In this document: positions 1 through 64,000 of the stretch, one piece after another
How the letters are laid out: every line of letters begins with the position of its first letter
Position numbering within the stretch: the stretch's first letter is position 1
From: Gillisia sp. Hel1_33_143
Lineage (GTDB): Bacteria > Bacteroidota > Bacteroidia > Flavobacteriales > Flavobacteriaceae
Assembly: GCF_900104765.1 (NCBI RefSeq)
Contig: NZ_LT629737.1
Coordinates: 682,001 to 746,000, forward strand
Direction: 5' to 3'
Length of the DNA stretch: 64,000 bases
Made by a program: the position numbers and the translations under genes
Notes under the pieces: generated by a model
Told to the model about the DNA's origin: nothing
Seen by the model: the letters and a program-made list of their open reading frames with translations, nothing else
The model's database searches: none

Positions 1-1
1 A

Positions 2-526
2 GCAAGTTATTATAACATTCAGGTTAAAGATAGAGTGATACAAGATCCAGACTCTCCTTTTAATAGCATTCAGGGTGGGGAAATAGAAAGTAAAGGTTTT
101 GAGATCGAAATAAACACCAATCCGTTACGAGGATTAAATATAAGAGCAGGTTACAGCTATAATGAAAGTGAAACCACCAAAACAGACGATCCTTTAATTC
201 TGAATAAAAGGCCTTTAGAAGCCGGTCCCAAAACCTTATATAATTTTTGGGCAGATTATCAATTTAACGGCGTGTTAGATGGATTTGGATCTGGATTAGG
301 TTTTAACGGAGCCAGTGAGCGTTTTGTTAAGAATTATACTACTACCGGGAACTTTATTTTACCTAGTTATTTTGTAGCAAATGCTTCGGTTTACTATAAA
401 AATGACCACTACAGAATAGGATTAAAACTGAATAATGTTCTTAATAAAGAATACTATAAAGGGTGGTCTACCATCAATCCGCAAACTCCAAGAGCATTAA
501 TTGCCAACATTTCATACACTTTTTAA
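2..526 (+). CDS. TonB-dependent receptor, C-terminal part (cut by window edge)
   Basis: The reading frame is open from the left edge, so this is the 3' end of a longer gene; the GTG at 35 is internal, not a start. About 174 residues remain. They show alternating beta-strands of an outer-membrane barrel, a RAGYSYNES strand, the NNVLNKEYY segment typical of the last strands of siderophore receptors (FhuE/FpvA type), and end in an aromatic residue (ISYTF), the usual outer-membrane insertion signal. The PepSY protein downstream fits iron-siderophore uptake. The substrate cannot be named because the plug domain lies outside the window. Confidence 0.85.
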   Translation, partial: ASYYNIQVKDRVIQDPDSPFNSIQGGEIESKGFEIEINTNPLRGLNIRAGYSYNESETTKTDDPLILNKRPLEAGPKTLYNFWADYQFNGVLDGFGSGLGFNGASERFVKNYTTTGNFILPSYFVANASVYYKNDHYRIGLKLNNVLNKEYYKGWSTINPQTPRALIANISYTF

Positions 527-540
527 TTAGCCAAACCTAG

Positions 541-574
541 AAGAGTAATTTTTAGGAATTACTCTTCTTTTAAT
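541..574 (+). terminator. Intrinsic terminator after the TonB receptor
   Basis: A perfect 12-bp stem (541-552 pairs with 559-570) with a 6-nt loop is followed by a short T run. It ends just before the PepSY gene, so that gene is either read through or has its own start. Confidence 0.75.
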
Positions 575-582
575 ATATTATT

Positions 583-1731
583 ATGAATTTTAAGAAGATC
601 GTTTTTCAGGCACATAAGATAATAGGCTTAGTTACAGGTATTATAATTTTTGTTGTTGCCATTACCGGTTGCTGTTGGGTTTTTAAAGAAGAGATTGAAT
701 CCCTAACTAGCAAAGAGATCTATATTGAACCTCAAAGTACTGCAATCTTAACTCCTTCTGAAGTAAAAACTATTGCAGAAGATGTATTTCCAGAAAACAC
801 CATTCATGGTGCTATTTATGGAAAAACCAATGAAAACATTGAAGTAGTATTTTACGACTTGGAGCCAGAATTTTATAAGAGTGTGTTCATAGCTCCGTAC
901 ACCGGAGAGATTCTAAAAATTAATGATCATTTCTCAGGATTTTTTGCTTTCGTTCTTAAAGGTCATACCAGATTATGGTTACCCGCTTGGTTGGGAGAAG
1001 AGATCATTGCTATCTCTGTGTTATTATTTGTTATTATCATGATCTCAGGATTTATTCTATGGTTACCTAAGAAAACTAAAAATTTAAAGCACAGATTAAA
1101 ATTTAATTGGAAAAAGACCACGAGATGGAAAAGAAAGAATTTTGATCTACATTCTATTGTTGGTTTTTACAGCATTCCGCTAGCCATTATATTAGCCTTT
1201 ACCGGACTTGTAATGTCTTATGATTGGTTTCAAAAATCTGTGTATGTAACTATTGGCGGAGAGAAAAATCCAACCTTTTTAATTCCGGAAAATATGAATA
1301 GTCCAGAAAATATTAGTGCGTCCACGTTACCAATTGATCTTTTATTACCAAAGCTTAAAAATGAAAATCCTAAAGCAAAAAGTTTCGAAATACATTACCC
1401 TTATAATGCATCAGAATCTATATATGTAGAAGTTACTAATACAGATGGTATCTATTACGATTCAGATTTTTTATTCTTTGATCAAAACTCCCTGGAAGAA
1501 ATAAAATCTCCATCAATTTATGGCAGGTATGAAGATGCTAAAATTGCAGATAAAATTCTAAGAATGAATTATGATATCCACATTGGTGCTATTGGTGGTA
1601 TTGCTGGTAAGATCTTAGCATTTTTGATAAGTTTAACCATTGCAAGTTTACCTGTAACCGGGATACTACTATGGTATGGAAGAAATTACAAAAAAAAGAA
1701 GAGATCAACTAAAAGTAAACCTATGCTATAA
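583..1731 (+). CDS. PepSY-domain membrane protein (PepSY_TM family)
   Basis: A 382-residue inner-membrane protein of the PepSY_TM family, whose members often sit beside siderophore receptors and are thought to help reduce or release iron in the periplasm. An N-terminal helix (about 13-37, VTGIIIFVVAITGCCWVF) follows the typical AHKIIGLVTG start. Periplasmic PepSY segments occupy about 45-130 and 230-320. More helices lie near 140-160, 195-215 and 340-365, and the tail is lysine-rich. The DLHSIVGFY segment (about 187-195) carries a conserved His of the family. It follows the TonB receptor gene by 56 bp, consistent with a shared role in iron uptake. A second family member lies at 35186-36337. 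Confidence 0.85.
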   Translation: MNFKKIVFQAHKIIGLVTGIIIFVVAITGCCWVFKEEIESLTSKEIYIEPQSTAILTPSEVKTIAEDVFPENTIHGAIYGKTNENIEVVFYDLEPEFYKSVFIAPYTGEILKINDHFSGFFAFVLKGHTRLWLPAWLGEEIIAISVLLFVIIMISGFILWLPKKTKNLKHRLKFNWKKTTRWKRKNFDLHSIVGFYSIPLAIILAFTGLVMSYDWFQKSVYVTIGGEKNPTFLIPENMNSPENISASTLPIDLLLPKLKNENPKAKSFEIHYPYNASESIYVEVTNTDGIYYDSDFLFFDQNSLEEIKSPSIYGRYEDAKIADKILRMNYDIHIGAIGGIAGKILAFLISLTIASLPVTGILLWYGRNYKKKKRSTKSKPML

Positions 1732-1786
1732 TATCAAGATATAGGCATTTGCGAATATTATAACAATGAACGGAAATATTTATCGC

Positions 1787-2767
1787 TTATTCATAATACT
1801 CATATGCGTCTATTATATCTAAGTAGACACCATCAAAACCACACTTTATAATTTTATCTGTATAAGAAGATTCTGCTCCATAAATTATGTTCTGCCAGTC
1901 TTTGTTCCAATATTTCACCTTGTAATTGCCTTCCCATTCCGGATTTTCATTACTCAACCAATCCGGAGTATTTTTTTTCCAAGTACTATCCCAATAATAT
2001 CGGTAAGACTCGGCTTCACCAATAGACATATAAGAAATCACTAATCTACTCCCACCGTTTTGTTTGGTCTTTAATTGCTGAACATCTTCTTTCGTGAAAA
2101 TCTCTTCATTATAATACGCATCTAATATTAGAAGATCATAATTTGTTTTGGAGAGTGCTGTTAGCAGCTGATTTTTAGTGCTAAATCGGTCATAATTCAA
2201 CAGATATAAAAAATTCTTAGCCATCTTTAAGGAGGTGATATTCGAAGAATTTTCATTATTAAGAGTAGTATTTGTATCTGGAATCTTATCTAACTCTCTA
2301 CTTGGTGCAGCAAAGGATATATAATTACTATCATTATTTTCAGCATAAGATTTAATTACCTTCGAGGAAGTCCAGCAATAATCTACCACCAATATCTTTT
2401 TATTTTCAGCATAAGAAATATCCAGCAAACTTTTAAGCTCCTTAGTTACATCAACCGGAGTACGCTTATCATCGTCTTCATAACCATACAAAAGATCTTC
2501 TTGTGCATTGGCGTCTATAGCCTGAAGATAAGTCGTAGCTCTAGGATCTTCCGGCTCTCCATTGCTGGTAATAAGTGCTATTCCATTTTGAGGAATAATC
2601 ATAAAATTAGGAGCCAAACTATGAGAATAAGTACTAATATCAATTACGAAATCTCTCATTTCCTGACGGAAATCTAGATCTTCCAGTGGCATTTCAGGGT
2701 CGTTGCTAGAACATCCAAGATTAATAGTTAACAACAGGGCTAAGAAAATCATGAAAAAGCATTTCAT
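1787..2767 (-). CDS. GH114/TM1410-like lipoprotein (putative endo-glycosidase)
   Basis: A 326-residue lipoprotein: hydrophobic signal followed by NLGCSS, a clear lipobox with Cys19. The mature part is a TIM-barrel of the TM1410/GH114 group (endo-alpha-1,4-polygalactosaminidase-like). Supporting motifs are VVDYCWTS, YMSIGEAESYRYYW and, near the C-terminus, GFDGVYLDIIDAYEYYE, where the strand-end acidic residues would be catalytic. It is divergent from the Pel-like operon, sharing its 127-bp upstream spacer. The operon holds a paralogue (6013-6828), so this enzyme may trim or release the same galactosaminoglycan-like polymer; that role is inferred. The C-terminus ends shortly after the last motif, so the protein is compact for the family. 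Confidence 0.75.
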   Translation of the reverse strand: MKCFFMIFLALLLTINLGCSSNDPEMPLEDLDFRQEMRDFVIDISTYSHSLAPNFMIIPQNGIALITSNGEPEDPRATTYLQAIDANAQEDLLYGYEDDDKRTPVDVTKELKSLLDISYAENKKILVVDYCWTSSKVIKSYAENNDSNYISFAAPSRELDKIPDTNTTLNNENSSNITSLKMAKNFLYLLNYDRFSTKNQLLTALSKTNYDLLILDAYYNEEIFTKEDVQQLKTKQNGGSRLVISYMSIGEAESYRYYWDSTWKKNTPDWLSNENPEWEGNYKVKYWNKDWQNIIYGAESSYTDKIIKCGFDGVYLDIIDAYEYYE

Positions 2768-2827
2768 AAATAAGGTTCTCTGTCAATTAGATGCATAAAA
2801 ACCATTCAAAATTACGCTTTTAAGGAA

Positions 2828-2857
2828 TTGCTTCTTTAAAAAATGATTATATTTTTG
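2828..2857 (+). promoter_or_regulatory. Probable promoter of the Pel-like operon
   Basis: A TTG at 2828-2830 (-33 region) and TATTTTTG at 2850-2857 (-7 region) are separated by 19 bp, matching the Bacteroidota pattern TTTG-N17-20-TAnnTTTG. It lies 37 bp before the ATG of the PelF-like gene. No direct repeat of the type found at 36.6-59.6 kb was seen here. Confidence 0.55.
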
Positions 2858-2894
2858 TAGGAATTGTATCTTCGAAGAATCTTACTAAAAACCT

Positions 2895-4409
2895 ATGGGG
2901 AAGGAAGCAGTGATGTTGGTATTGGAGGGAACATATCCTTATAACGGGGGTGGAGTTTCTACTTGGGCACATTTATTATGTAGTAAGGTGCAAAACGTAA
3001 ATTTCAAATTGTATTCTATAAATGCAAATTTTGAAAATAAGCCTAAATATGATCTAAGTCCGAATATCACGGAAGTGATTCAGGTTCCTTTATGGACCCC
3101 AGATGAGCCTTATGATTATATTAGTTACGGTGATGAATATTATAAAACCGTGGGAAAGAAAGAATGGACTACTACTGCCGTTGTAGAAAAGAATTTTGTT
3201 CCATTATTCTCTAAGCTTCTGAACCTAATTTATGATGAAAATGTAGATGTTAAAGACCTAGATGAGGTTTTTAGAGCGTTATGGTTGTATTTTGAAGACT
3301 ATGACTATAAAGAGACCATGAGAAGTGAGCCGGTTTGGAAGGCCTACAGAGAGGCGATCTCTAAAAATATCGTAAGAGACTATAGCCCGGATGCAGCCTT
3401 AATAGATATTACTATTGGTTTACGATGGATCTATAGATTTCTAATTCCATTGGCCATTACCGACGTTCCAAAATGTGCTATTGCGCACCTAACTCTCTCC
3501 GGTTTCCCAGTTATTCCGGCTTTGATTGCACATTATAAATACGGTACCAAGATAATGCTTACAGAGCACGGCGTATTTATTAGAGAGCGTCTATTGGCGC
3601 TTAATAATTCTGAATATCCGTTCTTTTTAAAACGACTTTTAATACAATTCTCTGAAGCCATAGCAAAATTGGCTTATTACAAATCTGATGCGATTGTTTC
3701 TGTAAATCAATTCAATATAAAATGGGAAAAGATGTATGGGGCAGATCCTAAAAAGATATCTATAATTTATAATGGAATAGATTCTGAAAAATTCAAGCCT
3801 AAACCTAAACCTCAACATCTTCAGAAGATACCAACCGTAGTGGCTGCTGCAAGGATCTTTGAATTAAAAGATGTATTAACCATGATACGATCTTGCGCAG
3901 TTGTAAAGAAAGAAATTCCAGAAATACTATACCTAGTTTATGGTGACGATAAAGCAGTTCCAGAGTACACTCAAACCTGTTTAGAACTTATTGAAGAATT
4001 AGGAGTAGAGGAAAACTTTAGATTTATGGGACCTAGAAATGATTCTCATGAGATTTTCCCGGAGGGAGATCTATCTATCCTAACATCTATATCAGAAGGT
4101 TTCCCGTATACTGTAATAGAAAGTATGAGTTGTGGTGTTCCTGTAGTCTCTACAGATGTGGGTGGTGTAAAAGAGGCACTAGATGAAAACAGCGGATATT
4201 TATGCAAACCTAAAAATGCAGAAGAGATTGGATTACGCATTATAGAATTATTGCAGGATAATGAGAAACGCTTAAATATGGCTAAACATGCCAGACAGCG
4301 GGTTTTGGACAATTTTACCATCTCAAAGTTCATACAACAATATGAAGATATTTACGAATCGCTTTTACAAGAGAATATAGTAGAGAGCAAATACATGGAG
4401 GTGGAATAA
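2895..4409 (+). CDS. pelF: PelF-like family 4 glycosyltransferase
   Basis: A 504-residue cytosolic GT4 enzyme resembling PelF, the polymerising glycosyltransferase of Pel polysaccharide. The N-terminal LVLEGTYPYNGGGVSTWAHL (about 8-27) is the PelF signature. The C-terminal Rossmann half contains VAAARIFELKD and the nucleotide-sugar E-x7-E motif in SEGFPYTVIESMSCGVPVV (about 398-416). In known Pel systems PelF uses UDP-sugars; the sugar used here cannot be read from sequence. It is the first gene of the operon, and its stop codon directly precedes the ATG of the PelG-like gene, so the two are probably co-translated. Family assignment is firm; making true Pel is inferred. Confidence 0.85.
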   Translation: MGKEAVMLVLEGTYPYNGGGVSTWAHLLCSKVQNVNFKLYSINANFENKPKYDLSPNITEVIQVPLWTPDEPYDYISYGDEYYKTVGKKEWTTTAVVEKNFVPLFSKLLNLIYDENVDVKDLDEVFRALWLYFEDYDYKETMRSEPVWKAYREAISKNIVRDYSPDAALIDITIGLRWIYRFLIPLAITDVPKCAIAHLTLSGFPVIPALIAHYKYGTKIMLTEHGVFIRERLLALNNSEYPFFLKRLLIQFSEAIAKLAYYKSDAIVSVNQFNIKWEKMYGADPKKISIIYNGIDSEKFKPKPKPQHLQKIPTVVAAARIFELKDVLTMIRSCAVVKKEIPEILYLVYGDDKAVPEYTQTCLELIEELGVEENFRFMGPRNDSHEIFPEGDLSILTSISEGFPYTVIESMSCGVPVVSTDVGGVKEALDENSGYLCKPKNAEEIGLRIIELLQDNEKRLNMAKHARQRVLDNFTISKFIQQYEDIYESLLQENIVESKYMEVE

Positions 4410-6026
4410 ATGAGTCCGGATCAAATAAAAGCGGTAGCATCGCTAATTATACAGGTTAAAGAACGAAACGGTAAGCCCGTAAACCTAAATGTAATAATTG
4501 CCACTATAGAATCTTTAGGGATACGAGAAATCGATGCTCAAAATGATTATGGTTTTAAAAGTATCTCTCACCTTGCAGAGTACATTTACAAAACCTTTGG
4601 GCTTAGAGCCTATAATAATCTTAAGAACGATAAACAACGTATTGCAGAAGCTAAGAATTATAAGAAAATAGCAATAGCTTCTAACTTTTCTTCTCGAGCC
4701 TTAAAGCAATTTGTAGTTGAAAATGGCTCTGGTATAGCAAACTTTTTTCCTGTTTCAATTCAAGTGATATCTATTGTACTGTTTGGCATATCGCTCTGGA
4801 CCTTTTCAAAATTTAATAACCTCCAATCTACCGCTGTAGTTTTAGGTGTAATAATTGGATTTATTGCAACAGGTGGGTTTGTTCAGGTTATTGGGAAACA
4901 GGTGTCCTATTACTGGTATAATGAAGATTTCTACATGGCCCGGCATTCGGTAATCAAGATCATAAAATATGGTACACAAACCATCTTTGCAATATTCCTG
5001 CTATCTGCAGTACTCAACTTTATAACCCCACTTTATTCTTTTAGTTTTGTTATAATTTGCTTTGCCTATGCTTTATTAATTGGGTTTCTCCTTTTAGTAT
5101 TAGCTCCTCTATATGCGTTAAAGCAACGTTGGATGATCACGGTGAGTATTACCTTAGGAACTGCTTTGGCTTTAGCATTGCATTTTACTACCAACATACC
5201 TGTTTACATTATACACTGGAGCAGTATTCTTTTTGCAGCATTAATCTCTGTATTTTATCTGCAGTGGTTTTTAAAACATACACTAAAGAGGAAAATATCC
5301 CGGTCTATCGTAGAACCAAAGGTTACCCTGTCTATCTACAGGAATTTTAATTATTTTCTATATGGGATATTCTTTTTCCTTTTTATATTTATGGACAGGA
5401 TCATAGCCTGGTCTTCTTCTACAAATCGTGAGATTCCCTATTTATTCTACTACGAAAAAGATTATGAGATTGGAATGGATCTAGCCATTCTATTCTTTTT
5501 CTTATTGGGGGGAGTTCTGGAATATAGCATCACATCGTTTAACAGACATTTAGATTATTATCAGCTTATTCACAGCTATTCTAAATTTAAGAAATTCAAT
5601 TCTAAGATGATAGAATTATATTATAGAAATTTAAGATTGTTACTTATAACCACTGTAGGAGTTGCCATACTTTTATATCTTATTATGACGCAACCTTGGG
5701 GATACAGCGCCGGATTTGATGAAACCCTATCTGAGCTCAGTATTAAAGTAAGCATTTTAGGTAGTTTAGGATATATTTTCTTAACCATTGGTGTTCTTAA
5801 CACCTTATATCTATATACTCTTAATCAAAATAGAAAACCCCTAATAGCTATAATTGCAGCACTAATAACCAACTTTACATTTGGTGTGCTTTGCAGCAGG
5901 TTGATATCTTATGAATATGCCGTAATTGGCATGATGTTAGGATCTTTAGTATTTATGATCGTTACATTTAGATACACCAAACGTTTTTTTAAAAATCTGG
6001 ACTATTACTATTATGCAGCGTATTAA
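4410..6026 (+). CDS. pelG: PelG-like polysaccharide exporter with extra N-terminal domain
   Basis: A 538-residue polytopic membrane protein with about twelve helices, matching the PelG family, which moves the polymer across the inner membrane beside PelF. Supporting segments are FLFIFMDRIIAWSSS, YYEKDYEIGMDLAI and LLGGVLEYSITSFNRH in the second half. Residues 1-100 are soluble and include SLGIREIDAQNDYGFKSI, an extension not expected in classical PelG and possibly a small winged-helix-like fold. The start abuts the PelF-like stop with no gap, and the 3' end overlaps the next gene by 14 bp, so the operon is tightly packed. Confidence 0.8.
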   Translation: MSPDQIKAVASLIIQVKERNGKPVNLNVIIATIESLGIREIDAQNDYGFKSISHLAEYIYKTFGLRAYNNLKNDKQRIAEAKNYKKIAIASNFSSRALKQFVVENGSGIANFFPVSIQVISIVLFGISLWTFSKFNNLQSTAVVLGVIIGFIATGGFVQVIGKQVSYYWYNEDFYMARHSVIKIIKYGTQTIFAIFLLSAVLNFITPLYSFSFVIICFAYALLIGFLLLVLAPLYALKQRWMITVSITLGTALALALHFTTNIPVYIIHWSSILFAALISVFYLQWFLKHTLKRKISRSIVEPKVTLSIYRNFNYFLYGIFFFLFIFMDRIIAWSSSTNREIPYLFYYEKDYEIGMDLAILFFFLLGGVLEYSITSFNRHLDYYQLIHSYSKFKKFNSKMIELYYRNLRLLLITTVGVAILLYLIMTQPWGYSAGFDETLSELSIKVSILGSLGYIFLTIGVLNTLYLYTLNQNRKPLIAIIAALITNFTFGVLCSRLISYEYAVIGMMLGSLVFMIVTFRYTKRFFKNLDYYYYAAY

Positions 6027-6828
6027 ATTTATAATGATGTGCATTGTTTGCTTTTCCATATTTAGCTTTTCTAAGTGCAAGAATGATATTGAGAAAAAAG
6101 TTTTAGTAAACTATGGAGATTTTGATCCGGAAACTGTAAAAGGTTATGATTATCTAATCATAGAAAGTGCACATTTTTCTGCAGAAGATATTAAATTATT
6201 GAAAATGCACAACCAAAATGTGCTGGCTTACGTAAGCTTTGGGGAAGTGAATGAATCTGCCTCTCATTACAGCGATATTTCAAAATACACCTTGTCTAAA
6301 AATGAGGTTTGGAACAGCTACGTTTTAGATTTAGCTAATAAAAATACGAGACAAGCAGTGTTTAAAATTGTGAAGAACAATATTGAAAAAAAAGGTTTTG
6401 ACGGTCTGTTTTTAGACAATATAGATAATTATACTTCATTTGGGCCAACCCCTTACAAACTAGCTGCTTTGGTTAGTTTTTTAAAAGAGATCAAAGAAAA
6501 ATATCCAACAACTCACCTCATGCAAAATGCGGGACTTGAGGTTTTGCCTAAAACAAAAGATCTAATAAACTCTATTGCTGTAGAATCTATAGCAACAGAT
6601 TATAATTTTGAAACTTCTACTTATAAACTAAGAGAAAGCAAAGACTTTAAAGAAAGATTAGATCACCTTAATATGACAAGTCAGCAATTTGGATTGCCTA
6701 CCATAGTAATTGAATACGCAGATACTAGAGATCTGGCCAAAGAAGTACTTAAACGTATGAGTAGCTACAAGACAAACCTTTTTATAGGTGAAATAGAACT
6801 TCAAAACATTCCGCGTTATGAACCATGA
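6013..6828 (+). CDS. PelA hydrolase-domain-like glycosidase (TM1410/GH114-GH166 type)
   Basis: A 271-residue exported TIM-barrel protein corresponding to the N-terminal hydrolase domain of PelA but encoded alone. After a signal segment ending in SFSKCKND (Cys23 may be lipidated, although Lys before Cys is unusual) come LAYVSFGEVNES (about 73-84) and GFDGLFLDNIDNY (about 130-142), the two family motifs with acidic strand-end residues. In PelA this domain cleaves alpha-1,4-N-acetylgalactosamine polymer. It overlaps the PelG-like gene by 14 bp and the next gene by 11 bp. The deacetylase partner domain is two genes further on. Role as processing hydrolase is inferred from family and operon. Confidence 0.75.
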   Translation: MQRIKFIMMCIVCFSIFSFSKCKNDIEKKVLVNYGDFDPETVKGYDYLIIESAHFSAEDIKLLKMHNQNVLAYVSFGEVNESASHYSDISKYTLSKNEVWNSYVLDLANKNTRQAVFKIVKNNIEKKGFDGLFLDNIDNYTSFGPTPYKLAALVSFLKEIKEKYPTTHLMQNAGLEVLPKTKDLINSIAVESIATDYNFETSTYKLRESKDFKERLDHLNMTSQQFGLPTIVIEYADTRDLAKEVLKRMSSYKTNLFIGEIELQNIPRYEP

Positions 6829-8782
6829 TATCCTATTTTGGTTTAGCGCTACGTTGCTGGGTCCATTAAGAATTTTCCTTTTTTTCCTGATCTTCTATGT
6901 TTTCTATAGACTATCTGCTGTAAAACTACCAGAACAAACAGGTATAGAATTCTTTGTTCCCAGGCTAATCATGCTTCTATCTGTTGCCATTATTGGAAGT
7001 TTGTTCTTAACACAGATAAATGGTTTTGACACCATGCTCATTTTAATGATCACTTCGCTCTTTTTTATGCTGAGTTTTCTAAATCTTAAAAAAGGTAAAC
7101 CCCTAAAAAAACAGCTTCAAAAGGTTTATAGCAGATTTATAATTTATGTAGTGAAACGGTTTGAGAATAATAGGGCTTTGGTAGAAAGTAAGAATTTTCA
7201 AAAAAGAAAGCCTGAAAGTAAAGATTCTAAGAATATCAAATTCTGGCAAATAGGTATCGCCACTTTTATATTCGCAGCGATCTTAGTGAGCAAGTATTAT
7301 TTCTTAAAATATGATAATTATTTATTGAGTTCTTCTTGGTATGAAGATCTAGATAAAATGAAGGCCATTGCAGATCAAACCTGGTTTAGCATTGTTACAG
7401 ATTCTATGGGTAGCTATGCTATAATCTCTCTTTACGCTAAAATTACAGGCTTAAGTGATATGTTGGCGCTTAGCAATTCTGGATTTATCGAGTCTGCGCT
7501 GTTGGCAGTAATTATATATTGGGCGCTTTATAAAATTACTCACAAACACGGGCCTGGATTACTTTCTGCACTTGTTTTTGGGTTTGGTTACTCCATTATT
7601 CCTTTAAATATAGATTCATTATTGCAGCATAAAACGGTATTCCTTTCTATGTCTCTTGCGTTGCCGTTAATGATCTTTAATATGTATCCTACAAGTTTCA
7701 GACAGAAAAAAAGGATGTTCTTTAATTGGAGTCTTGTATGTATTTTGGCGTTGAGTTTTTTAAACTTATTTATTGCGCTAGGGATCTTGTTACCATTTTT
7801 TATTATCTGTTACCTTATCAATCCTTCAGAAAAAAGAGCCTATAATAAAGAATCTATACAGGCCTATTTCTTAAGTGCTTTAATTATGGCTGGCATCTAT
7901 GCTATCGCATCTTTTTTTCTAGAAAGAAATTTTATAGATGTCTTTATGTCTAAGCTGGCATCTTATGATTATTATACATATACCCCAAACCTTATTATTC
8001 CTTTTTCTGAATTAGTTTGGTATTATCTTGGAGCGACACTTTTCTTAGGTTTAGTTTCAGCATATTTAATTTTTAAAAAATCAGAACGTTGGAGATCTAT
8101 ATCTACCATTCTTATCTTTGTGATCTTTTTATTGACTATATATACAGTAGAAGTTCCGTTTTTTGATGAAGACCTTTTGCTTCAGGTTATTTCTGTATTC
8201 CTGCCTATAGTATTAGGGCTCTTATTCTATTTGATATATCTGCCCGTGCGAGCCCTATTTAAAAAGGTGAGCATCTCAAATTCAGTTGAAATTAGCCTCG
8301 CAATGGTTCTTGCTTTTGGTATTTTTTATATGAGTAAAAATGATGCCAGCGCAACTCAAGGCGTTTTTAGCTCTAAAAGAGATGTGCTTCAAGCGTATTT
8401 TGAAATTGAGAACAATAGACTTCCCTATTCTTATGCAGTGGTTAATACTTCTAAAAATAGTCGTGTTAGCCGTGGAGGGCATTACTTTTTGAGTTATTCA
8501 GATTTTAATAGTGCCTATCTTCAAAAAGATGCGCTTTTCCATAAATATAAAGAACAGAAAGAATATTTAAAAACACATCCCGAAGTGATATTACCATCAA
8601 GTGTTTTTGTATTTGTTCCAAACAAGCGTAATGCACATGTTCCTGATGAGGTTTTTAAAAGTCTGCAAACTCTTAGAAAACGTGGAAGAGAAATGAAACC
8701 TATCTATATAGGAGAATCTATAAAAGTTTTTGAGATCGTGAATATTCCGAATTCTAGTAAAATAAATGATTTATTGCTGTGA
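6818..8782 (+). CDS. Polytopic membrane protein, GT-C-like, of the Pel-like operon
   Basis: A 654-residue inner-membrane protein. Two N-terminal helices (about 7-30 and 47-85) are followed by a basic cytosolic stretch (90-140), then about ten more helices to residue 520 and a soluble C-terminal domain (520-654). The loop after helix 3 reads SSSWYEDLDKMKAIADQTWF, an acidic extracytoplasmic loop as in GT-C glycosyltransferases, although no certain catalytic DxD is seen. It sits where Pseudomonas-type clusters have PelD and PelE, yet no GAF, GGDEF or TPR segment is visible, so it is not a recognisable c-di-GMP receptor. It overlaps neighbours at both ends. I do not recognise a named family; function is open. 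Confidence 0.7.
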   Translation: MNHDILFWFSATLLGPLRIFLFFLIFYVFYRLSAVKLPEQTGIEFFVPRLIMLLSVAIIGSLFLTQINGFDTMLILMITSLFFMLSFLNLKKGKPLKKQLQKVYSRFIIYVVKRFENNRALVESKNFQKRKPESKDSKNIKFWQIGIATFIFAAILVSKYYFLKYDNYLLSSSWYEDLDKMKAIADQTWFSIVTDSMGSYAIISLYAKITGLSDMLALSNSGFIESALLAVIIYWALYKITHKHGPGLLSALVFGFGYSIIPLNIDSLLQHKTVFLSMSLALPLMIFNMYPTSFRQKKRMFFNWSLVCILALSFLNLFIALGILLPFFIICYLINPSEKRAYNKESIQAYFLSALIMAGIYAIASFFLERNFIDVFMSKLASYDYYTYTPNLIIPFSELVWYYLGATLFLGLVSAYLIFKKSERWRSISTILIFVIFLLTIYTVEVPFFDEDLLLQVISVFLPIVLGLLFYLIYLPVRALFKKVSISNSVEISLAMVLAFGIFYMSKNDASATQGVFSSKRDVLQAYFEIENNRLPYSYAVVNTSKNSRVSRGGHYFLSYSDFNSAYLQKDALFHKYKEQKEYLKTHPEVILPSSVFVFVPNKRNAHVPDEVFKSLQTLRKRGREMKPIYIGESIKVFEIVNIPNSSKINDLLL

Positions 8783-11700
8783 GAATGATAAGAGGTTATA
8801 GAATAATCATTGTGTTAACTACGGTATTTTTCACATTTTTAAGTTGTGAGAAAGATGTAGAAAATGAAATTGTTTTTAGTAAAGAAACGGCAGAAGTAAG
8901 TTACGAGGCATATAGTGATGATCCTTTGGTAACATTTCTGGTAGACCCAAAAGAGTCTACTAGTATGGATTATAAGAATAATCTTCAAAAAACACTTAAT
9001 TACTCTAAAATCCCATTTAGAGCCATTAGTCTGGAGAAATTTAATGCTGATCCAAATTTAGGAATTAACAATAAGGTAGTAGTAATTACTGAACCTCAGG
9101 AGCTAAGTGATAATGCTTATAATAAAATACTTCAATTTATAGATAATGGAGGAATGTTATTGCTACCAACTATTAGTGCCGGAGAAAAATTTGAGTTCTT
9201 AGCCGGAGTTCTGGCAAATACGAGTAGAATAACAAATACAGAAGCTAAAGGATATCTTTCCAAAGATGATATTCTCCCAGATTTCAAAAATAAAGCCTTT
9301 AAAATAGGAACCGTTCTTTATGGAATTTCTAGAGAGAATTTTTCTCCAAATATTAAAGTAATAGCTACCTCTAGTAATGATCTGGAGTATCCCGCTATTG
9401 TTCAAAACGATCTAGGAAACGGGAAAGTGATTTTAATGAACACTTCTCAAGCTTTTGAAAAACGAGATAGAGGTTTGTTATTTAGCATGCTCTTAAAAGG
9501 ATTGGAGGGAATGCCTTATTCTGTAGCCAACACCAAAAGTATTTTTTTAGACGATTTTCCAGCACCACTTTATGATATGGCCATGGAACCGGTACATTCT
9601 GAAATGAATGTTACTCAAGCCCAATTTTATACAGACCATTGGTGGCCAGATATGGTGGAATTAGGAGAAGAAGAAGGTCTTGTTTATTCTGCTTACGTAA
9701 GTTTTGATTATCGCAATCTTACGGTACCTCCTTTTACTTTTGAAGAATGGGAACAATCTAAAAAACGGGTGGAGGGAAAAAGTCTTTCCGCGTCAGATTG
9801 GCTTATGAATAAGATTAAGAAATCTAAACACGAGTTGGCTTTCCACGGGTACAACCACGTTTCTCTCTTAAAGAACGATTGGCCTAGTTATGACTTTATG
9901 GTGCTGGGATTAAAAGCAGCAAAAAAGAGATGGGAACTAAAAACCTATGGAAAACTTCCAGTAACTTATGTTCCACCTTCAAACAATATAGATAGCTTAG
10001 GATTTGCAGCTCTGGCTAAAGTTTTTCCTTCCATTAAATATAACGCAAGTTTATATTTAGGCGATTTCAAAGAAGGTGGAAATAGAGAATATGATTTAGA
10101 ACCTTATAATGATCATTTCTTCAATTTTCCACGAGTAACCAGTGGTTATGTTATGGATGTTGCTAATCAATACAATCAGCAAAATTTATATTTATACACC
10201 GGTATCTGGTCTCATTTTATCCATGCAGATGATATTTATCAAATTCCGGCAAACACCATAAATTACGAAGAGGTATACGAATTCAGGAATCAGGATAGAT
10301 TAGGCTGGAAAATATCTGAGGATGGCTCTGAAGGATTATTTCCTCGCTTTAAGTCTTATATCCATCAAACCAAAAGATTATATCCATTAATGAGATTTTT
10401 TGCAGTTAAGGATGCTGCTAAGATTGCCCAAGATTGGAGAAAATCCACTTATACTTATAGCTTTAATAAAGATGAAGTAAAAGTGAAATTAAGCATGGAG
10501 CAGACAAACTGGTGGTTTGTTTATGTAAGTTCCAAAAATAGCGCTTTAATGGAACAATCTTTTAAAAAGCGATCTTATGAATTTAGTAAAACAGCATTTC
10601 ATAAAGGTAGCCTCTACATGATAAAAACCCCTGCTGGAACTATAAGTGCTCCTCGAATTTTCGGTAAAAACAATAACTCTAACATCTCTTTAATAGAACA
10701 ATATGAGCAATACCTCTCTTTAGAAGAACTACCAGTACAGGCCAATTCTTCAGAAAACATCAAACAACTTAAAGCTAGTATTAAAAATTCCAATGCTTAT
10801 AATGAAAGTAATTGGACAGAACTGTTCCAATACTTAAGCTGGAATAATAGTCAGGCAGAGATCTGGCCTTTATTAAAAGAAAAATACGAGAATAGTAATA
10901 AAGGTCTTAGGTACATTTATTTAGCTGAAAAATTTGTAAAAGGTAGCGATTATCCGGATTTGCAAACTCGCAAATATTGGATGACGGAGAAAATAGCTAT
11001 TTCTAATGACCCAAAAACCAAAATGGACTATATAGGATATTTTGGGGAGCAAGACGAGGTTAAATTAAGTGCGGCTGAATTAAAACAGTTAATTAAAGAT
11101 GCAGATCCAGATAATAGAACCTCTTTTATAGAGATTTTAATTAAGCGCTATCCTAAAGAGGCTATGTCCATATTTAATGTGTCTGAACCTTGTGAAACTT
11201 ATAAAAACTCGGGAGAGATCATAAGCTGGTTCTATGCCGATCATAACAATTTTGAAAAAGCGATAGCCTGGTCTAATTGTTCAAATTCTATAGATAAAGT
11301 AACCATAGACCAGTGGTATCTTAAAACAACAGATGTTGAGAAGATAAAAGCACGAGATTATACTTTATATATAAATTGGTTATTGATTAATGAACCATCT
11401 AAAGCTACAGCAGCGCTTATAGATATAGACCCGTGCAGTCCTAACTATAAATCTATCGCATTAGATATTGCATACGCCTTCGGAAACCAGGGGAGTTATC
11501 GTAAGGCTATTGAATGGAGCAATTGTACTACAGAATTTCCGGTGCTTACTAAATTGTTCTGGCACGCACAATTGAAGCAAACTCAAGAAATAGAGGCGCT
11601 TTATGCCAATACAAAACCTTCAAATGAAAAATTTGATGAAATTCAAGCTTTTTTAGTTTCTTACTATATTTCCGAAAAGAATTACAAAAAAGCCTGGACG

Positions 11701-12741
11701 CTTACTAATACCATGGCAGCATCAGCCAAAAAAGAGGAGCTTAGAACACAATTCAATAAAGACGTGCTTTATCTAGATCGCAGTCTTCAAAAAGAACTTC
11801 TACTAGAAACACCAGAACTATTTGATGCACCTATTGCAGCATCTATAAGAAAGAAAATAAGAATAACAGAAAGCGATTTTATTCAGTTAAATGGAATTAT
11901 GGTGGCAGATAGGTTAGATCCTAACTATTATGAAGCCAAGCTGGGTTACGGACTTCGAGATCGTAAATACAATACACACATCTTTAGCGCAGTAAAAAAT
12001 CAGGCATACAGAGTGCCTGTGGTTAATGTTGATAAAGAAAATATAGACAGAGGTTTATATGGGTTGGATTATCAATTTCAAACTGCTATAAAACCAGGAA
12101 AATTTAATTATTCCGGAGGTGCGAGGTTGGAATTTGACACTGCAGACAATGTATATTATCACTTACGAGCTGGAGCTTCTATAAGTCATGACAGCCTTTA
12201 TAGCTCTGCAGCAGCATTTAGAAGGCCAGCATTAACTGGTGGGGCTTATGGATTAAAAATTTACCAAACTCAACTTAACATATACGAAGAACTAAGGATC
12301 AATAAGATCTTTAGGTCTACCTTATATTTAGAAGGAAATCATTATGATGATGATGGCACTGTAGATGCTACAGCAGCTTTGGCTTTTTACGGGAAGGTAT
12401 ACCAAAATGGAAGGTCTTCAATATCAGGTTTTACAGAAATTGCCGGTTTGTTAGGTAATAACGATAAAAGCAGCGGTTATCCATATTGGACATTAGAGGA
12501 AAGGCTATATGGAGGTATTGGTGCAGGATATTCTTTTAATATTCCTAAAAAAGACATTAATATAACATTAGATGCAGCTTACTTTCTAGACACTTTTTCT
12601 GATAACTTTCAGCGGTACCGAGGAAGTTTCAGCTACCCTTTTTATGATAAGCTCTATTTTAGCGGTAATCTGGAATTCTACACCTTGAAGAACTTTTATT
12701 CTAATAATTTTGGAATAGGGCTTAAATATTATTTAGATTAA
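8779..12741 (+). CDS. Deacetylase (DUF2194) fused to helical repeats and outer-membrane barrel (PelA-PelB-like fusion)
   Basis: A 1320-residue lipoprotein with signal and lipobox FLSC (Cys23). Residues 50-250 form an alpha/beta domain (glutamine-amidotransferase-like or PelA middle-domain-like). Residues 252-600 are a DUF2194 polysaccharide deacetylase with IFLDDFPAP (Asp258-Asp259) and HGYNH (His356, His360), giving the Asp-His-His metal site of CE4-type folds. About 690-1040 is TPR-like. About 1065-1320 is an amphipathic beta-barrel ending GIGLKYYLD. In Pseudomonas these functions are split between PelA and PelB. It overlaps the previous stop as GTGA; an ATG two codons later (8785) could equally be the start. 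It probably deacetylates the polymer and exports it across the outer membrane (inferred). Confidence 0.8.
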   Translation: MRMIRGYRIIIVLTTVFFTFLSCEKDVENEIVFSKETAEVSYEAYSDDPLVTFLVDPKESTSMDYKNNLQKTLNYSKIPFRAISLEKFNADPNLGINNKVVVITEPQELSDNAYNKILQFIDNGGMLLLPTISAGEKFEFLAGVLANTSRITNTEAKGYLSKDDILPDFKNKAFKIGTVLYGISRENFSPNIKVIATSSNDLEYPAIVQNDLGNGKVILMNTSQAFEKRDRGLLFSMLLKGLEGMPYSVANTKSIFLDDFPAPLYDMAMEPVHSEMNVTQAQFYTDHWWPDMVELGEEEGLVYSAYVSFDYRNLTVPPFTFEEWEQSKKRVEGKSLSASDWLMNKIKKSKHELAFHGYNHVSLLKNDWPSYDFMVLGLKAAKKRWELKTYGKLPVTYVPPSNNIDSLGFAALAKVFPSIKYNASLYLGDFKEGGNREYDLEPYNDHFFNFPRVTSGYVMDVANQYNQQNLYLYTGIWSHFIHADDIYQIPANTINYEEVYEFRNQDRLGWKISEDGSEGLFPRFKSYIHQTKRLYPLMRFFAVKDAAKIAQDWRKSTYTYSFNKDEVKVKLSMEQTNWWFVYVSSKNSALMEQSFKKRSYEFSKTAFHKGSLYMIKTPAGTISAPRIFGKNNNSNISLIEQYEQYLSLEELPVQANSSENIKQLKASIKNSNAYNESNWTELFQYLSWNNSQAEIWPLLKEKYENSNKGLRYIYLAEKFVKGSDYPDLQTRKYWMTEKIAISNDPKTKMDYIGYFGEQDEVKLSAAELKQLIKDADPDNRTSFIEILIKRYPKEAMSIFNVSEPCETYKNSGEIISWFYADHNNFEKAIAWSNCSNSIDKVTIDQWYLKTTDVEKIKARDYTLYINWLLINEPSKATAALIDIDPCSPNYKSIALDIAYAFGNQGSYRKAIEWSNCTTEFPVLTKLFWHAQLKQTQEIEALYANTKPSNEKFDEIQAFLVSYYISEKNYKKAWTLTNTMAASAKKEELRTQFNKDVLYLDRSLQKELLLETPELFDAPIAASIRKKIRITESDFIQLNGIMVADRLDPNYYEAKLGYGLRDRKYNTHIFSAVKNQAYRVPVVNVDKENIDRGLYGLDYQFQTAIKPGKFNYSGGARLEFDTADNVYYHLRAGASISHDSLYSSAAAFRRPALTGGAYGLKIYQTQLNIYEELRINKIFRSTLYLEGNHYDDDGTVDATAALAFYGKVYQNGRSSISGFTEIAGLLGNNDKSSGYPYWTLEERLYGGIGAGYSFNIPKKDINITLDAAYFLDTFSDNFQRYRGSFSYPFYDKLYFSGNLEFYTLKNFYSNNFGIGLKYYLD

Positions 12742-12756
12742 GAGAACGCATAAAGT

Positions 12757-13149
12757 ATGAACAGAATAGATCTACCATACCATCTAATAATTCCTGCTCT
12801 TATTGCTGTATTTGCCCTTCTTGCTATATCCTACAAAAGAAAGAGCATGTTCTTTAGTGGAAAGCGCAAGTGGTTATGGATTGGTTTAACCGTGTTCTTT
12901 AGTTTCTATTTAATAATAGTTGGTGCAGCCGCATATTCTGATATTTCGTTGAAACTCACTTTGCTTGAATTTGATTTGAATGGGGATAATTTTTTTAGCG
13001 GGACTGAAATTACACCTCAGCAAAAGATCGCTATGCAAAAGGTAAGTTCTGATACCGCAAGAAACTTTTCTGTTATTACCGGTTTTATTATTTCAGGAAT
13101 TTTGGCTTTTGTAGTATTTCTAATTGGTAAAACCTCTGAAAGATTATAG
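12757..13149 (+). CDS. Small membrane protein with EF-hand-like loop
   Basis: A 130-residue protein with three predicted helices (about 8-23, 35-57, 103-123). Between helices 2 and 3 lies DLNGDNFFSGTE (about 73-84), which fits an EF-hand loop with acidic or Asn ligands at positions 1, 3, 5 and Glu at 12. Topology places this calcium-type loop on one side of the membrane next to the exporter genes. The 15-bp gap after the barrel fusion gene suggests it is the last gene of the Pel-like operon. Function unknown; calcium binding is an inference from the loop. Confidence 0.65.
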   Translation: MNRIDLPYHLIIPALIAVFALLAISYKRKSMFFSGKRKWLWIGLTVFFSFYLIIVGAAAYSDISLKLTLLEFDLNGDNFFSGTEITPQQKIAMQKVSSDTARNFSVITGFIISGILAFVVFLIGKTSERL

Positions 13150-13227
13150 AAAAAAAGAACAATTCAGAACTTAGGGTAGCTCTCGGAAATCTATAAATTA
13201 TCAGAATTCTTAACTATAGCAACCCTA

Positions 13228-14259
13228 TTAGTCCTTTTTTTGAATTAGATACGCAAAAGCCTCCATACCCTTAGTATGATCAAAAATTACTTTGAGAACA
13301 CCTATAATTGGTAAGGCTATAATGGCACCTACAATTCCCCATAATGCAGAGAATAGAATAACACCAAAAACGGTGATAAATGGATTTAAATTCGTTTCAT
13401 CTCCAATAATCCAAGGTGTAAGTATATAATTTTCTAATAATTGAGCAGCAGCAATTACGGCTATCACAATAAGTGCAGGAGTTGCACCAGCATATAGAAA
13501 TGACAATAATACTGCAACACCACCTCCTATTATATTTCCAACATATGGAATGATAGAAAACAAAGACGCAAAAAGTGCTAAGAACAGCGCATATGGAACA
13601 GAACCTAAAATAAACCCTAAATAATAGATCCCAAATAAAAGAATCATGATTTTTCCTTTTCCGAAAAGATAACTTGTAATTATTTTTGATGAGTTGCTAA
13701 GAAGAGATCCCATAGCTTCAGAATTAGAGGTCAATTTTTTAAAAAAGCGGATAAACATGACCTTTTGCATTAATAGAAGAACTATATAGATGAAGATTAC
13801 AAAAGATTGTGAAAGAAGATTAATAATAGAAGATAGAAATACTCCGGCAACACTTTCCATTTTTTGAACTAGCCTCTTATTATTGTCTATATAATCTTTA
13901 TAATCCCAATTTAAATTCTGATTTGCCCACTGTGAAAGATCATTTAATTTACCGGTGGCCTTTTCTTTAATTGTTGGCCAATCTCCAGCCATGGTATTGA
14001 TCTGAGAACCTATTAGCCATGTGAATAGAAAAAATATTACTAGCATTAAAATTACAGAGAGTGTTATAGCCAACCAATTTGGTACTCCCCACTTTTTCAT
14101 TTTCTTGGCAGGTTTATCTAAAAGAACTGCAATAATAGCTGCTATAAAAAGAGGAAGTAGAAGGCTGGAACCTATGTAAAGTATTGCAGAGATGCTTCCA
14201 AATATAAGTATTGCTTTAATTAGATAGCTGCCAGAAATACTTATTTTAGAATTACTCAT
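13228..14259 (-). CDS. AI-2E family transporter
   Basis: A 343-residue membrane protein of the AI-2E (YdiK/PerM-like) family. It has the usual N-terminal pair of helices (about 12-60), a third helix at 63-85, a soluble segment (90-150), and a C-terminal helix block with FSIIPYVGNIIGGGVAVLLS, ENYILTPWIIG and NPFITVFGVILFSALWGIVG, the family's signatures. Members range from autoinducer-2 exporters to Na+/H+ antiporters, so the substrate is not known. It is convergent with the Pel-like operon, with 78 bp between them. Confidence 0.85.
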   Translation of the reverse strand: MSNSKISISGSYLIKAILIFGSISAILYIGSSLLLPLFIAAIIAVLLDKPAKKMKKWGVPNWLAITLSVILMLVIFFLFTWLIGSQINTMAGDWPTIKEKATGKLNDLSQWANQNLNWDYKDYIDNNKRLVQKMESVAGVFLSSIINLLSQSFVIFIYIVLLLMQKVMFIRFFKKLTSNSEAMGSLLSNSSKIITSYLFGKGKIMILLFGIYYLGFILGSVPYALFLALFASLFSIIPYVGNIIGGGVAVLLSFLYAGATPALIVIAVIAAAQLLENYILTPWIIGDETNLNPFITVFGVILFSALWGIVGAIIALPIIGVLKVIFDHTKGMEAFAYLIQKKD

Positions 14260-14513
14260 ATGATGAATTTTGAAATGGAAGACTTAATTTGATCTTCATT
14301 CTTAAATGTAAATTTAGCCGATTTTTTTAATCTAGACTCCTAGGTGTTTTGTTAAATCTAAAAGCATTGCGCTCTCCTTGAAATTCACAAAAGCACTTTA
14401 ATTAAAAACGAATAATTTTGTATAAGGATAAGGAAATTTTAGAGTTTTTGAGGAGCTAAATTTTATTAAATTAGTGAACGATGCCTCGATCTAACTAAAG
14501 AAGTCTACAAAAC

Positions 14514-16082
14514 ATGGATACAGAATATGATTATGTAATAGTTGGTAGTGGTTTTGGAGGTTCTGTAAGTGCTCTTAGATTATCAGAAAAAGGTTATAAG
14601 GTTCTGGTAATAGAAAAAGGAAAATGGTTTAAAGCAAAAGATTTCCCTAAAACCAATTGGAATTTTAGAAGATGGCTTTGGATGCCGAAATTAAAATTTT
14701 TCGGTATTATGAAACTATCAATCTTTAGACATATTGCAATTATTTCTGGTACTGGTGTAGGCGGTGGATCTTTGGTTTACGCCAATACCTTACCAACTCC
14801 CAAAACAGCGTTCTTTAATTCTGGAAGCTGGAAAGATCTAGAAGCGTGGGAACATACATTAAAACCTTTTTACCAGGAGGCACTTAAAATGTTAGGTGCA
14901 GCACAAAATCCAAAATTATTTGATGGCGATCTTGGGCTCCAAAAAGTTGCAGAAGATCTAGATATCAAAGAAAATTTTGAAGCTACGCGAGTTGCAGTAT
15001 TCTTCGGAAAACCAAATATTACCCAAAAAGACCCCTACTTTAATGGCGAAGGGCCAGATAGGTCTGGTTGTACCTTTTGCGGTGCATGCATGACGGGCTG
15101 CAGATATAATGCAAAGAACACCTTAGATATGAATTACCTTTATCTAGCTCAAAAAAACGGAGCAGAGATCATAGCAGAAAATGAGGTTATAGATGTGCAA
15201 TCGATCCATGCCAAAGATGGTTCAGAAGGATATGAGGTTTTAACAAGAAGTAGCACTAAATGGCTGAATCAGAATAGAAAGATCACCACAAAGGGGGTAA
15301 TCTTTTCTGGAGGAGTTCTTGGAACTGTGAAATTGCTGCTAAAACTAAAAAAGAAATCGCTACAGCTACTATCTAATAAAGTAGGTGAAGATATAAGAAG
15401 TAACAATGAAACATTAATAAGTGTATCTGGGTTGAATAAGGAAAAGAATTATTCTAGAGGTGTGGCAATAGGAAGTATTTTAAATACAGATGAGAATAGT
15501 CATCTAGAGATCTGTAGGTACGGAGAAGGATCAGACGCATGGAAGCTAGCACATTTACCTTACGTAACCGGTTCTAATGTAGCTTCCCGTATTTTCAAAA
15601 CGCTGGTAAAACTCTTTAAAAATCCTATAGACTATTTTAAGATATATTTCGTGAACGGTTGGTCTAAGAATACCGTTGTGCTACTTTTTATGCAAACTTT
15701 AGATAGCACTCTAAAATTTAAAAGAAATATTTTTGGGCATATGTATTCTACGGTAAGTACCGGGAAGGCTCCTACTCCATTCATTCCGGAATCTATACAA
15801 CTAGCAAAGGCGTATCGCAAAGCAATAAATGGAGTTAGTACATCCTTCGCTTTAGCAACATTAGCAGGTATACCATCTACTGCACATATATTAGGGGGTG
15901 CCGTTATGGGAGAAAATATAGATACAGGTGTTATAGATAAACATAATAAGGTTTTTGGTTATAAGAATATGTTTGTAATAGATGGCGCCATGATCTCATC
16001 TAATCCAGGAGTGAATCCTTCACTAACCATCACAGCAATAGCAGAGCATGCTATGGACCAAATTCCTGCAAAGACTCTTTAA
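14514..16082 (+). CDS. GMC-type FAD oxidoreductase (cholesterol-oxidase-like)
   Basis: A 522-residue flavoprotein. The N-terminal FAD dinucleotide motif is VGSGFGGSVSALRL (about 10-23), followed by SGTGVGGGSLVYANTLP (about 79-95), which is typical of ChoD-like GMC enzymes. A four-Cys segment CTFCGACMTGCRYNAKNTL (about 189-207) is characteristic of this subgroup and may form a metal or disulfide site. The C-terminus has AHILGGAVMG and VIDGAMISSNPGVNPSLTI, the substrate/FAD-binding end. Substrate (sterol, polyol or other alcohol) cannot be told. It is monocistronic, followed by a hairpin at 16104. Confidence 0.8.
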   Translation: MDTEYDYVIVGSGFGGSVSALRLSEKGYKVLVIEKGKWFKAKDFPKTNWNFRRWLWMPKLKFFGIMKLSIFRHIAIISGTGVGGGSLVYANTLPTPKTAFFNSGSWKDLEAWEHTLKPFYQEALKMLGAAQNPKLFDGDLGLQKVAEDLDIKENFEATRVAVFFGKPNITQKDPYFNGEGPDRSGCTFCGACMTGCRYNAKNTLDMNYLYLAQKNGAEIIAENEVIDVQSIHAKDGSEGYEVLTRSSTKWLNQNRKITTKGVIFSGGVLGTVKLLLKLKKKSLQLLSNKVGEDIRSNNETLISVSGLNKEKNYSRGVAIGSILNTDENSHLEICRYGEGSDAWKLAHLPYVTGSNVASRIFKTLVKLFKNPIDYFKIYFVNGWSKNTVVLLFMQTLDSTLKFKRNIFGHMYSTVSTGKAPTPFIPESIQLAKAYRKAINGVSTSFALATLAGIPSTAHILGGAVMGENIDTGVIDKHNKVFGYKNMFVIDGAMISSNPGVNPSLTITAIAEHAMDQIPAKTL

Positions 16083-16103
16083 CTAACACTCTCATTTTGT
16101 AAG

Positions 16104-16141
16104 CTAGAATTTTGAAAAAGGCTAAATACCTTTAATTCTAG
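16104..16141 (+). terminator. Hairpin after the GMC oxidoreductase gene
   Basis: CTAGAATT (16104-16111) pairs with AATTCTAG (16134-16141), with an inner AAAGG/CCTTT pairing. No clear T run follows, so this may be a weak terminator or an RNA-stabilising 3' structure. Confidence 0.4.
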
Positions 16142-16347
16142 TAGATAATAAATCCTGTTACAACAAAAAAATTATATTTAAGAAAGTATTTTACTCAATA
16201 CTCCTATCCTCAAAACATAATAGCTAGTTTCTTTAACACACTTATGTTAAAGATTGTTATCAAAAAACATAATTTTCTTCTAATACTGTAATTTTATATT
16301 AAGAGGAAAATTTCCTCCTTATTTATAATTAATTAAAAAATATTAAT

Positions 16348-16473
16348 ATGAAAACTCCTAATTACGAAAACCAACAAGGAAAGCACCCAATCCCACATGC
16401 TGAAGGAATTTTAGACGACGCAAAAAGTGTTGAAGAAAAAAGAAATGAGGATAAAAATAAAGACAAGAAATAA
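16348..16473 (+). CDS. Very small charged hydrophilic protein (41 aa)
   Basis: A 41-residue frame from ATG 16348 to TAA 16473: rich in Lys, Glu, Asp and Asn, with no hydrophobic stretch, a GKHPIPHAEG centre and a KNKDKK tail. The composition suggests an intrinsically disordered stress-type protein. It starts 30 bp after GAGGAAA-A-TTTCCTC (16303-16317), a short palindrome that may be an operator. A similar but not identical small gene follows at 16644. Function unknown. The support is the clean frame, good AT-rich spacing and the tandem neighbour of like composition. Confidence 0.5.
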   Translation: MKTPNYENQQGKHPIPHAEGILDDAKSVEEKRNEDKNKDKK

Positions 16474-16643
16474 ATTGTTTTTTAAGGATCGAACAGTAAT
16501 TATATAATAATCATACACGATCTATTTGAAGTAATTACTAGCATAAATACATTAAAACAATTTGAGTAAATCCCGCTGTTGAAAAAAGTACTATTTACTA
16601 TTTCCTAGCTGGGCGATAAATTCAAAAACATAAACTTAAAATT

Positions 16644-16793
16644 ATGAGTCAGCAAAATCCAAATCCAGAGAAAACGAGTAAGAAAGAGCAAGCTATTAAT
16701 CATGAGGCAACTCAAGGAGCAAAGATTAATCATCAGGTAAAAGATAAAAAAGAACACACAGCTCCAAGAGACAATTTATCTTCAAAATCATGA
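16644..16793 (+). CDS. Very small charged hydrophilic protein (49 aa)
   Basis: A 49-residue frame from ATG 16644 to TGA 16793. It is rich in Gln, Asn, Lys, Glu and His, with two INH repeats (QAINHE and KINHQV) and no membrane segment, so probably disordered and soluble. A strong intrinsic terminator begins 13 bp after the stop, which argues that this short frame is a real transcribed gene. It lies 170 bp after the 41-residue gene of similar character. Function unknown. Confidence 0.6.
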   Translation: MSQQNPNPEKTSKKEQAINHEATQGAKINHQVKDKKEHTAPRDNLSSKS

Positions 16794-16805
16794 TAACATT
16801 AATAT

Positions 16806-16850
16806 AAGGATATTTAGAATCAACATTTTCTAAATATCCTTTTTCTTTTT
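16806..16850 (+). terminator. Strong intrinsic terminator
   Basis: A perfect 14-bp stem (16806-16819 with 16828-16841), an 8-nt loop and a T-rich run (TTTTCTTTTTT) close the small-protein gene at 16644-16793. Confidence 0.85.
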
Positions 16851-17115
16851 TAGACTATTACTTCCCATTCCATATTTTTCCAAGCATTCTTCGCTTTATT
16901 TCCTCTTCAGCATCTTTTAGCTACCGTTAATTAAAGACGAGATCAATATTTAACAATTATTAGATCTAAAAATTAGACATATAAGCTGCAACATTCAATA
17001 AAATAAGGACTTCACAATACTTCCAACAGGCAATAGCCCTTCTAAATATTATCATTTTCAAGTTATAAGCAGACATTAGAATGAGATATCTTTAATTACC
17101 AATTACAAAGAGCTC
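16851..17115. other. Intergenic spacer without visible gene
   Basis: AT-rich stretch between the terminator and the next flavoprotein gene. No open frame of note, no palindrome matching the other operators of the window, and no confident promoter box was seen. Confidence 0.5.
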
Positions 17116-18924
17116 ATGAATAAAAACAACATTGCTATTATAGGATCTGGTGCTACTGCACTCTATTTTATTAATCATATTGCGGAACATCTGAGAATTT
17201 TTAATACTATTATAGATGAGATAAGCATCTTTGAAAAAGGAGCTCTTATGGGAATAGGAATGCCTTATAACCCTGAAACAACAGACATTTATAATCTTGC
17301 CAATATCTCTTCTGAAGAGATCCCAGAGCTTCCTACAAGTTTTGGGGATTGGCTGAGAGGGCAGGATACAGCATTATTAAAATCATGGAACATCGTTAAT
17401 CTGCCAATAGATGATACTAAGGTATATAGCAGGATCTCTTTAGGGGCTTACTTTCAGGACCAATACAATAACATTATCAAAAAACTTTGTGAGGGTGGGA
17501 TTCTAGTGCATCAATTAAAAGAAGAGGAAGTAATAGATATTGAAACTGTAAATGAACAAGTAATTATAAAGACTTCCAAAGGAACTACAAGAGAATTTGA
17601 GAAGGTAATCATCGCTACCGGACACCATTGGTCTGAGGGAGATAACTTAGATATTGGATATTATTCATCTCCATGGCCTATTCAAAAATTATTGCCTTCT
17701 CCGGGTAATTTTTACAACTTCACTATAGGAACTCTTGGAGCCTCTTTAAGTGCATTTGATGTAGTAACATCTCTAGCTCACAGACACGGTAGGTTTAGCA
17801 AAATTAACGGGGAGCTTAATTATAAGCTATATTCCGAAGCTAAAGGTTTTAAAATAAGCATGCACTCCTCTGGAGGGTGGCTACCACATTTGCAATATGA
17901 ACAAGAATTTCCCATGCGTGAGATATATAGGCACGTAAAGAAAGAAAAGATGCTATCACTCATAGATAAAGACGGATTTCTTCGGATACATACTTTTTTC
18001 GATAAGGTTTGTAGAAACGCATTGATTAAAGCCTTTGAAAGAGATCAAAAATTTGAGATGGCAAGCAAGCTGAAAGAGGAACGTATCAACTTTAAAGAAT
18101 TTGTAGAACTGATGTCTTTAGAGCATGAGTATTCAGATTCTTTTGAAGGTATGAGAAAAGAACGAATAGAAGCCCGCAATTCTATCAAGAACAACAAGCC
18201 TATTTATTGGAAGGAAACTTTAGATGATCTTATGTATTGCTTAAATTTTCATGCTGAATTGTTACCTGCAGAAGATCACTTATTTTTTCGCAATGAAGTG
18301 ATGTCATTCTTAATGAATGTAATTGCAGCACTACCCTTATCTTCTGCAGATATTCTTCTGGCACTCTATGATGCAGACTGCATAGAGCTAGTTACAGGTA
18401 AAGTTGAAGTAATGGAGGACGCTGTAAATAAGAACCGCACTCATATTAAAGTTGAACAAGAAGATGGCACAAAGATTCCATTAGACTATAAAATGTTTGT
18501 GAACTGTGCCGGACAAAAAAATATTGATCTAGAACAATTTCCCTTTACCTCACTTATTAAAGGTGGAAAAGTGAGAAAAGCGAGAGCACAGTTTGAGAAA
18601 GTAAAAACTAGTAATGAACTTCCTGAAAGCGTAAATAGAGAACTGATCTTTACAGATCAAGATAAACTCAGTCTTTATACAGGAGGTATAGATGTAGATG
18701 CAGCCTATAGATTGATAGACGAGGATGGAACTCCAAATAACAATATCTTCGATATAAGTTTTACACATACTTCCGGATGCAGACCTTATTCTTATGGACT
18801 GCAAGCTTGTAGTGCAACCAGTAAGATCCTAACCGAAGTGTGGCTATCTGCTATTTCAGAAAGATCTGAAATTAATGTTGAGATAGAGAAAATTACAAGT
18901 CTTTACACCGAAAATGATATTTAA
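17116..18924 (+). CDS. FAD/NAD(P)-binding protein (NAD_binding_9 family)
   Basis: A 602-residue flavoprotein of the NAD_binding_9 (YdhS-like) family. The start NIAIIGSGATALYFINHI (about 4-21) is an FAD Rossmann motif. MGIGMPYNPETTDIYNLANI (about 45-64) is the family signature, and VIIATGHHW (about 159-167) is the second nucleotide-associated motif. The C-terminus has TSGCRPYSYGLQACS. Related proteins are uncharacterised oxidases or reductases often linked to specialised metabolism; substrate unknown. It stands alone on this strand, convergent with the cydBA operon. Confidence 0.7.
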   Translation: MNKNNIAIIGSGATALYFINHIAEHLRIFNTIIDEISIFEKGALMGIGMPYNPETTDIYNLANISSEEIPELPTSFGDWLRGQDTALLKSWNIVNLPIDDTKVYSRISLGAYFQDQYNNIIKKLCEGGILVHQLKEEEVIDIETVNEQVIIKTSKGTTREFEKVIIATGHHWSEGDNLDIGYYSSPWPIQKLLPSPGNFYNFTIGTLGASLSAFDVVTSLAHRHGRFSKINGELNYKLYSEAKGFKISMHSSGGWLPHLQYEQEFPMREIYRHVKKEKMLSLIDKDGFLRIHTFFDKVCRNALIKAFERDQKFEMASKLKEERINFKEFVELMSLEHEYSDSFEGMRKERIEARNSIKNNKPIYWKETLDDLMYCLNFHAELLPAEDHLFFRNEVMSFLMNVIAALPLSSADILLALYDADCIELVTGKVEVMEDAVNKNRTHIKVEQEDGTKIPLDYKMFVNCAGQKNIDLEQFPFTSLIKGGKVRKARAQFEKVKTSNELPESVNRELIFTDQDKLSLYTGGIDVDAAYRLIDEDGTPNNNIFDISFTHTSGCRPYSYGLQACSATSKILTEVWLSAISERSEINVEIEKITSLYTENDI

Positions 18925-19048
18925 TCATCTTACCTGATTTATAATTAAGGTGAAAAGTGCTGCAAGTCTATTTCAACATTAGAGCTTCAGATTAAGTTTC
19001 AATTTTAAGAATGATCAGATCACTTTAAATACTGGTTAACTAAGAGTA

Positions 19049-20086
19049 TTAATAACTATGATCATCTAATCTTACTTTTCCAGCAAAGGTCTTGTAAACA
19101 AAATAGGTATACCCTAAAACAAGAGGAGTACCAATTAAAACCATGGTTAGACTAATTCCCAAGGATTTATCTGAAGAGGCAGCGTTATATATTGTAATAC
19201 TATTAGCAGGGTCTATGGTAGAATATAAAAGAGTGGGATAAAGTTCTATTGCTACCAGCACCATCATTAAAGAAATAGTTAAGGCTGAAAAGAAAAAAGC
19301 AATTTTGAATCTTCTCTTACTCGCTAGTCTTGGGATGTTTGCAATACTTAAAAATGTAAGAACGGGAATTATAAATAAGATAGGATTTGCTTTAAAATCG
19401 TCGCTTAGATGAGGAATATAAATAAGAGTGTACAAAGATGTTATAACAAAGAATACAATAAATAGAATGATTCCTTTTTTTAGCAATCCTTCAAGCTTAT
19501 CAAAAAGTTTTCCTTCGGTTTTTAGAAGGAGATAAATTGCACCGTGAGACATAAACAGGAATAGTGTAGTAAAGCCCGTGATTATAGCATACGGATTTAA
19601 AAATCCTAAAAAAGGACTTCCATCATATTCCTGATCTGGACCTATCGGAATTCCCTGTAACACATTACCTAAAACTACTCCAAGAAGAAAAGCCAACATA
19701 ATACTGCTTACACTATAAGCAATATCCCACATTTTGCGCCACCATAACATTTCCTCCTTACTTCTAAATTCTATAGAGATCGCTCTAAATATAATAAACA
19801 TTAAAAATAGCATGAATGGAATATACATACCCGAGAAGAAAGTACCATACATAACTGGAAAACCGGCAAATAAAGCACCCCCGCCAATAACCAACCAAAC
19901 TTCATTCCCATCCCAAACAGGACCTACGGCATTAAGCGCTATGCGTCTACTATGTTCCTTTTTAAAAAATAAATGCCAGGCACCTGCACCAAAATCAAAT
20001 CCGTCTAAAATTGCATAGCCAGAAAATAAGCCACCTACTACCAAGAACCAAAGAGTTGGATAATCTATTCCTAAAAATGTTTCCAT
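19049..20086 (-). CDS. cydB: Cytochrome bd ubiquinol oxidase subunit II
   Basis: A 345-residue integral membrane subunit of cytochrome bd oxidase, the high-affinity, NO- and sulfide-tolerant terminal oxidase. The N-terminal FSGYAILDGFDFGAGAWHL and NAVGPVWDGNEVWLVIGGGALFAGFPVMY are the classical CydB sequences. About eight helices and normal length are seen. Only 4 bp separate it from the cydA stop, so it is second in a cydAB operon. No CydX-like small gene is visible downstream. Confidence 0.95.
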   Translation of the reverse strand: METFLGIDYPTLWFLVVGGLFSGYAILDGFDFGAGAWHLFFKKEHSRRIALNAVGPVWDGNEVWLVIGGGALFAGFPVMYGTFFSGMYIPFMLFLMFIIFRAISIEFRSKEEMLWWRKMWDIAYSVSSIMLAFLLGVVLGNVLQGIPIGPDQEYDGSPFLGFLNPYAIITGFTTLFLFMSHGAIYLLLKTEGKLFDKLEGLLKKGIILFIVFFVITSLYTLIYIPHLSDDFKANPILFIIPVLTFLSIANIPRLASKRRFKIAFFFSALTISLMMVLVAIELYPTLLYSTIDPANSITIYNAASSDKSLGISLTMVLIGTPLVLGYTYFVYKTFAGKVRLDDHSY

Positions 20087-20090
20087 AATT

Positions 20091-21485
20091 CTAAGCGTTT
20101 ATTGATTTAGCAACTTCATCTGTAATTTCTCTGGTAAGCTTTCTTTCTCCCATATCATCATCATTTTCATCATAGGGACCATGTTTTATTTTTTTATTTA
20201 AGAGGTATAGAAATAAGAACAATAACAAAGAGTAAACTAATAAGAATAGAATTAATGAAAATACGATCTGATTTGCTGTTACAGCTTGAGAAAAAGCTTC
20301 AGAAGTTCTTAGATGGCCATATACAACCCAGGGTTGCCTTCCCATTTCTGCAGCAAACCACCCTACTTGATTCCCGATCTGAGCAAGTATTACAGAAAAA
20401 ACAAAGATCTTCAAGACCCACCTTTTTTCAAATAACTTTCCTCTCCACCATAAAAAAGAGGCATATAATGTGAGTGCAATAAAGAACATTCCTATAGCAA
20501 TCATTATATGATAAAACTGAAAGACCGCATTTACTTGGCCAGGTCTATCTTCTTCAGGAAATGCATTTAAACCTATAACCGGAGCATCAAAATCCTGATC
20601 TATTAAAAATGACAGTCCTCCGGGAATCTTTAAGCCTGTAACTTCTTGACTCTCATTATCCACCCATCCAAAGAGATACATATCTGCGGGCGCGCTTGCC
20701 TCATAATGTCCTTCTAATGCTGCGAGTTTAGCTGGTTGATTTTCTGCAACTCCATTTGCAGAGCTATGACCTGTAACCAATTGCAGTAAAGAGAACACTG
20801 TTGCGACTCCTAAGGCAATTTTAAATGCCATTTTTGAAATCTCCACATATCTTCCTTTTAATAAATAATAAGCATGAACACTCAAAACTAGAAAAGCTCC
20901 TGCAAGAAATGCTGCAAACCATGTATGAGTTAATCTATCCACACTAGAGGGGTTAAATACCATTGCCCAAAAATCTGTTATTTCGGCTCGGGCGTTCATA
21001 CCTTCCCCTACTATATGATAACCTGCCGGAGTTTGCTGCCAGCTATTTGCTACTACTATCCACACCGCAGAGAACATAGAGCCAAGAAATACTCCTATAG
21101 TTGAGACCAGGTGAACCCATGGTTTTACACGATTCCAACCAAAAAGTAATATTCCCAGAAAACCACTTTCTAAGGCAAATGCAAAGATTCCTTCTGCAGC
21201 AAGGGCGCTTCCAAAAATATCTCCAACGTATCTAGAATAGGTTGCCCAATTGGTACCAAATTCAAATTCCATTACAATTCCTGTAACTACTCCTATCCCA
21301 AATGTTAAGGCGAAAATCTTGGTCCAGAATTTAGCAAGAATATGATATTTTTCATTTTTAGTTCTAATCCATAGACTTTCCATGATAACCATGATTAAAC
21401 CTAAACCAATACTTAGCGGAGGATAGATATAATGAAAGGAAATGGTAAATGCGAATTGTATTCGAGCGAGGATTTCAGTGTCCAT
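20091..21485 (-). CDS. cydA: Cytochrome bd ubiquinol oxidase subunit I
   Basis: A 464-residue haem-bearing subunit. It begins ARIQFAFTISFHYIYPPLSIGLG with the conserved His haem ligand, and contains EGIFAFALESGFLG, the Q-loop region around 250-300, and the GWFAAEMGRQPWVVYG segment (about 388-403) of all CydA proteins. The short C-terminal half indicates the short-Q-loop type. It oxidises menaquinol and reduces O2 in the inner membrane. It is first in the operon, with a CRP/FNR-like palindrome upstream at 21536-21551, suggesting induction at low oxygen or under nitrosative stress. Confidence 0.95.
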   Translation of the reverse strand: MDTEILARIQFAFTISFHYIYPPLSIGLGLIMVIMESLWIRTKNEKYHILAKFWTKIFALTFGIGVVTGIVMEFEFGTNWATYSRYVGDIFGSALAAEGIFAFALESGFLGILLFGWNRVKPWVHLVSTIGVFLGSMFSAVWIVVANSWQQTPAGYHIVGEGMNARAEITDFWAMVFNPSSVDRLTHTWFAAFLAGAFLVLSVHAYYLLKGRYVEISKMAFKIALGVATVFSLLQLVTGHSSANGVAENQPAKLAALEGHYEASAPADMYLFGWVDNESQEVTGLKIPGGLSFLIDQDFDAPVIGLNAFPEEDRPGQVNAVFQFYHIMIAIGMFFIALTLYASFLWWRGKLFEKRWVLKIFVFSVILAQIGNQVGWFAAEMGRQPWVVYGHLRTSEAFSQAVTANQIVFSLILFLLVYSLLLFLFLYLLNKKIKHGPYDENDDDMGERKLTREITDEVAKSINA

Positions 21486-21505
21486 TTATGTACTATTTGG
21501 AATAA

Positions 21506-21551
21506 TAAAGGTAGGTAGAATTTTCAAGATTTTTATGTCACTTTAGTTACA
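21506..21551 (-). promoter_or_regulatory. cydA promoter with CRP/FNR-like operator
   Basis: On the minus strand a palindrome, read here as TGTCAC-TTTA-GTTACA on the plus strand (21536-21551), lies 51 bp before the cydA ATG. TACCTTTA (21513-21506, a TAnnTTTA -7 element) puts the start of transcription near 21501, so the palindrome is centred about 42 bp upstream: class II activator geometry. Confidence 0.65.
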
Positions 21552-21669
21552 TCAAACTAAAAAAAAGAAGATTATAGCACCAAATATTAAAGGTAATTTG
21601 AAGTAACGCCGCATCACCAATAACTATATCCCAAGGCTGATGGAAAATTCAGATAAATCTTTTACTCTA

Positions 21670-21714
21670 GGTAACAATAGTCACCTTTTAAGCTAAATGT
21701 AATTGATATTTTTG
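21670..21714 (+). promoter_or_regulatory. Promoter of the copper-receptor operon with CRP/FNR-like operator
   Basis: GGTAAC-AATA-GTCACC (21670-21685) is a variant of the palindrome found at cydA. TATTTTTG (21707-21714) is a perfect -7 element. Predicted transcription starts near 21720, at the ATG at 21719, so the mRNA may be leaderless. The palindrome centre is about 42 bp upstream of that point. Confidence 0.6.
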
Positions 21715-21718
21715 CAGA

Positions 21719-22087
21719 ATGAGGCTTGCTTTTACTTACATAGTATCTCTTATTCTATTTAGCAATAGCCTGATGCTTACAATTACTTATGGCTGGTATA
21801 AGCTAAATATTGAAAGTTTTATAGAGCAGTTATGTGAGAACAAAGATAAACCCGCACTAGAATGTAATGGGAAATGTTTTCTTACTAAAATTTCTGATGA
21901 TTCTTCCAGCGATAGTAAGAGTAACATTCCAAAGATAGAGAGACAGGAATTACTATATTATCAAGCCACTAATATCTTCGAAATCTTACATTCACCTCTA
22001 AAATTGAAAGAAGCTAATTTTTATTATCATGAGGTTGATACAAATTCATATACGATTTCAATATTTCATCCTCCTAGATATTCCTAA
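21719..22087 (+). CDS. Small exported protein with CNGKC motif
   Basis: A 122-residue protein with an N-terminal hydrophobic helix (about 3-24) and then LCENKDKPALECNGKCFLTKI (about 38-58), holding three Cys. The CNGKC core and upstream Cys look like a metal or redox site on the periplasmic side. The rest is charged and ends with His- and Tyr-rich segments (NFYYHEVD). Small proteins of this kind are found beside TonB receptors in Bacteroidota. Here it precedes an OprC-like copper receptor by 82 bp, which suggests a copper-related role. I do not know a tested function. The start codon coincides with the predicted start of transcription. Confidence 0.7.
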   Translation: MRLAFTYIVSLILFSNSLMLTITYGWYKLNIESFIEQLCENKDKPALECNGKCFLTKISDDSSSDSKSNIPKIERQELLYYQATNIFEILHSPLKLKEANFYYHEVDTNSYTISIFHPPRYS

Positions 22088-22169
22088 TTAAATAGTAAAA
22101 AATACCCTAGAGCTTGTATTAAAAATACCTGCTCTCAGTCAATATGCTATTAATTTTGAATAATATCTA

Positions 22170-24275
22170 ATGAAATTTATTAAAATAGCGCTTCTATGCG
22201 CACTATTACCCATGTCTCTTAAAGCACAAGAGACCTATAAAAAAGAACAAGATTCTACACGAGATCCTATAGAACTGAATACAGTAATTCTTATAGGAAA
22301 AGGATTGTTAAATCCAGTGCTAAGTATGCAAAAGATAGATTTGCCTAAAAAAGTGGTTCAACCTAAGAATGTAGCAGATCTATTTAGTGATCTTAATGGT
22401 TTTTCACTCATTAAACGCGGTAACTATGCCATTGATCCATCGTTTAGAGCATCGCAATATGAACAATTAAATATACAATTTGATGGAGGGACAAAAGTAA
22501 TGAATGCATGTCCTAACCGAATGGATCCCATCACAACACACGTAATTCCTGAAGAAATAGAACGTATAGAGGTAATTAAAGGACCATACACTGTACGTTT
22601 TGGAGCAACCTTTGGAGGAATTGTTAATCTTGTAACCCAAGAACCAAACACCTTAACTACTGGTTTTCATGGCAGCCTAAGTTCGGGGTATGAAACTAAC
22701 GGCAATGCATTAGTTTCTTCTCTTGTTTTACAACAGGTTAGTGACACTTATGATGTAAAGGTAAATGCAGGATATCGCGATTTTGGTAATTATGAGGACG
22801 GTGATGGGACAGAAATCCCTTCAGCTTTTAGAAGTTTAGATTATGGATTACGTTTAGGTTATAATATAGAGGAGAATCAACGGTTACAATTAAATTGGAG
22901 ACAATCTTTTGGCCGTGATGTTTTACATGCGGGTTTACCTATGGATACCGATGAGGACAATAGTTCAATTTTATCTTTAGACTATAAAATTTCAAATTTG
23001 ACAGGCTTTATAAAGGAGATGAATGCTAAAGTGTATTATTCTTATGTAGATCACATAATGTCTAATAATAGAAGGCCTTCATCTATGATGACTGAAGCCC
23101 TCTCTACAATAGATGCTTCCACCGCTGGTGGGAAATTTGAATTGAAGATGAAACCTACTGAAAATTGGATTCTTTACGGTGGATTGGATGCTTTATTAAT
23201 TGCTAGAGATGGAGGAAGAACACGTCTTGTAAAACGCAATATGATGGGAGATCTATTACCTCAACCTGTAGAGTTTCAAGACAAAATTTGGCAAGATTCT
23301 TATGTGAATGACCTTGGACTTTTTGCTGAAAGCAAATATGCATTATCAGATAAAACTATGCTCACGGCAGGAATACGTTATGATCTTGTATTATCAGACA
23401 TTAGAGATCCTGAAGCAGATTTCCAGGAATTTTATCCAAACTTAGAGCAACGTGATGAGCACAATATCTCTGCAACGGTTTCCATGAAACATGCACTTTC
23501 AGAAAATGCAGCTGTAGAACTTGCGTATGGCCGTGGTGTACGCTCTGCTAATATGATAGAACGCTACATCAATCATTTTACGGTGGGTCAGGATCCATTT
23601 GAGTATTTTGGTAACCCTTTTCTAAAGGCAGAAGTAAATAATCAATTCGAGCTAGGCTTACGAGGTGTAGAGAATTTTGAGAATGGAATTGAAGCGTTGC
23701 GTTATAGCATCTCTGGGTATTATTCTCTTTATGAAAATTACATCGTACCTGTTGTAGATCCTTCGCTGAATAGAAAATTTATGCCTACTGCGTTACCACA
23801 GGAGGTAAAACGTTTTATTAATCTGGATAAGGCATACAAGACTGGTTTCGAAGCAGAAGCAGCGATAGATTTCGCTCAATATTTTAACTTTAAGACGGCA
23901 GTTTCTTATGTTTATACTAAAAACAAAGATCTAGATGAGTCCTTACCTTTAACGCCTCCATTAACTACGAGATTGGGTGTTGGATTTGAAAGAAGCAAAT
24001 TCTGGGCGAATTTAGATTACCAGGTTGTCTCTAAGCAAGATGAAATTTCTTCAAGTTTTAGAGAGCAAGAAACCGCTGGTTATGAAACCTTAGATGTAAG
24101 ATTTGGTTTAAAACCAATTAAAAATTTACAACTTGGGTTGGCAGTTTTAAATGTTTTTGATGCTACTTATAATAACCATTTGAATTTCTCTTTTGCGAAT
24201 CAGGCAGATTTTGGAAGAGTGCCTATTAATGATCCGGGGCGTAATTTCTCTGCTTTCATTAAATATGGCTTTTAA
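22170..24275 (+). CDS. TonB-dependent copper receptor (OprC-like)
   Basis: A 701-residue outer-membrane receptor: signal peptide ending SLKAQ, plug domain (about 35-165; VIPEEIERIEVIKGPYTVRFG), then a 22-strand-type barrel ending FIKYGF. It carries Cys114-xxx-Met118 (ACPNRMDP) and His295-x-Met297 (DHIM), the pairs that coordinate copper in Pseudomonas OprC. This points to copper uptake, not siderophore uptake. It forms an operon with the CNGKC protein and is closed by a strong terminator. The upstream CRP/FNR-like operator links copper import to respiration; cytochrome bd itself needs no copper, so other copper oxidases may be the beneficiaries (inferred). Confidence 0.8.
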   Translation: MKFIKIALLCALLPMSLKAQETYKKEQDSTRDPIELNTVILIGKGLLNPVLSMQKIDLPKKVVQPKNVADLFSDLNGFSLIKRGNYAIDPSFRASQYEQLNIQFDGGTKVMNACPNRMDPITTHVIPEEIERIEVIKGPYTVRFGATFGGIVNLVTQEPNTLTTGFHGSLSSGYETNGNALVSSLVLQQVSDTYDVKVNAGYRDFGNYEDGDGTEIPSAFRSLDYGLRLGYNIEENQRLQLNWRQSFGRDVLHAGLPMDTDEDNSSILSLDYKISNLTGFIKEMNAKVYYSYVDHIMSNNRRPSSMMTEALSTIDASTAGGKFELKMKPTENWILYGGLDALLIARDGGRTRLVKRNMMGDLLPQPVEFQDKIWQDSYVNDLGLFAESKYALSDKTMLTAGIRYDLVLSDIRDPEADFQEFYPNLEQRDEHNISATVSMKHALSENAAVELAYGRGVRSANMIERYINHFTVGQDPFEYFGNPFLKAEVNNQFELGLRGVENFENGIEALRYSISGYYSLYENYIVPVVDPSLNRKFMPTALPQEVKRFINLDKAYKTGFEAEAAIDFAQYFNFKTAVSYVYTKNKDLDESLPLTPPLTTRLGVGFERSKFWANLDYQVVSKQDEISSSFREQETAGYETLDVRFGLKPIKNLQLGLAVLNVFDATYNNHLNFSFANQADFGRVPINDPGRNFSAFIKYGF

Positions 24276-24316
24276 AAAAATTAAGCCCTTCAGAAATGAA
24301 GGGCTTAATTTTTACT
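24276..24316 (+). terminator. Strong, probably bidirectional terminator
   Basis: A 17-bp perfect stem (24276-24292 with 24297-24313) with GAAA tetraloop and A/T tracts on both sides. It serves the copper receptor on plus and the methyltransferase on minus. Confidence 0.9.
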
Positions 24317-24335
24317 TTTATTATTATAATATATT

Positions 24336-24941
24336 CTATTTTTTCACTCCTACAAAACGAATCACTTCCGCTTTTCCCTGATGATAATCACCTTCAGAGA
24401 GTTCTATAGATTCTTCTTTTAAAATTTTAAATTCAAGTTGAGGGAATTCAGCTTTAATCTCCTCTATAGAAAATAACATTTCTAAATTTTTTGGGCCACC
24501 GGAAGATTTTCCTAATTGCGATTTTGCAAAAGCTTCAAAGATCACGATGCCACCAATGTTTAAAAATTGCAGCAAATGTTGATATGCCTCCTTCCGTATT
24601 TCAGAAGGTAAATGTGCATAGCTCAAACCAATTGCATCATAGTAACCATTAGTTTCAAAATCTAGTACATCACTTATTTCATAATTAATAGAGACCTCCA
24701 TTTGTTTAGCTAACTGCATGGCCTTTTCTCTACCACTAGAACTTATATCAAAAGCAGTAACCTCCCAACCTAAGGATGCTGCATAAACAGCATTACGCCC
24801 TTCCCCTTCTGCTGGCAGTAAAATTGTAGAAGGTTTAATTCCCTCTAACTGTTCTTTAAAAAATTGATTTGGAAAAATGCCATAAGCATATTTTGAAGTC
24901 TTGTAGCGGTCATTCCAAAAATCCGTAACCTGGTCATTCAT
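24336..24941 (-). CDS. SAM-dependent methyltransferase (TehB/thiopurine type)
   Basis: A 201-residue class I methyltransferase. The N-terminus FWNDRYKTSKYAYG is typical of TehB-like enzymes. Motif I is LLPAEGEGRNAVYAA (about 41-55), and EVTAFDISSSG (about 60-70) ends with the acidic residue that binds the SAM ribose. Such enzymes methylate thiols, tellurite, selenite or small xenobiotics. It lies 108 bp behind the DUF2892 gene and may be the tail of the sulfide:quinone reductase transcript, in which case thiol methylation would fit. Substrate not provable. Confidence 0.75.
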   Translation of the reverse strand: MNDQVTDFWNDRYKTSKYAYGIFPNQFFKEQLEGIKPSTILLPAEGEGRNAVYAASLGWEVTAFDISSSGREKAMQLAKQMEVSINYEISDVLDFETNGYYDAIGLSYAHLPSEIRKEAYQHLLQFLNIGGIVIFEAFAKSQLGKSSGGPKNLEMLFSIEEIKAEFPQLEFKILKEESIELSEGDYHQGKAEVIRFVGVKK

Positions 24942-25049
24942 TATTTCTACGTATTAAAAAGAAAGTGTTTTCAAAACTCCTATTATTCAATACGAATACC
25001 ACCAAAAATCATCAGAAGTATATTAATCTTATTAATTAGAACTGAAATT

Positions 25050-25253
25050 CTATTTTGTTGGACAGGTATTTATATTAATCAATTTATATAAAGGGCAAAA
25101 GCTTACTAAGCTCGTTAATAGAAATACTCCCGCAACAATTATTGCAATATAAGACCATGGACTTTCAATAGATCCCTGCCAGACCAAAACTCCAACAATC
25201 ACTGCAATAATAACACGACTTATGCGATCTATTATTCCCATATTTTTTTTCAT
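25050..25253 (-). CDS. DUF2892 (YgaP membrane-domain-like) protein
   Basis: A 67-residue membrane protein with start MKKNMGIIDRISRVIIAVIVG and end FCPLYKLININTCPTK, the hallmark of DUF2892 (the membrane part of YgaP rhodanese). Two helices (about 11-30 and 33-52) and two Cys in the final segment are seen. In YgaP this domain anchors a rhodanese. Here the rhodanese is a separate exported protein in the neighbourhood. It is 71 bp downstream of the sulfide:quinone reductase gene and probably cotranscribed. Confidence 0.85.
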   Translation of the reverse strand: MKKNMGIIDRISRVIIAVIVGVLVWQGSIESPWSYIAIIVAGVFLLTSLVSFCPLYKLININTCPTK

Positions 25254-25324
25254 AATAGTAGTTTTTGAAGTTTTCTAAAAGTCTTCAGACAGCTAAACTG
25301 TTTCAAGAGCAATTCTAACGGTTG

Positions 25325-26632
25325 TTATACATCTTCTCCCTTCAACATCTTATTCCAATACAGATAAGGTAGTCCGTATTTTTTTAACATCCACAAACGC
25401 CAGTGCTCTTTAGAACTATCAAAGATCAATAAATTTTTTAGCTTTGGATCTGGAAGAAATTGATTCTTATAATCAAATTCAGCTAAAACCATTTTCCCGT
25501 AATCTGTAACTAAAGGACATGAAGAGTACCCATTATAAGCCATGGTTCCAATATGGTTAGATTCTATTAATAAATGTAAATTATCTACAACAATAGGAAC
25601 TTGTTTTCTTATAGCCGCCCCGGTTTTAGCCGTTGGAAGCGCCGCTACATCGCCTAATCCAAAAATATTTGGATACTTAAGATGCTGCATGGTTTCATGA
25701 TCTACATCTAACCATCCTGCATTATTAACTAGATTAGATTCTTGTACAAATTTAGGCGCTACAGAAGGAGGCGCAGTATGGAGCATATCATAATGAATTC
25801 CATATCTACCATCTTTAACTGTTACTTTCACATCCTTGTAATTGTACTCAAAAGTTTCATCTAAAGAATTTTCATCGTCTTCATTAGACATTACAACACA
25901 TCCACCAATTTTTACAGCTTTGGTAAGCTCATACCAGGCAATTTGATTTTGCGAATCTACTTCTACAAGCTTATGATTAAAACGTAGGTTAATATCTTTC
26001 CTATCAACTACTTTCATAAGAGTTTCTGCTATCTCTTTTACTCCAAAGATCACAGTTCCTGCGGTAGCAAAAACAACATCTGTTTTAGAACGAACTCCGC
26101 TCTTTTTGAAATAGCTTTCTGCCAAGTACATTATCTTTTGTGGTGCACCTCCACATTTAATGGGAGTTGCAGGCTGTGTAAACAAGGCCGTACCACCCTT
26201 AAAATTCTTTACAACATCCCAAGTATGTTTTGGGTCTGTATAATTGCTACAAACTACACCTTTATCCATTGCTTCGCCTAGCCCTGGTACTAAACTAAAA
26301 TCATAGGCAAGACCTGGAGCCACCACCAAAAAATCATAAGTAATAGAACCGTTTTGTGCTGTTACCACTGTATTTTTATCGGCTTCAAAAGCTGCAGCCT
26401 TATCCTTGATCCACTTCGCTCCTTTAGGGATAACTTTAGCCATTGGTCTTCCTGTCTTATCATAATCATAAGTGCCAGCACCTACTAAGGTCCAGGCAGG
26501 TTGATAATAATGTGTGGAGGCAGGTTCAATTATAGCTATACTGGAAGATATTTTCTGCTTTAAAAGTTGTGCAGCAGTCATAATTCCAGCAGTACCTCCA
26601 CCAATAATCAGAATTTGATAATGATTTGACAT
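25325..26632 (-). CDS. sqr: Sulfide:quinone oxidoreductase
   Basis: A 435-residue flavoprotein related to SQOR (type II). It has the FAD motif IIGGGTAGIMTAAQL (about 8-22), HYYQPAWTLVGAGTYD (about 41-56), three conserved Cys positions seen as VVCSNY, IKCGGAPQ and SSCPLV, and a C-terminal amphipathic membrane-anchoring stretch (WMLKKYGLPYLYW). It oxidises sulfide to persulfide or sulfane sulfur and passes electrons to the quinone pool at the membrane. A perfect CRP/FNR-like palindrome lies 50 bp upstream. Neighbouring rhodanese and cytochrome c genes fit sulfide detoxification feeding respiration. Confidence 0.88.
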   Translation of the reverse strand: MSNHYQILIIGGGTAGIMTAAQLLKQKISSSIAIIEPASTHYYQPAWTLVGAGTYDYDKTGRPMAKVIPKGAKWIKDKAAAFEADKNTVVTAQNGSITYDFLVVAPGLAYDFSLVPGLGEAMDKGVVCSNYTDPKHTWDVVKNFKGGTALFTQPATPIKCGGAPQKIMYLAESYFKKSGVRSKTDVVFATAGTVIFGVKEIAETLMKVVDRKDINLRFNHKLVEVDSQNQIAWYELTKAVKIGGCVVMSNEDDENSLDETFEYNYKDVKVTVKDGRYGIHYDMLHTAPPSVAPKFVQESNLVNNAGWLDVDHETMQHLKYPNIFGLGDVAALPTAKTGAAIRKQVPIVVDNLHLLIESNHIGTMAYNGYSSCPLVTDYGKMVLAEFDYKNQFLPDPKLKNLLIFDSSKEHWRLWMLKKYGLPYLYWNKMLKGEDV

Positions 26633-26652
26633 AATGTTTAGATTTTATTATT

Positions 26653-26697
26653 TAAATATAGGTTATAACTATATTTTACAATGTAACTTATGTTACA
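26653..26697 (-). promoter_or_regulatory. sqr promoter with perfect CRP/FNR-like palindrome
   Basis: TGTAAC-TTAT-GTTACA (26682-26697) is a perfect inverted repeat. On the minus strand TATATTTA (26660-26653) is the -7 element, giving a start near 26648 and an operator centred 41.5 bp upstream. This is the best match of the five sites in the window. Confidence 0.75.
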
Positions 26698-26803
26698 CTA
26701 GTTATAATTCAGCAAATTCATCATATGAAAAGTGTAGTTATTTATGGCTATCTCATAGCTACTATTGTAACTACAAATACAATTAATTCAAAATCTTAAA
26801 CCT

Positions 26804-27502
26804 CTATAAATTAGGCTCATAGGAGCCTAAAATAAAATCTGTAGCCATTTGTGCATGAAGATCTGTAGTGGCTAAAAGAGGCAACTTAAAATGAGTATTT
26901 TCAAATAAGATAGGTAATTCTGTACATCCTAAAATTATTCCTTCTGCACCACGCTTTTTAAGCAATTTCATTTGATTTGTAAAAAAGCCTTTAGCAGTTT
27001 CAGAAAAGATTCCTTGTGTTAACTCATTGGAAACAAAATTGTGAGCTTCTTGTATTCTGATAGGTTCTGGGATGATCGTTTCTATATTATATCTCTTCTT
27101 TAATGTAGAGGAAATAAATCCTTTTGTCATGGTAGGTTTATTTCCTAATAAGCCCAAAGTTTTAAGGCCTAATCTTTCTGCTTCTATTCCTATAGCATCT
27201 GCAATATGGAGAATTGGAATACTGATCTTAGGCTGAACAAAATCATAAGCCATATGAGGAGTATTAGCACATATAACAATAGCTTTTGCTCCCGCAGATT
27301 CTAGCTTCTTAGCTATATTTAAATATTCGAGATTGATTTTATCAATATCTTGAGCCCGCATTAATTCAATGTTCAAACTATATATTAACAGCGGCGGATT
27401 TGCTTGAGAACCTATCACTTTGCCAACCATTTCATTAATCATTCTATAATATACCATTGTAGAATGATAAGAAGTTCCACCTATGAGCCCTAATAATTTC
27501 AT
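26804..27502 (-). CDS. Aspartate/glutamate racemase family protein
   Basis: A 232-residue cofactor-independent racemase. It starts GLIGGTSYHSTMVYYRMIN, and the two catalytic Cys are in VICANTPHMAYDF (about 78-90) and LGCTELPILF (about 191-200), as in RacD/YgeA. It interconverts L- and D-amino acids, most likely aspartate or a broader set. It is 24 bp after the cytochrome c gene and 45 bp further from the rhodanese gene, so probably third in that operon; a direct metabolic link to sulfur is not evident. Confidence 0.85.
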   Translation of the reverse strand: MKLLGLIGGTSYHSTMVYYRMINEMVGKVIGSQANPPLLIYSLNIELMRAQDIDKINLEYLNIAKKLESAGAKAIVICANTPHMAYDFVQPKISIPILHIADAIGIEAERLGLKTLGLLGNKPTMTKGFISSTLKKRYNIETIIPEPIRIQEAHNFVSNELTQGIFSETAKGFFTNQMKLLKKRGAEGIILGCTELPILFENTHFKLPLLATTDLHAQMATDFILGSYEPNL

Positions 27503-27526
27503 ATTGTTAATTATTATAGTTGTTCA

Positions 27527-27985
27527 TTAATTCATTCTTTTTCTCCCTCTCATTTTACCCATATGCTCCTCGATCCATTCGGGTTGTTCTATTTCATTAC
27601 CATATAAATAATAAGCGATGGCAGTTATCTCTTCCTTTTCAAAAGACTGTTTAGGCATGATCCCAAACCTGTTTATAGCACCTTTCATTTTAGAGTTTTC
27701 TTTGGATGGATTTTCCACCCACTTCCATAGCTCTAAAGCAAATTCTTTGTTAGTGATACCCTCGGTTATATAATGCTTCTTAACCGCGATCATTGGTGGG
27801 GCTAATCTATCTTGCATGGATTTAGATGGACTATGACATACATAGCATTTCTGTTCCATCAAAAGTTTTCCATTTAAAGCTGTAGTATTGGAGGGAATGA
27901 TTTCAGAAGTATACGCTGCATCAGATTTTTGCTTGCAACCCGTAGACAACAGTAATATCATTATAAAGATCGCGATAAACTTCAT
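27527..27985 (-). CDS. Cytochrome c lipoprotein
   Basis: A 152-residue periplasmic lipoprotein: signal and lipobox STGC (Cys17), one haem site CYVCH (about 47-51), and a distal Met in GIMPKQSF (about 109-116), the layout of a monohaem class I cytochrome c. The C-terminus is basic (MGKMRGRKRMN). It is likely an electron carrier in the periplasm. Placement between the rhodanese and racemase genes, behind a CRP/FNR-like promoter, suggests expression with the sulfide-oxidising set. Confidence 0.85.
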   Translation of the reverse strand: MKFIAIFIMILLLSTGCKQKSDAAYTSEIIPSNTTALNGKLLMEQKCYVCHSPSKSMQDRLAPPMIAVKKHYITEGITNKEFALELWKWVENPSKENSKMKGAINRFGIMPKQSFEKEEITAIAYYLYGNEIEQPEWIEEHMGKMRGRKRMN

Positions 27986-28030
27986 GGTTAGGATTTTATA
28001 GTGAAAATGAGAACTATACGTTCTTTAAAG

Positions 28031-28405
28031 CTACTTCTTTGCAGACCACAGCGAGTAACCTCCTTCTAGATCATATACAGTATCGAAACCCATATTCTTT
28101 AATTGCTCTGCTGCTTGATGACTACGATTCCCGGAACGACAATAAAGATATACCGGCCTATTTTTGTCCAATTTTTCAATTTGCTTGATAAAACTTTCTT
28201 GTTGAAGAAAGTCCATATTACGTGCACCTTCAATTGCACCTTCATTAAATTCCTTCTCAGTTCTAACATCTATTAACTGAACATCATTATTCAATGTTTG
28301 CTGGTTAAATTCTGAAACAGTTAGGATGTTTATATTAGTTAATTCCTGAGCTTTTGCAGCAAATAATGTGCTTAAAAACGCCATAATCAATAGTATCTTT
28401 TTCAT
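28031..28405 (-). CDS. Exported rhodanese-like sulfurtransferase
   Basis: A 124-residue protein with signal peptide (cleavage after AKAQ about residue 19) and a single rhodanese domain. QLIDVRTEKEFNEGAIEGARN (about 43-63) is the DVR/E-G-x-I-x-G-A segment, and the active-site loop is YCRSGNRSHQAA (about 88-99) with the catalytic Cys. It would accept sulfane sulfur, for example persulfide made by sulfide:quinone reductase, in the periplasm. It is first gene of an operon with cytochrome c and racemase, preceded by a CRP/FNR-like site. Confidence 0.88.
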   Translation of the reverse strand: MKKILLIMAFLSTLFAAKAQELTNINILTVSEFNQQTLNNDVQLIDVRTEKEFNEGAIEGARNMDFLQQESFIKQIEKLDKNRPVYLYCRSGNRSHQAAEQLKNMGFDTVYDLEGGYSLWSAKK

Positions 28406-28425
28406 TTGTTATATATCTCTATTGG

Positions 28426-28470
28426 TAAATCTAATCATCATAATGATCTTGTCATGCAACTTTTGTTACC
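28426..28470 (-). promoter_or_regulatory. Rhodanese operon promoter with CRP/FNR-like operator
   Basis: TGCAAC-TTTT-GTTACC (28455-28470) lies 50 bp before the rhodanese ATG. Minus-strand TAGATTTA (28433-28426) is a -7 element predicting a start near 28421; the operator centre is again about 41.5 bp upstream. Confidence 0.6.
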
Positions 28471-28476
28471 CTCAAT

Positions 28477-28507
28477 AAAAAAAGCGACGTTATTTCGCCA
28501 CTTTTTT
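28477..28507 (-). terminator. Terminator of the DUF983 gene
   Basis: On the minus strand AAAAAAGTGGCG pairs with CGTCGCTTTTTT through two G-T wobbles, followed by more T. It stands between the DUF983 stop and the rhodanese operator. Confidence 0.7.
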
Positions 28508-28532
28508 AAAAATTATAAGGAATTGATATTAT

Positions 28533-28931
28533 TTAGGCACTAGCACTTTTGCTAACCTTTTCAGCTATTTCCGCATTGTACTTAAAGAAGAAGTGCGCCC
28601 ATATAGATTTTGAAACCGCTCCAATGTAGGGCATGGTAATAACTAAGGCAATAATAATACTTACCAGAATTTCTGTAGGACCAAAGTCGAGTCTAAAAAT
28701 TAAAGACAACACATAAACTGCTACTGCAACTGCCACACCCACCGCATAGGAAACATACATGGCACCAGTATAAAATGCCGGCTCCATAGAATATTTTAGA
28801 TCGCATTTTGGACAATGCTCTTTCACCTTATTCATATTGGAAATTTTATAAGGATTTGCTTCTAAAAACTCACCTTGTCTACAACGGGGACATTTGAGAA
28901 ATAAAATGCTATATAATATGGATCTTTTCAT
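28533..28931 (-). CDS. DUF983 zinc-ribbon membrane protein
   Basis: A 132-residue protein of DUF983: an N-terminal zinc ribbon, CPRCRQGEF (about 14-22) with HCPKC (about 39-43), then MEPAFYTGAMYVSYAVG and two helices (about 53-79 and 86-107), and a WAHFFFKY end. Family members are linked to cytochrome oxidase or respiratory gene sets in several phyla, but no biochemical function is established. Its promoter carries the same CRP/FNR-like palindrome as cydA, supporting a respiratory link. Monocistronic. Confidence 0.85.
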   Translation of the reverse strand: MKRSILYSILFLKCPRCRQGEFLEANPYKISNMNKVKEHCPKCDLKYSMEPAFYTGAMYVSYAVGVAVAVAVYVLSLIFRLDFGPTEILVSIIIALVITMPYIGAVSKSIWAHFFFKYNAEIAEKVSKSASA

Positions 28932-28948
28932 GACAAATTAATTTTTTA

Positions 28949-28992
28949 CAAAGTAAAACTTAAGAAAATAAATACAAGTAACTAATGTTACA
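28949..28992 (-). promoter_or_regulatory. DUF983 promoter with CRP/FNR-like operator
   Basis: AGTAAC-TAAT-GTTACA (28977-28992) lies 46 bp before the DUF983 ATG. On the minus strand TACTTTG (28955-28949) is a near -7 element one base short of consensus. Its spacing from the palindrome equals that at the other sites. Confidence 0.6.
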
Positions 28993-29038
28993 TAAATTTT
29001 GAAAGTCCCTGAGTTCTGAATTTAAATATTTATGAACC

Positions 29039-30346
29039 CTACAATTCTAAAATATCTCGATCATTGATCTTTTTTGTAATAGAACTTACAATCCTGGTAG
29101 TATCGTAATTATTCTTTTGTTTAACCAGATGCCCTAAAATATCATTATAATTTGAAATGTCCATAGCTTTTTCAATATAACCATAGCCTTCATAAATTCC
29201 GTTATGCTCATAGATAAAGGCATCTTCAGAACTATTTCTACCTTTTAGTCTATAAATCTTTTTAGTGGCTTTTCTTCGGAATTCATCAAAAGCGATCTGA
29301 AATCTTCTGTTATAATCTTGTATAGATTCTCCATCAGAACAAACACAGGGAATCCCTCTTTTTGTAACATTGCTACAAGGCCCTTTCACCGTTTCGAGCG
29401 AACAATGCTTTCTGCACAAACTATTCTCAATACAGAAATCTTTTAGAGATTCTATTACAGAATTTCGATTGAAATATTTTTCGGGTAAACTGTCATCAAA
29501 TTCTTTACGGGTGATCTTGATCTTCGAGATTCCTTTGGCGGTAGTGCTTAATGTAATAATAAAAGGATCGGGATCTGTGATCTGCTGCGAGTTGTAAAGA
29601 GGTTGTAGATTTTTGATGTTTTCGGTCTCTACCAATTGCGCAATCGTATCATTACCGGTATAGATCACATCTATATCGTGTACATGAGAATAATCTATAT
29701 TGGTTTGTTTGGCAGTATTCGAAAAATGACTTTGCAGGCGTTTTCTTATATTTTTGGTCTTCCCTACATAGATCACCTCCTCCGCTGCATTCAGAAAAAA
29801 GTAGACTCCAGCAGCATTATTATATTTTGAAAGATCATGGGCTTTATGATCTAGATGCACCTCTTTATAAACTTCTAATTGCTGCCCTTTTTGATCTTTA
29901 TAATTAGCCATTTCCGCTACAATAGCTTTAGCAAATTCTAAAGATTTTGGCTGATATCGCTTAGATATCAAATCGGTGAGCTGCTCTAGTGTGCTATTCC
30001 CTTTTTTATCTGAAAACCATAAGATTGTAGGCTTCAAATTAAAATTATAGCCAATATTTCTAAATTGAGCCTTTAGCAAATTGAACTGTTCTTTTTCACT
30101 AAAAACTAGTTGCTGATCTCTAAAAAGATCAATCAACTCATCGGCAGCATTGCAAAAAGGCTCACTTGCTAATACTTCCAGTCTATCAATTGCATTTAGA
30201 GCATACACTTTCTTAGGAATAGAAACCTCCGGCCTTATATTAAAAACTTTAAAATCGTGATGCAGATCTTCAGAAAAAAGAACCATTCTAAAAGGAACTT
30301 TTGTCTTTACACCCAGTTTTATATATTGAATATAGATAAATATCAT
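29039..30346 (-). CDS. GIY-YIG nuclease with degenerate DnaQ-like exonuclease domain
   Basis: A 435-residue protein. Residues 1-150 align by eye with DnaQ-type exonuclease domains (FKVFNIRPEVSIPKKVYALNAI; LKAQFRNIGYNF), but the usual DIETTG is YIQYIKLG (Gln7, Ile9) and the HNxxFD segment is FSEKEQFN, so the metal-binding acids are gone. Residues 179-260 are a GIY-YIG nuclease (GVYFFLN, VIYVGKTKNIRKRLQSHF), as in UvrC. A Cys cluster (about 309-340: LCRKHCSLE, GPCSN, IPCVCSDG) follows, as in this Bacteroidota family. A role in DNA repair is inferred. It is divergent from a UvrD-like helicase gene. Confidence 0.8.
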   Translation of the reverse strand: MIFIYIQYIKLGVKTKVPFRMVLFSEDLHHDFKVFNIRPEVSIPKKVYALNAIDRLEVLASEPFCNAADELIDLFRDQQLVFSEKEQFNLLKAQFRNIGYNFNLKPTILWFSDKKGNSTLEQLTDLISKRYQPKSLEFAKAIVAEMANYKDQKGQQLEVYKEVHLDHKAHDLSKYNNAAGVYFFLNAAEEVIYVGKTKNIRKRLQSHFSNTAKQTNIDYSHVHDIDVIYTGNDTIAQLVETENIKNLQPLYNSQQITDPDPFIITLSTTAKGISKIKITRKEFDDSLPEKYFNRNSVIESLKDFCIENSLCRKHCSLETVKGPCSNVTKRGIPCVCSDGESIQDYNRRFQIAFDEFRRKATKKIYRLKGRNSSEDAFIYEHNGIYEGYGYIEKAMDISNYNDILGHLVKQKNNYDTTRIVSSITKKINDRDILEL

Positions 30347-30426
30347 CGGGTCAAAAATAGGAAATATTCCGCATTTTGGAAATAATCCTAATTGCCTAAT
30401 AATTATTATCTTTACAAAAAAAGAAA

Positions 30427-32463
30427 TTGGAGAATCATATTCTTAACGAACAGCAGAAGAAGGCGGTAGAATTTAGCGGGAAGCATTTGTTAGTTCTTGC
30501 CGGCGCGGGAACGGGTAAAACCAGATGTATTGTGGGAAGAGCTGCTTATCTCATAGAACAAGGTACACCTCCTGAAAAAATCCAAATCTTAACGTTTACA
30601 AAAAGATCTGCGAACGAAATTGTAGAGCGGGTAAAATCTTCACTATCTAATAATCAGGCGCAAAGTTTGAATGGGTCTACGTTTCACTCTTGGTGCAACC
30701 AACTAATTGTGCGCTATCCCAATTTGTTCGGCGCGTCTAATTATACGGTGATAGATCCAGACGATCAGTTAAGTGTAATGAAAATGGTGTGTGGAGATCA
30801 AGTTATTGAGTATAAAGGGATCCGCATAAAACCTCAGCAGTTAATCGATATATATTCTTTCGGAAGAAATACGCGGCAAAATCTTACCAATTCTATTCGG
30901 GAAAAGATATATAAAGGGAAGGTGGATGAAGAAACCAATGATGAAATAGATATCATAAGGCCTAAAGTTGCTGTTCTACTGAAAGCTTACCAAGAAAAAA
31001 AAGGAGAAGGTCGCTATTTAGATTATGACGATCTTTTACTAATTGTTGCCAACAGATTGCGAAATGATGAAGAAGCGAGAACCATTCTTTCTCACCAGGT
31101 AAAGCATTTATTAATTGATGAATTTCAAGATACCAATCCGCTGCAATGGTATTTGTTAGAACCATTCTTAGAAATTGCAAAATTTTACTGTGTGGGAGAT
31201 GATGCGCAGTCTATCTATTCTTTTAGAGGAGCCGATTTTAAAAACGTGCATTTATTCAAAGAACGTGTGCCGGACTCTGAGATCTTGATCCTTGACAAAA
31301 ATTATAGATCTACACAGGAAATATTAGATCTGTCGAATTGGCTGTTAGATGAATCGAGTTTAGATTATAAGAAGAAATTGGTTGCTACAAGAGGCGAAGG
31401 CCTAAAACCGAAATTGATCAATGTTGCAAGCCAATGGGAAGAAGCTAATTTTATAGCAGAAAATATCCTTGAGAACTTTTCAGAAAACAACAAGAGCTTT
31501 ATAGATCATTTAATACTTTCAAAATCTACTTATTACACCAAGCCTTTGCAAGCGGTGTTTATTCAGAAGAAGATTCCTTATGTAACCTATGGTGGTAGAA
31601 AATTCATGGAAGCTGCTCACATTAAAGATGTAATTTCTGCTCTGAGAGTAGTTAATAATGTGTATGATGAAATTGGATGGATGCGTTTTCTTACTTTTTG
31701 GGACGGAATCGGAGAAATTAGAGCGGGAAAATATATCTCTAAAATTTTAGAATTTAAAGATCCGCTGGAATGTGCGCAGAATTTGGAAGATGTTATTGGC
31801 GGAGCAGATGGAGAAAAGATTGGAGATATTTACAACACTATTTTTATAAATTCCGGAAATGTAAAGAGAGCTATCAAAGAAACCTATTCTAAAATGGAAA
31901 TGCCTTTGGCTTTTAAATACCGAAAAGATTGGGAGGAAAAGCGAAAATCTGACTTTCCTGTGCTCGAAATGTTAGGAGATAATTACTCCACTATCGGTCA
32001 GTTAATTTCTGAAGGAATTCTTGAAAACGCAAAACAGTTAAATGGAGAGCCGGTTTTGGAAGGTTCTCAACTAAATGATAGCGAGATTAAAGATCACGTG
32101 ATCATTTCTACCGTGCATTCTGCTAAGGGTTTAGAATCTGATGTTTGTTATGTGCTGAATGTTTCCCCTAAAGTATATCCAAGTGCCTGGAATTTACATA
32201 GCGAAGAAAGCATAGAAGAAGATAGACGAGTTTTATACGTGGCATTAACTAGAGCTAAAAATGAACTTTTTATCACGCGTGACACCAATTCCATCAACAC
32301 CGTTAATAATTCTGAAAGTTCTGATGCTACTTCAAAATATTTCCTGGAGAAATTACCAAATACGCTGATAGAGCAAGTAGTAAATCCGTTTAGCATTGTC
32401 AAACCAAGAGATATTTTAACCCCTAATAGAATAGATCTTTCTGAAGGAATGGATTTTTCATAA
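30427..32463 (+). CDS. UvrD/Rep-type superfamily 1 DNA helicase
   Basis: A 678-residue SF1A helicase with all main motifs: LNEQQKKAVEF Q-motif, LAGAGTGKTR (Walker A, about 23-32), LLIDEFQDTNPLQW (Walker B), VGDDAQSIYSFRGAD (motif III), ILDKNYRST (IV), VHSAKGLESDV (V) and VLYVALTRAKNELF (VI). It is somewhat shorter than PcrA/UvrD and lacks their C-terminal tail. The start is TTG at 30427; no ATG lies close upstream in frame. The 80-bp spacer to the divergent GIY-YIG gene suggests a shared promoter region and a DNA-repair pair. Confidence 0.9.
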   Translation: MENHILNEQQKKAVEFSGKHLLVLAGAGTGKTRCIVGRAAYLIEQGTPPEKIQILTFTKRSANEIVERVKSSLSNNQAQSLNGSTFHSWCNQLIVRYPNLFGASNYTVIDPDDQLSVMKMVCGDQVIEYKGIRIKPQQLIDIYSFGRNTRQNLTNSIREKIYKGKVDEETNDEIDIIRPKVAVLLKAYQEKKGEGRYLDYDDLLLIVANRLRNDEEARTILSHQVKHLLIDEFQDTNPLQWYLLEPFLEIAKFYCVGDDAQSIYSFRGADFKNVHLFKERVPDSEILILDKNYRSTQEILDLSNWLLDESSLDYKKKLVATRGEGLKPKLINVASQWEEANFIAENILENFSENNKSFIDHLILSKSTYYTKPLQAVFIQKKIPYVTYGGRKFMEAAHIKDVISALRVVNNVYDEIGWMRFLTFWDGIGEIRAGKYISKILEFKDPLECAQNLEDVIGGADGEKIGDIYNTIFINSGNVKRAIKETYSKMEMPLAFKYRKDWEEKRKSDFPVLEMLGDNYSTIGQLISEGILENAKQLNGEPVLEGSQLNDSEIKDHVIISTVHSAKGLESDVCYVLNVSPKVYPSAWNLHSEESIEEDRRVLYVALTRAKNELFITRDTNSINTVNNSESSDATSKYFLEKLPNTLIEQVVNPFSIVKPRDILTPNRIDLSEGMDFS

Positions 32464-32629
32464 AATGTAGGTCTTAATTTGAAGTTACTTATAAAAAGCT
32501 TTTAGATCAAATCGATTTTTTTTAACCTTTTGGAAATTCTTACTAAGGTATTACCTTCAGAAAAATATACAATAATCAGCAAAATTTTATCGACCTATAG
32601 GTTAATTCAGCTATTTGATATTATAACTT

Positions 32630-33085
32630 ATGAAAGAAAAGATAAGGTATACCTCTGCAAAACTTAAAGATCTTAAATCGATTTTGGGGATGAGCATGAA
32701 ACTTTGGAAAGGCTTAGAAAAAGAAGATCTAGAAGCGCGCTTAAGAAAAGCAATAGCAACTGAGACTAAAAGAATTTTCATCGCTACATCTTCTACAGGT
32801 GAATTGGTTGGATTTTCATTCTTTTCTATTAGAACAGATTACGTTGAAGGCGCAAAAGATTTACCTACAGGTTACCTGGAAGGTATTTATTTAGAATTTG
32901 AATACAGAAAGTTGGGAGTTGCAAAAGAATTGGTAGCTCTTGGAGAAAAGTGGTGCAAAGAAAAAGGTTGTAGCCAAATAGGATCTGATACTTGGCTACC
33001 TGCAACAGTTTCTAGAAATTTCCATGAAAAACTTGGATATTCAGAAAAGGTTGAATTAGTCCATTTTATAAAAGACCTTGAGTAA
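32630..33085 (+). CDS. GNAT acetyltransferase, AAC(6')-like
   Basis: A 151-residue single-domain GNAT protein. DYVEGAKDLPTGYLEGIYLE (about 64-83) and EYRKLGVAKELVALGEKWC (about 86-104), containing the acetyl-CoA motif, followed by QIGSDTWLP and FHEKLGYSEKVELVHFIK, match aminoglycoside 6'-N-acetyltransferases of the AAC(6')-I type by eye. Chromosomal relatives may have other amine substrates, so resistance is only a possibility. It has its own short upstream spacer and no operon partner. Confidence 0.7.
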   Translation: MKEKIRYTSAKLKDLKSILGMSMKLWKGLEKEDLEARLRKAIATETKRIFIATSSTGELVGFSFFSIRTDYVEGAKDLPTGYLEGIYLEFEYRKLGVAKELVALGEKWCKEKGCSQIGSDTWLPATVSRNFHEKLGYSEKVELVHFIKDLE

Positions 33086-33253
33086 ACAGGTAATCATCTC
33101 ATCAATAGAAAACTCCATTTACCCTACTCTTTTATATAAAATAATTAACTTGCAAGATTATCGGTTTCAGAGTAAAATAAGGCTATTAAGATGAAACTGA
33201 CCTTATTAAATTTCTTACCATAAACTAATCTACTAAAAACAAGTTAAGCATAA

Positions 33254-34666
33254 ATGAAAGAGGCCAAAAATGAAGAAATTCTTGAAACAGACTATTTAAT
33301 TATAGGCGCTGGAGCTGTTGGGATGGCATTTGCAGATATCATATTGGAAGAGACCAATGCGAATATTATCATGGTAGATAAACATCACAAACCGGGAGGG
33401 CATTGGAATCTAGCTTATCCATTTGTAAGGCTTCATCAACCATCTACTTATTATGGTGTGAGTTCTACAGAATTGGGAGAGAATGGAAAAGATGAAATAG
33501 GCTTTAATAAAGGATTGAAGCACTTGGCATCTGGAGCTGCAATTAATGCTTATTATGATGATATTATGAACTATAAGTACTTGCCTAGCGGAAGAGTAAA
33601 ATTCTTTCCAATGTGTGAGTATAAGGGAGATGGAAAATTTAACTCTCTTCTTACTAATGAAATGCATGAGGTAAAGGTTCATAAAAAAACAGTAGATGCC
33701 ACCTATATGAAAACTAAGGTGCCAGCCAGTCATCCGCCAAATTATACGGTAGATGCCAGTGTAAATTTTATTCCAATTAATGGTTTACCAAAACTTACGG
33801 AGGCTCCATCAGAATTTGTAATTATTGGCGGTGGAAAAACCGGGATTGATGCTTGTTTATGGCTTTTAGAACATAACGTAAATCCAGATAAAATTACCTG
33901 GATAGTTTCTAGAGATGCATGGCTTATAGACCGAAAAAATCTACAACCTTCTGAAGAATATCTAGAAGATTATTTGCAATATCTAGCTTTACAATTTGAA
34001 GCTTTAGAAGAAGCAGATTCAATTTCTGAGCTTTTTGAAAAACTTGAGAAATCTGGAGTATTAATTAGAATAGATCAAAATGTGAAGCCGCAAATGTTTA
34101 GGGGTGCTACCATTAGTAAATTAGAACTAGAGCAACTTAGAAGAATTAAGAACGTAGTACGTAAAGGCCGAGTAAAGCATGTAAGCAAAGACAATATTAG
34201 CTTTATAGAAGGCTCTATTCCTGTAAAAGAACATTTTGTATGTGTAGATTGTTCTGCCAATGCACTTAGCCATGCTAAATCTAAACCGGTGTTTTCTAAA
34301 GATACTATAACATTACAGATCATTAGAGGGATACAAATTGTATTTAGCGCTGCAATGATTGCACATATTGAAACTTCAGATAAGGATGAAAAACTGAAGA
34401 ACGAACTATGCAAGGTAATTGAACTCCCAAGCAGCGATACAGATTGGCTAAGAATGTTGTTAGGTACTTTGGTGAATGAAGAACTTTGGAAAGAAGATGA
34501 AAATCTAAAAATGTGGTTGCATGATAATAGATTGGATGGCTTTAGTGACCTAGTGGCAAATATATCTGAAGATAATAAGAAACTTCAAGCTCTTGTAAAT
34601 AGAATAGAAAGCAGTAAAAAACCAGCTATTGAAAAACTTAAATATTTTGAAGCAGAACTTTCATAA
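33254..34666 (+). CDS. FAD/NAD(P)-dependent oxidoreductase (flavin-monooxygenase-like)
   Basis: A 470-residue flavoprotein with two Rossmann motifs: IIGAGAVGMAFADI (about 16-29) for FAD and VIIGGGKTGIDACLWLL (about 189-205) for NAD(P). DKHHKPGGHWNLAYPFVRLH (about 42-61) resembles the FAD-binding segment of flavin monooxygenases. The C-terminal 100 residues are helical and charged. No specific family could be named. Monocistronic, closed by a terminator at 34681. Confidence 0.7.
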   Translation: MKEAKNEEILETDYLIIGAGAVGMAFADIILEETNANIIMVDKHHKPGGHWNLAYPFVRLHQPSTYYGVSSTELGENGKDEIGFNKGLKHLASGAAINAYYDDIMNYKYLPSGRVKFFPMCEYKGDGKFNSLLTNEMHEVKVHKKTVDATYMKTKVPASHPPNYTVDASVNFIPINGLPKLTEAPSEFVIIGGGKTGIDACLWLLEHNVNPDKITWIVSRDAWLIDRKNLQPSEEYLEDYLQYLALQFEALEEADSISELFEKLEKSGVLIRIDQNVKPQMFRGATISKLELEQLRRIKNVVRKGRVKHVSKDNISFIEGSIPVKEHFVCVDCSANALSHAKSKPVFSKDTITLQIIRGIQIVFSAAMIAHIETSDKDEKLKNELCKVIELPSSDTDWLRMLLGTLVNEELWKEDENLKMWLHDNRLDGFSDLVANISEDNKKLQALVNRIESSKKPAIEKLKYFEAELS

Positions 34667-34680
34667 TCTAAGAGTTATTA

Positions 34681-34722
34681 AAAACAAAAAACTCATCGAA
34701 TTTTGATGGGTTTTTTGTTTTT
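34681..34722 (+). terminator. Intrinsic terminator
   Basis: A long stem (about 34681-34697 with 34705-34722, one G-T pair) whose lower half is A/T tracts ends in TTTTTTGTTTTT, closing the flavoprotein gene. Confidence 0.8.
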
Positions 34723-34890
34723 ATAAAAGCATTTCCATAAGAGCAATTCCTAGGTTAAATTTATAATACTTAGTTACTTTAAATTATTTCTGTATTAAAC
34801 TAGGCTGATAGTTGCTGCTAAATATAAGTAGTTTGAGGTATGAATATCATTATAACATATTACCTTTAGAAGGCCAATAACAGTCTACAT

Positions 34891-35091
34891 ATGAATATAT
34901 CCAATAAAAAAGCTTCCATTCTATTAGCTACAGGCTTATTCATCATGGCGGGTTCGCAAATTCTATCTCAGTATTATCCACTTTCTGATATTGCAAATGG
35001 ATGCCTTGTTGGTGTATCTTTAGGTTTAATGATCTTGGGAATTATCATTAGAACTAAAAACACTGCTGCTCAAAAACGGCAAGGTAGCTAA
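34891..35091 (+). CDS. Small two-helix membrane protein
   Basis: A 66-residue protein with two hydrophobic helices (about 9-25 and 36-52), a short polar hinge (SQYYPLSDIAN) and a basic tail (RTKNTAAQKRQGS), predicting a hairpin in the inner membrane with both ends in the cytoplasm. I do not recognise the family. The upstream 170 bp holds no clear operator. No adjacent partner on the same strand. Confidence 0.55.
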   Translation: MNISNKKASILLATGLFIMAGSQILSQYYPLSDIANGCLVGVSLGLMILGIIIRTKNTAAQKRQGS

Positions 35092-35185
35092 ACGAACTTT
35101 TCTAGAACAATCTATAGTAGCCATTTACAGCACCCGGTGGATAAGGTTGATAGGTATTTTATTAAATTAGTGTTCTTTCAATTCG

Positions 35186-36337
35186 TTAACGAACAGCAAT
35201 TTTTTTCTTTTTCTTCTTTTTGCCTTTCTTCTTCTTAAACTTATTCCACCAAATGATAGTTCCGGTAACCGGAAGACTGGTAGCAATTAAACAAGCCAAG
35301 AAATACACGATCTTAGACAATTTACCAAATATCGCACCCGTATGTATTGGTTTTATTAAGGTCGCAATTTGAACATTTAAAGGTTTATCTTTAAAAAGTT
35401 CTTTTTTAAGCACGCTCCCATCGCTATCTAGTACCAAATTATCTGAAGTTACCGGAGACCAGTTGGCTTCATTATACTTTCTAATTTGATAGACTCCCTT
35501 TTGATCTTGCGGTAAAGTGATATTGGTCTTTCCGGAATAATTTAATTCCCGATTCGAAATGTCATAGATCTCCCCTATTTTGAGTACCTGCAGATTCTCT
35601 GACTTTGAATTAATTTTAGCACCTCCCCTTTCACCAAAGATCTTAGTTCCCAGAACCATACTTCCTGCATCTCGATACCAACCAAAAGACCAGCAAAGCC
35701 CAGTAAGGATCATTACTACTAATACTATACAAGAATAAAATCCTAAAGTATTATGTAGATCATGGTTTATTCGTTTCCATTTAGCCGAGAACTTAATTTT
35801 AAGACCAGGTTTAAAAGCCATCCATTTCCATTTTTTTGGAAACCAAATTATGATCCCGGTAATACTAAGAAAGAAGAAGATAATGGTAGCAACTCCTACT
35901 ATAGGTCTTCCAATTTTGCTGTCTAAAAGCAACCATCTATGTAATCTAAACATACTCCCAAAGAAACCATCTAATGAAGATTTTTGTGGTTTTAGAACTT
36001 TCGCAGAATATGGATCTACCATAAAACTGCTTCCACGCCTATCTTTAGGGGACGTTTTAATTCTAAACACGTAAGGTTCGGTTTCTGCAGATGGTATAGC
36101 AATAGAAGATATAGTTCCTTCTTTAGACATTTGCTCCTGTAATTCTTCAATACTTAATTTATCAGATTGAGCTGAGATTTTTAATTCTTCAGCAAAAATT
36201 GATTTTATCTCTTCCTCAAAAACCAACATTGTTCCGCTAAAACACACAAGAAATATTATGATACCACTCCCAAGTCCCAACCACAAATGGACATCTGTCA
36301 TAAACTTTCGGAAGGTATAAGATTTCTTTTTTTTCAT
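35186..36337 (-). CDS. PepSY-domain membrane protein (second copy)
   Basis: A 383-residue PepSY_TM protein. FMTDVHLWLGLGSGIIIFLVCFSGTMLVFEEEIK (helix about 16-42) is the family start. FRLHRWLLLDSKIGRPIVG (about 131-149) and NHDLHNTLGFYSCIVLVVMIL (about 190-210) carry conserved His residues. A last helix lies near 345-365, followed by an extreme lysine tail. Family members assist ferric-siderophore use or periplasmic reduction. It shares layout with the protein at 583-1731 but is clearly different in sequence, so not a recent duplicate. No receptor gene is next to it here. Confidence 0.85.
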   Translation of the reverse strand: MKKKKSYTFRKFMTDVHLWLGLGSGIIIFLVCFSGTMLVFEEEIKSIFAEELKISAQSDKLSIEELQEQMSKEGTISSIAIPSAETEPYVFRIKTSPKDRRGSSFMVDPYSAKVLKPQKSSLDGFFGSMFRLHRWLLLDSKIGRPIVGVATIIFFFLSITGIIIWFPKKWKWMAFKPGLKIKFSAKWKRINHDLHNTLGFYSCIVLVVMILTGLCWSFGWYRDAGSMVLGTKIFGERGGAKINSKSENLQVLKIGEIYDISNRELNYSGKTNITLPQDQKGVYQIRKYNEANWSPVTSDNLVLDSDGSVLKKELFKDKPLNVQIATLIKPIHTGAIFGKLSKIVYFLACLIATSLPVTGTIIWWNKFKKKKGKKKKKKKIAVR

Positions 36338-36743
36338 TTTTTTGAGGATAAAACAGGTGTATGTATTTACTTAAATATTAGCTTACTGTAGGTATTGCTA
36401 AGGCAATTATAGAAATATTTCTCACTTAAGCTTATTCAGATTGATTAAAGATTAAGGGCCAAATCTAAAAACTTTCTACCATTTCCTCAAAATTATTTAG
36501 ACTAACTTTAAATAATATTTCATAAGCCTATATAATTACCTGAACATCAGAATAATATTAAATAAAAAATACTTTTAAAGACTAATTTCGGTAATACTTA
36601 AAATAACGTAGTCCGCTCCTGTTTACCACTCGTCTACACTTAATATCCGTTCACCGAAGCTAAATTTTGTATCAACGATGTTTCAAATTTAGAAGCATAA
36701 AAATGTAGATCTTTGACTTCCTAGTCAATTATTCTAACTGAAA
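36338..36743. other. Upstream region of the NO-sensing operon
   Basis: A 406-bp spacer between divergent genes. It holds no credible short gene. The part nearest the operon (36625-36691) carries paired LytTR-type repeats and a weak -7-like CAAATTTA at 36684-36691. Confidence 0.5.
36625..36655 (+). promoter_or_regulatory. LytTR-type direct repeat upstream of the NO-sensing operon
   Basis: ACCACTCGTC (36625) and TCCGTTCACC (36646) repeat at exactly 21 bp and end 88 bp before the first operon gene. The block CGTCTACACTTAATATCC closely resembles CATCTACACTTTATTTCC at 43276, directly behind the LytTR gene, implying autoregulation. Confidence 0.65.
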
Positions 36744-37157
36744 ATGAAAAATAAGCTCAACATATTGTTTATTGAAGACGATGAGATAGAAGTGATGAAA
36801 CTCAATCGTACTCTTAATAAAATAGAACTTAAGCATAGCATTCGCGAAGCAAAAGATGGCGAAGAAGCGCTGCAAATTTTGTCAGATAAAAATAGACTGC
36901 CAGACATTATTCTATTAGATCTTAATATGCCAAAGATGAATGGAATAGAATTCCTAAAGATCTTGAAGGCAGATGAGACTCTTAAATATATTCCTACCAT
37001 AATTCTTACCACTTCCAATAATAGAAAAGATGTTCTAACTTGCTATGAAATTGGAATTGCAGGTTATGTAATAAAGCCTCTTAAGTATGAGGAATACGTA
37101 CAAAAACTAAATGCTGTTCTTAATTACTGGAGCGAGAACGAATTGATTAAACCTTAA
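36744..37157 (+). CDS. Single-domain response regulator (receiver)
   Basis: A 137-residue CheY/Rcp1-like receiver. LFIEDDEIE gives the acidic pocket, Asp59 in ILLDLNMP is the phosphoacceptor, TTSNNRKD the Thr switch and IKPLKYEEY the conserved Lys. There is no output domain, so it acts by protein contact or as a phosphate carrier. It is first gene of the NO-sensing operon, 2 bp before the H-NOX gene, and may be the direct target of the kinases in the operon. Confidence 0.9.
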   Translation: MKNKLNILFIEDDEIEVMKLNRTLNKIELKHSIREAKDGEEALQILSDKNRLPDIILLDLNMPKMNGIEFLKILKADETLKYIPTIILTTSNNRKDVLTCYEIGIAGYVIKPLKYEEYVQKLNAVLNYWSENELIKP

Positions 37158-37159
37158 TT

Positions 37160-37723
37160 ATGAAAGGAATTGTTTTTACAGAATTCTTAGAGATGGTAGA
37201 GAACAGTTTTGGACTGGAGACTCTAGATAATATTATTGAAGGATCTAGATTGCCCTCTAAAGGAATCTATACCTCTGTTGGTACCTATGATTTTTTTGAA
37301 ATGCAAAGTCTCATTGTGAATCTTAGTGGAGAGACCGGAATTTCTATAGATGATCTGGTATATACTTATGGAAGATACTTTTTTGATGTTTTAGAGAAGA
37401 ATCATGCTAATATTTTTAGTCTATATACCTCTCCAATAGAAATGTTGGCTTCCATAGAAAATCATATTCATGTAGAAGTTAGAAAATTATACCCCGGAGC
37501 AGAGCTTCCAAAATTTAAAATCATAAAACATGAGGATAATTTCCTTGAAATGATGTATTTTTCTGAAAGATCTATGTACATGTTTGCCAAAGCTTTGATG
37601 GAAAGAACGTTTGAGCATTATGATTCTAATTATAAAATAGAATTAGAAAAGGTTAAACAGGATGGAACTAAAGTGAGATTTTTGATTTACAAGCAGCCCC
37701 ATGCAACAAACCAGAGAAATTGA
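37160..37723 (+). CDS. H-NOX haem protein (nitric oxide sensor)
   Basis: A 187-residue haem-NO-binding domain. MKGIVFTEFLEMVENSFG is the family start. The proximal haem ligand is His104 in HVEVRKLYPGAELP, and the porphyrin-binding YxSxR motif is Tyr133-Ser135-Arg137 (MYFSERSMY). Bacterial H-NOX proteins bind NO and inhibit or activate a cognate kinase. The gene overlaps the following PAS kinase by 23 bp, so the two are translationally linked. NO selectivity over O2 is likely for an H-NOX from a kinase operon but is not shown by sequence alone. Confidence 0.92.
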   Translation: MKGIVFTEFLEMVENSFGLETLDNIIEGSRLPSKGIYTSVGTYDFFEMQSLIVNLSGETGISIDDLVYTYGRYFFDVLEKNHANIFSLYTSPIEMLASIENHIHVEVRKLYPGAELPKFKIIKHEDNFLEMMYFSERSMYMFAKALMERTFEHYDSNYKIELEKVKQDGTKVRFLIYKQPHATNQRN

Positions 37724-40073
37724 AATACTAAAAAGAGCACTTCATCGTGAAAAGGAATCAAGAAAAGCTGCAGAGCAAATTCTGGAGCAAAAATCTACTG
37801 AACTTTATCACATTTCTGAACAACTTCAAACTTCAAATAAAAAATTAGAAGAACTTTTAAATTCAAAAACATCAGAACTTGAAGGTGTTTTTGAAAATAT
37901 TATTGATGCTTACGTGGTTATGGAAATTTCAGGAGAAGTAATTCGAATGAACCAAGCTGCCATAGATTTATTAGGTTATGATATCAGTAAAGAAAAATTC
38001 AATCTAAGACATCTTGTAAAAGAAGAATTTCAGGAATATACCAACACAGCATTTGCAGAATTATACCATAAGGGTAAATTCAATAATTATAATGCAGTGA
38101 TACTTACCAAAAATAAAGAGGAGAAAATAGTACAAATAAATGCCAGTATTATTTATGATAGAGCTGGGAAACCTATAGCTGCTCAGGGAATCGCAAGAGA
38201 TATTACGGAAGAGACCAGAATTAAAACTATTGTTGAAGATCAAAAAAGAAAACTAGATGTAGTTTTTAATCACTCTCCTATTGGAATTTCTTTAGCAGAT
38301 TCTAAAGCTGAAAAATTAATTTTTGTAAACAATGCTGTTTGTGAAATGCTGGGTTTTACAGAAGAAGAGCTACTTAGCCATAGTGCCAGCAGCATTACCC
38401 ATCCAGATGATGAAGATCGCTCTCAGGAACTAAGATCTCAATTATATGAAGGGAAGATAAATACCTACACGCTAGAGAAGCGATATTTAAAAAAGGATAA
38501 ATCTTATCTATGGGTTAAAACTTCGGTAACTGCCGTTAGAGATAATAATGGTGAGCTAGATTATCAAGTAGCTACGGTAGAAGACATCACCAAAGAGAAG
38601 ATCGCAAAAGAACGTTTAAAGGAATCTGAAAATAGACTTTCCAGAATTATAATGAACCTTCAAAGCGGGATATTATTAGAAGATGAGAATAGAAAAATAA
38701 GATTGACAAATCAGCAATTTTGCGATATTTTCAATATCCCTGCTCCTCCGGCAGCGCTTATAAACGTAGATTGTACAACCTCTGCAGAAGAATCTAAAAT
38801 GCAATTTCATGATCCGGAAGGATTTGTAAAAAGAATTCAGGAATTACTGGAAAATAAAGAGACCGTAATAGCAGAAGAGCTGCAAATGGTAGATGGCAGA
38901 GTCTTAGAGCGTAGTTATATTCCTATCTTTAATAACGGGGAATATAAGGGACATTTATGGAGTTATGATGATATTACCATCCGCCGCCGTTATAAGGAAA
39001 ATCTTAAAGCTCAAAAAGATAAATATAGCAATATCATTGCTAATATGAATCTTGGTCTTGTTGAAGTAGATAATGAAGATCATATCATTATGGCAAATCA
39101 AAGCTTTTGTGATATAAGTGGATATTCTATTGATGAGTTGGTAGGTAAAAAAGCTGCAGAGCTTTTATTACTGGAAGAGTATATTCCAGATTTTTACAAA
39201 AAGAATCAGGAAAGAGAGGAAGGCATTTCAGACTCTTACGAAGTTAAGATCAAGACCAAAAATAATGAGCTAAGAAATTGGCTTATAAGTGGCGCACCAA
39301 ATTATGATGTAAATGGAAATGTTGTAGGCTCTATAGGAATTCATTTAGACATTACTACTCAAAAACAATTAGAAGAACAGCAAAAAGATCTACTTAAAAG
39401 TTTAGAGGTGCAGAACGAACAGCTTAACGATTATGCCCATGTAGTATCTCACGATCTAAAATCGCCTTTAAGAAATATATCTGCATTAATAAGCTGGACT
39501 CGTGAAGACTTTAAGGATAAGGTAGGAGATGATGGAATTCTTAATCTAGATCTTATGCAGAATAAGGTAGAAAAGATGGATCATCTTATTGAGAATATCT
39601 TAAAATACTCCAGCCTGGAAAGTCATAGAGCGTCCAAAACTATTGTAAATCTTCAAGATCTTGTAAAAGATATAGTATCAATGATCTATATCCCAGATCA
39701 TATCAAGGTCATAATTAAGCGTACCCTTCCAATTATAGAAGCAGACGCTACCCGCATGCAACAGGTATTTCAAAATATTATAAGCAATGCTGTAAATTAT
39801 ATAGACAAGGAAGAAGGACTTATAGAAATAGATGTAAAAGAAGATGATGAGCATTATATCTTTTCTATAAAAGATAATGGTTGTGGTATAGAAGAAGAGC
39901 ATTTTGAGAAGATCTTTAAGATATTTAGTTCTGTAAACTCTAGTAAGACCTCTAGCGGAATTGGATTAAGTATTGTGAAGAAGATCATAGAAATTCATAA
40001 CGGGAAAATTTGGTTAGAAAGTGTATATGGGAAAGGAACTACCTTTTTCTTTACAATTAAAAAATCAGAATGA
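37701..40073 (+). CDS. Soluble PAS histidine kinase, H-NOX-associated
   Basis: A 790-residue cytosolic kinase without membrane helices. It begins with a coiled coil (about 5-60; LHREKESRKAAEQILEQKS), typical of kinases paired with H-NOX or FIST proteins. Four PAS domains follow (about 60-185, 186-300, 308-430, 437-560), then HisKA with His584 in VVSHDLKSPLRN, and HATPase_c (about 680-790; DNGCGIEEEHFEKIF, SGIGLSIVKKI). It is probably controlled by NO-loaded H-NOX through the N-terminal coil. It overlaps both neighbours. Confidence 0.92.
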   Translation: MQQTREIEILKRALHREKESRKAAEQILEQKSTELYHISEQLQTSNKKLEELLNSKTSELEGVFENIIDAYVVMEISGEVIRMNQAAIDLLGYDISKEKFNLRHLVKEEFQEYTNTAFAELYHKGKFNNYNAVILTKNKEEKIVQINASIIYDRAGKPIAAQGIARDITEETRIKTIVEDQKRKLDVVFNHSPIGISLADSKAEKLIFVNNAVCEMLGFTEEELLSHSASSITHPDDEDRSQELRSQLYEGKINTYTLEKRYLKKDKSYLWVKTSVTAVRDNNGELDYQVATVEDITKEKIAKERLKESENRLSRIIMNLQSGILLEDENRKIRLTNQQFCDIFNIPAPPAALINVDCTTSAEESKMQFHDPEGFVKRIQELLENKETVIAEELQMVDGRVLERSYIPIFNNGEYKGHLWSYDDITIRRRYKENLKAQKDKYSNIIANMNLGLVEVDNEDHIIMANQSFCDISGYSIDELVGKKAAELLLLEEYIPDFYKKNQEREEGISDSYEVKIKTKNNELRNWLISGAPNYDVNGNVVGSIGIHLDITTQKQLEEQQKDLLKSLEVQNEQLNDYAHVVSHDLKSPLRNISALISWTREDFKDKVGDDGILNLDLMQNKVEKMDHLIENILKYSSLESHRASKTIVNLQDLVKDIVSMIYIPDHIKVIIKRTLPIIEADATRMQQVFQNIISNAVNYIDKEEGLIEIDVKEDDEHYIFSIKDNGCGIEEEHFEKIFKIFSSVNSSKTSSGIGLSIVKKIIEIHNGKIWLESVYGKGTTFFFTIKKSE

Positions 40074-41197
40074 AGGTAGTACAGGCTAAATACAACGCAG
40101 GTAACTGGAAATATAAGGGAGATAGATCTGATCTTAATGATCCTCTAGTTTTTGTTTTTGCAGATCGTTATTTACTGGAAGATGAAGCAATAATAGCTAC
40201 CATAAAGCGAGAATTCCCATATAACAATCTCGTCTTTGGATCTACTGCCGGAGAGATATGCAATAGTAATGTTGAAGAAGGTACTGTTACCATAACTGCA
40301 ATAGAGTTTGAAAAGAGCAATTATAAGATAAAGACCGAGAATATTAAAGATTATCAGCAAGACTCTAAGTTAATAGGAGAAAAGCTAATTACTCAACTTC
40401 CTAAAAAAGGGCTGAAGCATGTTTTTGTACTTTCTGAAGGTAGCTTTGTAAATGGTAGTGCTTTAATTGAAGGATTAGAATCTAATCTTGATAATGATGT
40501 AGTCATTACCGGAGGAATGTGTGGAGATGGATCTAGATTTGAAAAAACCCTAGCAGGCCATCAAACTCCAAAAGAAGGAGAAGTGGTATTAATTGGTTTC
40601 TATGGAGAAACTATCGAAGTTTCATACTCTAGTGTTGGCGGATGGATTCCCTTTGGACCAGAACGAGTAATAACAAGTTCTAAAGATAATGTTCTGTTTG
40701 AATTAGACGGGAAACCTGCATTAGAACTATATTCCAAATACTTAGGAGAAAAAGCTTCAGAATTGCCTCAAGCATCGCTCTTATATCCATTACATGTTAA
40801 AGCTTCAGGAAAAAAAGAACCAGTAGTAAGAACCATACTTGGTATAGATACAAAAAATCAATCTATGACTCTTGCAGGTGATGTACCTCAAGGCTCTAAA
40901 GTACAGTTAATGATGGCGTCTGCAGACGGACTTGTTGAAGGTGCATATCAGGCAGCAAAATTAGCCATGGATGCCAGAAAAAATAAACCGGAGCTTGCAA
41001 TTTTAGTTAGTTGTATTGGCAGAAAATTGGTTTTAGATCAACGTGTAGAAGAAGAGATAGAAGGTGTAATAGAAATGATTGGCAATACCGCAGCGGTTAC
41101 AGGTTTCTACTCTTATGGAGAGCTTGCACCATACTATGGAGAGCAATCGTGTGAATTACATAATCAAACCATGACCTTAACCCTACTAAGCGAATGA
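40070..41197 (+). CDS. FIST-domain protein (NosP-like sensor)
   Basis: A 375-residue protein with FIST_N (about 25-220; VFGSTAGEIC, ITGGMCGDGSRF) and FIST_C (about 222-360; VSCIGRKLVLDQR, GFYSYGELAP, CELHNQTMTL). FIST proteins include NosP, a haem NO sensor that regulates a partner kinase (NahK) and biofilm formation. The next gene encodes a kinase with the NahK-like N-terminus, which supports NosP identity. It overlaps both neighbours by 4 bp. Haem binding is known for only some FIST proteins and must be regarded as likely, not shown. Confidence 0.88.
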   Translation: MKVVQAKYNAGNWKYKGDRSDLNDPLVFVFADRYLLEDEAIIATIKREFPYNNLVFGSTAGEICNSNVEEGTVTITAIEFEKSNYKIKTENIKDYQQDSKLIGEKLITQLPKKGLKHVFVLSEGSFVNGSALIEGLESNLDNDVVITGGMCGDGSRFEKTLAGHQTPKEGEVVLIGFYGETIEVSYSSVGGWIPFGPERVITSSKDNVLFELDGKPALELYSKYLGEKASELPQASLLYPLHVKASGKKEPVVRTILGIDTKNQSMTLAGDVPQGSKVQLMMASADGLVEGAYQAAKLAMDARKNKPELAILVSCIGRKLVLDQRVEEEIEGVIEMIGNTAAVTGFYSYGELAPYYGEQSCELHNQTMTLTLLSE

Positions 41198-42234
41198 ACC
41201 CACTTTTAAGAAGGCAGATCTCTAAACATTTAGGTGCCGATGCTCTGGAAGATGAAAATCTACAGGAATTTATAAAAGCCGTAAATGGATCTTATGAAAC
41301 GCATCAAGATCAATTTAATATGCAGCAACGAGCCATGAAAATAAGTTCTGATGAGCTTTTTGAGGCTAACGAAAGATTAAGAGAAGAAGCAGAAGGCCAA
41401 AAAGAAATATTGGATAGCATACATTTGGCTATTGCAGCACTAAATCTAAAAGAATATGAAGATCGCCAAACCGGTGAATTAGATGTAAAGAATTTGGCGG
41501 TTTATATAAAAGATCAAAGTGAAGATCTAAAGATTGCTGTAACCAAGCAAGAAGAACTTTTTAAGAGCCTGGAAAAAAAGAATCAATCCCTCTCAGACTA
41601 TGCTCACATCGTATCTCACGATCTAAAATCGCCATTAAGGAGCATCAATTCTTTAGTGAATTGGATCATAGAAGACAATTTTGAAGGATTAAATGAAGAA
41701 GGAAAACAGCATTTCAATCTTATTTTAAATAATCTTGAGAAGATGGATGCGCTTATAGATGGAATTTTACATTATTCTACCATAGATGAGGCAGATATTG
41801 TTCAATATCAGGTAGACACTCATCAGCTTATATTAGAAATTGAAGAGTTGCTGTATATACCAGATCATATACAACTTCATATTTCGAAAGACCTCCCAAA
41901 GATAAAAGCAGACAAATTTAGGGTACAACAGCTTTTTCAGAATTTAATTCAAAATGCAATTAAGAGCATAGACAAGGAAAAAGGAAGTATAGAAATTTCT
42001 GTAGAAAGCACTGCTTTAGAATGGCGATTTAGTGTTACCGATAATGGGAGAGGAATTTCACAAAAGCATCACAAGAAAATTTTCAGAATATTCGAAAAAA
42101 TAGAGAACGATCAGGCTTCCACCGGCATAGGACTTTCTATTGCGAAAAAAGTTGTAGATTACTATAACGGGAGTATAAGTTTAGATAGCAAACTAGGAGA
42201 AGGAACCACATTTTATATTAACCTGCCGAAATGA
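41194..42234 (+). CDS. Soluble histidine kinase, FIST/NosP-associated
   Basis: A 346-residue kinase without membrane segments. The N-terminus NPLLRRQISKHLG with FIKAVNGSYETHQDQ and MKISSDELFEANERLRE (coiled coil to about residue 70) is the arrangement seen in NosP-linked kinases. HisKA has His142 in VSHDLKSPLRS. The ATPase domain (about 230-346) has NGRGISQKHHKKIFRIF and TGIGLSIAKKV. It lacks PAS domains, so its input must come from partner proteins, most likely FIST. Its catalytic half resembles the other kinase of the operon, suggesting common ancestry. Confidence 0.9.
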   Translation: MNPLLRRQISKHLGADALEDENLQEFIKAVNGSYETHQDQFNMQQRAMKISSDELFEANERLREEAEGQKEILDSIHLAIAALNLKEYEDRQTGELDVKNLAVYIKDQSEDLKIAVTKQEELFKSLEKKNQSLSDYAHIVSHDLKSPLRSINSLVNWIIEDNFEGLNEEGKQHFNLILNNLEKMDALIDGILHYSTIDEADIVQYQVDTHQLILEIEELLYIPDHIQLHISKDLPKIKADKFRVQQLFQNLIQNAIKSIDKEKGSIEISVESTALEWRFSVTDNGRGISQKHHKKIFRIFEKIENDQASTGIGLSIAKKVVDYYNGSISLDSKLGEGTTFYINLPK

Positions 42235-42551
42235 TAGAACAACCAAACATGTCATACATCCACGAGTTATCTGGTGGAGATAAAGAATTTGAAGCAAAAC
42301 TTTTAGAGGTAGTGAAAAGAGAACTGCCGGAAGAAGTTGAGGTGTATAGAATTAACTTTAAAGAGAATAACTTTTCTGAAGCTGCAATAAATGTGCATAA
42401 GATTAAGCACAAAATTAGTATTTTAGGTCTCGAGAAGAGTTACGAATTTGCTGAAGGCTTTGAAACAGAGCTTAGAGAAGGTATTTCAAAAGGCGATGAA
42501 GAGTTTGAAAAGATCTTACAGCAAATGCTCTTATTTATAGACCAGCTTTAA
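42231..42551 (+). CDS. HPt phosphotransfer protein
   Basis: A 106-residue helical protein with a single HPt domain. The phosphoacceptor is His56 in INVHKIKHKISILGL, matching the HxxKxxxxxLG pattern. It overlaps the kinase gene by 4 bp and precedes the LytTR regulator by 12 bp, so it probably carries phosphate from one or both kinases to the LytTR receiver or to the single-domain receiver at 36744. Confidence 0.9.
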   Translation: MIEQPNMSYIHELSGGDKEFEAKLLEVVKRELPEEVEVYRINFKENNFSEAAINVHKIKHKISILGLEKSYEFAEGFETELREGISKGDEEFEKILQQMLLFIDQL

Positions 42552-42563
42552 ATAACCTACCAT

Positions 42564-43271
42564 ATGAAATGCCTTATAATTGATGATGAAGAAATGGCTA
42601 GAACCATCATTCATCAATTCATTAAAAAAAATCCTCATTTAGAATTTGAAGCAGAATTCTCCCATGCGTTACAAGCCATTAAATTTCTCAACCAGGAGTC
42701 TGCAGATCTTATTTTTCTAGACATTCATATGCCAGATTTTACCGGGTTTGATTTTATTCAAACCTTGAAAAATCCGCCAAATATCATTTTAACCACTTCA
42801 GACAGAAATTTTGCGATTGAAGCCTTTGAGTATGATTGCATCGTAGATTATATTGTGAAACCCGTTTCTCAGGAACGTTTTGATAAGGCTGTGCAAAAAG
42901 CACTCAACTTTAAAGCTCCAGAAACATCTCAGGATACTGTCTCTTCTATAAACAAAACAGAGAATGATCTGTATGTAAATATTGATAGAAGACTTATTAA
43001 AATAGATATTCCTACGATCTATCTTATAGAGGCTAAAGGAGATTATATTCAAATTAAGACCTCTGGTAAGAATTACACCGTACATTCCACGCTTAAAAAA
43101 ATTGAAGATAAATTACCGTTAGATCTTTTCCTTAAAGTACATAGATCTTATATCATTAATACTCAAAAAATAATAGATATAGAAGATAATAGTGTTCTTA
43201 TAGAAAAGGATGTGGTTCCTGTAAGTAGGTCTAACAGGCCGGAACTTATGAAAAGGCTTAATCTTCTCTAA
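42564..43271 (+). CDS. LytTR-family response regulator
   Basis: A 235-residue DNA-binding regulator: receiver domain (1-120; Asp53 in IFLDIHMPDF, Lys in YIVKPVSQ) and LytTR domain (about 135-235; YLIEAKGDYIQIKT, FLKVHRSYIINTQKI, VPVSRSNRPELMKRL). Last gene of the NO-sensing operon and its only visible transcriptional output. LytTR proteins bind paired repeats about 21 bp apart; such repeats flank this gene and occur before several genes up to 59.6 kb. It may therefore control the DUF4114 protein and the second glycan locus. Confidence 0.92.
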   Translation: MKCLIIDDEEMARTIIHQFIKKNPHLEFEAEFSHALQAIKFLNQESADLIFLDIHMPDFTGFDFIQTLKNPPNIILTTSDRNFAIEAFEYDCIVDYIVKPVSQERFDKAVQKALNFKAPETSQDTVSSINKTENDLYVNIDRRLIKIDIPTIYLIEAKGDYIQIKTSGKNYTVHSTLKKIEDKLPLDLFLKVHRSYIINTQKIIDIEDNSVLIEKDVVPVSRSNRPELMKRLNLL

Positions 43272-43322
43272 ACATTCATCTACACTTTATTTCCATTGGT
43301 CGATTAATATTTGACGACCACC
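43271..43322 (+). promoter_or_regulatory. LytTR-type triple repeat directly after the LytTR gene
   Basis: AACATTCATC (43271), TCCATTGGTC (43292) and a weaker GACGACCACC (43313) are spaced by exactly 21 bp. A perfect -7 element TATATTTG begins 33 bp after the last repeat (43355), with no protein gene behind it. Confidence 0.65.
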
Positions 43323-43367
43323 GAATTTCTCCCATATGCTACTGGGCTTCGTTCTATATTTGAACAG

Positions 43368-43440
43368 AAGCCCAAATAAAAAGAGCCAGTGGATACCCTA
43401 CCGTTAAGATCCATTTCTTTAAGAATGGCTGGCTCTTTTT
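43368..43440 (+). ncRNA. Candidate LytTR-controlled small RNA
   Basis: TATATTTG (43355-43362) predicts a start near 43368. The segment has no open frame and ends in a terminator-like structure: AAAAAGAGCCAG (43378-43389) pairs perfectly with CTGGCTCTTTTT (43429-43440), with a further hairpin CCATTTCTT/AAGAATGG inside. The transcript would be about 73 nt. Its upstream region holds three LytTR-type repeats at 43271-43322. The -7 box lies in the loop of another inverted repeat (TGGGCTTC at 43343, GAAGCCCA at 43367). It could instead be only the terminator of the NO-sensing operon. Confidence 0.5.
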
Positions 43441-43467
43441 TAGTTAGAAATTAATTGAAGCTATTTA

Positions 43468-43541
43468 TAATTTTGCTTGGTTTAGGTTAGCTAAGTAATT
43501 GACGTGGTGCATGCAAAGCCGAAGAGAGATCTTCGGCTTTT
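43468..43541 (+). ncRNA. Possible second short transcript with terminator
   Basis: TAATTTTG (43468-43475) is a perfect -7 element. AAAGCCGAAG (43515-43524) pairs with CTTCGGCTTT (43531-43540) followed by T, an intrinsic terminator. The predicted RNA is about 60 nt with no open frame. Its sequence GGTTAGCTA plus GC-rich hairpin resembles the 3' trailer of the T9SS gene (46130-46191), so it may be a remnant of a former gene end and not a functional RNA. Confidence 0.35.
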
Positions 43542-43571
43542 ATGTTTAAATAAAAGAACATCAACCACTTA

Positions 43572-43662
43572 CCCGTTCATCTTTTAGAATTTTACATTCA
43601 TCTCCACTATTTTTCAGTTCATCGAAAGAATTAAAAATTAATGGCTCTCTTCTCTAATTTTA
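43572..43662 (+). promoter_or_regulatory. Promoter with triple LytTR-type repeat, before the T9SS gene
   Basis: CCCGTTCATC (43572), TACATTCATC (43593) and TCAGTTCATC (43614) repeat three times at exactly 21 bp, the best array of the window. TAATTTTA (43655-43662) is the -7 element, starting 32 bp after the array. The array ends 55 bp before the ATG. Confidence 0.78.
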
Positions 43663-43678
43663 TCAAAAATTAAGAACT

Positions 43679-46129
43679 ATGCTTAGACCTCTACTTATAA
43701 TAATCTTGCTTTTTAGCTTTCAAATAAACGCTCAGAATTATAAATTTCTAGGAGGTTATGATGCTTTGGGTGTACCGGAATATCTGGAAAGTGCTAATGA
43801 CGATATCAACCCGAAAAGCATGACTCTTATTGAGAATGCCTTACCAGAGTCTTATCCGGTACCAGATTACAATCCTCATTACATCTCTTCTGGTTATGAT
43901 AATGATGTACAATTAGAAAAAGATGCTGCGGTGTGGGTAACTTTTGTTAAGGAAGGTGCAGGTTATAGAAACGTACTTGGATTTTATACTTATGATCTTA
44001 ATGATGCTACTGCAACAAAACCTCAACCGGAAGATATCACCATTATCTTCCCAAACGTTTCCGCAAGTGGTTCTGGTGGAGGCCTTAGAAAAGGAAATAA
44101 AGTAAAGATTGGAGATTTTAAAGCAGGAACCGGAATTGGCTGGGTTCTACTTGCCAATGGATGGAATGGCTCTAAAGTTACTAAAGGGAACCTTCAGGTG
44201 TTTTCCAACCCAAAATACAATCCAGAAAGTTCTGAAGATCTAAAACAACATATGGTGTTGCTTGCAGATGAGCAGCAAGAAAGAATTTATCTGGGGATAG
44301 AAGATATAAGAAGAGATTGGAGCAACTGTGATCAGGATTTTAATGATGCTATCTTTTTTGTTACCGCAAACCCGTATGAAGCAATTAAGTCTTATAACTA
44401 TGCAGATATAAAGAGTGCTACAGATGTTAGTTCAGCCAATAAAGGTGGACTTGAAAGCAATGGAAGATTAGCAGGACTAATTGCCGAACGTAACTTCAAC
44501 AGACTTAAAAATAGTTACAATAAATTTCAAAAATCAAAACAACAAAATTTTAAGAGTGCCAATACCTTACAAAAAGGACCAAATGGTGTAGACCTAGCCT
44601 CTCTTCTACCAGCCTCCGGAATGTTTGGTACCGAAGTGGGAAAAATTTCAAGTCCGGAAGATCTTATGGGTATTACCAATGCTGAAGCTGTTTTTTCTGC
44701 AGATTATTATGAAGGAGATAAACGTATAGCTGCAGCCTTAATCACTAAGACCAAAGGGAGTATTTACAACCACTCTAAAGTGATCTGTGACCGTTTGAAT
44801 TCTGCAAGCTTAGAAGACATTAGAACCATCAATCTTAAAGGTTATGATCTGGTTATGATAAAAATATTAAGAGATAGCGGGCAGTTGGAATATGCTGTAA
44901 ATTTTTCTATCTCTTTAGATGATGTAAATAAGCTTTACTCTTTTTGGAACATCGCAGATTATCCTGCGGGAGATTTTGCAAATTTCCAGGTTTGGGGAGG
45001 AAGCATGGGCCAGGTTAGCAGTATTGCAGGGCATATAATAGATAAATTTTTAGCTTACAACTCATTGGTAAGCGATAAGATAGCTGGCAAGTTCCCTACC
45101 CTCTTTGTAAAACGTGGGTTTTATAAAGATGGCCAGCTTCATCTTATCGTGAAGAACAAGAATAAAGATGTAGGCTTTAAGATAGATGGAAACTTGAGAG
45201 AAACAGAGCTCGATGAAGAGATCTCTTTTACAAAACAACAATCTTTATCATCAGACTATGAGCAGGAAATAAGAATTGATGCGGGTAGCCTCTTTGATGT
45301 TGGTTTACAAATAAAAGGGTATAACTCTCCGCAACCAGACGCGCTTTATTTAGCCGATGGACCCTGGGGAATAGATTATGTGGCAGAAGAAACTCAAATA
45401 GACAATTTTAACATAGTTCCCGATACAGAGAAGAAATTTGCTACAGATCATAGACTGGAAAGAAACATAGCACTTAACGGAAAGGTGTATGGTACCGTTA
45501 ATCTTTTTAGAGCAATTCTTCCGGGAGACCTAGCTTTTGATAGTTCCCCTTTTACGGCAATAGAATTTGATATAAAAAATTCTAAAGCTGTTGAATTAAT
45601 ATTGGTAACAGAAGACCTACAAGATTGGGACAAGAGATTTCGATTAAAAATTGAAGCGCATCAAACTTTGGAAACTTTAAACCTAAGACTCTCAGATTTT
45701 ACTAATGGTAGCCAGAACTATAATAATGAACCTTTAAAAACCTTAGTGTTTTCTGTTCCTGGAGATTATTCTAGCTTCTCTAATTTTGAGTTGAATTTAG
45801 AAAAAGTATCATTTACAGATTTTAGAGATCTCCCGAATCTCCCAACAGAGGAACTTGCAAAAGATGAATTTATTGAAAAGCCCTATGCCTATAATTACCC
45901 TAACCCTTTCAAAACAAATACTACTGTAGTTTTACCCGAGGCCAGACTAACAGCAGATATTATCATATTCGATCTTAAAGGTAGACAGGTATGGAGCAAA
46001 AGTTATAGACCTAATTCTGCACAGATAGAATTTCCTGTAGAATTGTATAACATGACGCCGGGAATGTACAAAGCTTTAATAATTACTGAAAAAAATGAAA
46101 GATTTTCTATTAATTTATTGATGAAATAG
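43679..46129 (+). CDS. Secreted DUF4114 protein with T9SS sorting domain
   Basis: An 816-residue secreted protein. Signal peptide 1-19 (cleavage after INAQ). Residues about 75-235 form a DUF4114 domain (VTFVKEGAGYRNVLGFYTYD; DWSNCDQDFNDAIFFV, a calcium-type acidic loop). LruC-like DUF4114 proteins are structural or surface proteins; a second DUF4114-like pattern is not seen. A middle region (295-730) is of unknown beta-rich type. The last 80 residues (YNYPNPFKTNTTV ... GMYKALI) are a type A T9SS sorting domain, so it is exported through the outer membrane and attached or released. The triple LytTR-type repeat upstream makes it the strongest candidate target of the NO phosphorelay, perhaps a matrix protein. 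Confidence 0.85.
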   Translation: MLRPLLIIILLFSFQINAQNYKFLGGYDALGVPEYLESANDDINPKSMTLIENALPESYPVPDYNPHYISSGYDNDVQLEKDAAVWVTFVKEGAGYRNVLGFYTYDLNDATATKPQPEDITIIFPNVSASGSGGGLRKGNKVKIGDFKAGTGIGWVLLANGWNGSKVTKGNLQVFSNPKYNPESSEDLKQHMVLLADEQQERIYLGIEDIRRDWSNCDQDFNDAIFFVTANPYEAIKSYNYADIKSATDVSSANKGGLESNGRLAGLIAERNFNRLKNSYNKFQKSKQQNFKSANTLQKGPNGVDLASLLPASGMFGTEVGKISSPEDLMGITNAEAVFSADYYEGDKRIAAALITKTKGSIYNHSKVICDRLNSASLEDIRTINLKGYDLVMIKILRDSGQLEYAVNFSISLDDVNKLYSFWNIADYPAGDFANFQVWGGSMGQVSSIAGHIIDKFLAYNSLVSDKIAGKFPTLFVKRGFYKDGQLHLIVKNKNKDVGFKIDGNLRETELDEEISFTKQQSLSSDYEQEIRIDAGSLFDVGLQIKGYNSPQPDALYLADGPWGIDYVAEETQIDNFNIVPDTEKKFATDHRLERNIALNGKVYGTVNLFRAILPGDLAFDSSPFTAIEFDIKNSKAVELILVTEDLQDWDKRFRLKIEAHQTLETLNLRLSDFTNGSQNYNNEPLKTLVFSVPGDYSSFSNFELNLEKVSFTDFRDLPNLPTEELAKDEFIEKPYAYNYPNPFKTNTTVVLPEARLTADIIIFDLKGRQVWSKSYRPNSAQIEFPVELYNMTPGMYKALIITEKNERFSINLLMK

Positions 46130-46162
46130 ATTAATTAGGTTGATTGGTTGGTTAGCTAGTTG

Positions 46163-46191
46163 AGCCGGGGGAATTCCCTCGGCTTTTTTTA
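46163..46191 (+). terminator. Intrinsic terminator of the T9SS gene
   Basis: AGCCGGGGG (46163-46171) pairs with CCCTCGGCT (46176-46184) across a 4-nt loop, with one G-T pair, followed by a T run. Confidence 0.85.
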
Positions 46192-46413
46192 TTTAATTTT
46201 TATTGAAATATGAACTTGATAATAACTTTCACAAAAAATCTAAATTTTTATTTCATTTTAAATAATGTTTAACTCATTTCGATAATAAATAATATTATAT
46301 TAGTCTCTGCCCTACCAGAATGCCAAATTCATAATTGTACCCTTAAATAATTTTTTTGGGTTTTTGATAGTTGGCAAAATCTAATCAATTATAACAATGA
46401 TCATTTTCCCCGA

Positions 46414-48177
46414 ATGATAAAAAGAGTTACTAAATATTACCTACCTCTTTTAGTAGTAAGTCTACTGCTATCTATATGGATATTTTATAATGAAAAAAAG
46501 AACATCTCCAATTTGGAGTTAAAAGAACTCGCGCTTAAAAGCAATCTTATTGTTGAAAATCTTAATCCTGTAATTGCAAATATCTTTTATTGGAGTCAGA
46601 ATGATTTTACAAAAGAAGATTTTGACCCACGATACAACCAAAAATACGAAGAGCAACTGGGTAATTTTATTGTAGGCATGAATCATTACAGTCAGTTTAG
46701 ATTCATTAAAAAAAATGGAGAAGAGGCACTACGACTAATAAGAACTAAAGATGGTAAAATTATAAATGACCTGAATTTTCAAAATAAAAAAAATGAAGGA
46801 TATTTTAAAAAGACCATTGCATTAGATAGCAGTGAAATTTATCTCTCTCCATTAAATTTAAATATTGAAAATGGCAAAATAGAAAGACCATTTAGTCCAA
46901 TGATTAGAGGTGGCGCTCCTGTTTTTAATAAATCTGGAGAAAAACTTGGAATGGTAGTTATAAACTACGATGCTAAAGAATTACTCGCTACGCTTACTAA
47001 AAAATTAAATTACACATTCTACCTGGTAGATTCTAATGGTAAATTTCTTGCCAATTCAGAAAATAACAACAGAGCTTTTAAACATCTAACAGATCCAAAT
47101 AACCATCAGGATTTTCCTACCAACTTTCCAAAAACGTGGAAAGCTATTACCCAAGATAAAGAAACTCAATTTGGAACCGGAAAGAATTTTTGGATTGTAA
47201 ATAAGTTGGACTTTAAAGAAGCAATTTCTCATTTTAATGTAATAGATAGCAATCGTTCTAAATTAATTTCTTCTAATGAGTGGTATCTTATCTCTAGAGT
47301 TTCAAATACAGATGTATTAGCTGCTTCTATGAACTTCTATTTAGCCCTCTTTGTATTAAACCTTATTTCTTTTATCATCATTGCCTATGTGGCTAAAAGT
47401 GAAATAAAGAATGAAAAAATAAAAGAGGTCTATTTGTTAAGACTTAAAAAGAAAAGGAAAGCGCTTGAAAATCAAAATGTGCTGCTCACATCTATAAAAA
47501 CGAAATTAGAATTAAGAAATAGGCAGCTTAAAGAATACAATAGTATAGTAGCACATAATTTAAGAGCTCCAACTACAAGTATGTCTGCACTCATTTCTAT
47601 GGTAAGTGGTTCCGAAGACTATGAAGAAGTAAAAACAATTATTCCAAAATTAAATACTATATCGGGTAGTATTAATACACTTGTTCAAGACCTGTTAACC
47701 TATGTGAGAGTTCTTAATGATGATAACATAGAAATAGAAAAATTCGAGATCAAACCAGTTATAGAACAGTCGCTTTGTTTGTTTGTAGAGACCTTAGATG
47801 GTACTGTAAATGTAGAAATAGATCTAAGCGGTTGGAATACTATTAAATTCTCAAAAATATATTTTCAGAGTGTTATTCAAAATTTAATCTCCAACGCTAT
47901 TAAATACAGAGATCCAACTAAAGAAAGTTATATCAAGATCAAGACACTCAGGCAAAAAGAAAAAAGAATTCTTATAGTGGAAGATAATGGAATTGGAATT
48001 AATCTTGAAAAACATCAATCAGAAATCTTTAAATTGTACCGAAGATTTCACAGAAATGTTTCTGGTAAGGGTATGGGCCTTTTTATGGTAAAAACCCAGT
48101 TAGAATCTTTAAATGCCGAAATTAGAGTAGAGAGCGAATACGGTAAAGGCTCCTCATTTATTATCACGTTCAATTAA
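46414..48177 (+). CDS. Membrane sensor histidine kinase with Cache-like periplasmic domain
   Basis: A 587-residue kinase with two helices (about 9-25 and 305-330) enclosing a periplasmic Cache/LuxQ-type sensor (30-300). IYLSPLNLNIENGKIERPFSPMIRGGAPVFN is a double-Cache signature of small-molecule sensors. A coiled linker (335-372) precedes HisKA with His381 in SIVAHNLRAPTTSM and the ATPase domain (480-587; EDNGIGINLEKH, GKGMGLFMVKT). The ligand is unknown. The receiver gene follows by 12 bp. No LytTR-type repeat was seen in the 222-bp upstream spacer. Confidence 0.88.
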   Translation: MIKRVTKYYLPLLVVSLLLSIWIFYNEKKNISNLELKELALKSNLIVENLNPVIANIFYWSQNDFTKEDFDPRYNQKYEEQLGNFIVGMNHYSQFRFIKKNGEEALRLIRTKDGKIINDLNFQNKKNEGYFKKTIALDSSEIYLSPLNLNIENGKIERPFSPMIRGGAPVFNKSGEKLGMVVINYDAKELLATLTKKLNYTFYLVDSNGKFLANSENNNRAFKHLTDPNNHQDFPTNFPKTWKAITQDKETQFGTGKNFWIVNKLDFKEAISHFNVIDSNRSKLISSNEWYLISRVSNTDVLAASMNFYLALFVLNLISFIIIAYVAKSEIKNEKIKEVYLLRLKKKRKALENQNVLLTSIKTKLELRNRQLKEYNSIVAHNLRAPTTSMSALISMVSGSEDYEEVKTIIPKLNTISGSINTLVQDLLTYVRVLNDDNIEIEKFEIKPVIEQSLCLFVETLDGTVNVEIDLSGWNTIKFSKIYFQSVIQNLISNAIKYRDPTKESYIKIKTLRQKEKRILIVEDNGIGINLEKHQSEIFKLYRRFHRNVSGKGMGLFMVKTQLESLNAEIRVESEYGKGSSFIITFN

Positions 48178-48189
48178 AACTAAATAGCC

Positions 48190-48606
48190 ATGATTTTTTT
48201 TCTTATAGACGATGATCCAATCTTTCAATTTATAACCGACAAGACCTTAAAAAGAATTAATCCACAAGTTGTAGTAGAAAAGTATGCCGATGGAGAAGAA
48301 GGCATCAATTGTATTAAATCAAGATTATCGAATACTGCCATGCTACCAGATGTAGTTTTACTTGATATTAATATGCCGTTTATGAATGGATGGCAATTTT
48401 TAAAAGAATACAATAATCTAAGTAAAGATATAGATAAGAATATCCAAATCTATATGCTTACTTCTTCTGACGATCCTGAGGATGTTGAAAAAGCCAAAAA
48501 ATTTAGTGAACTTTCCGGCTATCTTATCAAACCGATTACAGAATTAGAACTTGAAGTTCTTATTAGGGAATTCCCAATAAAAACATGGTATCAGCCAAAC
48601 TGTTAA
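48190..48606 (+). CDS. Single-domain response regulator
   Basis: A 138-residue receiver of the CheY/Rcp1 type: acidic pocket DDDP, phosphoacceptor Asp59 in VLLDINMPF, switch LTSSDDPED and Lys in YLIKPITELE. There is no output domain. It is cotranscribed with the Cache kinase and is its probable partner. It lies next to the glycan locus, so it may act on an enzyme or exporter there, but no target is visible. It is convergent with the TPR/barrel gene, 8 bp away. Confidence 0.9.
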   Translation: MIFFLIDDDPIFQFITDKTLKRINPQVVVEKYADGEEGINCIKSRLSNTAMLPDVVLLDINMPFMNGWQFLKEYNNLSKDIDKNIQIYMLTSSDDPEDVEKAKKFSELSGYLIKPITELELEVLIREFPIKTWYQPNC

Positions 48607-48614
48607 GCCAATAT

Positions 48615-50669
48615 TTAATATTTAAAAATAGGCTTCTTGCTTACAAACCATTTTAAGTTTAGCCCCAATTCTGTATACGTAAATCCTGCTGCAGTAGCAG
48701 AAGCTATATTACTGTGATTTCCATAGATACCTGCTACAAATCTATCTGAAATTTGATAGCCAAATTTTCCCTGAAGTCTATAGGTTCCTTGTTTTTCTTG
48801 ATCTTCTATAAATTGATATCCGGTGGCTGCGGTTAGATCATATAGAAGTTTACTATTCTGATTATTCTGTGTAAGACTTAAGAAGACCTCTGCAGCATGA
48901 AATTTCTCCGGACTAAAATAAATAGCCGGAACTTGGTCTTTAAAGGTGATGTATTGATAATTAAGTCCTCCTTTTAAGAATGGCTTCTTCAAAATATTAT
49001 AATACAAAGAGGTAAATAGTAAATTTCTAGTATTATCGTCGCTCTGTTGTGTATATAGATACTGCAAATACCAACCTAAACCAAAAGTTGTTGAATAGTT
49101 GTTATTTAAAAAGAAATGATTCCCTGCTATTTTTCTATTCAGCAATTCAGCATTAAAATCTTGAAGATCTCTTCTATATCCAATCTCCAGATCATTTCTA
49201 GAAAATGGTTTTAATTGTGCTGCAACTTCTGCCACCAGATTGGTGAAATCTGTAAATTCTGAAGTTGCTTTTACCAATCCAACATTAGCTCTTAATACAA
49301 ACCCTGGCTGTAGTTGATATTTTCCTGCAAGGCTGAAATAATTAGAATTGGCTTCCTGTAGATCTTTGGTGTTTTTTGTATTTCTATAAGAATACACTCC
49401 AGAAACTTCCAATTTTGTACTTAAAGGTAATCGTAACGATGTGGTGGTTGCCAGTGCTCTGTTATTTCCATTATCATAAGAATAACTCAAATTTTCTTCT
49501 AGCATTGGAGTAAAAGACTTATCTAATTTCACCAAAAATTGTTGTGCATCTAATTGATTTTTGTAGATCTCTAATGTTGTATTAGCATATTGTTTGGCTT
49601 CTATCGCCTCGCCATTAGCAAAGTGAGCGTTTGCCAACCCTAAATTTCCATCAAAAGAAGTAGCGTCTAATGCTAATAACTGCTGGTAATTATTGATACT
49701 AGATTTAAAGTTTCCGGTATACATCCCCAAGGTGGCTTTAAGAGCTAAGATCTTTTTTGGCTCATTATAATTAGTTTTCATTCTATCCAGAAAATCTTCA
49801 GCTCGCTTATATTTTGAATTCCAGATAAGTGCTTGTACATAGCGCTCTTCAGCTTCAAATTTTCGCAAAGTGTCGTTAGTGGTTTTAGAGAGTTCTAAAG
49901 CTTTTTCTGCATAATTCAAGGCAGTCTTATCATCTTCATCTATATGATACGCTAAAGAAATTCCGCTGAAAGCAAGAATACTATCATTCTTATTTATAGC
50001 AAGCTCCTCGTAAACGCTCTTGGCTGCAGATCCATTTTTTGTGATAAGATAAAGATTGGCCTTATTTAATAAGGTTTCTTTGTCTAAAGGGAAGTCGGTA
50101 AGGTTGTCATCTAAAAAGTTCAAAGCACTCTCATAGTTCCTTTCCTGCAAGTCTTGATTTGCATAGCCAAGTCTAATATATTTTTGAGAGATCTTAGCGC
50201 TTGGATTCCCGGGAGATTTCTTTAAAGCCAGCTCTATATAATTTAAAGCGGGTTTATACTCTTTTAAATTGCTTAATGTATTTGCATAGCCTAATAATGC
50301 ACCAAAATTATCTGGATGTTCTTCTACTAAATTTGCGTAGTAGGATTTTGCCTTTTTATAATCTTTATTCCAAAGTAGGCTTTCTGCATAATTAAGTTGG
50401 ATCTCCAGATCGTTTGGATATGTTACCAACATTTCTTCAAATAAAGCTATAGCCTCTTGCGGTTGATCATTAAGTCCAATGGCACGCCCGTAACATAGTT
50501 TAGCGGTCTTATTCTCTGGGTATTCTTTAAGAATATCTGCAAAGAACATTTCTGCTTTTGCAAATTCTCCTTTTTCTAATTGATCAAAACCTTTTTGCAT
50601 CTCTTGAGCAGAAGCTCCAAGACCTAAGAAAAGCATTAGAATAACTAAAAATCGTTGGGTAACTATCAT
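48615..50669 (-). CDS. TPR protein with outer-membrane beta-barrel (PgaA/PelB-like exporter)
   Basis: A 684-residue outer-membrane protein from ATG 50669; an in-frame TTG ten codons upstream is less likely because the signal peptide MIVTQRFLVILMLFLGLGASAQ starts at the ATG. Residues about 22-400 are tandem TPR repeats (KGEFAKAEMFFADILKEYPENKTAKL; EEMLVTYPNDLEIQLNYAESL). Residues about 405-684 are a beta-barrel (YaiO-like), ending LGLNLKWF. The layout equals that of PgaA, PelB and AlgK-AlgE type exporters: a periplasmic TPR scaffold plus outer-membrane pore. It probably exports or binds the glycan made by the adjacent genes. Confidence 0.8.
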   Translation of the reverse strand: MIVTQRFLVILMLFLGLGASAQEMQKGFDQLEKGEFAKAEMFFADILKEYPENKTAKLCYGRAIGLNDQPQEAIALFEEMLVTYPNDLEIQLNYAESLLWNKDYKKAKSYYANLVEEHPDNFGALLGYANTLSNLKEYKPALNYIELALKKSPGNPSAKISQKYIRLGYANQDLQERNYESALNFLDDNLTDFPLDKETLLNKANLYLITKNGSAAKSVYEELAINKNDSILAFSGISLAYHIDEDDKTALNYAEKALELSKTTNDTLRKFEAEERYVQALIWNSKYKRAEDFLDRMKTNYNEPKKILALKATLGMYTGNFKSSINNYQQLLALDATSFDGNLGLANAHFANGEAIEAKQYANTTLEIYKNQLDAQQFLVKLDKSFTPMLEENLSYSYDNGNNRALATTTSLRLPLSTKLEVSGVYSYRNTKNTKDLQEANSNYFSLAGKYQLQPGFVLRANVGLVKATSEFTDFTNLVAEVAAQLKPFSRNDLEIGYRRDLQDFNAELLNRKIAGNHFFLNNNYSTTFGLGWYLQYLYTQQSDDNTRNLLFTSLYYNILKKPFLKGGLNYQYITFKDQVPAIYFSPEKFHAAEVFLSLTQNNQNSKLLYDLTAATGYQFIEDQEKQGTYRLQGKFGYQISDRFVAGIYGNHSNIASATAAGFTYTELGLNLKWFVSKKPIFKY

Positions 50670-50716
50670 AATGTAGGCTGGTTTGTTGGACACTAGCAAG
50701 TTAAATAAACATCTGT

Positions 50717-50747
50717 CATATTCACCTATAGCAAACTACCAATCATC
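50717..50747. promoter_or_regulatory. LytTR-type direct repeat between TPR/barrel and STAS genes
   Basis: CATATTCACC (50717) and ACCAATCATC (50738) are 21 bp apart in a divergent promoter region, 48 bp from the barrel ATG and 68 bp from the STAS ATG. Each carries one base difference from the strong sites. Confidence 0.5.
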
Positions 50748-50815
50748 GAAAGTTAATCTATATACATTGAAATTACCAAGATATTAGCATCAGTATTAAT
50801 ATAATACCTCAAATT

Positions 50816-51127
50816 ATGGCACTATCTATAAGAGTTAACAACGGAGTTTTTGAAATGACAGGTAGACTAACATCTGATAATACAAATCAAGTAATCAAAT
50901 ATTTTAAGATCATTCTTAAAATGAATACTCGCATAAAGATAAGCTTAGAAAAATTGGACACTATAGATATGACGGGTATCCTAAAGTTAAAAAGATTATC
51001 CAAATATGCCAAAGAGAATGGGGTACACATAAGCTTTCTAAGTGCGCCACATGCCAAGATCAACACTACCTTATTTGGTTCTGGCATAACGCTTTCCACT
51101 TTTAATGCATCAAAATATTCAGCATAA
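50816..51127 (+). CDS. STAS-domain protein (anti-sigma factor antagonist-like)
   Basis: A 103-residue protein with a STAS fold: IRVNNGVFEMTGRLTSDN, then ISLEKLDTIDMTGILKLKRL, where the usual phosphoserine of D-S-S-G is replaced by Met-Thr (Thr near residue 56), and FGSGITLSTF. Such proteins act as switches, bound or released by kinases or phosphatases; no anti-sigma kinase is visible in the window. It precedes the flippase gene by 14 bp, so it is likely cotranscribed and may regulate glycan synthesis post-translationally. Confidence 0.75.
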   Translation: MALSIRVNNGVFEMTGRLTSDNTNQVIKYFKIILKMNTRIKISLEKLDTIDMTGILKLKRLSKYAKENGVHISFLSAPHAKINTTLFGSGITLSTFNASKYSA

Positions 51128-51141
51128 TAAAATCTACCACC

Positions 51142-52392
51142 ATGATCACCTTAAAACTTAAGTCTTTTAGCTTCAACCTTAAATCTGAACAGATCTTTAT
51201 GATAAGTGCCCTTTTGGTTAATGTGGGTAATTATCTATATAATTTGGTACTAGGGCGATTGCTTGGACCACAAGCCTTTGCAGATGCAGCCATTTTGGTA
51301 ACATTTTTACTTATTCTGTCTTTCTTGGCAATGACCCTGCAGATCACGGTAGCCAAATTTACCGGAAGTTTTGACGAAGCAAAAAGAGAGTCATTTTTGA
51401 AGGTTTCCAGAAAATGGGGATTTATCGTAGGTTCTATAACAGGACTTTTGATTATTCTGTTTTCTGGAGAGCTCAAAAATTGGTTTCAAACTAGCTCGTC
51501 TTTAATGTTCAGTATTTTTGGTGTGGGTGTTCCCCTTTACTTTGTAATGAGTGTGAATAGAGGTTTTTTTCAAGGAGAACAAGATTTTATAAAGCTTTCT
51601 CTTACTTATCAATTTGAAATGCTTACTCGCTTATTTCTAACCTTAAGCCTTATTTTAATACTTCCATTCAACAGCGCCGATCTAATTTCCTTTGGAATAT
51701 TGATCTCTTTTATACCTGGCTTAATGCCTTATAAGAAAATAAACGTTGCCAATCTGCCAAAAATATCTGTGGATGAATTATCTCACCTAAAGAAGTTTGT
51801 GGCTATAACTGCCTTTTACGAGCTTACCCAGATCTTGATAAACAATGGAGACATCTTATTGGTAAAACATTATTTTGATGCAAACACAGCCGGACTTTAT
51901 GCTTCTTTGGCACTTATTGGTAGACTAGTTTACTTTGTAGCCTGGATGTTTGTAATGCTTTTATTACCCGAAGTTGTAAAACGATCTAAAGCCGGATTAG
52001 ATACTACCAAGTTGTTTTTTAAATACTTAACAATGATAGGATTTCTTGCTTTAGCAGTGGTAGTTACAACTATGCTTTTTCCTGAATTGATCATTCGTAT
52101 GATGTTTGGAGAAGCGTATTTAGAGATTGCAGGATTGTTATGGAAATATGCCTTAGCAAGTTCTCTTTTTGCAATCGCCAATGTATTTGTATACTATTTC
52201 CTTTCGCTAGATAAATATATTCCGGTATTACTTTCTGGGATCTTTGGGGTAGTTCAACTGAGCATGCTTAGTATTTGGCATAATAGCTTAGCTCAAGTGG
52301 TTGATCTACAAATTATTGCCATGATCTCTCTACTATTTATTCAAGTCTCTTATTTCCTTTATCAGAACAAAGGAATATTTCACCGAAAGTAA
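51142..52392 (+). CDS. MOP-family polysaccharide flippase
   Basis: A 416-residue membrane protein with about twelve helices of the polysaccharide-biosynthesis (Wzx/RfbX) family. It starts EQIFMISALLVNVGNYLYNLVLGRLLGPQAFADAA, and SVNRGFFQGEQDFIKLSLTYQFE (about 133-155) is the conserved middle. It would flip lipid-linked saccharide, or help move polymer as PelG does, across the inner membrane. It follows the STAS gene and precedes GT4 with an 88-bp gap containing another LytTR-type repeat. Confidence 0.85.
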   Translation: MITLKLKSFSFNLKSEQIFMISALLVNVGNYLYNLVLGRLLGPQAFADAAILVTFLLILSFLAMTLQITVAKFTGSFDEAKRESFLKVSRKWGFIVGSITGLLIILFSGELKNWFQTSSSLMFSIFGVGVPLYFVMSVNRGFFQGEQDFIKLSLTYQFEMLTRLFLTLSLILILPFNSADLISFGILISFIPGLMPYKKINVANLPKISVDELSHLKKFVAITAFYELTQILINNGDILLVKHYFDANTAGLYASLALIGRLVYFVAWMFVMLLLPEVVKRSKAGLDTTKLFFKYLTMIGFLALAVVVTTMLFPELIIRMMFGEAYLEIAGLLWKYALASSLFAIANVFVYYFLSLDKYIPVLLSGIFGVVQLSMLSIWHNSLAQVVDLQIIAMISLLFIQVSYFLYQNKGIFHRK

Positions 52393-52405
52393 ATCCCCAT
52401 CTACC
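52375..52405 (+). promoter_or_regulatory. LytTR-type direct repeat before the GT4 gene
   Basis: ATATTTCACC (52375) and CCCATCTACC (52396), 21 bp apart and each followed by GAAA, overlap the end of the flippase gene. A -7-like GATATTTA starts 31 bp later (52437-52444). Confidence 0.5.
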
Positions 52406-52480
52406 GAAAATATCTCTTATACAGATGTAAAGATTAGATATTTACATCAAGAAACATAATAACCTTTAAAACACAGCATC

Positions 52481-53677
52481 ATGAAATTAGCCCTTGTAAC
52501 CGCATTTCCTCCGAGTAAAGTAACTCTTAACGAGTATGGATATCACCTTGCAAAGCATTTTGCTAACAATCCGGAAGTAGACGAACTGATCCTGATAACA
52601 GATCATACTTCAGAAGCAAAACAACTAGATTTCGAAGCGCCACATTGTAAGATCACAGTGAAAGAAAGCTGGAAGTTTAACAGCTACAAAAATGTTATCA
52701 ATATCTATAAAAGTATTAATGAGACTAAACCAGATGCTGTTTTATTCAATCTACAATTCATGAAATTTGGAGATAAGAAGATCCCGGCAGCTTTAGGATT
52801 ATTTCTACCATTTATTTGCAAGTTAAAAGGAATTCCTACTGTAGCTTTACTACACAACATTCTAGAGCACGTAGATCTTAGCAATGCAGGTTTTACAGAT
52901 AATCGTATCTTAAAAAGCATCTTTAATTTTATAGGCACTAGTCTTACCAGAGTAGTTCTAAAAGCAGACGTTGTTGCGGTAACCATTGCAAAATATGTTG
53001 AAGTTCTTAATGAGAAGTATAACGCTAAGAATGTTTCACTTTTACCTCATGGATCTTTTGAAACTCCAGCAGAACCAAACTATGAGCTTCCAAAAGGCCC
53101 AAAAAAGATAATGACTTTCGGGAAATTTGGAACCTATAAGAAAGTAGAAATTTTAATTGAAGCCGTAGAAAAATTACGACTTACTTCTAATGAAGAGTTG
53201 GAGATCGTAATTGCAGGAACAGATAGCCCAAATACTCTAGGATACTTAAAAAGTGTTGAAGAAAGATATAGTCATGTTCCAGGCATTACGTTTACAGGTT
53301 ATGTTGCAGAAGAAGATGTACCTGTAATTTTTGGAGAAAGCACCGTAGTTGCCTTTCCTTACACTTCTACCACAGGAAGTTCTGGAGTGTTACATCAGGC
53401 AGGAAGTTACGGGAAAGCGGTAGTAATGCCCAATCTGGGAGATCTAGCGCTTTTAGTAGAAGATGAAGGATATACTGGAGAATTTTTTGAACCAGGAGAT
53501 GTAGATTCCTTAGCTATATCTATCGCAAAGATCATTGAAAGCGATGCGCATAGAATTGAAATTAGTAAAACCAATTATAAAGCTGCCTGTAGCCTACCAA
53601 TGGAAACTATAGCACAGATGTATGTAGATGAGTTTAACAATATTATAGTATCTAAAGCTAATTTGAAATATGCTTAA
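52481..53677 (+). CDS. Family 4 glycosyltransferase
   Basis: A 398-residue cytosolic GT-B enzyme. N-terminal ALVTAFPPSKVTLNEYGYHLAKHF (about 3-26) is the acceptor-side Rossmann start; IMTFGKFGTYKKVEILIEAVEKL (about 209-231) opens the donor half; VAFPYTSTTGSSGVLHQAGSYGKAVVMPNLG (about 289-319) is the nucleotide-sugar loop. It adds one sugar to a growing glycan, nature unknown. Its stop overlaps by 20 bp the stop of the convergent GH5-like gene. Confidence 0.88.
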   Translation: MKLALVTAFPPSKVTLNEYGYHLAKHFANNPEVDELILITDHTSEAKQLDFEAPHCKITVKESWKFNSYKNVINIYKSINETKPDAVLFNLQFMKFGDKKIPAALGLFLPFICKLKGIPTVALLHNILEHVDLSNAGFTDNRILKSIFNFIGTSLTRVVLKADVVAVTIAKYVEVLNEKYNAKNVSLLPHGSFETPAEPNYELPKGPKKIMTFGKFGTYKKVEILIEAVEKLRLTSNEELEIVIAGTDSPNTLGYLKSVEERYSHVPGITFTGYVAEEDVPVIFGESTVVAFPYTSTTGSSGVLHQAGSYGKAVVMPNLGDLALLVEDEGYTGEFFEPGDVDSLAISIAKIIESDAHRIEISKTNYKAACSLPMETIAQMYVDEFNNIIVSKANLKYA

Positions 53678-55208
53678 AAGCAGGTTTTTCCTTACCGTAA
53701 GCATCTAAAAACCCAAAATGTTTTTGCCTTGCTTTCCTCCAAGGTAAAACTCCTACTACATTAGATGGAACCTCATTAAAATCATACAATGTCCAAGACA
53801 TGAATGCAAGCTTTTCTTTAGATAGGAAAGCTTGCATTACTTTATAATATTCTGCCTGTTCATCCAAACTATACCCTAAAGGGTTCCATATACCAGAATA
53901 AGAAGATCTTCCAAATTCTCCTAAGATCATAGGCTTATTAACAACAATTTTAAGTTTTGAATATGCTTCTTTAAATTCTTCCGGAGATCTATAATAATGA
54001 AATGAGATTAAGTCTAGTTCTTCTTGAAGAATTTCAGCTTTAGATGGGTCAGACCACCCAACCGTTACCAAATGCACAGGATCTTCTTTTTTAATGATCT
54101 TATTTAGATTAGATAACCAGTCTATAACATTTTGAGCGCCTCTGCTATCAAAATCCAGATCTGGTTCATTCTTAAGATCATAAGCCAAAAGGGCTTTTTT
54201 ATCTTTGAGCGCAGTTACAATTTGGCGCGCATGCTCATGCGTAAGAGTCCAATTTAGAACATCATAATCTCCATAAAAATCAAAAAGACAAACCACAACC
54301 TTGAGGTCTAATTTTTCTGCAAGATCCATTAAAATAAGTAGTTTTTTCAATTTCTCCTCTTTAACATCTGCTTTCCCAAAATCATCATAAGGCACAAAAA
54401 TTCGCAATGTATTTAATCCTGCGTTTTTGATGATGGTAAAGTCTCTAGCTAGAATATCAGAATCAAAATCTTCTCCAAAAAGATCCCAGGCGGTTGCCTG
54501 AGGGTAATAATTAATACCTTTTATATCAAAGGGATTTCCATTGTAAAGCAATTGTTTGTTTTCTACTTTCCAGTTTATTTGCGGTTTGTTCACCACCTCC
54601 ACTTTTTCTGGAGCAATTCTTACCTGATGTCTAATTCGCCAAAATCCATCTTCCAGCAGCATTATAACCTTATAGGTAGCAGTATCTGTAACCGTTGCTA
54701 TAGATTGTTCATCTAAAAATGAGTGCCTATATTCCACCACATTCTTATCTGTGAACATAATAAATTGACCGTCTGCACTGTAGAATTCTAATTTTGGATG
54801 GTGTTCTACAGAAGTTGATTTAAAATGTAATTTTTCTTTTTTGTTAAATTTGAGATTCTTAAAAAGGTTTACCCGAGCACTATCTGTATAGTAATCTGCA
54901 ATTCCATCATCTTTATTGGTACTAAGAGCAACTTGTTTTACATACCATGCATTAAGATAATCGCGCTCAATTTCTTGTAAACGCTCTTTTTCTATAGGTC
55001 TACCTTCCACGTTAGTAGTATCCCATATTATCTTAGGAAGATACATTCTTGTGCCTTTAATCTCGGTATGCAACATGGTAGATCTCTCTGCTCCCGTATT
55101 TAGAAAACCTAACACAGAGCTAATTCCAAAGATTATTAGCCCATTCAAAGCTAAGAAGCTAAGAATTATTAAAGCCCTATATAGATTTTTATTGATCTTT
55201 TCTCGCAT
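53658..55208 (-). CDS. Membrane-anchored GH5-like glycoside hydrolase with NTF2-like domain
   Basis: A 516-residue protein with one N-terminal helix (about 11-34), an NTF2/SnoaL-like domain (about 80-200; YYTDSARVNLFKNL, KVIMLLEDGFWRIRH) and a TIM-barrel (210-516) of the GH5/cellulase clan. FDIKGINYYPQ opens the barrel; the acid/base is Glu348 in LKNEPD and the nucleophile Glu431 in MILGEFG. The catalytic domain faces the periplasm and probably trims the polymer during export. It is last of a three-gene operon with tight overlaps (1 and 4 bp). Confidence 0.8.
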   Translation of the reverse strand: MREKINKNLYRALIILSFLALNGLIIFGISSVLGFLNTGAERSTMLHTEIKGTRMYLPKIIWDTTNVEGRPIEKERLQEIERDYLNAWYVKQVALSTNKDDGIADYYTDSARVNLFKNLKFNKKEKLHFKSTSVEHHPKLEFYSADGQFIMFTDKNVVEYRHSFLDEQSIATVTDTATYKVIMLLEDGFWRIRHQVRIAPEKVEVVNKPQINWKVENKQLLYNGNPFDIKGINYYPQATAWDLFGEDFDSDILARDFTIIKNAGLNTLRIFVPYDDFGKADVKEEKLKKLLILMDLAEKLDLKVVVCLFDFYGDYDVLNWTLTHEHARQIVTALKDKKALLAYDLKNEPDLDFDSRGAQNVIDWLSNLNKIIKKEDPVHLVTVGWSDPSKAEILQEELDLISFHYYRSPEEFKEAYSKLKIVVNKPMILGEFGRSSYSGIWNPLGYSLDEQAEYYKVMQAFLSKEKLAFMSWTLYDFNEVPSNVVGVLPWRKARQKHFGFLDAYGKEKPAFKHISN

Positions 55209-56410
55209 TAAAATGTTACCTGAATAGATTTGGATACTCCCAAGGTTATTACCTTAAAAGTATATTTTTCTGATCTAAGATCTTTATTGTTCAGTTCAAA
55301 TTCAACAATTCCGGTTTCTGAAGTCTCAATCATTCTTGCCACCACATCACCTTTACTGTTTTCAATTTTTAAAACTACTTCAGCCCCATCCGGAATGATC
55401 TGATTCATAAAACTTTTTATAGGTCCAACTTTTAGTATTTTTTCATGCTCCAGAAGTACTATTGGGAAATCTTCTAATGCTGCTTTAAAATTAAGTTGAA
55501 GAATATCACTTTGAGCCATTCCGGTTACATTTGCCTGAATCTCCCAGCTATCTTCCGCGCTAGGGTGCAACACTTTTACGGTAGCTATTCCATCTATGCT
55601 CCCGGCGGAAGATTCCAAAATAGCACCAGCATTATTAGTAATTATAAAATTTACCATGGTTCCATCAGACACTATATTATCAAATTCATCTTTTAAAATA
55701 GTAGTTTTAATACTGGCTATCTGATTACCATCTGCAAAATTATGTTGTCTCTGTGCTAGAATTTTAAAATCAGTTGCGGTAGATGGATATACAAAACTTA
55801 CCAGTTCTTTAGTTTGAATATCATTACTTTCTACGCCCACAAGAATTTTTGCTGAAGTATGTTTACTGAAAATATTTTTCCAACTAAACATATTCTCTGT
55901 GAGTTGTATTGTATTTTGAAGATCTCCTAAAAAGAACTCGGCTATATCCACCGTGGTATTATCTGGCGTTGGATTATCAAATTTATCTGTGGGAATAGCA
56001 ACCAGCATACTAAAATCTCTATCTCCAGCTTGTATACTTCTAGGTCCAAAATAGGTCTCTATCAATATTGGTTGCACTTCTGGCTGAATGGTAAAAGAAC
56101 CATTTTGAAGAATTTTTCCATCGCGTATTAATTGCCAGGAAACCAATCCAGCCTTGTTTGAAATAAAAGACGGGATTTGAAAGTAACTTTTTTGATCATC
56201 TTCTGTAGGGGTAATAATTGTACTCCCGTAAGAATATTGTAAATTCATAAATGTCTTTACGCTAGTTGAGTCAAATTCAACTCTTATCTTTTCACCTGTT
56301 TCATATAAAGCTTTAAATTTTAGTTGATTACCTGTTGAATCCACAACCCTACCTTCTTCAGAAAAATTACTGAAGAGTACTAGAAATGCTATAATAAGAA
56401 TATTTCTCAT
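55208..56410 (-). CDS. Exported Ig-like (invasin-type) repeat protein
   Basis: A 400-residue exported protein: signal peptide (1-15), then at least three beta-sandwich segments resembling bacterial Ig-like domains (about 90-190, 200-300, 310-400). TKDELVSFVYPSTA-like linkers and VKVLHPSAEDSWEIQANV are typical of invasin/intimin domains. No enzyme motif is seen. It lies between GH5-like and GT-C-like genes with overlapping ends, so it may be a periplasmic scaffold for the synthase complex. Family assignment is by eye and only moderate. Confidence 0.65.
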   Translation of the reverse strand: MRNILIIAFLVLFSNFSEEGRVVDSTGNQLKFKALYETGEKIRVEFDSTSVKTFMNLQYSYGSTIITPTEDDQKSYFQIPSFISNKAGLVSWQLIRDGKILQNGSFTIQPEVQPILIETYFGPRSIQAGDRDFSMLVAIPTDKFDNPTPDNTTVDIAEFFLGDLQNTIQLTENMFSWKNIFSKHTSAKILVGVESNDIQTKELVSFVYPSTATDFKILAQRQHNFADGNQIASIKTTILKDEFDNIVSDGTMVNFIITNNAGAILESSAGSIDGIATVKVLHPSAEDSWEIQANVTGMAQSDILQLNFKAALEDFPIVLLEHEKILKVGPIKSFMNQIIPDGAEVVLKIENSKGDVVARMIETSETGIVEFELNNKDLRSEKYTFKVITLGVSKSIQVTF

Positions 56411-59400
56411 CTTGGATTGCCAATATAATTATTCAAATCTACCTTTATATAATTAAACGTTTCTGCCTCCACACGCTGCAAGTTCAAATTGAGTTGCTCT
56501 GCGTTTCGGTCTGGGATCACTTTCCCGGCTATTGAAGTATTTGGAAGTCCGTTAACAAATACATTTTTCATAGAATCATCAATGATCTTCAAACCATTAA
56601 GCTTTGGGAAATCATTATAGAAACTTTGCTTTCTTTGCACCCGTATTCCATTTTGCAGATATAGATGTTCTACCCAAATAAGATCCTTTTGCTCATTATA
56701 ATAAGAGAATAATACCTGCGGAATGGTAACTTCCTGTACCCCAAAATTAAATAAAGAACCCTGAAGTCTTTCCCCTTCCACTCCCATAGAATTTACGGCA
56801 ACACTTTTATAAAGATCTGTAATAGCCACATTCCCTGCACACTGTAAGTTGAATTTTACGGGCTTATCTTTTAGCAAAATGGGAGTAAATTGTGCAGGAT
56901 CAAAAGTTTCTGGAATAGCAGAATTCTTCTCCAGCCAAGCTATGCCTTCAAAATCTACTCTAAAGCTAGTGATCTCTTTCGGCATTAATTTATGATTCAT
57001 GGTTTGTCTGGCATTATAAGATGCCAGTTCATTATTAGCTTCATCATATAAAGTACCTTTAATAACAACATCTGCCGGCATAAAATCTATATTCTGAATT
57101 TCTCCTATAATGGCATATCTACCATTGTACTCAATCAATTTAGCAGAAAGCACTTCTAGTACAGGCTGCTTTAATATATCTTCATGGTAAGTTTGCTGGG
57201 TAGAGATCTTTCTTCTTCCATGATTATAGAACTTTGTGTTATTCTCAGAAAAGAACTGATCTGGTGGTAGATCATTATCTATTGTTGCCGGTTCTATAAA
57301 CCACTTATTCTTAATTTTTTTAAGATAATGAACATCCTCCTTTTTAATCATTTCTAAAGCTGTGATCCAATTGGTAGCTGTTTTGGCGATCGCAACAGAA
57401 TCGTTTACACTTTCAATTTCTACATGTATACTATCCAATTTAGCATAAGAGCTCAAAATACCATCGGTTACAGATACTTCCAGCATATATTGTGAAAGGT
57501 TTTTACCTGAATTTGGATCTAAATAGCTATGTGCTCTCTCAAATTCTTTAAAATCTAGGGCATCATAATAAGCTTCCACTACATTCTCTGGGCTAATTTG
57601 AGTGCTATTTTCAAAATAAACCCATGCAGAAAGTGCCAAAATAAGCAGTGTTAGCCCGTAAGCCCATAAATGATTGATCTTTACAATTAGTGGATTAAAC
57701 CTTTTATATTCAATTCCATATTTTAGAAAATCTGGTTTTGCAGGTATCTTCGTTTTTAAAGTATTCCACCAAATAAGTTGGAAATTTATGATAAAAGCAA
57801 TTATAACGGTTAGAATTGGAATGATGCCCCACATTAATTTTAGAAATAGCGGTACATCTTCTATGCTAATAACCTTGGATAGGGGTGGTACATTAAGCTT
57901 CTCCCATACCATAATCCCATTCTCCAGCTGTTGTAATCTTTGCCACCCACTAAAATACAGAATTGGATCATAGAACTTATCATTAGAGAAAATGTACTTT
58001 AAATTGTATTTCTCTGGTACCGCTAAGAATTGCTGTAATGAACCTATACCTTCTACTCCTCTAAACTTTGAATTCTCTAAGCGTTCTACAGCTCTTGTGG
58101 TAAGTTCTGGTAATCTACGTGCAGAATGATAATTTCCATCTACCGTTAGGGCTTTTGTTTGAGCAGAGAGCCATGCCATTTGATCTCCAAAACCAAGGGT
58201 TAAAAATCTCCAATGATCGTGCTGATCTTGATTTAGAAAGTTAATAATAGGAAGCGATTTTATTTGCTGCGGCTGCATTGGCCTAAAATAGCTCATGCTT
58301 AGGGTGAAAACACTTATAAATAAGAACACAGCTACAAGAAATCCACCTATTAATCTATGGTACACCGCTCCAAACCTATCCTGAATTCTTTGTTTTAGAT
58401 CACCTTCAGAAAACCTATAAGCAAATTCTCCAAACATGGGTAGCGCCATTATAGAGCCCCAAAGGGTAAACCTATCTAGGGTTAAAATATTAAAGGCAGT
58501 ATCGCCTAGTAGAAGCTTGGGAATTGGAGTGGTTCCACCGGTTCCCAATATAAATAACATCAGAAATGATAATCCAAAAAATATATATCTCTTAGAAAAA
58601 TAGCGATAAATAATATATGGAAATAGAAAAAATAAGATTCCCCATGGAATAATAAAGAACACTAAACCAGAAGAAGTAACCTCTATAAAACTATCTCTAC
58701 TCCCATGCGGAATTGGTACTTGTGTAATTGGATTATTCTTTGAATTTATCCAGTACGGCAGAATACAAAAAACTATAAGGAATAGAGAGCTAAAGCCAAA
58801 GATTACTATTCTTTTAAAAAGTTTGAAAAACGAATTTAGAAATACCCTAAAAGTTACATCCTTAAATGAGCCTGCAATTTCTCTTGAATGATCCATGATC
58901 ACCATTCCTATTAAAGGAAAGATAAAAAATATCATTCCAAAAATTGGAGTTACATGATGCGATGTTACTGTTACCGCTATTAAAGAAACGGCTCTTAGAA
59001 AATACTTCCACTTCCCTGTTTTAATATACAGATAGATCTCGGGCAAAGAATGCATAAGCACAGAGAGGCCTATGATACTTGGGAGCTGTCCAAAAATATG
59101 CAAAGTTTCTACAAAAGAGGATGAAAACACTGCTAGTAAAGCAGCATAACCAGCTACTTTTCTATTAGCGGTAATAAGCAAAGAGTATCTATAAACCCCG
59201 GTAATAAATAAGATCACCGCTATTATAGCTGTGGTAAATAGCCCAAATTTAAGTCCGCCAATATAGGAGAACAGCGCAATGGCCTGATGTACCAGCGGTG
59301 GATATCCCATTACTGTAAACCCCGTATACCATTTATAGTTCCAAGGTTCAAACCAATTGTTAGAATAATGCTCTGCAAAAAATAGGTGTATAAGTGCATC

Positions 59401-59505
59401 ATACGTATTTTCTAAGGTGAAGAAAATACTGGAAGAATGAAACACTATTCCTATGATTAAGGCAGCAATTAAGTATTTATTGGTGGCTTCTTTTAGACCT
59501 TGCAT
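56407..59505 (-). CDS. Large GT-C-like membrane protein (PTPS-related family) with NTF2-like and FxLYD-like domains
   Basis: A 1032-residue protein. Residues 10-590 hold about thirteen helices; the first periplasmic loop has ENTYDALIHLFFAEHY (Asp36, His40), the acidic position of GT-C glycosyltransferases, in the layout of the 6-pyruvoyl-tetrahydropterin-synthase-related membrane family. After a last helix (about 638-656) comes an NTF2-like domain (665-770; VVEAYYDALDFKEFERAHSYL, KNKWFIEP), then beta-domains of FxLYD type (800-1030; IIGEIQNIDFMPADVVIKGTLYD). It would transfer lipid-linked sugar in the periplasm or polymerise it. First gene of the operon with the Ig-like and GH5-like genes. 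Confidence 0.75.
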   Translation of the reverse strand: MQGLKEATNKYLIAALIIGIVFHSSSIFFTLENTYDALIHLFFAEHYSNNWFEPWNYKWYTGFTVMGYPPLVHQAIALFSYIGGLKFGLFTTAIIAVILFITGVYRYSLLITANRKVAGYAALLAVFSSSFVETLHIFGQLPSIIGLSVLMHSLPEIYLYIKTGKWKYFLRAVSLIAVTVTSHHVTPIFGMIFFIFPLIGMVIMDHSREIAGSFKDVTFRVFLNSFFKLFKRIVIFGFSSLFLIVFCILPYWINSKNNPITQVPIPHGSRDSFIEVTSSGLVFFIIPWGILFFLFPYIIYRYFSKRYIFFGLSFLMLFILGTGGTTPIPKLLLGDTAFNILTLDRFTLWGSIMALPMFGEFAYRFSEGDLKQRIQDRFGAVYHRLIGGFLVAVFLFISVFTLSMSYFRPMQPQQIKSLPIINFLNQDQHDHWRFLTLGFGDQMAWLSAQTKALTVDGNYHSARRLPELTTRAVERLENSKFRGVEGIGSLQQFLAVPEKYNLKYIFSNDKFYDPILYFSGWQRLQQLENGIMVWEKLNVPPLSKVISIEDVPLFLKLMWGIIPILTVIIAFIINFQLIWWNTLKTKIPAKPDFLKYGIEYKRFNPLIVKINHLWAYGLTLLILALSAWVYFENSTQISPENVVEAYYDALDFKEFERAHSYLDPNSGKNLSQYMLEVSVTDGILSSYAKLDSIHVEIESVNDSVAIAKTATNWITALEMIKKEDVHYLKKIKNKWFIEPATIDNDLPPDQFFSENNTKFYNHGRRKISTQQTYHEDILKQPVLEVLSAKLIEYNGRYAIIGEIQNIDFMPADVVIKGTLYDEANNELASYNARQTMNHKLMPKEITSFRVDFEGIAWLEKNSAIPETFDPAQFTPILLKDKPVKFNLQCAGNVAITDLYKSVAVNSMGVEGERLQGSLFNFGVQEVTIPQVLFSYYNEQKDLIWVEHLYLQNGIRVQRKQSFYNDFPKLNGLKIIDDSMKNVFVNGLPNTSIAGKVIPDRNAEQLNLNLQRVEAETFNYIKVDLNNYIGNPR

Positions 59506-59555
59506 GTATTGTAATTAGTTGACATAAAGATAAGTGAAGCTTAAAAGGCATCAAA

Positions 59556-59586
59556 TTCAATCATCGTATCGAACGTTCCATTCATC
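59556..59586. promoter_or_regulatory. LytTR-type direct repeat between GT-C-like and REC-GT2 genes
   Basis: TTCAATCATC (59556) and TCCATTCATC (59577) are 21 bp apart in the divergent region, 51 bp from the GT-C-like ATG and 85 bp from the REC-GT2 ATG. The -7-like TAGAATTTA lies 27 bp downstream of the second repeat. Confidence 0.65.
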
Positions 59587-59671
59587 GAATCAAACCTACG
59601 CATTTATCTAATATAGAATTTATGATCGGTATATCCATATACTTTTACATCAGAATTTAATCTTAATCGCC

Positions 59672-60832
59672 ATGAAAATATTAGCCGTAGATGACCAGCA
59701 ATTAGTTTTAATGCCTCTAGAAAAGAGATTGAAAGATCTCGGGTATGAGGTAAAAACCTCAACTCATTCTGAAAGTGCTTTAGAACTTTATAAAAGTTTT
59801 CAGCCAGATCTTTTAATCTTAGATATTAATATGCCTGGAACTTCTGGAATTGAAATTATAAGATATATTAGAAATTGGCTTAAAGACGAAACTCCTATTA
59901 TGGTTCTTTCTGGTAATACCGATGAAAAGATCCTTTTAGAAGCTTTTGAGCTTGGCATTCATGATTTTATGAAAAAACCTCTTAGCTTGGATGAGATCTC
60001 TGCTAGAGTTAAAAGATTGGTAGGTCCTGCTTTAGAAAACGAAAAAATTATTACTACCAACTCTATTCTTCAAAATAGATGTGTAGGTGTGGTTATACCT
60101 TGTTATAATGAAGAAAAGAGATTAAAATCTAAAGAATTTATAGATTTCATAGAAGGAAATTCTGGATATCACTTTTGTTTTGTGAATGATGGAAGTTCAG
60201 ACAAGACCATAGAAGTATTAGAGCAATTACGTGCCGGAAGAGAACACTACATAAGTATCTATGATTGTGAGAAAAATGGAGGAAAAGCAGAGGCTGTAAG
60301 ACAAGGGCTTTTGCATATGGCACAATATGATGATCTAGATTATCTAGGCTTTTTAGATGCAGATCTTTCTACAGACCTTACAGATTTTGATGATCTGGTA
60401 AAAACAATTTCTACCACAGATTTTCAAATTGTAAATGGTTCTAGAATAAGTAGAATGGGAGCAAATATCACTAAAGAAAGTGCAAGAAAGCTAATTAGTA
60501 TGACCATTAATCTTATTATTTGCAACATTCTAGGAATGTCTTTTAGAGATACTCAATGTGGAGCAAAGATCATGAGAAAAGAATTGATCCCGATTGCTTT
60601 TAATAAACCTTTCCTTACAAAGTGGCTATTTGATGTTGAAATATTTATGAGAATGAAGCATCATTTTGGTAAAGAAAAAGCCAGAGATATTATATGTGAG
60701 CAACCATTAAAAAGATGGATACACGCAGACGGATCTAAACTTTCTATGAAGGATTCTGCTAAAATTGGATTTCAATTGATACATATCTACTGGAACTATA
60801 CAGGAAAAAACACATTCCAAAAAGCATCCTAA
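59672..60832 (+). CDS. Response-regulator receiver fused to family 2 glycosyltransferase
   Basis: A 386-residue fusion. Residues 1-125 are a receiver (LAVDDQQ, phosphoacceptor Asp51 in LILDINMPG, VLSGNTDEK, MKKPLSLDE). Residues 135-386 are a GT2 enzyme of the dolichyl-phosphate-mannose-synthase type: VVIPCYNEEKRL, VNDGSSDKT, GFLDADLSTD (metal-binding DxD region), DTQCGAKIM and FDVEIFMR. Phosphorylation of Asp51 could directly switch production of a polyprenyl-linked sugar donor for the GT-C-like protein. No transmembrane tail is seen. It is divergent from the GT-C-like operon and shares its LytTR-type operator. Confidence 0.88.
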   Translation: MKILAVDDQQLVLMPLEKRLKDLGYEVKTSTHSESALELYKSFQPDLLILDINMPGTSGIEIIRYIRNWLKDETPIMVLSGNTDEKILLEAFELGIHDFMKKPLSLDEISARVKRLVGPALENEKIITTNSILQNRCVGVVIPCYNEEKRLKSKEFIDFIEGNSGYHFCFVNDGSSDKTIEVLEQLRAGREHYISIYDCEKNGGKAEAVRQGLLHMAQYDDLDYLGFLDADLSTDLTDFDDLVKTISTTDFQIVNGSRISRMGANITKESARKLISMTINLIICNILGMSFRDTQCGAKIMRKELIPIAFNKPFLTKWLFDVEIFMRMKHHFGKEKARDIICEQPLKRWIHADGSKLSMKDSAKIGFQLIHIYWNYTGKNTFQKAS

Positions 60833-60876
60833 ATTTACTATATAAAAGAAAACTATTAATACCCGATTAAATTCTG

Positions 60877-60914
60877 AAAAGACTTCTCTAAACATGGTTA
60901 GAGGAGTCTTTTAT
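60877..60914. terminator. Bidirectional terminator
   Basis: AAAAGACTTCTCTAA (60877-60891) pairs with TTAGAGGAGTCTTTT (60898-60912) with one wobble; A and T tracts on both sides serve the REC-GT2 gene (plus) and the YidD-like gene (minus). Confidence 0.8.
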
Positions 60915-60916
60915 AT

Positions 60917-61210
60917 TTATTCAAACTGTTTCTTTAAATACCTTTCTGCAATTAATTCTTCTGGCAAAATACTATTGTCTGCCAGTAACATTTGCTTCTT
61001 ACCTGTTACCGGGTTTTCAAAAAGAGAATATCCAGGTCTACAGGTTTTAAACCTGTACAGCGCGATCTTTAGACCTTCAATAAAACCGTGATCTTTAGTA
61101 ACAGTATAAATTTTACGAGAACAGGTAGTCTTATATAAACATTTAGGCCTCTTAGGTTCGGGTACCATTTTCCAGAAAATTTCTATACTAATAAGAAGAA
61201 GATATCTCAT
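60917..61210 (-). CDS. yidD: YidD-family protein (membrane-protein insertion efficiency factor-like)
   Basis: A 97-residue protein resembling the divergent YidD proteins of Flavobacteriia: hydrophobic start MRYLLLISIEIFWKMVPEP, then KRPKCLYKTTCSRKIYTVTKDHG (Cys near 24 and 29, the counterpart of the F-x-PSCS motif), IEGLKIALYRFKTCRPGYSLF with a third Cys, and a longer-than-usual C-terminal tail. YidD helps YidC insert proteins into the inner membrane. It is not beside rpmH/rnpA, the classical location, and its conserved PSC motif is relaxed, so this may be a paralogue with another role. Confidence 0.65.
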   Translation of the reverse strand: MRYLLLISIEIFWKMVPEPKRPKCLYKTTCSRKIYTVTKDHGFIEGLKIALYRFKTCRPGYSLFENPVTGKKQMLLADNSILPEELIAERYLKKQFE

Positions 61211-61323
61211 TTTCAGAATTTTAAAAATTATAAATCAAGTACCGTTTCCACTCGCTACCAGCTATAAGAGAATACGTGGTATTTGCAGAAATCCGACACT
61301 CAATTATAAAATTTGATGGGGTA

Positions 61324-61527
61324 CTATATCTTTCCGAAAATACTATCATAACTTTTAATTTCCTTACGGCAATCCATACAAGAAGTATGGTTTAAGTTAA
61401 AATTCAGAAAGTAGGGTAACTGAAGCCTTATTATTAATTCTGATGACGATCTTTCAAAATTCACGCCGAAAAATGGTTGATTTAAAAATTCTTCGATCAT
61501 TTCTCGCTTTTTTAACATTATAGACAT
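61324..61527 (-). CDS. Doubtful small ORF (67 aa)
   Basis: A 67-residue frame from ATG 61527, with a CMDCRKE segment and no signal or membrane helix. It fills part of an 880-bp region with no other gene except the YidD-like one. No homologue is recognised. The start is preceded by AT-rich DNA without a clear -7 box, so it may be chance. Confidence 0.25.
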   Translation of the reverse strand: MSIMLKKREMIEEFLNQPFFGVNFERSSSELIIRLQLPYFLNFNLNHTSCMDCRKEIKSYDSIFGKI

Positions 61528-61658
61528 TTATAGGCAACATCTCTTTTATATGATTTTTTCAATCTCCTTAACTATAATCTTCAGATTATTAAGCTGGTAA
61601 GAAATATTCAGATGCGTTATCACCATCTGTTGCACTATAATTTAAGAAAGCTTTGACT

Positions 61659-61671
61659 ATTGTTTAACAAT
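61659..61671 (+). promoter_or_regulatory. Palindrome upstream of the catalase gene
   Basis: ATTGTT-T-AACAAT is a perfect 6-bp inverted repeat 59-71 bp before the catalase ATG and may be an operator of a peroxide regulator. It does not match the CRP/FNR-like or LytTR-type sites of the window. Confidence 0.35.
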
Positions 61672-61729
61672 CCTTTATAATCGACACTAGAAGGTTAATT
61701 CTAATTTTAAGAAAGCAAAAACCACAGAA

Positions 61730-63856
61730 ATGAAGGAAGAAAAAAATAATGCAAAGAAGGAGGAGATGCAGCAAAATGTTTCAGATCCAAAGGGCACAAC
61801 TATGACTACCAATCAAGGACTTAAGGTTAATAATACCAATAATTCCTTGAAAGCCGGTGAGCGTGGTGCAACACTATTAGAAGACTTTATTTTAAGAGAA
61901 AAGATCACTCATTTTGATCATGAAAGAATTCCAGAACGCATTGTGCATGCAAGAGGAAGCGGAGCTCATGGTTATTTTGAACTATATAAAAGTCAGGAGA
62001 AATATACCAAAGCCGGAATTTTTACAGATACTAATAGGAGAACCCCTGTGTTTACCAGATTCTCTACCGTGGCAGGATCTAAGGGATCTGCAGATATGGC
62101 CAGAGATGTTAGAGGTTTTGCTGTAAAATTTTATACTGAAGAGGGAATTTTTGATCTGGTAGGAAACAATATGCCTATCTTTTTTATTCAGGATGCTATG
62201 AAGTTTCCAGATCTAATTCATGCTGTTAAACCAGAGCCACATAGAGAAATTCCTCAGGCAGCTTCTGCTCACGATACTTTTTATGATTTTGTTTCTCGTA
62301 CGCCAGAGACGCTTCATAACCATATTTGGGCAATGAGCGACCGTGCCATTCCTAGAAGTTTACGAATGATGGAAGGTTTCGGAATCCATACTTTTAGATT
62401 GATAAATAAAGAAGGGAAATCTCACTTCGTAAAATTTCATTGGAAACCATTATTAGGGGTAAAATCTGTAACCTGGGATGAGGCGGTTAAGCTTCATGGA
62501 GCAGATAGCGATTTTCATCGTCGCGATCTATGGGATGCTATAGATTCTGGTCAGTTTCCAGAATGGGAACTCGGTCTTCAAATAGTTCCTGAAGAAGATG
62601 AGCATAAGTTTGATTTTGATCTTTTAGATCCTACAAAGCTTATTCCTGAAGAGATGGTACCGGTACAGCGAATTGGTAAAATGACTCTTAACAGAAATCC
62701 AGATAATTTCTTTGCCGAAACAGAACAGATCGCTTTTCACCCAGGACATATAGTTCCAGGAATAGATTTTAGTAATGATCCATTACTACAAGGAAGATTA
62801 TTCTCTTACACAGATACTCAGCTTTCTAGATTAGGAAGTCCGAACTTTCATGAAATCCCTATTAATAGACCTATTAATCCGGTACATAATAACCAGAGAG
62901 ACGGGCACATGAGAATGACGGTTAATAAAGGGAATACCGCTTACTTCCCAAATTCTATGAGCGGTGGTTGTCCTCATTTAGCAAAAATGGCTGAAGGTGG
63001 ATTCACAAGTTATGAAGAGCGAATAGATGCTAATAAAGTAAGAGCAAGAAGCGAGAGCTTTAGCGATCATTATTCACAACCGGGAATTTTCTATAGAAGT
63101 TTAAAAGATTGGGAACAAAATCACATTGTAGACGCTTACTCTTTTGAACTTGGAAAATGTACCCAAGACTATATTAAGGAGCGTATGTTATACCTCATTG
63201 ATAAGATAGATAAAGATCTTGCTAAACAGGTTGCAGATAATTTAGGATTAAAGGTTCCTTCTAGTGTTGAAAAACCAATAAACCAAGCTATTGGAGCAGA
63301 TGATGATGGCACTAAAAATGAGCCTCAAAAAAGAAAGGATTATCTAGATAAATCTGAAGCTCTAAGCCAAACGCATATTAAAACAGATACTATTGCTACT
63401 AGAAAGATCGCTTTTTTAGTAAGTGATGGATTTAATGCAGATCATGTTACTATCATGAAACAGGCCTTAGAAAAAGAAAATGCTGTTGTAAATATAGTGG
63501 CTACTCATGGTGGAACGGTAAAAGGATCAGATAGCAAAACACATAAGGTAGATGCTGCACTTATGACTACAGAAAGTGTTGCTTTTGATGCTATATATAT
63601 TCCCGGTGGTTCAAAAAGCATTAAGGCTTTAAAAGAAAATGCCAAGGCAAAGAAATTCATCAATGAGACTTTAAAACATTGTAAAGCTATAGCGATGGAT
63701 GGAGAAGGAGAAGATCTATTTGATGATACTTTTGGTAAAGACTTTAAAGAAGATGCTGCTGTATTTATCAATAAAAAACCTTCAGCTTTCATTAAAGCTA
63801 TTGCAGACCATAGAAACTGGGATAGAGAAGATAAAGCTAAAATGATCCCAGCTTAA
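61730..63856 (+). CDS. katE: Large-subunit (clade 2) haem catalase
   Basis: A 708-residue monofunctional catalase, longer than small clade 3 enzymes. The catalytic His73 is in ERIVHARGSGAHG, the distal Asn in FDLVGNNMPIFF, and the proximal haem Tyr in RLFSYTDTQLSRLG. Residues about 560-708 form the C-terminal class I glutamine-amidotransferase/DJ-1-like domain (KIAFLVSDGFN, YIPGGSKSIKAL) typical of HPII/KatE-type enzymes. The N-terminal 45 residues are polar and flexible. It breaks down hydrogen peroxide in the cytoplasm. The terminator at 63885 ends the unit. Confidence 0.95.
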   Translation: MKEEKNNAKKEEMQQNVSDPKGTTMTTNQGLKVNNTNNSLKAGERGATLLEDFILREKITHFDHERIPERIVHARGSGAHGYFELYKSQEKYTKAGIFTDTNRRTPVFTRFSTVAGSKGSADMARDVRGFAVKFYTEEGIFDLVGNNMPIFFIQDAMKFPDLIHAVKPEPHREIPQAASAHDTFYDFVSRTPETLHNHIWAMSDRAIPRSLRMMEGFGIHTFRLINKEGKSHFVKFHWKPLLGVKSVTWDEAVKLHGADSDFHRRDLWDAIDSGQFPEWELGLQIVPEEDEHKFDFDLLDPTKLIPEEMVPVQRIGKMTLNRNPDNFFAETEQIAFHPGHIVPGIDFSNDPLLQGRLFSYTDTQLSRLGSPNFHEIPINRPINPVHNNQRDGHMRMTVNKGNTAYFPNSMSGGCPHLAKMAEGGFTSYEERIDANKVRARSESFSDHYSQPGIFYRSLKDWEQNHIVDAYSFELGKCTQDYIKERMLYLIDKIDKDLAKQVADNLGLKVPSSVEKPINQAIGADDDGTKNEPQKRKDYLDKSEALSQTHIKTDTIATRKIAFLVSDGFNADHVTIMKQALEKENAVVNIVATHGGTVKGSDSKTHKVDAALMTTESVAFDAIYIPGGSKSIKALKENAKAKKFINETLKHCKAIAMDGEGEDLFDDTFGKDFKEDAAVFINKKPSAFIKAIADHRNWDREDKAKMIPA

Positions 63857-63884
63857 TACTTACAATTAATACTAAATTCAATAG

Positions 63885-63920
63885 AGATCCCGATAATAAC
63901 ATGTCGGGATCTTTTATTAA
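63885..63920 (+). terminator. Intrinsic terminator of the catalase gene
   Basis: AGATCCCGA (63885-63893) pairs with TCGGGATCT (63904-63912), a 10-nt loop, followed by TTTT. Confidence 0.85.
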
Positions 63921-63931
63921 CACAAACTGAA

Positions 63932-64000
63932 ATGCTATCTATAAAAATAAAGATTAGACAAAAGAATCCATATAGAAGAATTTTAATTAGTAGAATCTCT
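63932..64000 (+). other. Possible start of a gene cut by the right edge
   Basis: ATG 63932 opens a basic frame of 23 codons to the window end. It is too short to judge. Confidence 0.15.

What the first reader, a model, noticed from the sequence alone, without database searches (positions are those of the whole stretch)
2895..13149. Rewired Pel-like exopolysaccharide operon without a c-di-GMP receptor
PelF- and PelG-like genes are followed by a free PelA-type hydrolase, a GT-C-like membrane protein, a deacetylase-repeat-barrel fusion and an EF-hand protein, with overlapping or nearly abutting ends. No PelD (GAF/GGDEF) or PelC is present. Known Pel systems use PelD to sense c-di-GMP; this one must be controlled otherwise. 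It looks like a Bacteroidota-specific Pel variant.
Basis: partly seen in the sequence, partly recalled or inferred. Interest (0 to 1): 0.85.

Follow-up and report, generated by a model that had tools for sequence, protein, structure and literature searches.

The report
PelD-free Pel-type slime operon
A five-gene set conserved in Bacteroidota looks like a machine that makes and exports a Pel-like biofilm sugar polymer without the c-di-GMP switch protein that well-studied Pel machines use, and with an extra sugar-transferase-like membrane protein.

Summary
Window 2895-12741 holds PelF, PelG, a free PelA-type (GH166-like) hydrolase, a GT-C-fold membrane protein, and a lipoprotein fusing a PelA_DA/CE26-type deacetylase to a helical solenoid and a 16-strand export barrel. 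The EF-hand protein (12757-13149) has no relative in the fetched loci and is probably a bystander. The same five genes, in order, occur in 70 of 80 named loci; the other 10 are contig-truncated, ORF-calling or split-gene cases, or carry an inserted gene. Catalytic residues of PelF, hydrolase and deacetylase are invariant. PelD is not detected in this complete 3.48-Mb genome, nor is any GGDEF or EAL protein. GGDEF is absent from all 80 genomes holding the named loci, against 157 of 296 sampled Bacteroidota with one; this is largely a lineage effect. Deeper-branching relatives carry an HD-domain protein in the operon; flavobacterial ones carry no conserved regulator. No PelE or PelC relative was found, but those tests are weak. 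Best reading: a PelD-free Pel-type machine with deacetylase and outer-membrane exporter fused and a GT-C protein added. Product and GT-C role are unproven. New variant of a known kind.

The parts
1787..2767 (-). Divergent lipoprotein of the TM1410/GH114 type, apparently a circular permutant; probable accessory polygalactosaminidase-like hydrolase
   Evidence: TIGR01370 180.5 bits, just under its cut-off of 181.25; PF03537 51.2 bits; matches TM1410 with its halves swapped; colinear 36% match to the polygalactosaminidase of a Cetobacterium pel cluster; a GHdiv-type gene near the cassette in 24 of 80 loci
2768..2894 (.). Divergent intergenic region with a Bacteroidota-like -7 element TATATTTTTG at 2848-2857 upstream of pelF
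   Evidence: 4 matches in the window, mean 1.07 expected by chance; similar string upstream of pelF in several relatives in a poor alignment; the consensus TAnnTTTG is recalled, not tested
2895..4409 (+). PelF, GT4 glycosyltransferase (proposed polymerase)
   Evidence: NF038011 185.6 bits; DUF3492; EX7E glutamates and H225 invariant in 81 of 81 sequences of 450 aa or more
4410..6026 (+). PelG, MOP-type inner-membrane exporter, with an N-terminal extension of about 80 residues not covered by the PelG model
   Evidence: PF16933 51 bits, profile position 34 at residue 114; consensus motif in the extension over 89 aligned sequences; a Cetobacterium PelG starts at profile position 1
6013..6828 (+). 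Free PelA-type hydrolase (GH166-like)
   Evidence: best PDB match PelA 5tcb E 5.6e-23, TM1410 only about 1e-4; the glutamate that is alanine in 5tsy aligns with E191, invariant in 77 of 77 sequences of 240 aa or more
6818..8782 (+). GT-C-fold polytopic membrane protein with extra N-terminal helices
   Evidence: AlphaFold2 pLDDT 85.8, pTM 0.87; Foldseek E 2e-5 to 1e-4 to STT3, PglB and ArnT at TM-scores of only 0.30-0.44; VIA Z 20.9, rmsd 8.8, 433 aligned; D166 in 75 of 77, D450 in 77 of 77
8779..12741 (+). Lipoprotein fusion: PelA_DA/CE26-type deacetylase (about 30-590), helical solenoid (about 640-1030), 16-strand outer-membrane barrel (about 1034-1318)
   Evidence: profile A4 matches 9zau (B. 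cereus PelA_DA) E 1.6e-73; D258, D259, H356, H360 invariant in 73 of 73, Cys23 in 71 of 73; model of 575-1320 pLDDT 89.7, pTM 0.58; VIA Z 22.9 BcsC, 22.7 PgaA, 21.5 PelB, next family 14.9
12757..13149 (+). 130-aa membrane protein with one EF-hand-like loop; likely a bystander
   Evidence: no relative in any locus held; no family above its cut-off

Best explanation
This is a Pel-type, synthase-dependent exopolysaccharide machine that works without PelD and c-di-GMP. PelF polymerises a sugar chain (by homology poly-alpha-1,4-GalNAc from UDP-GalNAc) at the cytoplasmic face. PelG carries it across the inner membrane. In the periplasm a free GH166-like hydrolase trims it. An outer-membrane-anchored lipoprotein then removes acetyl groups with its CE26-type domain and passes the chain along its own helical solenoid into its own 16-strand barrel, so the PelA-PelB partnership is covalent. 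A GT-C-fold membrane protein, constant in the cassette, most likely adds a sugar from a polyprenyl-phosphate donor on the periplasmic side, or has taken over the PelD/PelE scaffold role. Control is then by transcription, or through the N-terminal extension of PelG; deeper-branching relatives have an HD-domain protein in the operon. Shown computationally: gene content, order, domain identities, conserved catalytic residues, no PelD-family or GGDEF match. Inferred: product, path of the chain, GT-C role, mode of control.
For: PelF and PelG pass curated cut-offs. The hydrolase prefers PelA over TM1410, E191 invariant in 77 of 77. The deacetylase matches B. cereus PelA_DA at 1.6e-73, an enzyme shown to de-N-acetylate GalNAc oligomers and to be essential for Pel (PMC13254593, passages); its metal-site motifs are invariant here in 73 of 73. 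A DUF2194 protein also sits beside pelF and pelG in Cetobacterium and matches at 7.5e-59. The barrel groups with BcsC, PgaA and PelB well above other porins. Five-gene order in 70 of 80 loci. The GT-C profile and PelG occur in the same 3 of 60 relatives. No GGDEF in own genome or 80 others; PelD 0 of 10 genomes with a positive control that rang. Related clusters carry HD, GAF-HD or GAF-SpoIIE proteins.
Against: No biochemical evidence for the polymer. In P. aeruginosa, B. cereus and S. intermedius each pel gene, pelD included, is needed (passages), so a PelD-free machine has no precedent there. A published survey already lists Gram-positive loci in which only pelF and pelG were recognised (figure legend, PMC7112194), and Pfam's PelD model misses B. 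cereus PelD (passage): a missing PelD can be a detection limit. No sequence-level link to Gram-negative PelA, PelB, PelD, PelE or, with a 3-row profile, PelG in single-sequence comparisons. PelG is a distant member (51 bits). The absence of GGDEF is largely lineage-wide. GT-C is a fold assignment only, with low TM-scores.
Confidence: 0.72

Rival explanations
1. The cassette makes a different polymer: PelF and PelG relatives were recruited with a GT-C branching enzyme, so the product is a branched or non-GalNAc glycan that is not functionally Pel.
For: PelF is only 26-27% identical to PelF of Paraburkholderia and Cetobacterium, PelG is weak (51 bits), and a GT-C gene is constant. The Balneolaceae-type loci carry a second PelF-like GT4 beside pelF (in L104 by position only).
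Against: Both processing enzymes belong to Pel/GalNAc families: hydrolase nearest PelA, deacetylase nearest PelA_DA, and the divergent gene is of the TM1410/polygalactosaminidase type.
Confidence: 0.25
2. An undetected, strongly diverged PelD/PelE pair acts in trans, so control is conventional in architecture though not in ligand, as with streptococcal PelD lacking GGDEF.
For: Streptococcal PelD lacks GGDEF and is still needed (passages); Pfam misses B. cereus PelD (passage); the searches made here for GAF-type PelD used one sequence.
Against: The Cetobacterium GAF protein in the PelD position finds nothing in 4 cassette genomes while finding itself; no PelD-family match in 10 genomes; no gene is conserved beside the flavobacterial cassettes across genera.
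Confidence: 0.14
3. The GT-C protein is a pseudo-enzyme scaffold that replaces PelD/PelE rather than a glycosyltransferase.
For: PelD and PelE are not found, and PelF must be recruited to the membrane in P. aeruginosa (PMC8461298, passages); the protein carries N-terminal helices outside most of the GT-C matches.
Against: Acidic residues at loop positions expected for GT-C catalysis are kept (D166 75 of 77, D450 77 of 77; the position argument is recalled).
Confidence: 0.3

Closest known systems
P. aeruginosa-type pelABCDEFG
   Same: PelF, PelG, PelA-type hydrolase, a deacetylase, and a helical-repeat plus 16-strand exporter
   Different: No PelD found, no PelE or PelC relative found (weak tests), hydrolase free, deacetylase of the PelA_DA type fused to the exporter, added GT-C, no GGDEF in the genome
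B. cereus / streptococcal / fusobacterial pelDEA_DAFG
   Same: PelA_DA-type deacetylase, separate and often divergent hydrolase gene, PelF and PelG; streptococci also lack c-di-GMP control; DUF4832 neighbours occur in both
   Different: Those keep a PelD (even without GGDEF) and PelE (passages); the GT-C and barrel profiles find nothing in the Cetobacterium cluster proteins tested
BcsC / PgaA / PelB polysaccharide secretins
   Same: Helical repeats followed by a 16-strand barrel (VIA Z 21.5-22.9)
   Different: Here preceded on the same chain by a lipid-anchored deacetylase
GT-C glycosyltransferases (STT3/PglB, ArnT, DPY19, PMT)
   Same: Fold over residues 133-645 (Z up to 20.9, rmsd 8.8), conserved loop acids
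   Different: No sequence family or PDB match, extra N-terminal helices; among 60 relatives present only in the 3 genomes with this PelG

Membership tests
Canonical Pel operon (pelABCDEFG) | PelF glycosyltransferase | tested here: met
   NF038011 185.6 bits against cut-off 100
Canonical Pel operon (pelABCDEFG) | PelG exporter | tested here: met
   PF16933 51 bits against 29; no match of the 3-row profile to a Paraburkholderia PelG
Canonical Pel operon (pelABCDEFG) | PelA hydrolase domain | tested here: met
   PelA 5tcb E 5.6e-23; separate gene
Canonical Pel operon (pelABCDEFG) | PelB TPR plus barrel exporter | tested here: inconclusive
   Fold yes: 9h80_M Z 21.5, rmsd 4.9, 322 aligned; sequence no
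Canonical Pel operon (pelABCDEFG) | PelC lipoprotein ring | tested here: inconclusive
   One Paraburkholderia PelC finds nothing in 4 cassette genomes; single-sequence search is weak; no conserved small gene in the five-gene cassette
Canonical Pel operon (pelABCDEFG) | PelD c-di-GMP receptor | tested here: not met
   PF16963 in 0 of 10 genomes, control positive; no GGDEF in own genome
Canonical Pel operon (pelABCDEFG) | PelE | tested here: inconclusive
   GT-C profile does not match a Paraburkholderia or Cetobacterium PelE-position protein; no genome-wide PelE search was made
Canonical Pel operon (pelABCDEFG) | Product is an alpha-1,4 GalNAc/GalN polymer | not testable with these tools
   needs chemistry
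Gram-positive pelDEA_DAFG | PelA_DA deacetylase (CE26) | tested here: met
   9zau E 1.6e-73, profile positions 14-547
Gram-positive pelDEA_DAFG | PelD with TM and GAF | tested here: inconclusive
   No relative of the Cetobacterium GAF protein in 4 genomes; single-sequence search
GT-C glycosyltransferase | GT-C membrane fold | tested here: met
   VIA Z up to 20.9 over 433 residues; Foldseek E 2e-5 but TM 0.38
GT-C glycosyltransferase | Catalytic acid and polyprenyl-phosphate donor use | tested here: inconclusive
   D166 and D450 conserved; activity untested

The most novel reading that the evidence does not exclude
A Pel-type polymer is made by a minimal two-membrane machine that needs no second messenger and no PelD/PelE: PelG's N-terminal domain recruits PelF, a polyprenyl-phosphate-dependent GT-C enzyme decorates or anchors the chain in the periplasm, and one lipid-anchored polypeptide both deacetylates and exports it. 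This would be a distinct branch of Pel biology in c-di-GMP-free Bacteroidota.
Probability: 0.32. Interest if true: 0.82.

Novelty: new variant of a known kind. Interest (0 to 1): 0.64.

Why it matters
The three Pel systems whose genetics I saw described (P. aeruginosa, B. cereus, S. intermedius) need PelD (passages). A natural PelD-free version gives a direct way to ask what PelD and PelE really do and how a Pel-type synthase is switched on without c-di-GMP. The deacetylase-exporter fusion offers a single-chain version of the PelA-PelB partnership for structural work. The constant GT-C gene predicts an additional modification of the polymer. The carriers are largely flavobacteria, many of which live on surfaces and particles (recalled).

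Tried and rejected
EF-hand protein as a system part: rejected, no relative in the loci held. RNA switch upstream: no Rfam match at gathering score in 1-16000. GT-C as a diverged PelD or PelE: no profile match. Barrel fusion linked to PelB, and deacetylase linked to P. aeruginosa-type PelA, by sequence: not seen, so only the PelA_DA link and the fold link are claimed. PelG against Paraburkholderia PelG: hhalign with the 3-row profile found nothing, so PelG rests on the Pfam match. PDB search with the GT-C profile: 0 matches. Plasmid-borne Pel-like clusters of Thermus, Deinococcus and Streptomyces (3 of 11 hits opened) were looked at as possible closest kin: the GT-C, barrel and deacetylase profiles found nothing there; their deacetylases match Agd3 families above cut-off in Thermus and Deinococcus and only below it in Streptomyces, so they are a different arrangement. 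tblastn of PelG against plasmids: no match. A first regular expression for the hydrolase glutamate was too loose and was replaced by an alignment count.

Limits and dropped rows: of 14 PelG-family places in 296 Bacteroidota genomes, one is the window and I read the neighbourhood of 8 others; the 5 left out were partial matches. One of those read (L106) holds no cassette. The named-locus scan kept 80 of 96 relatives and was seeded with patterns from three flavobacterial PelGs, so it says little about other phyla. Alignments used 50 of 77 (GT-C), 46 of 73 (barrel) and 31 of 73 (deacetylase) rows, window included. PelD_GGDEF search had no ringing control; one search repeated it with one. Completeness of the 80 genomes is not told. 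The upstream alignment is poor and proves no promoter. Literature: the listings (20 of 23 shown; 2 of 2; 20 of 28; 8 of 15; 12 of 84; 6 of 6; 10 of 17; 7 of 7) were judged by title and abstract start; none describes a Bacteroidota pel cluster of this kind. Subscription journals are mostly not held. All papers cited were seen as passages only.
Full report
What is there. Window 2895-12741 carries five same-strand genes that abut or overlap: pelF, pelG, a free hydrolase, a 654-residue membrane protein and a 1320-residue fusion. PelF and PelG pass curated cut-offs. The genome is one contig of 3,475,961 bases. One relative given as the same genus (G001) has a contig of exactly the length of the Gillisia limnaea DSM 15749 contig that holds L011, so the window probably comes from that neighbourhood of Flavobacteriaceae (inference).

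Conservation. A scan with a PelG alignment returned 96 relatives, of which 80 named loci were kept. By record title they are mostly flavobacteria, with Roseivirga-type and Balneolaceae-type members; two MAG titles (L034 Bifidobacterium breve, L068 Limnohabitans) name other phyla and look mislabelled. The scan was seeded with patterns from three flavobacterial PelGs, so it cannot show that the cassette is absent elsewhere. Seventy of 80 have the five genes contiguous, in order and on one strand. Of the other 10, L013, L025, L026 and L051 end at a contig edge; L067 has a split hydrolase ORF and a contig edge; L016 has a 73-aa ORF between the last two genes; L035 and L066 hold the hydrolase by tblastn although my ORF filter had dropped it; L079 and L082 carry one extra gene between pelG and the hydrolase. 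Median gaps in the 70 are 11.5, -14, 5.5 and 1 bases. The GT-C profile and PelG occur in the same 3 of 60 relatives.

The hydrolase. Its best solved relatives are PelA (5tcb, E 5.6e-23), with TM1410 at only about 1e-4. The glutamate that is alanine in 5tsy aligns with E191, which is invariant in 77 of 77.

The fusion protein. A profile of residues 22-600 finds 9zau at 1.6e-73. This is B. cereus PelA_DA, a metal-dependent de-N-acetylase that founded CE26 and is essential for Pel there (PMC13254593, passages). D258, D259, H356 and H360 are invariant in 73 of 73, and the lipoprotein cysteine is kept in 71 of 73. A DUF2194 protein also stands in a pel cluster of an annotated Cetobacterium record, next to a GAF protein, and matches the profile at 7.5e-59. 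Residues 575-1320 were modelled (pLDDT 89.7, pTM 0.58): a helical solenoid and then 16 strands. The barrel aligns with BcsC (Z 22.9, rmsd 3.4, 290 aligned), PgaA (22.7, 3.3, 269) and PelB of the PelBC complex (21.5, 4.9, 322); the next family is at 14.9. No sequence-level match to a Paraburkholderia PelB was seen.

The membrane protein. The model (pLDDT 85.8, pTM 0.87) is a GT-C fold from about residue 133 onward. Foldseek gives STT3, PglB and ArnT at 2e-5 to 1e-4, with TM-scores of only 0.30-0.44; VIA gives Z 20.9 over 433 residues at rmsd 8.8. D166, right after the first GT-C helix, is kept in 75 of 77 and D450 in 77 of 77; that such loop acids are catalytic in GT-C enzymes is recalled. About 130 N-terminal residues lie outside most of the matches. 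The Pel-paper passages seen do not mention a GT-C gene; one paper in the listing (PMC11841053, on type IV pili, not opened) holds both terms.

The missing arm. Own genome: 0 GGDEF, 0 EAL, 0 PelD. PelD_GGDEF rang on the Paraburkholderia pel record but on none of 10 Bacteroidota genomes with a cassette. GGDEF is absent from 50 of 50 and 30 of 30 genomes behind the 80 named loci; the completeness of those is not told. As control, 157 of 296 sampled Bacteroidota have GGDEF, but none of the 157 is listed as the window's family or order and 19 listed family members lack it, so the absence is largely a property of the lineage. A Cetobacterium GAF protein in the PelD position found nothing in 4 cassette genomes; nor did a Paraburkholderia PelC. 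Both are single-sequence searches and weak. Pfam's PelD model is known to miss B. cereus PelD (passage), and a published survey lists Gram-positive loci with only pelF and pelG recognised (figure legend), so undetected PelD remains a rival.

How it may have come about. Of 14 PelG-family places in 296 Bacteroidota, 8 neighbourhoods besides the window were read. Six of them (L098-L100, L102-L104) share with L082 a gene of about 310 residues (receiver domain in L082), a second PelF-like GT4 (in L104 by position only), pelF, pelG, a protein of about 535 residues, then hydrolase, GT-C and fusion; L079 has the same from the second GT4 on. The 535-residue protein has an HD domain in L082 and no predicted membrane helix in L079, L082, L099 and L104; the others are its homologues by BLAST. 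No GAF domain was detected in its N-terminal part in L082. L101 has a rearranged cluster with a GAF-HD protein, distantly related to it, and a GAF-SpoIIE protein. L106 has no cassette. The genomes of L098-L100 and L102-L104 are not among those with GGDEF; that of L101 (G349) has one. So deeper-branching relatives keep signalling-type proteins in the cluster, while the flavobacterial form has none that is conserved: its flanking genes vary by genus, with a helicase, a DUF4832/DUF4874 gene, a carboxylase, RecQ, a peptidase and others.

PelG extension. Over 89 aligned sequences PelG begins with about 80 residues whose consensus holds a motif around GIR..D...DyGf. They have no Pfam match above cut-off, and the Cetobacterium PelG starts at profile position 1. 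This cytoplasmic domain (inference) is a candidate for taking over recruitment of PelF.

Working model and literature. In P. aeruginosa, PelD, PelE and PelG recruit PelF, and c-di-GMP binding to PelD activates the complex (PMC8461298, passages). Streptococcal PelD lacks GGDEF yet is needed for aggregation (PMC12345266, passages), and a PelD shortened to TM and GAF goes with pel-dependent biofilm in S. thermophilus JIM8232 (PMC7112168, passage). PelA binds the TPR region of PelB, and BcsC and PgaA need no lipoprotein ring (PMC12141448, passages). The present cassette goes further: no PelD found at all, the deacetylase covalently joined to the exporter, and a GT-C added. Shown: content, order, domains, invariant catalytic residues, absence results with their limits. 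Inferred: polymer identity, transport path, GT-C role, control. None of the papers in the listings, judged by title and abstract start, describes such a system.

Verdict. I file it as a new PelD-free variant of Pel-type systems, not as a canonical Pel operon, because the PelD criterion was tested and not met.

Noticed in passing
1787-2767 (-): The divergent GH114-type lipoprotein looks circularly permuted relative to TM1410: its residues 202-325 match TM1410 46-164, and its residues 35-67 match 177-209 (weakly). The Cetobacterium pel-cluster polygalactosaminidase is colinear with it and permuted relative to the operon hydrolase.
   Followed up: partly
L023 18353-19999 and 24 other loci: A DUF4832/DUF4874 gene with a Por secretion tail (domains tested in L023) has members in 25 of 80 loci, typically as the convergent downstream neighbour; DUF4832 is also an accessory gene of streptococcal and clostridial pel clusters (PMC7112168, passage).
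   Followed up: partly
L079 11609-13210, L082 9928-11553, L101 15288-16838: HD-domain proteins (with GAF in L101) sit inside Pel-type clusters of deeper-branching Bacteroidota; the L079 and L082 genomes have no GGDEF, so their ligand is unclear.
   Followed up: partly
L079 3260-7075: A second, fragmentary-looking PelF/PelG/hydrolase/GT-C set lies just upstream of the intact one.
   Followed up: no
4410-4650: PelG N-terminal extension with a consensus motif and no Pfam family above cut-off.
   Followed up: partly
12757-13149: Small membrane protein (three predicted helices) with one EF-hand-like loop, found only in the window among the loci held.
   Followed up: partly
L101 13262-14812: GAF-SpoIIE phosphatase-type gene inside the Pel-type cluster.
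   Followed up: no
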